Source of the DNA: a virus
Length of the DNA stretch: 28,728 bases
Virus record (IMG/VR): IMGVR_UViG_3300027797_000100
Coordinates: 1 to 28,728 of that record
Direction: 5' to 3' (one strand)
The notes beneath the pieces were generated by a model that was not told the origin of the DNA, made no database searches, and was given only the letters and a program-made list of their open reading frames with translations. The position numbers were made by a program, and so were the translations under genes. Below, one piece after another: positions 1 to 28,728 of this stretch (the stretch's first letter is position 1; every line of letters begins with the position of its first letter).

Positions 1-28
1 AAATTTCGTGATAGAAATATTCAAACAT
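1..28 (-). CDS. 15: Tail sheath terminator / tail completion protein gp15, 5' end only
   Basis: Only the first nine codons are inside the window; the gene runs off the left edge. They read MFEYFYHEI, which resembles the start of T4 gp15 (MFGYFYNSS). T4 gp15 is the hexameric protein that caps the tail tube and sheath and joins the tail to the neck. The position directly after gp13 and gp14 is the T4 order 13-14-15, which supports the call. A late-promoter-like TATAAATA (72-79) and a small hairpin (40-52) lie between the gp14 stop and this start. The Shine-Dalgarno is weak: an A-rich stretch precedes the ATG. The identification rests on a very short sequence plus synteny. Confidence 0.7.
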
Positions 29-39
29 TTTTTTAAGTT

Positions 40-52
40 CCGATATTATCGG
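40..52 (-). other. Small hairpin in the gp15 leader
   Basis: An inverted repeat CCGAT-ATT-ATCGG (5 bp stem, 3-nt loop) lies between the putative late promoter at 72-79 and the gp15 start codon at 28, ending about 11 nt before the ATG. On the minus strand it is not followed by a T-run, so it is not a convincing terminator. It could be a leader or RNA-processing structure, or chance. Confidence 0.3.
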
Positions 53-71
53 TTAACCAAGTAATAACTAG

Positions 72-79
72 TATTTATA
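72..79 (-). promoter_or_regulatory. T4-type late promoter, TATAAATA
   Basis: The minus strand reads TATAAATA, an exact match to the T4 late promoter element recognised by the gp55 sigma factor with gp33 and the gp45 clamp. It sits between the gp14 stop and the gp15 start, about 43 nt upstream of the latter. No -35 element is expected for this class. This is the best match to the consensus in the window. Confidence 0.65.
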
Positions 80-1486
80 CTATGGCATTCCGAATGGATT
101 TGCATCACTAAAATCAATAATACTATCCGATTCTTCTTCTATAGTTTCATTATCAGAATATCCATCCTTAACTACAAAAACTTCAATAGATCTTAGTGTT
201 CTGGAAGCACTTGATGCAGTTCCTACAAGTGTTTCTCCCGCAAGAAATTGTCCAGATACTGTAGAAACCTCTAATATATTCGTTATAGAATTCCAAGATC
301 TAACCCTCGCAGTTGTTCCACTTGTCGAACCAGTTATAATTTCGTTAAAAGTATAACTTCCAAGTGAAGAAAGTGATGGGTTTCCAATGGTAATAGATGG
401 TGGTTGTGTATATCCAAGTCCTGCATTTGTAATTCTAATTTGAGTAATTGATCCCGCAGAACTTACAACTGCTGTTGCAGCTGCTGAAACACTTGAAATT
501 CCTGTAAATACAATTGATGGTGAATTTGTATACCCTCCACCAGAATTTGTTACTGTAATAACTCCAACAACACCATCACCAATAGTTGATGTTGCAGTTG
601 CTCCAGATCCATCTCCAAAAATTAACACTTTAGGAGCAATTGTATATCCCATTCCAGGATTGATGACTTCTATTGATTGTACTGATTTTGTTGCAGGATT
701 TGCACTATCAGTACAAACAACAATTCCCCCAATTAATTTTGCTGATCCAATACCAGTTACTCCACCACCGGGTGCTGAGGATATTGCAACTCTTGGTGAA
801 TAAGTGTATCCACTTCCCCTATTCGTAACTGTGAAAAATCTGATTCCACCATTTACAACCGAAGTAACCGCTGAAGCAGTTATTCCAGTACCCACCATAT
901 TTAATTTTTGTATTATACCAACTTGTACTGCTCCTTCGCCATTACTACTTCCACTAATATTGTCGTCAATAAAATTGATTCCGGTATCGATAATTTCATC
1001 TTCGTATCTAAACAGTTCACATTTTAAAGTGTAAACATAATTTTTTTGAAGTTGGTAGAAAGGTTGTTCGTGCTCAACAAATTTAATCTCAAACAATCTA
1101 TCACCTAATGGAAAATAAATTATATCCCCTTCTTTAGGTCTTGAAGATAATTTGATATTTGATTGATCTTTAATTAGTGGTGTTATATACTCTTCAAATC
1201 TTTCTTTTGAAATTATGATTGTTAACTCATTAAGTGCTTGAATACCAAATTTTGATAATATTGTTGTGTTATCTCCATACCCGTCAAAGTTTTCAACATA
1301 TGCTTCAATTGGATATGCATTATCAAATGCAGATTCGATAACTTCTTTAATGATTGTTTTTTCTGTTAGATATTTTCTTGGAAGATAATAAACTTCAACT
1401 CCGTACATTCGTAGTTGTTCATTTATAAGATCTTGAATTAGACCTTGTTCTGATTTAGATCCCTGAAGAAAAAATGGGTTAAGCAT
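80..1486 (-). CDS. 14: Neck protein gp14, enlarged by a glycine-rich repeat domain
   Basis: The N-terminal ~180 residues (MLNPFFLQG..., GVEVYYLPRKYLTEKT, VENFDGYGDN) match my recollection of gp14 of T4-like cyanophages. In T4, gp14 works with gp13 in the head-to-tail neck. The position between gp13 and gp15 agrees. At 468 aa it is far longer than T4 gp14 (256 aa). The extra length is a domain at about residues 185-380 with four degenerate repeats of the form G-x-G-Y-T-x-x-P-x-[VI]: GSGYTYSPRV, GMGYTIAPKV, GGGYTNSPSI and GLGYTQPPSI. A Ser/Thr/Gly-rich segment with a GETLVG motif follows, and an acidic tail ends in DANPFGMP. The gene starts 3 nt after the gp13 stop, with AGG in the gp13 tail as a modest Shine-Dalgarno. 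The family call is strong. The repeat's role is unknown; a surface-exposed beta-rich decoration is my inference. Confidence 0.85.
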   Translation of the reverse strand: MLNPFFLQGSKSEQGLIQDLINEQLRMYGVEVYYLPRKYLTEKTIIKEVIESAFDNAYPIEAYVENFDGYGDNTTILSKFGIQALNELTIIISKERFEEYITPLIKDQSNIKLSSRPKEGDIIYFPLGDRLFEIKFVEHEQPFYQLQKNYVYTLKCELFRYEDEIIDTGINFIDDNISGSSNGEGAVQVGIIQKLNMVGTGITASAVTSVVNGGIRFFTVTNRGSGYTYSPRVAISSAPGGGVTGIGSAKLIGGIVVCTDSANPATKSVQSIEVINPGMGYTIAPKVLIFGDGSGATATSTIGDGVVGVITVTNSGGGYTNSPSIVFTGISSVSAAATAVVSSAGSITQIRITNAGLGYTQPPSITIGNPSLSSLGSYTFNEIITGSTSGTTARVRSWNSITNILEVSTVSGQFLAGETLVGTASSASRTLRSIEVFVVKDGYSDNETIEEESDSIIDFSDANPFGMP

Positions 1487-1489
1487 AAT

Positions 1490-2335
1490 TTAACCTATAA
1501 GGTCATATGGTGGAAGTTCATAAGTATTAGACATTTTTTCCATTAGAACATCTATTTCTTTTTGTGCATCATCATACATTTGTCTTCCATTTAACTCAAC
1601 TCCACCAGGAAGTTTAACCCCAGTAAATTTCATCATATTTTGTCCCCACTGACGTTTAATGAGTGAGGTTAAATATGGTTTTATAAAAGAATCATTATAA
1701 ATTCTAGCATAATCATTTGGGTCTAATGTTGAATAGCAATCAATAATAAGATAATGATTTTCAGTAACTGATCCCCAATCAATATCAATATACAATCTAT
1801 CTTGTCTTTTGTTAAAACGAATTTGTTTTTGTGTATTTAAAAGAAAATCTAAATCTTCTAAATATGTCTTAACCATTGCATAACTTAAAAGTTCTGTAGT
1901 TCCAAAGTAATAAATATCGTTTAAAAATAATTGATATTTAATACTAAACATACTATTAGTTGTAGTATTTGATCCATCAAAAGTAAAAATCTTATTCACA
2001 CCTATAACATTTGGTGGAACTTGTAAATAATTGCTATTTTCTGTGTATGAAAAAGTTACTGCCGTTCCTACAATATTTGCTGTTGCGGTAGTAGTTACAA
2101 TTCCTACTGGGGTATTACCTGATGTTCCTTTTCCTCTAGCAATATCATTTGCTGTGATTTTATATTTGAAAAAAGTTGGATAAACACCATCATAATGTCT
2201 TTCTTGAAAGAATTGAATTGCATCATCAACTAAGTCGTCAATTTGCTCATCGGCAACATTAATTTCAAGTACAGGAGCCCCAAGCTTCCTCTTACAATAA
2301 TCTATGAGTTCTTGTCTAGTTGATGGTTGTGCCAT
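1490..2335 (-). CDS. 13: Neck protein gp13
   Basis: The 281-aa product begins MAQPSTRQELIDYCKRKLG and continues with APVLEINVADEQIDDLVDDA and FFQERHYDG, the signature start of gp13 in T4-like cyanophages as I recall it. T4 gp13 (309 aa) forms the neck ring with gp14 and lets tails join filled heads. The length is close to T4 and there are no GSGY repeats. The N-terminal half is helical and acidic; the C-terminus ends in YELPPYDLIG. The gene lies directly before gp14, which starts 3 nt after its stop. A CATAAATA late-promoter-like element is centred about 25 nt upstream of the start, so gp13-gp14 may have their own transcript start. The Shine-Dalgarno (AAAGGA) is rather far from the ATG. Confidence 0.88.
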   Translation of the reverse strand: MAQPSTRQELIDYCKRKLGAPVLEINVADEQIDDLVDDAIQFFQERHYDGVYPTFFKYKITANDIARGKGTSGNTPVGIVTTTATANIVGTAVTFSYTENSNYLQVPPNVIGVNKIFTFDGSNTTTNSMFSIKYQLFLNDIYYFGTTELLSYAMVKTYLEDLDFLLNTQKQIRFNKRQDRLYIDIDWGSVTENHYLIIDCYSTLDPNDYARIYNDSFIKPYLTSLIKRQWGQNMMKFTGVKLPGGVELNGRQMYDDAQKEIDVLMEKMSNTYELPPYDLIG

Positions 2336-2356
2336 TTATTACTATTCCTTTAGAAA

Positions 2357-2364
2357 TATTTATG
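2357..2364 (-). promoter_or_regulatory. Late promoter candidate upstream of gp13 (CATAAATA)
   Basis: The minus strand reads CATAAATA, seven of eight bases of the T4 late element, about 22 nt before the gp13 start. It overlaps the stop codon of the 59-aa gene upstream. Position and motif fit a late promoter for gp13-gp14, but the window is AT-rich and one mismatch is present. Confidence 0.45.
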
Positions 2365-2539
2365 GTTTTGATACTGACCATTCAGAAACAATCTCTTGTT
2401 GTTTCAAGTACAATTTAAAATAACACTTTGCAAGGTTTTTAAGATCTTCAATATTATCAATAGAATCTATTTGATTGCTGAACTTTACATATTCAAAACT
2501 TTTTGTTAAATTAGAAAGTTCTATAACATCAGGATTCAT
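2360..2539 (-). CDS. Small protein of 59 aa, unknown function
   Basis: This short gene begins MNPDVIELSNLTKSFEYVKF and ends EWSVSKP. It is supported by a canonical AGGAGG Shine-Dalgarno 7 nt before the ATG (2547-2552), the strongest ribosome site in the window. It fills the otherwise empty gap between the 74-aa gene and gp13, and overlaps the end of the 74-aa gene by 11 nt. The product looks entirely helical: an amphipathic segment (about residues 9-24) is followed by a second helix with LKNLAKCYFKLYLKQQ. There is no signal peptide or membrane segment. I do not recognise a function. The two-helix layout and size are faintly reminiscent of NblA phycobilisome-degradation proteins, but I could not align it well enough to claim that. 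Its place among baseplate and neck genes suggests an assembly or late-phase role, which is inference only. Confidence 0.8.
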   Translation of the reverse strand: MNPDVIELSNLTKSFEYVKFSNQIDSIDNIEDLKNLAKCYFKLYLKQQEIVSEWSVSKP

Positions 2540-2753
2540 TGATCAACCTCCTAAGTAAAAATTTAATTTCATCCAAATCTTCTTTCATATTGGTGATATC
2601 AGATTCGAGATTATTTACCTTCTCATTTTCTTTTAATTTAGAATCTCTTCTGGAAAGATATTCATTGTATTCTGACATATTGGTATTAATAATCGAATTT
2701 GTTTTAGGATCTCGAATCAGATGATCATGTCCTTTTACTTTAATATAATCCAT
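2529..2753 (-). CDS. Small coiled-coil protein of 74 aa
   Basis: The N-terminal third (MDYIKVKGHDHLIRDPKTNS, then IINTN) resembles a short motif I recall from small proteins of T4-like marine phages: a 'KVxGHxxLxRD' start followed by an 'IINTN' element. The C-terminal ~45 residues have coiled-coil character (VNNLESDITNMKEDLDEI, then LLRRLI), with hydrophobic residues spaced at 3/4 intervals. This suggests an oligomeric helical bundle. It is not secreted and has no catalytic motif that I can see. The gene starts 1 nt after the stop of the large DUF4815 protein and overlaps the next small gene by 11 nt, so it is probably translated from the same late message. It could be a minor virion component or an assembly factor. 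Function is unknown. Confidence 0.75.
   Translation of the reverse strand: MDYIKVKGHDHLIRDPKTNSIINTNMSEYNEYLSRRDSKLKENEKVNNLESDITNMKEDLDEIKFLLRRLINES
2547..2552 (-). promoter_or_regulatory. Strong Shine-Dalgarno of the 59-aa gene
   Basis: The minus strand reads AGGAGG (AGGAGGT including one more base), 7 nt upstream of the ATG at 2539. Most genes in the window have weak or no recognisable Shine-Dalgarno, so this site marks the short reading frame at 2360-2539 as real. It lies inside the last codons of the 74-aa gene. Confidence 0.75.
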
Positions 2754-2754
2754 A

Positions 2755-5700
2755 TCAAGCTAGTACAATCACTCTTAAATTTTTTACTCTAGGAACATAA
2801 ACTTGGTTAGTTGATGTCAAAATAAGTTTAATTCTATATGATCTAAATGATGGCAATTGATCTGAAGTAAACACATACTCTTTATATTCAAGTTCTGGGG
2901 AAGTAAATCCAATAGAGTTTGTTGGTGATATAAATTTATCAGACAAACCACTACTATCCTCAAGGTTTATAACCTCACCTCTTGTATCAAGATTTGTATA
3001 TCCAGGAAATGGAGTAAAGATAGGATCAAAGTTTGAATTTTCACTGATCGAATAGAATGCACGAATGTCCGAATATAGATTTATGTGTGCATCAAGGATG
3101 ATCTTAATTGAAGAAGCAGGATTTTCTAAAGTAATCTCTTTTGAAATATATTGAAATGCTGATGGATCTTCATCAATCGTATCCACTCTTGCATCAGTTG
3201 CATAATTTTCAATCACACTATTGACTCTATTTGAAGTTAATATCGTGCTTATTCTTTGAGTATCAAGAACAGGAGAAACTCTTGAATCAACAGTACCTAG
3301 AGTCAATCTCATATTCATTGATTTATTGCCAGGTAAATTTGCTAGTTTATTATCTTCATTTACCTTTGATGCAATAATTCTTGTATTGTCAAGGTAGTTG
3401 GGTGCATTAATAGTAATAGGTTCAAAACCAATATTAGTGAATGGAATTTCATTTCCACTTATACTTTGCCCAGTTATTGTTCTTACTTCAGCACTTAGAG
3501 AAGTACCATGCACAGTTAGATTTTGAACAAGTGGAGTAATAATTTCAAAGGGCATATTTTGAGTTGCTCTAATGTTATATCCACCCGTTGATTTTGTTTG
3601 ATTTGAATAAAGAATTGGAAAACTAGTTCCAACACTTCTACCAATTCCAGAACTAGCAGAACTAGACATATCAAGTTTAATATGATAAGAATCGAAAGTG
3701 ATGGGATCTGCAACAGTTACATCATTTAAGTCATGAGTTTTATTAATTCTCCTTAACGAAACTCCATTTAGTTCATACTTGTAAACAGGAGATCCGATTG
3801 GATGAGTTGTAGGATTTGTTCCCCTAACAATATTTCCACCAATAACTCCTCCTGATACTGAAGTATATTTAATAATTTCATTTCCAATAAGTAAGTATCC
3901 AGGATTTGTTGTTCCAACACCAACATTTTCAAAGGTGCCAAAAACACTAGAATCGTCAACAGATATTGATCCTGTAGAGTCTGCGAATAATTGTATGCTT
4001 AATTTTGTAGGCTTAATATCAGACTGAGCATTGGAAATAACAACCAAGTTATCATTAAAATACATTCCATGATTTGTATGATCAACTCTAATATGTCTAC
4101 CATCAGTTTCTTCAATAATTTCATCAACTAAAACACCAGTACCGTTTAGGAATGTTGTAATACCTGAATTGTTTATAAATTTAATAGTATTTGCGGAACC
4201 AACAACAAAGTCTCCTTGAATATTATCTACTATAATTTGATTAAGATTGGAAATATTTGAAAGTGAAAGTCTTGCATTTGTACCAACGTTTACTGCTCCT
4301 ATACTAGAAATACCAAGAACATCTCCAATTTGATATCCACTTCCGCCAGAAGTAATAGTTGCTCCAATGGCGACTCCATTGTTTATCGTAATCGTAGCAG
4401 TTGCATCTCTACCTTTACCAGTAATTGTTTGTAAATTAATTCCAGGAAAAGTTGCAATACCTGAAGATGGAGTATATCCAATCCCTGCATTAATAATGTT
4501 TAGCGTACCTGTTGCAATTCCTGCATTGCCTACATAATTTCCTGATGCATTTGTTCCATTTTGTAAGATTGTATTACCAACAATAAAATTTGCATCATTT
4601 ATAGTTGAGGCTAAACTTATTCTAACTTTTTTAGAATTAAAATTGAGAGAATCTGGGAGTAATTTTGCAATTTGATTATTACCCTCAGACAGTTGTGGGT
4701 TGTAAACTTCTACAGTTCCAGATTCTATAAAGTCTGCTCGGTAAAGAGTAAACTTAAGATCTTCCCATTGACTTGGTTCCCAAGTAGAACCATTTTGAGA
4801 TTTAAATAACGATCCAAGATATGGTTGATTAGAAATAACTGATTGAGTTAAAAGATCATTTTCCCCAACTCTGGATATATAAACACTATATTTTGTTGAA
4901 TTTGAAAGTAAACAAATACAATATTCTTTACCACCTTCAAGATAAACAGGTGACTTAAACTGAATAGGAGTAGCAATAGATCCATCTCCCGAAGTTTGAA
5001 CATCTGTTGGATCTATAACAATTTCTGAAAATGGAATAACATTAGTGGTTGGGGACCCATTTTGCATTGTTCTTAATTGAAAAGTTACTGGAATATCCAT
5101 GTCATCTGTCGATCTAAAGAAAATATCACATCTTGTTAAGAAGATGCCTGTTTCTTCGTCAATTAAAAATCCTTGTGCAAGAGGATCTCTACCTCCTCGA
5201 ACCACAACTAGAGTTTCAATTCTAGCATTTCTAACTGATGTAATATTTTCTTGAACAGTTTTCAAAATCCCACTTGACGAAAATCCTTCTTCTGCAATTG
5301 TTGAAGCAAGATTTTGGTCATTTAAATTATTATTAACCAGGGTAATAGTTTTATTGCCAGTTTCAAATCTTGGATGAATATTTGTGTTTGGATTTGGAAT
5401 AAAAAGACTTGCAATTAGTGTTGCAGACAGATCTGAAATAAGTCTTACATTAGAAATAGTTGCTTGAGCACCACTCAATCTTCCAACAAGTTTCATTCCA
5501 GATTCTACATATCCACTAAATAAACCTTGAGATTCATTTGATAATGAAAAAGTATCAATATTTAAAATATCGGAAGTGGATGAATAAGTTTCTGATAATA
5601 CTCTATTAGTATATGGATTTTCTAAAAATGTTGTATTCGGTGAATTATATGGACCTTCTTTATGATCTGATTGAGCAACTCTGAAAGTGATTCTTGGTGA

Positions 5701-8700
5701 TGCTTCATTGATTACGGTTGGACCTAATCCAATTGCTTGTATCGTACCAGTTACAGTTTCTCCAACCTCAAATACACCAGAAATCATACTAATTTCTAGT
5801 AATTTTGGAACACAATATTTTGTTACATTTACACCATCAAAGAAAGCATAAAGTTGTGTGAGTGGTTTTACTTTCTTACTTACAAGTTGAATATTGCGAG
5901 ATCTCATAAATGGAATAATATCCCTACTTACAATTTTGTCACCAATAGAAGTTCTTTCAAATTGCTCAGATACCACAGATCTAATGCCACTTCTACGGCG
6001 GCGTCTTCTATTAATTAAAGTACTTGTGTTTGTTGTAATTTTCCGTCCTGTCCAATTATTAACCCAAGAATTCCAAATCGTAGGTGCAAATCCAGTTTGG
6101 GGATCAACATTTAGGGTTATTGACGCATTTGAAAGAGTTTCTGCAAAGTTCCCTTCAACATCAATAATTTTTGCTTCAATTCTTACCATATCAACCCAGG
6201 TATCAGATGCTGGAGTTAATTCCAATGTACCTTGCCAAAAACTAACTAAGAAAGGTGTAACACTTTCTGATCTAGTTGCAAATACCTGACTTAACCACAC
6301 CACTTCAGCATAATCCAAAGTAACAATATCACCAGTTTTTCTGATATTAATACCTTCAATTGCAGCAAAATCCAGATCTTCTGTTGGATTTATATTTTCT
6401 ACCGGACCAAAAATTAGATCGACAGAGTTGGTATAGTGTGCTGGCCTTAATTCTTTATTTTCGATGTCAATACTATTTTTAATTTCAACATCTTCTTCTT
6501 GTGCCAATGTTGAAGTAAAGTTATCAACAAAAAAACCAGATTTAAATCTATTTAATCCTGCAGAATCAGAAACAAAAAGATTTGCAGTACTTGTTTCAAG
6601 TAAAGATAAAGAAGTATAATACTCTAAATTTTTAATTCTATTTTCTAGTTGCTTAATATCAACCATTCGATATCTTTTATGCTCCAAGAATTGAATAGCA
6701 GATTGCGATGTTGCATAAAGATATGGAGGGAGACTAATAGTTGCTATTTCCAACGCATCATCCACAGAAACGGGTACTTCTGGGGTTTCTGCAGGAGATC
6801 CATAATTGACTTGAAATGTTCCATTCTTTGTAAGATAAATTCTATCAATTCTTCCCAAATAAAATGAAAAATTAGTTAAAATTGTTTCATTCGAAGCAAG
6901 AATATTTGCAGAAGAATTTCCAGATGAATTAAAAGTTCTTCCATAAAATTCAAATGGAGAAAATGCATTTTCTAAAACTGTGTACTGAGAAACTCTAGGT
7001 CTTATATCAATAATATCAGAACTGTTAATATCATTAAATGTTGGAATTTCAACTCCATACTTAAAAGTATTGTATGAATTTATTGTTGTAATATCTCCAT
7101 TATCTGAAGAGTCATAAAAACCATTTGAAAAATAAATTTTTATTTTTTTACTTGGTTCTTCTGCATTTGATTTTCTTATTATTTCTCCATAATCATAAAA
7201 AGTTTCTTTTTGTCCTATAGAAAAAGTGTAATTGGATGAAATTTCAAAACTAGGAGAATCTAAAGCTACAATTACTGCTTGAATATTAGATTCTTTAAAA
7301 GTTACAGATTCTCCTTCTTTGAAAGAATTTTGATTTTTATTTATAAAATAAATTTGAGAACTTGTTAATTTTTCTCCAACTATACCGATTGTATCGCCGG
7401 TTTGACCTACAATTTCTTCGCCTATAATTAAATCTGCTGTAGTATTCGTAGGTCCATTGATTGAAGAAAGAACCATTTTGGGTGCTGATGGATCTGTTGT
7501 ATCTGCTGACTCAAAAATACCATGAATTTCTATAATATCTGGAACGTTTAATGAAATATTTCTGTCCTGAACTCTTGTCCCATAAGCATAGTTTCCAAAT
7601 TCAAGACCATCATTTAATGTAGTTCCACCGATTCCAGATCCAACATATTTTGATTTATCAATTATTATGCTATTAATTCTATTTTTTCTTTTTACTTTTG
7701 CTTTTGGTTTAATTTTTCTAAGAGTGGTAATTAAGGTTGCTCCTGTATTATTAGTTCCTAGGTTATAAATTTGAAGTTGAGTCCCACCACTGATGAAATC
7801 AAATCTATCTGAAGTTAGTAATTCAGTAGATCCATCAGATCTAATTAATGAATACCTTTCATCGTCAAAAGGTAAAAATGTTTCATTTGTTCCAGCACTT
7901 ACTGTGGACGAAAGTTGATTTGATGCAATATTAACAGTAAACGATTTTCTAATAGATAAAACAGCATTTGTTAAATCTACTGAGGAAATATTATTTTTTG
8001 GAAGTTCAGTATATAGTGTATTATCTGATGATGATTTTAAATCAGTTGTTAAAATTTTAAAATCAGTAACCTGTAGTAAGGAAGTTGGTAATCTTCCTTG
8101 AGCAATTCCTGTAACAGTAGAAACACCTGCAATTGTTACTGTAGTAGATCCTACACTTACAACCTTCGCAAAAACTGGATCTGATAACGTAACGTCACTA
8201 TATGAAATTAAATTTCCTTGTTTAATAATATTTCCAGGAAAAGATATATTTGGACTTGTAACAGTACTAATACCAGAAGATTGTGGTGAAATTGTAGCAA
8301 TTCCTACATTAAATTTTGTAGATTGTATAGAATCTGCTGAAAATGTTGATGCAGATCCTACTAATCCATATACTGATTTAACATCAGAAATACCAAATGA
8401 AGTTACTGCTATTGCAACACGTCCAGATTCAATTCCATCAAAAATAAATGATTCGTTTCTTAGAAAACTTCCTTTAGTATCATATAGAGTAATGAGAGAA
8501 TTTGCAGAAACTGCATTCTTAATAAATCCACTCGCACCACTATTTGCCCCTTGAACAAAAGTTGGAACTGCTAACGTAATTGGTTCATTTAAAGTTATTT
8601 CTGTAATAGTCTGAATATCATACAGTGAAATATCCCACTCATTTAAGTTAGCATTTGATCTACTATAAGATCCAGACTCTAATTTAAAGTCATATACTCT

Positions 8701-10026
8701 AGCTACACCAATTTCTTTACCAGGTGCAATTGTATTTGAAGTTCCTACTCTTTCACTTCTTAAACTTAAAACATAAGTATTTCCAATTCCAATAGTTGGA
8801 GATCCTTTAACATTATTTAAAGATAATGTTGGTCCAGTATTATAGTTTATTGATTGATTCTCTAAAGTTTTAACAGTTCTTGGTTTTTCTATATCTAAAA
8901 ATGTTGTACTGATTGTTTCTACATCATATCCCCTAACAATTGCCTTTCCTGGAGAAATTTGACATACTGCCAAATCATCCGATGGAGTTGATCCACCATA
9001 AGTTAACTGACCAGGATTAAAAATACCACCATTACCCAAATTATTATTCAAAGATTCTTTTAACGAAATATCAAAAGGTTTTATTAAATAATCTCCAGAT
9101 TCATTATAAGTTCTTCTTGCTAATTCATCAGCGATTAAATTATATGCAGTTGTTGTTTTTTGGGATCTTAAGATACCATCAGAAATTGTTGCTAGTTCTA
9201 TGAAATTATTATCATCAAAATCATCTAAATTTTTTTTAAATAACGATGCTGATATTTTTAATCTATCTGCCCCTGGAGCCGCATAATTATTAAATCCTTG
9301 AGAATTGTCAGATAATCTTTCGTCAATATCTGAGTTAATGATTTGTTCATTTACAAATAAACCAATTCGATAATTTGGTCTATTGTCATATTGATCCAAA
9401 ATTAAAGTTTCTGTGCTTACATTTACAAATTGTCCGCGAATAAAATAAACTCCATTTGTAATATTGAAAGATGATCCAACTGCACTAGAATCAACTGCAA
9501 CAGTTACTGCAAAAGGTTGTCCAGCAGCGATGGAAGTATTTCCTAAAAGACCTGAAGAAATTGTTGCATTTGTAACTAAAGATTCTCCATCAGAAAATTG
9601 TTGAGTTTCATTATTTTCGGTGCTTGATCCCAAATAATTAATATAAAGCGTAATATTTCCTCTTTCAGAATCTTGAGATAGAAGAATCTTATCTACAACT
9701 GCAGTTACTCCAGAAGTTTGTCCAGTTATTTTAGTTCCAACTAGTTGATCTGCATATGCTGCAACAGGAACTCCAAGAAAATTATTTTGTAGTTGAACAC
9801 AGTAATATAATCCATTATATCCAGTATTTCCTGGTATTACTTTTGCACCTTCTTTAAAAAAGTGCTGTCCAAACTTTTCAATTTGATTTTGGAGAATTGA
9901 TTGGAGAGTTGTTAATTCTCTTGCTTGAACAGGAACTCCTGGTTTAAAAAGAACTTTATGATAGTCATTATTTGCATCAAAATCATCAAAATATGGTGAT
10001 ACATTGAGATTGGTTTGTTGAGACAT
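2755..10026 (-). CDS. Giant virion structural protein, DUF4815 type (2423 aa)
   Basis: The start, MSQQTNLNVSPYFDDFDANN with KPGVPVQARELTTLQS, is the hallmark of DUF4815-containing structural proteins in T4-like marine phages; function is not established. The region around residues 1335-1400 has a run of six arginines, then IPFMRSRNI and YAFFDGVNVT, a motif found in large tail proteins. Around residues 1610-1720 come DPLAQGFLID, PVYLEGGKEYCI and LGSLFKSQNGSTWEPSQWED, which look strongly conserved. After about residue 1800 there are two GxGY repeats (GIGYTPSSG, GGSGYQIGD) and a GYLLIGNEIIKYTSV/RGTNPT module also seen in the gp7-like protein. No signal peptide or membrane segment is visible. It lies between gp8 and gp13, where T4 carries gp9-gp12 and wac, so a peripheral baseplate or fibre-anchoring role is a reasonable inference. 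The gene starts 6 nt after gp8 with no clear Shine-Dalgarno. Confidence 0.82.
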   Translation of the reverse strand: MSQQTNLNVSPYFDDFDANNDYHKVLFKPGVPVQARELTTLQSILQNQIEKFGQHFFKEGAKVIPGNTGYNGLYYCVQLQNNFLGVPVAAYADQLVGTKITGQTSGVTAVVDKILLSQDSERGNITLYINYLGSSTENNETQQFSDGESLVTNATISSGLLGNTSIAAGQPFAVTVAVDSSAVGSSFNITNGVYFIRGQFVNVSTETLILDQYDNRPNYRIGLFVNEQIINSDIDERLSDNSQGFNNYAAPGADRLKISASLFKKNLDDFDDNNFIELATISDGILRSQKTTTAYNLIADELARRTYNESGDYLIKPFDISLKESLNNNLGNGGIFNPGQLTYGGSTPSDDLAVCQISPGKAIVRGYDVETISTTFLDIEKPRTVKTLENQSINYNTGPTLSLNNVKGSPTIGIGNTYVLSLRSERVGTSNTIAPGKEIGVARVYDFKLESGSYSRSNANLNEWDISLYDIQTITEITLNEPITLAVPTFVQGANSGASGFIKNAVSANSLITLYDTKGSFLRNESFIFDGIESGRVAIAVTSFGISDVKSVYGLVGSASTFSADSIQSTKFNVGIATISPQSSGISTVTSPNISFPGNIIKQGNLISYSDVTLSDPVFAKVVSVGSTTVTIAGVSTVTGIAQGRLPTSLLQVTDFKILTTDLKSSSDNTLYTELPKNNISSVDLTNAVLSIRKSFTVNIASNQLSSTVSAGTNETFLPFDDERYSLIRSDGSTELLTSDRFDFISGGTQLQIYNLGTNNTGATLITTLRKIKPKAKVKRKNRINSIIIDKSKYVGSGIGGTTLNDGLEFGNYAYGTRVQDRNISLNVPDIIEIHGIFESADTTDPSAPKMVLSSINGPTNTTADLIIGEEIVGQTGDTIGIVGEKLTSSQIYFINKNQNSFKEGESVTFKESNIQAVIVALDSPSFEISSNYTFSIGQKETFYDYGEIIRKSNAEEPSKKIKIYFSNGFYDSSDNGDITTINSYNTFKYGVEIPTFNDINSSDIIDIRPRVSQYTVLENAFSPFEFYGRTFNSSGNSSANILASNETILTNFSFYLGRIDRIYLTKNGTFQVNYGSPAETPEVPVSVDDALEIATISLPPYLYATSQSAIQFLEHKRYRMVDIKQLENRIKNLEYYTSLSLLETSTANLFVSDSAGLNRFKSGFFVDNFTSTLAQEEDVEIKNSIDIENKELRPAHYTNSVDLIFGPVENINPTEDLDFAAIEGINIRKTGDIVTLDYAEVVWLSQVFATRSESVTPFLVSFWQGTLELTPASDTWVDMVRIEAKIIDVEGNFAETLSNASITLNVDPQTGFAPTIWNSWVNNWTGRKITTNTSTLINRRRRRRSGIRSVVSEQFERTSIGDKIVSRDIIPFMRSRNIQLVSKKVKPLTQLYAFFDGVNVTKYCVPKLLEISMISGVFEVGETVTGTIQAIGLGPTVINEASPRITFRVAQSDHKEGPYNSPNTTFLENPYTNRVLSETYSSTSDILNIDTFSLSNESQGLFSGYVESGMKLVGRLSGAQATISNVRLISDLSATLIASLFIPNPNTNIHPRFETGNKTITLVNNNLNDQNLASTIAEEGFSSSGILKTVQENITSVRNARIETLVVVRGGRDPLAQGFLIDEETGIFLTRCDIFFRSTDDMDIPVTFQLRTMQNGSPTTNVIPFSEIVIDPTDVQTSGDGSIATPIQFKSPVYLEGGKEYCICLLSNSTKYSVYISRVGENDLLTQSVISNQPYLGSLFKSQNGSTWEPSQWEDLKFTLYRADFIESGTVEVYNPQLSEGNNQIAKLLPDSLNFNSKKVRISLASTINDANFIVGNTILQNGTNASGNYVGNAGIATGTLNIINAGIGYTPSSGIATFPGINLQTITGKGRDATATITINNGVAIGATITSGGSGYQIGDVLGISSIGAVNVGTNARLSLSNISNLNQIIVDNIQGDFVVGSANTIKFINNSGITTFLNGTGVLVDEIIEETDGRHIRVDHTNHGMYFNDNLVVISNAQSDIKPTKLSIQLFADSTGSISVDDSSVFGTFENVGVGTTNPGYLLIGNEIIKYTSVSGGVIGGNIVRGTNPTTHPIGSPVYKYELNGVSLRRINKTHDLNDVTVADPITFDSYHIKLDMSSSASSGIGRSVGTSFPILYSNQTKSTGGYNIRATQNMPFEIITPLVQNLTVHGTSLSAEVRTITGQSISGNEIPFTNIGFEPITINAPNYLDNTRIIASKVNEDNKLANLPGNKSMNMRLTLGTVDSRVSPVLDTQRISTILTSNRVNSVIENYATDARVDTIDEDPSAFQYISKEITLENPASSIKIILDAHINLYSDIRAFYSISENSNFDPIFTPFPGYTNLDTRGEVINLEDSSGLSDKFISPTNSIGFTSPELEYKEYVFTSDQLPSFRSYRIKLILTSTNQVYVPRVKNLRVIVLA

Positions 10027-10032
10027 AATTTT

Positions 10033-11598
10033 TTAGAACTGCAAAATGATTTTGATATCTTCTTTTTGATTTGATGATCTTGTGATTGATGGTCTATTAT
10101 CCACGTAAATAATATTTCCAGAGTGTTTTTTTACTTCCGGATTTGCAAGACCCCTTGTAAAGGATTGTCCAAGGTAGTATGTCCTATTATTTATTACAGC
10201 AGTACTCGCAGGATTTTGTTCAGTTCCAAAATCAGTATCAATTGATAAACTTTCAGATCCTCCAGTAATTACAAGACTTCCTCCAGGACCAGGAGAACTT
10301 GAAAATTCAACTTGATCAAACCCAAAAGATGGATTAGTTATTGCAACTCCAACTGTTGAAAATCCTGAGTTTGATCTATCTTGCCAGTACTTTAAAACAC
10401 TAGTAACTTGATCATAACTAATAACTCTTCCTACAGACGTTGATCCCGTAGAAACTGTTTGTGTAATAAATGAATCTGCATTATATGTTGCAGAATTTGC
10501 ACTGACTCCAGTTAATTTAATAGCATAAATTGCACTTGCTTTATCTAATGTTAAAATTTGAGTTGAACCAAATGATTTTGGATTTTCTACGACTCCAACT
10601 CTTGCAATTTGATTTCCTGTAATAAAATCTGGATTTTGGATATCATTTTCAATTCTAGAGTACATCAGAACATTATATGCTCCAAGCTCTCTATAAATGT
10701 TTGCTCCATGACCACCATTTGGAGATATAATTACATCAAATGTTGGTATGGTAGTACCTGTAGGAACATTTCCTGCAACTAAATCAACAGTACCAAATGT
10801 ATATCCAGAACCTTGATTAGATATTGTAACTGATTCAATTTTTTGGTCATTATTTACAACAATTGTACACTCTGCTCCAGTACCATCACCGCGAATAGGA
10901 ACTCTAGTATAAGTTCTATTAGCAGGACCTACACTTACACCTCTGTTTGTAATAGTTACAATCTTAATAGATCCATTAACTGCATTACCTCTAACTGTTG
11001 AATTATCAGTACTCGTTTCCCAATTTATAGGAACCGGCATAAAATCAGTGGATTCAAATTTAATAATGTCTGTTGGTTTAATTGTATAAAGATATTTCCA
11101 AATATATCCATCACCACGGGTTCCTGCTGCTCTTGGTTCTAGATCAGTGAATAATGGTTCATCAAGAGAAGGTCTTCCATTTAAATTATCAGGATCTGTT
11201 CCGTTCTGCAAACAAATATAAACTCTATAATCACTATTCAAAATATAATATGATGCCGAATATAAATTAGTTGCACCAGAAACTTTTGCAGTATTTGATC
11301 TACTGTAGTCGTGACGATACATATCAAAAGTTGTACCAGTTGACCAAAAACGTTTCTGAACTACTTGTCTTATATCACTTGCATTAATTTTTTTTAATGC
11401 AATCATAGTATCCCAATAATTATTCTCTTCATCAAAACTGTCTTTAGGTGATGGGGGATTAGTGTCCCAGTCACTTTGAATATCAGTAGGATTTGGTAGA
11501 CCAATAAAAGAATAGTAAGAATTTGTTGAAGAACTTACTCCTGCAACAAAATTCTTTGCATTTAATATTCTAATTTGGTCGGTTATGATTGCTGCCAT
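10033..11598 (-). CDS. 8: Baseplate wedge protein gp8, enlarged
   Basis: This 521-aa protein carries the gp8 motif GDGYIWKYLYTIKPTD at about residues 160-176, which parallels T4 gp8 GDGYVWEYLFEIPPD. Early residues with WDTMIALKKI and the RVYICLQNG segment fit the same fold. T4 gp8 (334 aa) is a dimeric wedge protein joining gp7, gp10 and gp6. The location after the gp7-like gene is the T4 order 6-7-8. The extra ~190 residues are mostly C-terminal to that motif and include the GSGYTFG repeat plus Gly/Ser/Thr-rich linkers. The C-terminus (IIYVDNRPSITRSSNQKED) appears to return to a conserved end. A late-promoter-like AATAAATA lies about 20 nt upstream, overlapping the gp7 stop. The Shine-Dalgarno is not obvious. 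Confidence 0.85.
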   Translation of the reverse strand: MAAIITDQIRILNAKNFVAGVSSSTNSYYSFIGLPNPTDIQSDWDTNPPSPKDSFDEENNYWDTMIALKKINASDIRQVVQKRFWSTGTTFDMYRHDYSRSNTAKVSGATNLYSASYYILNSDYRVYICLQNGTDPDNLNGRPSLDEPLFTDLEPRAAGTRGDGYIWKYLYTIKPTDIIKFESTDFMPVPINWETSTDNSTVRGNAVNGSIKIVTITNRGVSVGPANRTYTRVPIRGDGTGAECTIVVNNDQKIESVTISNQGSGYTFGTVDLVAGNVPTGTTIPTFDVIISPNGGHGANIYRELGAYNVLMYSRIENDIQNPDFITGNQIARVGVVENPKSFGSTQILTLDKASAIYAIKLTGVSANSATYNADSFITQTVSTGSTSVGRVISYDQVTSVLKYWQDRSNSGFSTVGVAITNPSFGFDQVEFSSSPGPGGSLVITGGSESLSIDTDFGTEQNPASTAVINNRTYYLGQSFTRGLANPEVKKHSGNIIYVDNRPSITRSSNQKEDIKIILQF

Positions 11599-11617
11599 TT
11601 TATGATAACTTTTTATC

Positions 11618-11625
11618 TATTTATT
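11618..11625 (-). promoter_or_regulatory. Late promoter candidate upstream of gp8 (AATAAATA)
   Basis: The minus strand reads AATAAATA, differing from the T4 late consensus only at the first base. It lies in the 26-nt gap between the gp7-like stop and the gp8 start, about 20 nt before the ATG. Placement in one of the few real intergenic gaps supports function; the AT-rich background weakens it. Confidence 0.45.
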
Positions 11626-14600
11626 TAAGTAATATTATAGTTTTTAAATCGGAGCGGAAGAGTTCTCTTAACAACTCCAGAAGTTGAAATTCCACCAACG
11701 CCATTAGTTCCATAGAAGTTATAAGAATTTTCTTCTGTTCTTGTTGTTAATTCAATTCTTCCCCAACTAAAATTACCAAAACTAATCGTAGTAGTACCTA
11801 TTCCTACTCCAGAATATCCACTAATTGTTGATATACCACTAACTGTCGCACTAACTCTTCTTACAGTAGTTGTTGCAGTGCCAACTGTTGCAATCCCAAT
11901 CATAGTATTTGCAACACTCACATTACTTACACTTTTCACCTGATAAACATTATTAATAAAATTGGTTCCAATTCCAATGGTGTTGTTGCTAGTATCTTTT
12001 GATGTTATTGATGTAGATGCAAATCCAATATTTGAATCGTAAACCAAGAAATAATCACCAGTTCCAATACCACTAATTGTAACTGCAGTTCCAACATATA
12101 CTCCAGATGGGTATGTGAGAGAAGTTGTTCTTAAATATGAGTCCATTGGGATAAAAAGATCAAATATGATGCCAGTTGCAGTGGTTCCAAATCCAACAAT
12201 AACACCAGAATCGCCAACATATGATGTAACAGTATTAGTCTCTTTAATTATACTTGGTGATTCAATTAACACCTGAGGAGGAATAGTAGAGATATAACCA
12301 CCTCCTCCAAATGTAACTGCGATTCCTGTTACAACTCCTCCAGACACAGTAGCAGATGCAACAGCAGTATTTTGTGCTGCTGTGGTTCCAAATCCAATTG
12401 GTTGAGAAATTGATACTGTTGGAGTTGTTGTATATCCAACTCCACCATCACTAATTGCAATTGAAGTAACTGTTCCCGAAATGGATACCACTGCAGTTGC
12501 CGATGCTCCAACTTTATTATCTTGAGAAATAATAGTTATTGAATTTTGGAATGCTAATGGAGAAGAACCTCCAGAATTGCTTTCATTTGTTGGATTAAAG
12601 AATGGTCTTACATTATCAACACGAAGAATAGTGTTTCCAACTCCAACTGGTTGAATTAAATATGAAGTTGGAGTAATTGCTGCTTCGTAAAGCATTCTAT
12701 CCTTTCCAATTACTATCTCATTAATAATTTTATCTTCAGTTTGTCTACACCATACTACAGGTCTTTCAAGAGTTTCGTCACTAACATTTCCCGGACCAAA
12801 ATATGGATTGGTATTTACAATATCCGTAGAATTCCTACTAGTAACCGTTCTTTCTTCCTCTTGAAGTGTTGGAGACTGTCCAAGAGAAGGGTCATAACCA
12901 ATAGTTAATCCATCACCAATTTTAACAGTTTCCAAAATGTCAACATCTACAACATCAACAGATCCACTACCACGATAGAATAAAATCTTTGAGGTATCTC
13001 CAATTTTGGGAGGTTCGGTAAATGTAATAATACTTCCACCTGGGAAGATATATCCACCACCAGGAATTTGTAAAATATCGTTGATGAATATTAATAAGGT
13101 GTCCTGAACATTAATATTTGATCCTTTAGAAGAAAGAATAGAAATTAAATTATCAGACAATGTTATTGGAAAAGAAACTGTTTCTCCATCAAATTTATCA
13201 TCTAAACTATCTAATACTTGAAGTTCTCCAATTGACCATCCGGTAAATTTATCTGCAAAGGTTTTTTGTATGGATATTTTAAATTCTTTAAATGATGATC
13301 CTGTTGTTGGTATCCCAGTTGGACCTCCGATAGGAACAGTTAAAATTTGATCCTCGACATAACCATATCCAGTATTGATTATTTCAAAATCTATTACACT
13401 TGATCCTTGTCCAACAACAACATTTACTGTTGCTTGTGTTCCTACCCCAGAGGAACTTGAACTATAAATTAAAGGTAGATTTGAGTATGATAATGGATCA
13501 TCAAATATTACATGTGGTGGATTATTTTCTTTAAATATTATAACTGTTCCAATTCCAATTGAAGATGGTGAGGTACTACCAGAACCAATTGTGAACGACG
13601 TAGATGCAATTCCAACAATAGATGCGTTTGTAATTGCAGTACCAACAGAAACAATATTTCCAACATTTATATCACTTAAGTTAGATGTGAATATTATTGT
13701 ACTTCCGGAAGAAACTGGATGTGAAATCACACCTGTTCTAATTAATAGTAGATTTTGTGCTGTATACCCAGTACCTGGATTTGTAATTGTAACTGATGTG
13801 GATATTTTCCCAGAAATAATAGTTGAATATCCAACATGTTCAATCGTAGCAATTCCAACAGAACCAGTACTTACACCAACATTAACAATTCCAATTTGTG
13901 GATTAGATATTTTAACAACTGTTTGTGTTCCAGCTGGAATTTGATAGGAACTGGTAAAACCAAACCCCACTTGAATAAAAGTGGATCCAATTGAAGTGAT
14001 AGGACTATTGGGTCCAATGAAAGTTCCAACCCCAATACTACAATTAGATCCAGTATTAAGTAAATTTAAAATACTAAAGACACTGTTAGTATTTTCTAAG
14101 TAAATAAAGGTTGATCCTACTCCTACTGGAGATGAAGTATCAACAACTATTTCATATGTTGACGAAGCCCTATAACCAGATCCACTATTACCAATGCTAA
14201 TTGTGGAAATAGTACCAGCAATAGAAACATTTGCAGTTCCACCAGCAGACACTAATGGTTGATATCCAAATCCTTCTGTAGATCCAACAGAAACTATAAC
14301 TCCACCACGAGGGATACTTGCATTATTAACATCGTAAGCAACTGATGTAGCTGCTCCAGTAAAGGTAATTGTAGTAACTCCCACAGATTCTGTTAGATTA
14401 TAATTATATGTTATTCCAGGACCTTGGAATATATCATTAATCAAAATGACAGCATTTTCATTTGCAATACCATCAACATCAGTTCCGTTAGATTTTAGTG
14501 TAAATTTTTTGGTAATACCATTAAACTCTGAGGATATATCATTAAAAATATAATTCTTGTGATAAGTTTCATCTAATGAATTTACAATTCCAGATCTAAT

Positions 14601-17600
14601 AAATGACCTTCCTTGGAATGATGATCCCGTTGATATTCCAACCCAATCTCTTTCGTCTGGACGATTTGTGGGAGAACTTAATGGAATGTTTCCAAAAGGA
14701 GCTTCTGCAAAATTTAAAACATTATCAACTATATTATAATTACCAGACACTTTAGTAACTAAAGCACCAGTTGAATACCCTACAATTGATGTTCCTAATC
14801 GAGGTCTGCGAACTTGAATAGCATTGGTACTTCCAATACCAACACCATCAATTCTCATTATCTCATCACCAATTCTGATTAAATCTCCACCAAAGAATGA
14901 AGTAATCTGGTTGAAAAATATTATGTCACTTGTTGTAAAAGCATTAGTTGATAATGTTGTAGTAGTTGCAGTAGAAACTATTGGAGATTGAATAAGATTA
15001 TCGAGTGCAATAATTACCTTTGCATTTTGATTTGTTGATACAAATCTATGTAAAGTTCCAATTCCAACATTAGTAATATCCAAAGTTTTTGGTACAATCT
15101 TAAGAGCATCCTCTGCACTTCCTGCTAGATTAACTTGGTTTATATCAACTTTAACAATATAGACACTATCGGGCAACTTATCAGTCAATCCAACACCAGC
15201 AAAAGTAGTTGCTGCTATTCCAATTGCTTGTGTTGTTCCTGCACCTGCATTAATATATCTAACTTCCTCTCCTGTTACAAAGAAGTGATTTGGTATAGAA
15301 ATTGTATTAGAAGTAACGTTGACAACTGTGGAAGAACTTCCTACAAAATATCTTTCAAATACTGGATCATTTTTATGAGTTAAATTAAATGCTCGTTTGA
15401 TATCAACCTCAGTTCCTTCATAAGTTCCATAATCAGTTTGAATTTCTGAATTGACAAAATTTATAATATCTTTTTCATCGTCTTCATATCTTAAAGCATT
15501 TAAATAAACTTTAACATCGACATCGATATTTGGCAGTGGTGTAAAAGTTAAATCCACCACTGATGAATTTTTTTGAGCACCAATTATTCCAAGTTCGGAA
15601 AAAGTATTAATATTTGCATATTCGGTAATATAAGTATCTGTTCCATCATCAATTAGTGCTACTTCAGATATTTGGTGTACATTATTTGTGTTATCTGAAA
15701 CTTGTATGATGAAATATGCACCATCGTAAATATCGGGATACTCACTGATAATGATTGGTGATGGAGTTGATGTTGAAGCAATAGATGTAGATCTTCCTTC
15801 CAATCTAGCGTGTTTCATATCATAAGTGCCAATACCCACCGAGGTTGTACTTCCAAATGCAACCTGAATAGTATTAATAGTTACTGCAATACCAACATTT
15901 GGTGTAAAATCAACTTTTAGTTCTGAACCAGATAGATATGGATAATATGTACCAAGTCCACTGCTTGAATATGAATCAAATGAATGTGTGGCTAATTGTC
16001 CATATTCTAAGAATTCGACATTAGTCCCATCATGAATTATTGTTAACTCATCAAATTCATATTGTTGATTATCTGACAGAATTGAAACTAAAATTTTTGT
16101 AGACCTATAAGTATTAGCAATACTAACAATAGTTGTTGGTCCGGAAGAAACTAAAACACTATTTGATTTAATATCAACTATTCCTCCAAAATTAGTACTT
16201 CCAATTCCAGATAAATTATCGTTGATATTATATGAGAGTGTTGTTACATCAAAATCATTAATACTAAATTTTGTTGGATAGAACAAAAGAACACCTTCAG
16301 ATCCATCGATTGCGAAGTCAAAAGATCCCATATCATAAGTGCTTTCAACTCTTGCATATTGATTTAAATATCCATTTCCGACATCATCTCTAAGAGTTGT
16401 AACAAGTAATAGTTGTCTTTCTCCAACAAATCTCTTATCTCTAATATACGTAATATATTTTTGTGATCTTACATCTGCAAGATTAAATCTGTGAACTTCA
16501 GAAAAACGAGTTGGTCTTGGATTACTATTGAATTGTGAGCTAATATCATCTATTGACAAAACTCTATTGCCAATAGACTCTGCATAATCAGTTAAAATTC
16601 TATTTGTGAATATTATTTCATCTGAAAAAATTTGAGATCCAATCTGAAGTGAATTTTCTCTTACTAAATCAAAATCATAAACACAATTTAAATTTACAAC
16701 ACTAATGATGTCACTTATAACTTCAACCGATGTTAAATCTGATGGTAAGTTAATTGTAAGTGAATTTGAGTCTTCTACGCTTAAGTTTGATTCTAACTGA
16801 TAGTCTGAGAATTTTACAAATCCAGTTGTATGATTTAGAGTACTTACTGCATCATTCCAAGTATCAAATACAACTCTAGATTTAATCGAATATGAAAAGT
16901 TTTGATAGTATAAACTATCTTGTATTCTTTGTATATTATTATTCAATACTCCAGCATCAGATTGCCATCCACTTACAAATTTTGATGTTGCTGCCAGATT
17001 AAAAAATGCATCAAATCTATCAATTGAAGATGCTACTCCTTGGGTTTTTGAAGAAGATCCTTTTATAATTTCTCCTACTTTAAAATTATCTTTGGATAGT
17101 ATTTTTATAAAATCTAATTTTGAATCCCAGTCTTCCACTGTTCCAGTAAATGTCTCTGATGTTACCGTTTCTCCAATTAAATAATCATTTTTTCTTAAAA
17201 CTATATCAAAAATTGGGAATTGTTTTTGTGCAATAATTCTACCAGAAGAATTATTGGGATTAAACGTGCCTGGAGATTCTGAACCGGTAAGAAATTCATT
17301 AAGATTGTAAGTTACCGATCCACCAAGTCCACCAAGATTTTCAGTAACTGAAGTGAGAGTAAACAACTGATAGTTATAATTTTCAGAGTTAAATCCTTTA
17401 CCTGTAGACGCAACCCCCACGCTAATATTTTCAATTAAAACTTTATCATTTACGGCAAATGGAAATGAGTTTGCAGTACTAAATCCTACCGATAAAACTA
17501 CTGTTACATTTTTTGTTATAGAATCATACTGAATAGATGAAATTCCAACTCCATTTGAATTCTGAATTGGTAAAATTGTTGGAGTTATATTGTTTATACC

Positions 17601-20600
17601 AAAAGTGTTTTTTAAAATTTCTATTTTATTGTTACCTAAAGTAAATTTTAAATCAATTTCAGGAACAATGTTGTCAGTCTTTCCGTCCAAAACTATGAGT
17701 TTTGGTGCAGAAGTATATCCTCTTCCAAATGAAGATATTCCAATAGATTCAAAAGATGAAAGAGGAACCACTTTTACAACTTGTGGAATCGATACACTTG
17801 GTCTCATAGTCAAATCTGAGGGAAAATCAAAACCAATATCATTAATTTTTACTGATTTAATTTTACCAATAGAAGTACTTGAGGGTTCTAATATTTCTCC
17901 GGTTCCGATTCCAGATGTAACACTCAAAATTTGTGGAAGGGAATAATAATTTTGTCCTCTATTTAATATTTTTATTTTGGAAATAGGACCATTAGTATTT
18001 GAAGAATTGGTTTCGTATTTTATACTAGATATACCTGAAATATATAAATCCTCTTCTGGAACTTTTGCAACATCATAAGTAAATGATGTGCTAGATCCTA
18101 CTATAATATTGTATATTCCATTATATTGACTGCTAAGAATTTGGATTTCATTATTTGATAAAACTTCACGATCTTCAGTAATTAATTTTTTATTTTCGGG
18201 AAGGTTTCCATCATAAATTGGAATTAAATTATAATAAAGATTTTCTGGTGTATTTTGATTAACTGATAAAATAACTTTTGCATCGCTAGTAACTCCAACT
18301 GTTCCTATCTTTTGGACTTCGAAAACTTGATCATCAGAATTACTATTATAATTTTTTGTAAGATTAGAATCATTGAAAAATTTTAAATCAAATGCAGGAT
18401 ACAGAGTTGATTGTTGAGTATATGAAAGTGACGAATCTGATAGATCAAAAATAACTGAAGAATTTTTGTATACTTGTATTGGGGGATTGATTGAAGACAA
18501 TGTTCCATTAGAAGCACTAGTGATTCCAACAATGTTTGGTTTTACATTAATAGAATCATAATAAGTATTAGTAAGTCTAATATTATTTGTATCAACTACA
18601 AAAATAAAATATTCTTTATTATTTTCAAGACCAATCGCAGGAATTGTTGCTGTATGAATTACTTTTTGCCCACTTTCAAATTTGTGATCAATGATAGTAA
18701 TTGTATTTGTAACTGTATTAATTCCTGCAGAAATAAAGTCTTTTGGATTTACTAATAATTTTCTGCTGTAGTCATTATATTTAAAAGTAAATGTGGTTGA
18801 TATTGATGGGTTTACATCAATAAAAACTGTATCGTTATTTAAAAGTCCATGAGTTTGTGCAGTGGATACTGTGACTATATTTTTTGAAATATCTCCAATT
18901 AATCCATTATAAGTTGTTTTAAAACTATGGTTTTCTCCTGTGCCTACACTAGTGAAATATAATATTCCTGTTCCACTTGTCTGACTTGTAATTCCAACAA
19001 AAGTTCCTCCCGTCCCAAGACCAACCTTGAATGTAGAAATACCAATTAAATCATCTGATATTTTGGCAACATATACTATAGACTGATTTGAAAGTGATAC
19101 TGAAGTGGATATTCCATTTGTAGAAACTCCAATTACAGATCCATTATTTGTAGAGTATATTAACTCATCGCCAGTATTTAATTGATGATTTGGTATATAA
19201 ATGGATCTTGTGGGAATGAAAATTTGAGTGATGCCAACTCCTGGATTTGAAAAAATTAAAGTGATACCAATTCCAACAAGAGAACTAAAAGTTACCACGG
19301 TTCCAATACCAAGCACACTAGCAACTGTAGATGCAGTACCAATTTGAACAAATGTAGACGCAACAGAAACAATTCGGGCATTGGTAATTGTACCCGGACC
19401 TACTACACTAATGGAACTTATACCAACAATAATCCCAGTTGTATCGGCAACAAAAATATTAGTTGCTCCGATTGCAACAGGTGAATTAATAGTTGTTGTG
19501 CGAGAATTTACATTTTCTACAAGAATTGTACCTAAACCAACTGCATCAATTGGATTAAAATAAATTTCACGATTAATTTGATAATCATACTGAGATCTAA
19601 ACCCAGCATTTATTATAAGTTTTCTTGAATTTTCATACAGAACATCAGTAACACTATGAGAGGATCCTACTGTCCCATTTATTGCACGAAGAGCTCTAAT
19701 TCTTGATGACCTTGCATCAACATTTAATACTTTAATCTGTTCTGTGCCAATACCTAAAATATCATTTTCACGAATATTAGGATAATTTAAGTTTCCTGCA
19801 ACAGAAAAATAAGTAACTATTCCAGTTATTGCAGTGCTACCAATACCAGCAGTAAGAGCAATTGTACTTGTTGTTACTCCAATTCTATAAGATCCCTCAA
19901 TTAAAGATGAAGTTGTATTTAATCCCGAGACAACAATTAAATCAGAATTTGTAAAATTATGAGGATTTTCTGAAAATACTAAGAAATTTCCCTGAGATAT
20001 AATTGGATAAAATTCAACATTTGATATTGATGTAGTTGCAACACTAATGGAATTTACAGATCGTCCAAAAATTCTTTCTACTTCAGCAGAGACATTAGAA
20101 CCATCAGTACCCTCGTTATCAAATACTAACTTGTCTCCAATTTTATATCCAGAACCACCAGAAGATATATTTATTTTTTCTACAGATCCAGGAGTAGTAT
20201 ATTTAATATCAACAGTTTGATTTAAAAGATTTGGTATATTCAAGTATGCATAAGAAGCACCATTTTCAATTAAATTATATGGATTAGTATTTCTCGAAAA
20301 ATTTGTTTGATTTAAGTCAAGATCATTTTGATTTGATGCTGCTTTAAAATTAAATTCATTTGGTTTTGAATTAAAATTATCTCCAATCAAATATGGAAAT
20401 ACTGGCGACTTATACCCATCAAAAGGACCTGAAGAATCTGCAGCAGAATTACTAATCGTCGCAAAATACACATATGCACCATTTGGATATTCTGGCGTAA
20501 CACAAAATCTTCCGTTGTTTTTATCCAATACAGTTTCATCAGAAACTTCAAAATGACTATAATCTTGAATAAAAAATCCTGTAGGAAAAGCAGAAACTGA

Positions 20601-23600
20601 AGGTCTATTTGGTTTTAAATCAAGTTTATATCCAGACCTCATTTGAGATATTATACCACCTTGTTTAGTGGAATATCCATATGGACCATAAATTGGATTT
20701 CCGTCATATGCCCACCCAATAATCGGGGAGTGATCACTTGATGATACCTCTTTATTGCCAGATTTTATTAAGTCTTTTCTTCCGTATAAAATATTTCCTG
20801 CTTGATCTGAAGCATATACAATTTCTCTAAGTTTCCTTGGTGCATACAGATGAGAATATTCTAATTCAAAATTTTGATTAATTCCTTCAGATAAAACTCC
20901 ATCGTCATCAGAAACAATTGTTGAATTTTTTTGAAAAATATTAACATTCCAAGATTGTATTTTTGTATTAAATTCTGCCAAAAGTCCTGTAGCAATGACA
21001 TTTATTGCAGTAGTACTTGGCAAATATCCAATACCAGATTCAATTACGTTAACTTTAATTAATTGACCATTTTCAATAATCGGAGTGAGTACTGCACCAA
21101 AACCTTCACCATCAATTTTTAAATTTGGGGGTGAGTTATATCCACTTCCAGAAGAATTTACTAAAACTTCTATAATTCTTCCATCTGAAATAATAGGAAT
21201 AACTTTTGCACCAGAACCACTATTTAAAGTAATTAATGGTTGTCTATTATAATTTAAAATTTCTGATGATCCATATCCTATTCCATTACTTTCCAAATGC
21301 ACAGAAGTAATTTCTCCTCTAAAAATTGGTTGAACAACTGCTTTAAAAGTAGTAGTCCCAATTGAAGAAATACCAACGTTACCAATAATTTCAACAGAAA
21401 TTTCTGGATAATTAAATGATTGAATCCCAGAACCAATTGAAGTTAAATTGATAAATTGTTTTGTAGAATAATAAAAATTATTTTCTACAGATCCAGTTCC
21501 AATTGCCGATAAGTTAAAACTATTATTATCAACTTTTGTTAGATAGTATTCTGTATTATTGGTTAGTCCTCCAATTATTGATCCATTTGTAGAGTATTTT
21601 ACAATTTCTCCAGATTCAAATTCATGATTTGAAATATTAATTTGATTTATTGAAGTATTAATACCCACTACTGAACTTAAAACTGTTTTTTTCTTATTTT
21701 GATATCCAGAACCGGAATTTTCTATATTAACTGATCCCAAAATCGATTTTTTATTAAAAGATCTAAACTCATGATTTCCAATTCCATGAGAGGTTAAGTT
21801 AACTGTATTGATTCCAGATATTGCATCACCTAAAGTATTGTGCAACTTAACTGTAGTTGATGATTGTACAGAAACAAAATATGATGAATTATTTGTCAGT
21901 GTTCCAGGTGTAGTACCAATACCTATTGCTTGTTGTCCGTTAGTGATGTATATTACTTTTTCAGCATTTCTAAATTTATGATATGTACTAAATCCAATAG
22001 TATCATTTGCTAAGGATACTTGTTCAGAATTAATTTCAGAATTAAAAATTGATTGATGGTCAACTAATTTCATACCAGCATAAGCTTTAGCACCTATACC
22101 ATTTCCACCGGTTATTCTAATTGATGGTATTTCTGCATAATCAAATCCAGAATCAACTATTCTTATTTGACTAAGAGAACCTCTTACTGCACAATATGCC
22201 GAGGCGCCAGAACCTACGGGGTCGCTAATTGATAAAATAGGAGGATTAATTATATCATAATCAATTCCAGGAGCGGTAACTTCTATTTCATTTAATGATC
22301 CATAATATACAACATCTCTTGATTTGTAATTTAATACCTCAACACCATTAATTAATATTCCAGTAAATCCAGGTTCTGTTGGATATTCTGCTCCATCATT
22401 AACAGGAGAAGAAATTTCCCTAAAAAGATTTTGTGATTGTAGTGTTTTTGATTTAAACTTATAATATTCAAGTTTATTTGAATTTATTGTTACTGGACTA
22501 TCAACAGAAACAAATTTTGAATAGTAAATATCTGATTTACTCTTAGCAAGTTTAATATTACTTGAATCTATTCTTTTAATAAAATATGTACCCTCATCAA
22601 ACAACTTACTCAGAATTTGTGCAGTTTCAATAATATTATCATTTTCATCAAATGATTCTGATACTATTTTTTCTGGAGTATAGTAAACTAAATCTCCAGT
22701 ATAAAATCCATGATCTGTAGTTGAAGTAATTTTAAAAATGTCAGAATCAAATGTTCCAGAAAAAATTATTTCTCTTGAAGGTGTATTTAATGATATATTA
22801 TTATAGTAGGGAAGAGATGTTGACGCAACTATAGTTTTATCTTTATCTTTGTAAATATTTTGAACGTTTGCATTATTAACAGAAATTTTTGGAAACGTTG
22901 AAGAGTTTGGTTTTAAAATATTTCTTTTTACTGTATATAAATTGGTAATTAATAATTCACCCTGACCCCTTATGTTAAATGATTTTTCTGAAACAACATC
23001 AATTACGGTAGAGTTTTTTTCTATTCCACTACTATCAATTATTTTTAAACTGTCATCTATTCTAAAAATGTGATTTAACTTTGTATTGACCCTATAAGTA
23101 TAGTCGGTACTATCAATCAAAGAAATTGATTCAACATCATATGAAGTTGAAATATTAAAAAACCAATTATTAGAAACTACATCTTCTGAATTAATTCCTA
23201 AAGTTTTAATCTGTGAGGTATAACCCTTTTTAAGATAGTATGTATCATCGATTAAATTAAAATCTTTTATAACTGAAGTAATTCTTACTTTAACGGTATT
23301 ATCAAAATTTTGTGCATAAGTACTAATACCAATATTTGTAGAATCTTCAATAATTCCTGTGATATTTGAACATCCAAAGAATTGATTTATATTTTTTGAC
23401 TCATATTTTATAATACCTCTCGTTGTATCATTATATGTAACGTACAGTTCACCACTATTTGGAAATCCTACAGTTGAATCAACATCAAGAGTAATACTGT
23501 CAGTAGAATCATCACTCACATTTATATTTGCACCCATTCCATCATGATTTGAACAATTATATTTTATTATTTCGTTTGGAGCAGTTGATCTGATAGTTAA

Positions 23601-24815
23601 ATCAACAAAAGACCCTACTTGCCCAGAAAATCCATTTGATGTTATGAAATAGTGGATTGAAGAAAGAACACCTCCAGATAATGTTTGAAATATAAAAGGA
23701 TGCCCATCATTGGAAGAATCTGATATATTAAATCTGTACGTATTTCCTTTTACTAAAGTCAATTGTTGCTGAATTGCTCCATTAATTACATAAACATTAT
23801 TTGGTGGTGGTGTTCCTGGATTTGATGTTACTGTTACTATAAAAGAGTTTAATGTATATTGACCAATTACTTTAGTTTGTGGATGAACTTTAAATCCTCC
23901 ATACAATGCACCATCAAATGTAATATCTTTATCATATCCAGAATCAAAACTAAGTCTATAATATTCTTTTGCATCTTTAGAAATTATTTTTTCTACTTTT
24001 GTAATTTGGACATATGCTTTTGAAAAATTTAGATATTCTTCTTGAATTAAAGTAGAATTTATTAAATTTTCTGGATTTCCCTCAATACTTTCTACAACCA
24101 AATCAGATGTAACTTGGAATTGTGCGTCTGAAGGTCTAAAGAGATATTCTTTAGGTCTAATAATGCTTACATCTTCACCATAAAGAACTTTAAATAAAAT
24201 TTCAAACGATTCATCAGTACCCTTACTTCTATAGAAATCCTTTGACTGCTTAATGAATAAAGAATTATTTAAATCCTTAGTTAAAGTTCTATTTTCAAAT
24301 CCAGGAGTTAATTGGTACTTAATTTTGAGTAAAAATTCTTTTAGGAATAAAGAACTCAAATTAGTAATAGTAGATCCAGCAGAATGATCTGCAGATTCTG
24401 ATTTAGAAAATACTAATTGGTCTGGTTGATTTTGGGACTTATAAGAACTTATCCCACTAAATCCTCTTATACATCCAGTAAAAGAATTAAAAGTTTTTCC
24501 AGTATAAGTAATTACTTCGTCATTAATTTTTAGCAATCCATATTTTTCAGGAAACCCATTTGTTCCATCTACAAAGATATTACTATCAAATGACGAAATA
24601 TCGCCAATTAAAATAGCAGACTCTGCTTGACTGGTTATTTCATCAACTTTGATATATCTATCAATATTTTGAATTAAATCAATAGGAGCTCCTTGAAATT
24701 CTTGAGAACGATAGTATTGGGATAAAAATTCTGATACTAACGGAAACTCCTCCCTTACATAAGATGGGAGTTGATTGTTAACGATGTTGCTAAACTGAAT
24801 TCTTTTCTCTAACAT
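11625..24815 (-). CDS. 7: Giant gp7-like baseplate wedge protein (4396 aa)
   Basis: The N-terminal ~240 residues contain KDFYRSKGTDESFEILFKVL and YGEDVSI near residue 190, parallel to T4 gp7 YDFYSTKGIEASYKFLFKVL and YNEEVEI. Together with the position between gp6 and gp8, this makes it the gp7 wedge initiator. T4 gp7 has 1032 aa, and the shared motif lies in its C-terminal part, so this protein keeps a gp7 core at its N-terminus and adds about 4100 residues. Visible inserts are: a cupredoxin-like domain (about 325-435; H372, C421, H424, M427); a YHYH-like domain (about 1355-1455; AYDGNPIYGPYGY); many GSGY-type repeats; DDGTDTYITEYA-type repeats near 2920-3070; and two IND[IF]xQxPG modules near 3460 and 3910. 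GIGT/GIGS/GIST tetrapeptides are scattered throughout. There is no signal peptide. It starts 5 nt after the gp6 stop. The gp7 identity is well supported; roles of the inserts are unknown. Confidence 0.82.
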   Translation of the reverse strand: MLEKRIQFSNIVNNQLPSYVREEFPLVSEFLSQYYRSQEFQGAPIDLIQNIDRYIKVDEITSQAESAILIGDISSFDSNIFVDGTNGFPEKYGLLKINDEVITYTGKTFNSFTGCIRGFSGISSYKSQNQPDQLVFSKSESADHSAGSTITNLSSLFLKEFLLKIKYQLTPGFENRTLTKDLNNSLFIKQSKDFYRSKGTDESFEILFKVLYGEDVSIIRPKEYLFRPSDAQFQVTSDLVVESIEGNPENLINSTLIQEEYLNFSKAYVQITKVEKIISKDAKEYYRLSFDSGYDKDITFDGALYGGFKVHPQTKVIGQYTLNSFIVTVTSNPGTPPPNNVYVINGAIQQQLTLVKGNTYRFNISDSSNDGHPFIFQTLSGGVLSSIHYFITSNGFSGQVGSFVDLTIRSTAPNEIIKYNCSNHDGMGANINVSDDSTDSITLDVDSTVGFPNSGELYVTYNDTTRGIIKYESKNINQFFGCSNITGIIEDSTNIGISTYAQNFDNTVKVRITSVIKDFNLIDDTYYLKKGYTSQIKTLGINSEDVVSNNWFFNISTSYDVESISLIDSTDYTYRVNTKLNHIFRIDDSLKIIDSSGIEKNSTVIDVVSEKSFNIRGQGELLITNLYTVKRNILKPNSSTFPKISVNNANVQNIYKDKDKTIVASTSLPYYNNISLNTPSREIIFSGTFDSDIFKITSTTDHGFYTGDLVYYTPEKIVSESFDENDNIIETAQILSKLFDEGTYFIKRIDSSNIKLAKSKSDIYYSKFVSVDSPVTINSNKLEYYKFKSKTLQSQNLFREISSPVNDGAEYPTEPGFTGILINGVEVLNYKSRDVVYYGSLNEIEVTAPGIDYDIINPPILSISDPVGSGASAYCAVRGSLSQIRIVDSGFDYAEIPSIRITGGNGIGAKAYAGMKLVDHQSIFNSEINSEQVSLANDTIGFSTYHKFRNAEKVIYITNGQQAIGIGTTPGTLTNNSSYFVSVQSSTTVKLHNTLGDAISGINTVNLTSHGIGNHEFRSFNKKSILGSVNIENSGSGYQNKKKTVLSSVVGINTSINQINISNHEFESGEIVKYSTNGSIIGGLTNNTEYYLTKVDNNSFNLSAIGTGSVENNFYYSTKQFINLTSIGSGIQSFNYPEISVEIIGNVGISSIGTTTFKAVVQPIFRGEITSVHLESNGIGYGSSEILNYNRQPLITLNSGSGAKVIPIISDGRIIEVLVNSSGSGYNSPPNLKIDGEGFGAVLTPIIENGQLIKVNVIESGIGYLPSTTAINVIATGLLAEFNTKIQSWNVNIFQKNSTIVSDDDGVLSEGINQNFELEYSHLYAPRKLREIVYASDQAGNILYGRKDLIKSGNKEVSSSDHSPIIGWAYDGNPIYGPYGYSTKQGGIISQMRSGYKLDLKPNRPSVSAFPTGFFIQDYSHFEVSDETVLDKNNGRFCVTPEYPNGAYVYFATISNSAADSSGPFDGYKSPVFPYLIGDNFNSKPNEFNFKAASNQNDLDLNQTNFSRNTNPYNLIENGASYAYLNIPNLLNQTVDIKYTTPGSVEKINISSGGSGYKIGDKLVFDNEGTDGSNVSAEVERIFGRSVNSISVATTSISNVEFYPIISQGNFLVFSENPHNFTNSDLIVVSGLNTTSSLIEGSYRIGVTTSTIALTAGIGSTAITGIVTYFSVAGNLNYPNIRENDILGIGTEQIKVLNVDARSSRIRALRAINGTVGSSHSVTDVLYENSRKLIINAGFRSQYDYQINREIYFNPIDAVGLGTILVENVNSRTTTINSPVAIGATNIFVADTTGIIVGISSISVVGPGTITNARIVSVASTFVQIGTASTVASVLGIGTVVTFSSLVGIGITLIFSNPGVGITQIFIPTRSIYIPNHQLNTGDELIYSTNNGSVIGVSTNGISTSVSLSNQSIVYVAKISDDLIGISTFKVGLGTGGTFVGITSQTSGTGILYFTSVGTGENHSFKTTYNGLIGDISKNIVTVSTAQTHGLLNNDTVFIDVNPSISTTFTFKYNDYSRKLLVNPKDFISAGINTVTNTITIIDHKFESGQKVIHTATIPAIGLENNKEYFIFVVDTNNIRLTNTYYDSINVKPNIVGITSASNGTLSSINPPIQVYKNSSVIFDLSDSSLSYTQQSTLYPAFDLKFFNDSNLTKNYNSNSDDQVFEVQKIGTVGVTSDAKVILSVNQNTPENLYYNLIPIYDGNLPENKKLITEDREVLSNNEIQILSSQYNGIYNIIVGSSTSFTYDVAKVPEEDLYISGISSIKYETNSSNTNGPISKIKILNRGQNYYSLPQILSVTSGIGTGEILEPSSTSIGKIKSVKINDIGFDFPSDLTMRPSVSIPQVVKVVPLSSFESIGISSFGRGYTSAPKLIVLDGKTDNIVPEIDLKFTLGNNKIEILKNTFGINNITPTILPIQNSNGVGISSIQYDSITKNVTVVLSVGFSTANSFPFAVNDKVLIENISVGVASTGKGFNSENYNYQLFTLTSVTENLGGLGGSVTYNLNEFLTGSESPGTFNPNNSSGRIIAQKQFPIFDIVLRKNDYLIGETVTSETFTGTVEDWDSKLDFIKILSKDNFKVGEIIKGSSSKTQGVASSIDRFDAFFNLAATSKFVSGWQSDAGVLNNNIQRIQDSLYYQNFSYSIKSRVVFDTWNDAVSTLNHTTGFVKFSDYQLESNLSVEDSNSLTINLPSDLTSVEVISDIISVVNLNCVYDFDLVRENSLQIGSQIFSDEIIFTNRILTDYAESIGNRVLSIDDISSQFNSNPRPTRFSEVHRFNLADVRSQKYITYIRDKRFVGERQLLLVTTLRDDVGNGYLNQYARVESTYDMGSFDFAIDGSEGVLLFYPTKFSINDFDVTTLSYNINDNLSGIGSTNFGGIVDIKSNSVLVSSGPTTIVSIANTYRSTKILVSILSDNQQYEFDELTIIHDGTNVEFLEYGQLATHSFDSYSSSGLGTYYPYLSGSELKVDFTPNVGIAVTINTIQVAFGSTTSVGIGTYDMKHARLEGRSTSIASTSTPSPIIISEYPDIYDGAYFIIQVSDNTNNVHQISEVALIDDGTDTYITEYANINTFSELGIIGAQKNSSVVDLTFTPLPNIDVDVKVYLNALRYEDDEKDIINFVNSEIQTDYGTYEGTEVDIKRAFNLTHKNDPVFERYFVGSSSTVVNVTSNTISIPNHFFVTGEEVRYINAGAGTTQAIGIAATTFAGVGLTDKLPDSVYIVKVDINQVNLAGSAEDALKIVPKTLDITNVGIGTLHRFVSTNQNAKVIIALDNLIQSPIVSTATTTTLSTNAFTTSDIIFFNQITSFFGGDLIRIGDEIMRIDGVGIGSTNAIQVRRPRLGTSIVGYSTGALVTKVSGNYNIVDNVLNFAEAPFGNIPLSSPTNRPDERDWVGISTGSSFQGRSFIRSGIVNSLDETYHKNYIFNDISSEFNGITKKFTLKSNGTDVDGIANENAVILINDIFQGPGITYNYNLTESVGVTTITFTGAATSVAYDVNNASIPRGGVIVSVGSTEGFGYQPLVSAGGTANVSIAGTISTISIGNSGSGYRASSTYEIVVDTSSPVGVGSTFIYLENTNSVFSILNLLNTGSNCSIGVGTFIGPNSPITSIGSTFIQVGFGFTSSYQIPAGTQTVVKISNPQIGIVNVGVSTGSVGIATIEHVGYSTIISGKISTSVTITNPGTGYTAQNLLLIRTGVISHPVSSGSTIIFTSNLSDINVGNIVSVGTAITNASIVGIASTSFTIGSGSTSPSSIGIGTVIIFKENNPPHVIFDDPLSYSNLPLIYSSSSSGVGTQATVNVVVGQGSSVIDFEIINTGYGYVEDQILTVPIGGPTGIPTTGSSFKEFKISIQKTFADKFTGWSIGELQVLDSLDDKFDGETVSFPITLSDNLISILSSKGSNINVQDTLLIFINDILQIPGGGYIFPGGSIITFTEPPKIGDTSKILFYRGSGSVDVVDVDILETVKIGDGLTIGYDPSLGQSPTLQEEERTVTSRNSTDIVNTNPYFGPGNVSDETLERPVVWCRQTEDKIINEIVIGKDRMLYEAAITPTSYLIQPVGVGNTILRVDNVRPFFNPTNESNSGGSSPLAFQNSITIISQDNKVGASATAVVSISGTVTSIAISDGGVGYTTTPTVSISQPIGFGTTAAQNTAVASATVSGGVVTGIAVTFGGGGYISTIPPQVLIESPSIIKETNTVTSYVGDSGVIVGFGTTATGIIFDLFIPMDSYLRTTSLTYPSGVYVGTAVTISGIGTGDYFLVYDSNIGFASTSITSKDTSNNTIGIGTNFINNVYQVKSVSNVSVANTMIGIATVGTATTTVRRVSATVSGISTISGYSGVGIGTTTISFGNFSWGRIELTTRTEENSYNFYGTNGVGGISTSGVVKRTLPLRFKNYNIT

Positions 24816-24820
24816 TGTTT

Positions 24821-26770
24821 TTATGATCTTACTAAGTTCCCATTTGCGTAGCTTGAAGTTACAATATAGTTTGATGCTGAAGGATCTAGACCGGAAGATA
24901 TTTCATCCGTCACCATTTCAAATAAACTATTACTAATATCTAGTTGTAAATATAAATCTTGTAATCCAATAACATCATTGGATTTTGGAATAACTGAAAT
25001 TTGAATAATTGATTGTCCATCTTTTATTTTTCCAGTAGAAAATATATTGATTGGATTTAATGTAATAATTCCAGTTTTGTATCTAATATTTCCAACATTT
25101 CTTTTAACAATTGTTGGTGTTAAAGAATTTATTGCAGGAACAACAAATAAAAATAAAGATCCAGTTTCTCTGTCCGTATTTGGAATATCTGATAAGTATA
25201 CTTCCTGTTGTATATCAGAAACTCTAAAAGGTGTGGTTTTAATATTAAACCCATTCATACTTTTAATATGAAACTCATTTCCAAATCCAATCTGATACTC
25301 TGCAAAAGTATTTAACACAACTCTCAAATCCCTTCTCATCTGAATAGTTGTTATATTAGATGTAACCGACTCATGACTATCATCAATAACTTTTAAAAAT
25401 TTACTATATTTAAATCTTGCACCATACTTATTCAGTTCTGTTGATTCTGCATATTTTGTAGTATTATTTTGTATAATACTTGATACAAAATTTGGACTTG
25501 GTGCAAGATTTGTATTATAATAAACTTTTGAGTTTATTTCAACATAAAGATATTTTAAATCTAAAATTTCTGGAACAATTCCAGCAACCGCATATTTTTT
25601 TAATTTAAGTTTAATATTTTCTTTAATTAAATTTGGTAAAAAGTCTCCTGATCTTGGTTTTATGCTTATAAAAACCTTTCCATATTGTGGGGGAATTAAT
25701 TCTTCTCCACCAAATACTGTAATAGATTCGGTTTCTGGATAAATTTTTGCGGGAATTAAAGTTTCGTAATCATTTGCAGTAAGAGCTCTATTTTGTGATG
25801 CATAGATTCTTGGTGCATATTTTTTAATTGATTCTACAGATTCAATGTTTTCTCCACCTGATGCAATTAATCCCGTTGTAAGTAATGAAATCCCGGAAGT
25901 AACTGGATATTCGATAGAGTTTCTATTATATGTAATTCTACCAGCAAATGTAAACTGACTTACACCATTTGCACTATCACCATTTGAAGTAATATATCCA
26001 ACTTCTATAAAGTTTCCTTCCTCAAGTTTCTTCCCAAAAATTCCATCACCAAAAATAAGTTCATATCTTTCATCTTCAATCTCCTGCAAGAAGAAAATTT
26101 TAGATTCCTTATTAATATCAAAAAGACTATCTTGAAGACTATATTTTACTGAGCGTGTAGTCTGATCATTACTTTTTACAATTACCGAAATCAAATCAGT
26201 ATCAATACCACTATTCGGTAAAATAAATCTTTGATTTGGATTGTTAGAACTAAAAGTGAAATTACTTGTTAGACGAGTTCCCTGGTAAACTTCAAGATCT
26301 TCAAATGTTGCTATACCATTAAAGACTGGAACTGTAATATCTTCTAAAATACAGAACACAAAGGACTGATTACCAAAACTACCTGAGGTGCTTGCTACAG
26401 GTCCTTTACGGAGGGTTAGAGAGGATGGTGTGGGAGTTATATTAAATTCTCCTCTAGATAAGGATAAAGTATTTACAAAGAAACTTATTGTTGCTCTTGC
26501 TGCTTTTCTTGATCTGGGGATGTAACCGATATGTCTTGCAAGTGCTACTACATTTTCTCTCAGAGTTGCACTATCGATAAAGACTTCATTTGCCACCATA
26601 TTGGCATTATATGAAGTAATATATGTATTATATGCTAATACATCAAGAATAGTTGATAGATTTGATCCTTCAAAATCATAATCTGTAAAGTTTGAATTAG
26701 ATCTTAAATAATCTTTGAGAGTGACCTTTATTTGATCAACATCTAGATTTGAAAAATTTACTAGTGCCAT
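24821..26770 (-). CDS. 6: Baseplate wedge protein gp6 (baseplate J family)
   Basis: The protein contains DYDFEGSNLS and LAYNTYITS near the N-terminus and RALTANDYETLI near residue 327. These parallel T4 gp6 DYDFEGSRLN, LAYNT and RCVTATDYDTFV. T4 gp6 (660 aa) forms the ring that ties the wedges together around the hub and binds gp25 and gp53. I chose the ATG at 26770 (649 aa), not the upstream ATG at 26827. The 19 extra residues would come from translating the end of gp25 in another frame and look non-native, while MALVNFSNLD starts the conserved region 1 nt after the gp25 stop with an AGGT Shine-Dalgarno inside gp25. The length then matches T4. There are no GSGY repeats here, unlike the neighbours gp7 and gp8. 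Confidence 0.92.
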   Translation of the reverse strand: MALVNFSNLDVDQIKVTLKDYLRSNSNFTDYDFEGSNLSTILDVLAYNTYITSYNANMVANEVFIDSATLRENVVALARHIGYIPRSRKAARATISFFVNTLSLSRGEFNITPTPSSLTLRKGPVASTSGSFGNQSFVFCILEDITVPVFNGIATFEDLEVYQGTRLTSNFTFSSNNPNQRFILPNSGIDTDLISVIVKSNDQTTRSVKYSLQDSLFDINKESKIFFLQEIEDERYELIFGDGIFGKKLEEGNFIEVGYITSNGDSANGVSQFTFAGRITYNRNSIEYPVTSGISLLTTGLIASGGENIESVESIKKYAPRIYASQNRALTANDYETLIPAKIYPETESITVFGGEELIPPQYGKVFISIKPRSGDFLPNLIKENIKLKLKKYAVAGIVPEILDLKYLYVEINSKVYYNTNLAPSPNFVSSIIQNNTTKYAESTELNKYGARFKYSKFLKVIDDSHESVTSNITTIQMRRDLRVVLNTFAEYQIGFGNEFHIKSMNGFNIKTTPFRVSDIQQEVYLSDIPNTDRETGSLFLFVVPAINSLTPTIVKRNVGNIRYKTGIITLNPINIFSTGKIKDGQSIIQISVIPKSNDVIGLQDLYLQLDISNSLFEMVTDEISSGLDPSASNYIVTSSYANGNLVRS

Positions 26771-26771
26771 T

Positions 26772-27173
26772 TTACCTAGTCGGTTGCAAAATGAATTGTA
26801 ACTGTTGTGAAGGAACGTTAATTCCAACTATACTATATGTAATTATTACGTCAAATGAATTATTATCATAGTTGGGAATTACTTCAACATTTTTTAATTC
26901 CACTCTAGGCTCATAATTTACAATTGAGGTTGCAATTTCATCTCTGATATTTGATGCTGTTATTTCATCAATATTTTCAAATAAGGATCTAGTTACTCTA
27001 GATCCAAAATTAGGATTAAAGAATTTTTCACCAGGAAGAGTAAATACAATGTTTCTTATCGAACGTGCAATTGCAGTTTCATTTTTAAGAGCAATTAGAT
27101 CACTATTCAGAGGATTATTCTGAAAAGTCATACTAATGTCTCTAAAACCTTGACTTACCCTTTCTAAAGGCAT
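26772..27173 (-). CDS. 25: Baseplate wedge subunit gp25 (GPW/gp25 family)
   Basis: The 133-aa product has the gp25 features: NETAIARSIRNIVFTLPGEK followed by NPNFGSRV, SLFENID, and the YEPRV motif near residue 90. T4 gp25 (132 aa) sits at the inner baseplate, bundles with gp6 and gp7, and nucleates sheath polymerisation. Older annotations call this fold lysozyme-like, but no catalytic residues are expected and I see none. In T4 the gene is in a different cluster (near 48/54); here it immediately precedes gp6, an arrangement also common in marine T4-like phages. A GATAAATA late-promoter-like element lies about 20 nt upstream. The ribosome site is weak. Its stop and the gp6 start are separated by one base, so translational coupling is likely. 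Confidence 0.93.
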   Translation of the reverse strand: MPLERVSQGFRDISMTFQNNPLNSDLIALKNETAIARSIRNIVFTLPGEKFFNPNFGSRVTRSLFENIDEITASNIRDEIATSIVNYEPRVELKNVEVIPNYDNNSFDVIITYSIVGINVPSQQLQFILQPTR

Positions 27174-27193
27174 TGATTATTACAATTCTATCT

Positions 27194-27201
27194 TATTTAT
27201 C
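27194..27201 (-). promoter_or_regulatory. Late promoter candidate upstream of gp25 (GATAAATA)
   Basis: The minus strand reads GATAAATA, seven of eight bases of the T4 late element, about 20 nt before the gp25 start, in the 26-nt gap after the 84-aa gene. It would drive the whole wedge operon (gp25, gp6, gp7). Confidence 0.5.
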
Positions 27202-27454
27202 ACCGATTTTTTGATTCATAAAGTGGTTCAGTACCATATTCCCAGTCATCATAGTCTTCATCATTGCGAATTTTCTCATGAATTTCATTTTGGACAACAA
27301 AATCGTGTTTTTTAGGTGTTATATCATCATTTGCAATCTCTCTAAGCATTTTTTGCTTCTCGATCTTTGATTCCCAACCATATTCTGATGATAAAAATTC
27401 AGTTCCCCACCGATTTTTCATAAAATTTTGATCTTTATTGACTTGTTTGGTCAT
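27200..27454 (-). CDS. Small hydrophilic protein of 84 aa, unknown
   Basis: The product is charged throughout, with an acidic C-terminal third (RNDEDYDDWEYGTEPLYESK) and no hydrophobic segment, so it is probably soluble and partly disordered. I do not recognise the family. A clear GGAG Shine-Dalgarno at 27461-27464 sits 6 nt before the ATG and supports the start. A perfect 7-bp hairpin (27464-27480) abuts this ribosome site, and a late-promoter-like AATAAATA lies at 27512-27519, so the gene has its own small leader. It precedes gp25 and may be a minor assembly or late-phase protein. Confidence that it is a gene is good; nothing can be said about mechanism. Confidence 0.72.
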   Translation of the reverse strand: MTKQVNKDQNFMKNRWGTEFLSSEYGWESKIEKQKMLREIANDDITPKKHDFVVQNEIHEKIRNDEDYDDWEYGTEPLYESKNR

Positions 27455-27463
27455 TTTTTGCTC

Positions 27464-27480
27464 CTGATTTGATAAATCAG
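27464..27480 (-). promoter_or_regulatory. Hairpin abutting the ribosome site of the 84-aa gene
   Basis: A perfect inverted repeat (CTGATTT, 3-nt loop, AAATCAG) lies in the 56-nt leader of the 84-aa gene. On the minus strand the last stem base overlaps the GGAG Shine-Dalgarno. It might modulate ribosome access or mark an RNA-processing site. Read on the plus strand it is followed by AACTTTTT and resembles a terminator, but no plus-strand gene ends here. Confidence 0.45.
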
Positions 27481-27510
27481 AACTTTTTACGGGGTTGCTA
27501 TCCTCAAATC

Positions 27511-28185
27511 CTATTTATTTCTGGTATTTTGCTCCGCTTCCCAGAAATATTCTTCTGTATGACCTAAATACCCAGCATACTGACCATTTTCTGTTGTAAA
27601 ATTACGTGTAGAAACAAGAAAATCTGGTTTTTTAAGAGTTTTTGGTGTTAGACTTTCATCTTTCCACCTACAACGGTTGTTTGGGTAGAGACCAATTTGT
27701 CCATTTGGAAGAATAACGCAGTTATGTGACTTATGTTCTTCCGGAAGTTCTGAAAATGTAAGATCTGTATTATTTTTATCACGATGACACGAATCAATTG
27801 TGAACAAATATTTTCCACCTTCGGAAATATATCCTGATCTATGTTTAACTTCAACGCTCATTGTATATAAAAACTGCTTCTCAGTAATTTCAGAGTCATA
27901 ATCGAAACAATCCCAGTACTGAAGATCTGATAGTGGTAGATCTTTTTTAAGAATTCTTGGTTTATCTGGATGGTCGCTCTCCCAATTCAAAAATGCTGAT
28001 ATTGGAAGTTTATCATAAAGAGCGCCATACTCTGGAATATATGCCTCAAAGTAGAATGATCTACCCCATATAGACTTTAATGATACCCACCAAGATTTAA
28101 CATATTCTCCCTGCCCATCACGAAGATCTCTTAGATACTCTCTACGAATCCAAACTTTTTTTGGAGGTAAATTAATCACAAACAT
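27511..28185 (-). CDS. Conserved phage protein of 224 aa, unknown function
   Basis: The protein starts MFVINLPPKKVWIRREYLRD and is rich in Trp and Tyr (SWWVSLKSIWGRSFYFEAYI, PEYGALYDKLPISAFLNW). I recall similar proteins from T4-like cyanophages, where they are annotated as hypothetical. Other notable segments are LPLSDLQYWDCFDYDSEITE, HKSHNCVILPNGQIGLYPNN and RCRWKDESLTP. The aromatic-rich composition and absence of a signal peptide or membrane segment suggest a compact cytoplasmic or virion protein. I see no catalytic signature. The start overlaps the SET gene's stop by one base (TAATG), indicating translational coupling. Its 3' end overlaps a late-promoter-like motif that would serve the next gene. 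Function is unknown; the conserved linkage to baseplate genes could mean a morphogenesis role. Confidence 0.8.
   Translation of the reverse strand: MFVINLPPKKVWIRREYLRDLRDGQGEYVKSWWVSLKSIWGRSFYFEAYIPEYGALYDKLPISAFLNWESDHPDKPRILKKDLPLSDLQYWDCFDYDSEITEKQFLYTMSVEVKHRSGYISEGGKYLFTIDSCHRDKNNTDLTFSELPEEHKSHNCVILPNGQIGLYPNNRCRWKDESLTPKTLKKPDFLVSTRNFTTENGQYAGYLGHTEEYFWEAEQNTRNK
27512..27519 (-). promoter_or_regulatory. Late promoter candidate upstream of the 84-aa gene (AATAAATA)
   Basis: The minus strand reads AATAAATA at the very end of the 224-aa gene, overlapping its stop, about 57 nt before the 84-aa start. It matches the T4 late element at seven of eight positions. Part of the motif is also coding sequence (Asn-Lys-stop), so chance is possible. 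Confidence 0.35.
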
Positions 28186-28595
28186 TAAAAGTTTCTCTCT
28201 AAAGGTTTATAATATGTTGTTAGCTCTTCCCCCGATTTAATATCTCGGATGGAAAAAAGTTCGTCAGTTCTCCTATCCCAAAAAACATTGGGTTCGTGTG
28301 AGTGATTAATATAATAGGCAGTGTAGATTTTAAATGCTGGGACATCTAAGTAAAATCCATTTTCTATGCCATCAGTCATTTCTGTTATATAGTCCCGAAT
28401 ACTCTCCGGAAGATCTTTTATCTCTGAATACTTAAAAAAATAATCATCTTTTCTTTCAACATCAAAGATAAGAGTATCTTTTGGAATAGTTACTAAAGAA
28501 AAAACCCCAACACCAGCACCAGGAATGGTACTATGTTTGAGGCATGTTTTTAAGTTTCGGATCGAATCTAAAATTTGATCACGAGTATACATCAT
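28185..28595 (-). CDS. SET-domain protein, putative protein lysine methyltransferase
   Basis: The 136-aa product is a minimal SET domain. The S-adenosylmethionine-binding region G-A-G-V-G-V-F is at residues 26-32, the pseudoknot motif NHSHEPN at 97-103 (family consensus NHSCxPN, with His replacing the usual Cys), and GEELTTYY at 122-129 supplies the catalytic tyrosine. SET enzymes transfer methyl groups from SAM to protein lysines. Pre-SET and post-SET cysteine clusters are absent, as in other small microbial and viral SET proteins. The start is uncertain by one codon: two ATGs lie in tandem. The first overlaps the preceding gene's stop as ATGA. The gene is coupled by one-base overlap to the 224-aa gene. 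The target is unknown; a host or virion protein is equally possible. The family call is firm; activity is inferred. Confidence 0.88.
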   Translation of the reverse strand: MMYTRDQILDSIRNLKTCLKHSTIPGAGVGVFSLVTIPKDTLIFDVERKDDYFFKYSEIKDLPESIRDYITEMTDGIENGFYLDVPAFKIYTAYYINHSHEPNVFWDRRTDELFSIRDIKSGEELTTYYKPLERNF

Positions 28596-28720
28596 CCTTT
28601 ACCTTGTCCTCTATATTTCTTTTGTTTTCCATTGCGAGAAGTTGCTGAAAGCAATGTACGAGCACTTCTTCCTTGACGAGTTTTCTTAGGTGTTCCTGAT
28701 TCAAACACCGTCTTATTCAT
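28592..28720 (-). CDS. Small basic protein of 42 aa, unknown
   Basis: This short gene begins MNKTVFESGTPKKTRQGRSA and ends KKYRGQGKG. It has an AAGGTGG Shine-Dalgarno just before the ATG, at the extreme right of the window, and its TGA overlaps the SET gene's first ATG. About a quarter of residues are Lys or Arg, with none in a hydrophobic run, so it may bind nucleic acid. I recall near-identical 'FESGTPKKTRQG' proteins in T4-like cyanophages, always annotated hypothetical; that memory is not verified here. The sequence upstream is outside the window, so its promoter cannot be judged. It is too short for most automatic gene calls. Confidence 0.78.
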   Translation of the reverse strand: MNKTVFESGTPKKTRQGRSARTLLSATSRNGKQKKYRGQGKG

Positions 28721-28728
28721 ACCACCTT

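Follow-up and report, generated by a model that had tools for sequence, protein, structure and literature searches.

A predicted stand-alone SET-domain lysine methyltransferase gene paired with phrog_3704 in a T4-like, cyanophage-type virus contig

The stretch of DNA analysed here (the window) is a virus contig of 28,728 bases from a T4-like, cyanophage-type, water-borne virus of bacteria. A PHROG profile search identified T4-like baseplate and neck genes on its minus strand, and these include the genes for two baseplate wedge proteins, gp25 (26772..27173; Pfam, 1.5e-16) and gp6 (24821..26827; profile matches, with a product 75% identical to that of Synechococcus phage S-SM2). The true start of gp6 is probably an internal ATG, that of MALVNF. 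Two very long minus-strand ORFs lie at 11625-24815 (4396 aa) and 2755-10026 (2423 aa), the first of which is probably ordinary, since SynMITS9220M01 carries a similarly placed gene of ~12 kb annotated as 'baseplate wedge initiator'. A gene for a SET-domain protein of 136 aa occupies 28185..28595. The preliminary description of this locus had its coordinates exactly right; the coding strand, however, is the minus strand, the plus-strand frame being full of stops. Directly before the gene lies the ORF of a small basic peptide, p516 (phrog_516, 1.8e-15; 28592..28728), which is cut by the end of the window. Directly after it lies the gene for a 224-aa phrog_3704 protein (27511..28185; 1.8e-84), followed by p84 (27200..27454), an 84-aa ORF for which Pfam and PHROG searches gave no family match, and then by gp25 and gp6, all on the minus strand. 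The proposed translational coupling on both sides was borne out, as the TGA of the p516 ORF and the ATG of the SET gene overlap by 4 nt (ATGA, 28592-28595) and the TAA of the SET gene and the ATG of phrog_3704 by 1 nt (position 28185). The gene also sits, as previously described, shortly ahead of the baseplate genes, the two ORFs of 224 aa and 84 aa being all that separates it from gp25.

The SET protein matched the Pfam SET profile (PF00856) with 46.3 bits (cut-off 22.4; E 6.2e-12) over positions 1-105 of the 105 in the profile, and a match of this score and full-length coverage is not due to chance. A profile match to the SET domain of human KMT2C (MLL3) was also found (E 3.7e-8), while NCBIfam returned no match for the protein and its best PHROG match was only phrog_28741 (E 0.0095). 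The three SET motifs reported earlier are present as written, namely GAGVGVF at residues 26-32 (GxG at 28-30), NHSHEPN at 97-103 (NHSxxPN) and GEELTTYY at 122-129 (EL..Y at 124-129). Across 57 distinct proteins, the window included, residues N97, H98, S99, P102, N103, E124 and Y129 are invariant, and both G28 and G30 are found in 56, with a gap in the remaining row. It had been suggested that conservation of Y128 and Y129 be checked; Y129 is indeed conserved in 57/57, but Y128 is Tyr in 53/57 and thus not invariant. The histidine said to replace the usual cysteine is likewise present. However, the idea of a catalytic novelty at this place is ruled out, because position 100 is variable (H in 43 proteins, S in 5, D, F, Y and N in 2 each, R in 1) and is Cys in none of the 57. 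A variable non-Cys residue here fits a SET domain without a post-SET zinc site.

Comparison of the window gene with its five closest relatives gave dN/dS values of 0.10-0.18, with 0.39 against L031 and an undefined value against L026. Eight close lineage-A pairs ranged from 0.03 to 0.21, except for one near-identical pair at 0.73 (dS 0.013). Judged by these ratios, the SET gene is under purifying selection. Taken with the Pfam match and the invariant residues, they support the preliminary description's view of an intact, conserved, SET-type predicted lysine methyltransferase encoded in a baseplate cluster. The best of five structure models of the protein had a mean pLDDT of 82 (54-71 for the others). 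In VIA it aligned with SET structures at Z ~11, vSET (3kma) among them (Z 11.4; 1.5 A across 69 residues), and in Foldseek the query-normalised TM was 0.39-0.46 among the best 50 matches listed, though E was small. A knotted SET fold is suggested by a model that is itself poor, and the family assignment rests on sequence. PADLOC returned no defence system for the SET protein, and for phrog_3704 only a match at 0.027 to an orphan methyltransferase; membership of a defence system is not supported.

Relatives of the SET protein were present in 7 of 50,697 phage records, all Synechococcus phages. Cultured phages that bear SET include Synechococcus phage S-B43 and SynMITS9220M01. Scans of viral contigs yielded 84 relatives, the best 80 of which were retained for the locus set, whereas the first genome-contig scan yielded none. 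Sf-CH1b, RN05-S and RB11-B share the family and the gene order at 44-47% identity. Their GenBank records read 'SET domain-containing protein-lysine N-methyltransferase' for Sf-CH1b and 'methyltransferase' for RN05-S/RB11-B, which are record names only, and the partner is named PurM there. Bacterial SET proteins (Oxalobacteraceae, Nomurabacteria and Verrucomicrobia MAGs; L169-L192) have the same motifs and a similar length, with 38% identity over ~102 aa at best, and the phage SET family forms a clade separate from bacterial SETs (47 rows, support 98/94).

A second SET lineage, lineage B (L193-L201, nine contigs), lies directly after p516 and lacks phrog_3704. In 9/9 of these contigs NWS replaces NHS and EELTFPF replaces EELTxxY, so that the NH histidine and the catalytic tyrosine are both lost. 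Loss of this tyrosine in homologues had been put forward as evidence against an enzyme; such loss was seen here in the second lineage, and the main family retains Y129 throughout. The second lineage is well conserved (dN/dS 0.09-0.16) and is possibly a non-catalytic SET protein, as its substituted motifs suggest. L147 and L157 are also listed with it (NWS, no catalytic Tyr). Lineage B groups with Hyphomicrobiales SET (support 99/90) and was likely acquired separately from the main family. A single clade of lineage B and the main family had a p-AU of 0.21, so one origin is not rejected, and we do not claim as demonstrated that this slot acquired a SET gene twice independently.

We found phrog_3704 directly downstream of the SET gene and on the same strand in 83/84 loci (in the remaining one the contig ends) and a 13-nt stop-start overlap in 42/73 loci. 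p516 was upstream of SET in 75/84 loci and gp25 was present in 81/84. Of the distinct SET loci in which both flanks were present, 53/53 had phrog_3704, compared with 32/61 SET-less loci from a gp25-based sample, the latter count being one that may miss very divergent members, since only SET-bearing loci supplied sequences for the phrog_3704 profile. A Fisher test of this difference gave p 2.7e-10, a value that ignores the relatedness of the loci and, like the matrix p-values, is overstated for that reason. The preliminary description presented the gene as coupled to virion genes. This claim proved weak: over 53 loci the identity matrix of SET correlated at 0.81 with that of phrog_3704 and at only 0.32 with gp25 and 0.33 with p516, the last being too short and conserved to serve as a strong control. 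Individual loci tell the same story. L010 is the closest pair to the window (SET 82%, phrog_3704 88%), yet its gp25 is 49% identical. L090 and L056 are the SET loci nearest to the window in gp25: L090 has a gp25 86% identical to that of the window, with SET and phrog_3704 at 54% each, and in L056 gp25 (81%) and p84 (89%) are close to the window, but SET (50%) and phrog_3704 (28%) are not. These identities show that SET and phrog_3704 move jointly between phage backbones, though neighbouring genes tend to recombine together in any case.

The pair was also found outside this setting. A second scan used cellular SET queries, and the best 80 of 126 viral loci were retained; phrog_3704 was in the flank of 45/80, and SET was without a flanking phrog_3704 in 35/80. 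No p516, gp25 or p84 was seen in the flank of 15 of the 45 paired loci, which further weakens the proposed link to virion genes, and gene order in these 15 was phrog_3704-SET in 11 and SET-phrog_3704 in 4. We built a 67-row tree by a quick method from 15 representatives of lineage A chosen by hand, representatives of lineage B and second-scan proteins, with rows >85% identical removed. On this tree pairing took 2 changes and gene order 3; a 34-row clade is paired throughout, and so are L259 and L267, rows of a distant SET clade. These two loci are pelagiphage-like, with polA 64% and 61% and phrog_3704 64% and 63% identical, respectively, to Pelagibacter phage HTVC027P. Both have SET between polA and phrog_3704, whereas in the cultured HTVC027P polA is directly followed by phrog_3704 and there is no SET, an arrangement which means that SET adjoins phrog_3704 in two unlike phage groups. 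phrog_3704 itself occurs in 114 phage records, most of them without SET; S-SM2 and Bellamy, for example, carry it with no SET annotated or found. Set against the seven SET records, this number means that phrog_3704 is not dependent on SET, the latter appearing to be an optional accessory to the former. The SET-phrog_3704 pairing is the new part of our finding.

phrog_3704 carries the record names PurM, ferredoxin and transcriptional regulator, the first two being common. No AIRS or AIRS_C domain was found by Pfam in five members (the window, P-SSM2 PSSM2_175, S-EIVl, L267 and L233), whereas the neighbouring true PurM of P-SSM2, PSSM2_176, has both (AIRS_C 1.8e-24, AIRS 1.4e-22). We therefore reject the identification of phrog_3704 as PurM (AIR synthetase). 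In P-SSM2 the phrog_3704 gene PSSM2_175 (L086:3992-4660) and PSSM2_176 adjoin and are both labelled purM, and it may be from a neighbourhood of this type that the label spread to phrog_3704. By sequence match, ORF051 of phage CL131, which was treated as PurM (PMC6293099), is phrog_3704, and so is the HTVC027P gene named purM; purM has been reported in 45% of 82 pelagiphage genomes (PMC9599517). Tallies of purM as an auxiliary metabolic gene in the cyanophage and pelagiphage literature may thus be too high, and what has been concluded on purine metabolism in phages may in some cases have to be re-examined where the PurM label lacks domain support.

The structure model of phrog_3704 (pLDDT 78, range 74-78 over five models; pTM 0.79) is rich in small barrels. 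Its top VIA matches were Tudor domains, the best being UHRF1 (Z 7.0, 2.1 A over 58 residues) and none reaching 8; SETDB1, PHF1, 53BP1 and retroviral integrase SH3 domains also matched. Foldseek gave a best E of 0.013 with a TM of ~0.2, and a search of the phrog_3704 profile against solved structures found no credible relative (best E 0.38). The eukaryotic tandem Tudor domains of UHRF1, SETDB1 and 53BP1 are candidate fold analogues, at Z <8, of the small SH3-like barrels in the phrog_3704 model. The modelled resemblance to Tudor-type barrels is weak and may reflect only a common barrel, but it gives a lead. Comparison of 122 phrog_3704 members revealed no SET-specific lysine. K152 is invariant in 122/122, with and without SET, and is therefore no mark of a SET substrate.

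Several known proteins invite comparison. The vSET protein of Paramecium bursaria chlorella virus 1 (PDB 3kma) is likewise a small stand-alone viral SET domain, and we know of no phrog_3704 partner for it. It differs in that its virus infects eukaryotic algae and the enzyme methylates histone H3K27, according to the part of PMC3089700 available, whereas the host here has no histones. The same portion of that paper records stand-alone viral SET enzymes from chloroviruses, and the accessible text of PMC3980110 records stand-alone SETs from bacteria and archaea. Go1-SET of Methanosarcina mazei, which we liken by description alone, is also a prokaryotic stand-alone SET, encoded by a cellular gene. 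Our literature search found nothing joining 'SET domain' with 'cyanophage', and no paper on a phage SET enzyme was among the matches listed. SET-type protein lysine methylation is little known in phages; the viral SET cited in the available part of PMC3089700 is that of an algal virus.

We consider it fairly probable that the product of the gene is a stand-alone SET lysine methyltransferase with an intact catalytic site, and that it acts together with the adjacent phrog_3704 protein, a reading that draws on conserved residues and gene neighbourhood. The SET enzyme would transfer methyl groups to protein lysine, and the two proteins would meet, phrog_3704 being either the targeting partner of SET or its substrate. 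From its place among the baseplate genes, SET would be expected to be expressed late. An optional, overlapping and co-moving SET gene fits an add-on that alters phrog_3704 or is aimed by it. With a single partner gene beside it almost without exception, SET offers a concrete, testable two-protein system, and identification of the target that the pair modifies would be a new result.

Three other explanations have to be weighed against this one. The pairing might be passive, SET being one of many cargo genes in a cyanophage insertion hot spot. Indeed, the available part of PMC3037559 describes such a hot spot, located between gp46 and gp25, and the p516-gp25 interval also carries SpeD (Pfam AdoMet_dc 8e-31), an ATE_C-like protein, oxygenases of the 2OG-Fe(II) type and families without a known function, as seen in loci having both p516 and gp25 only (73 SET loci and 64 of the 80 gp25-scan loci, themselves the best 80 of 579). 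Yet SET and phrog_3704 stay together beyond this interval as well, with either gene first and across two distantly related SET lineages, and we regard passive cargo as unlikely. Alternatively, SET might aid infection by modifying a protein of the host, such as one belonging to the ribosome, to RNA polymerase or to the photosynthetic apparatus. The widely varying neighbours of phrog_3704 (polA, ribonucleotide reductase, glycine dehydrogenase, structural genes) do not point to a virion role, and vSET is stated, in the portion of PMC3089700 at hand, to raise host H3K27 methylation on infection. Bacteria, however, offer no histone target, no result here suggests a host substrate and the window copy sits in a baseplate cluster, all of which makes a host target improbable.

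A third explanation, that SET methylates p516 or another virion protein and that phrog_3704 is a mere neighbour, draws on the position of p516 upstream of SET in 75/84 loci, on SET being the first gene after it in 68/73, on the conserved lysines in which p516 is rich, on the second SET lineage lying directly after p516 in all nine of its contigs and on archaeal Go1-SET, described in the accessible part of PMC3980110 as methylating the DNA-associated protein MC1-alpha; but it seems decidedly unlikely, given that the p516 lysines are alike with and without SET, that 15 SET-phrog_3704 loci have no p516 nearby, that L033 and L040 have upstream sequence with no p516 match, that the second lineage holds the slot after p516 without catalytic residues and that SET divergence tracks p516 poorly (0.33).

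Returning to joint action of SET and phrog_3704, a more specific form would be a writer/reader cassette in which SET methylates a phage or host lysine and the co-inherited, tandem Tudor-like phrog_3704 binds the mark. We give this form only a slender chance. If true, it would constitute a compact methyl-lysine signalling system moving as a cassette among phages.

Some further observations concern p516 and the interval between it and gp25. The p516 homologues are basic peptides of 40-50 aa with the core PKK(T/S)RQG...SRN..KK.YRGQG (...PKKTRQG...TSRN..KKYRGQG in the window); the peptide is strongly conserved and encoded beside baseplate genes, and no solved structural relative of it was found. 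We also considered whether its lysines change with SET, and this was not supported. SpeD (AdoMet decarboxylase) lies one gene from SET in 21 loci (L010, L026 and 19 others), between phrog_3704 and p84, as identified by Pfam on the L026 copy; SpeD and SET enzymes both use SAM. An ORF resembling ATE_C (arginyl-tRNA-protein transferase, C-terminal) lies between SET and phrog_3704 at L066:1016-1504 and L073:2256-2744 (Pfam 1.9e-6 for L073). Genes for 2OG-Fe(II) oxygenases adjoin phrog_3704 in Sf-CH1b (SfCH1b_83, L005:6935-7480) and S-CAM4 (L088:3414-3998); SfCH1b_83 is recorded as DNA endonuclease V, and its Pfam match is 2OG-FeII_Oxy_3.
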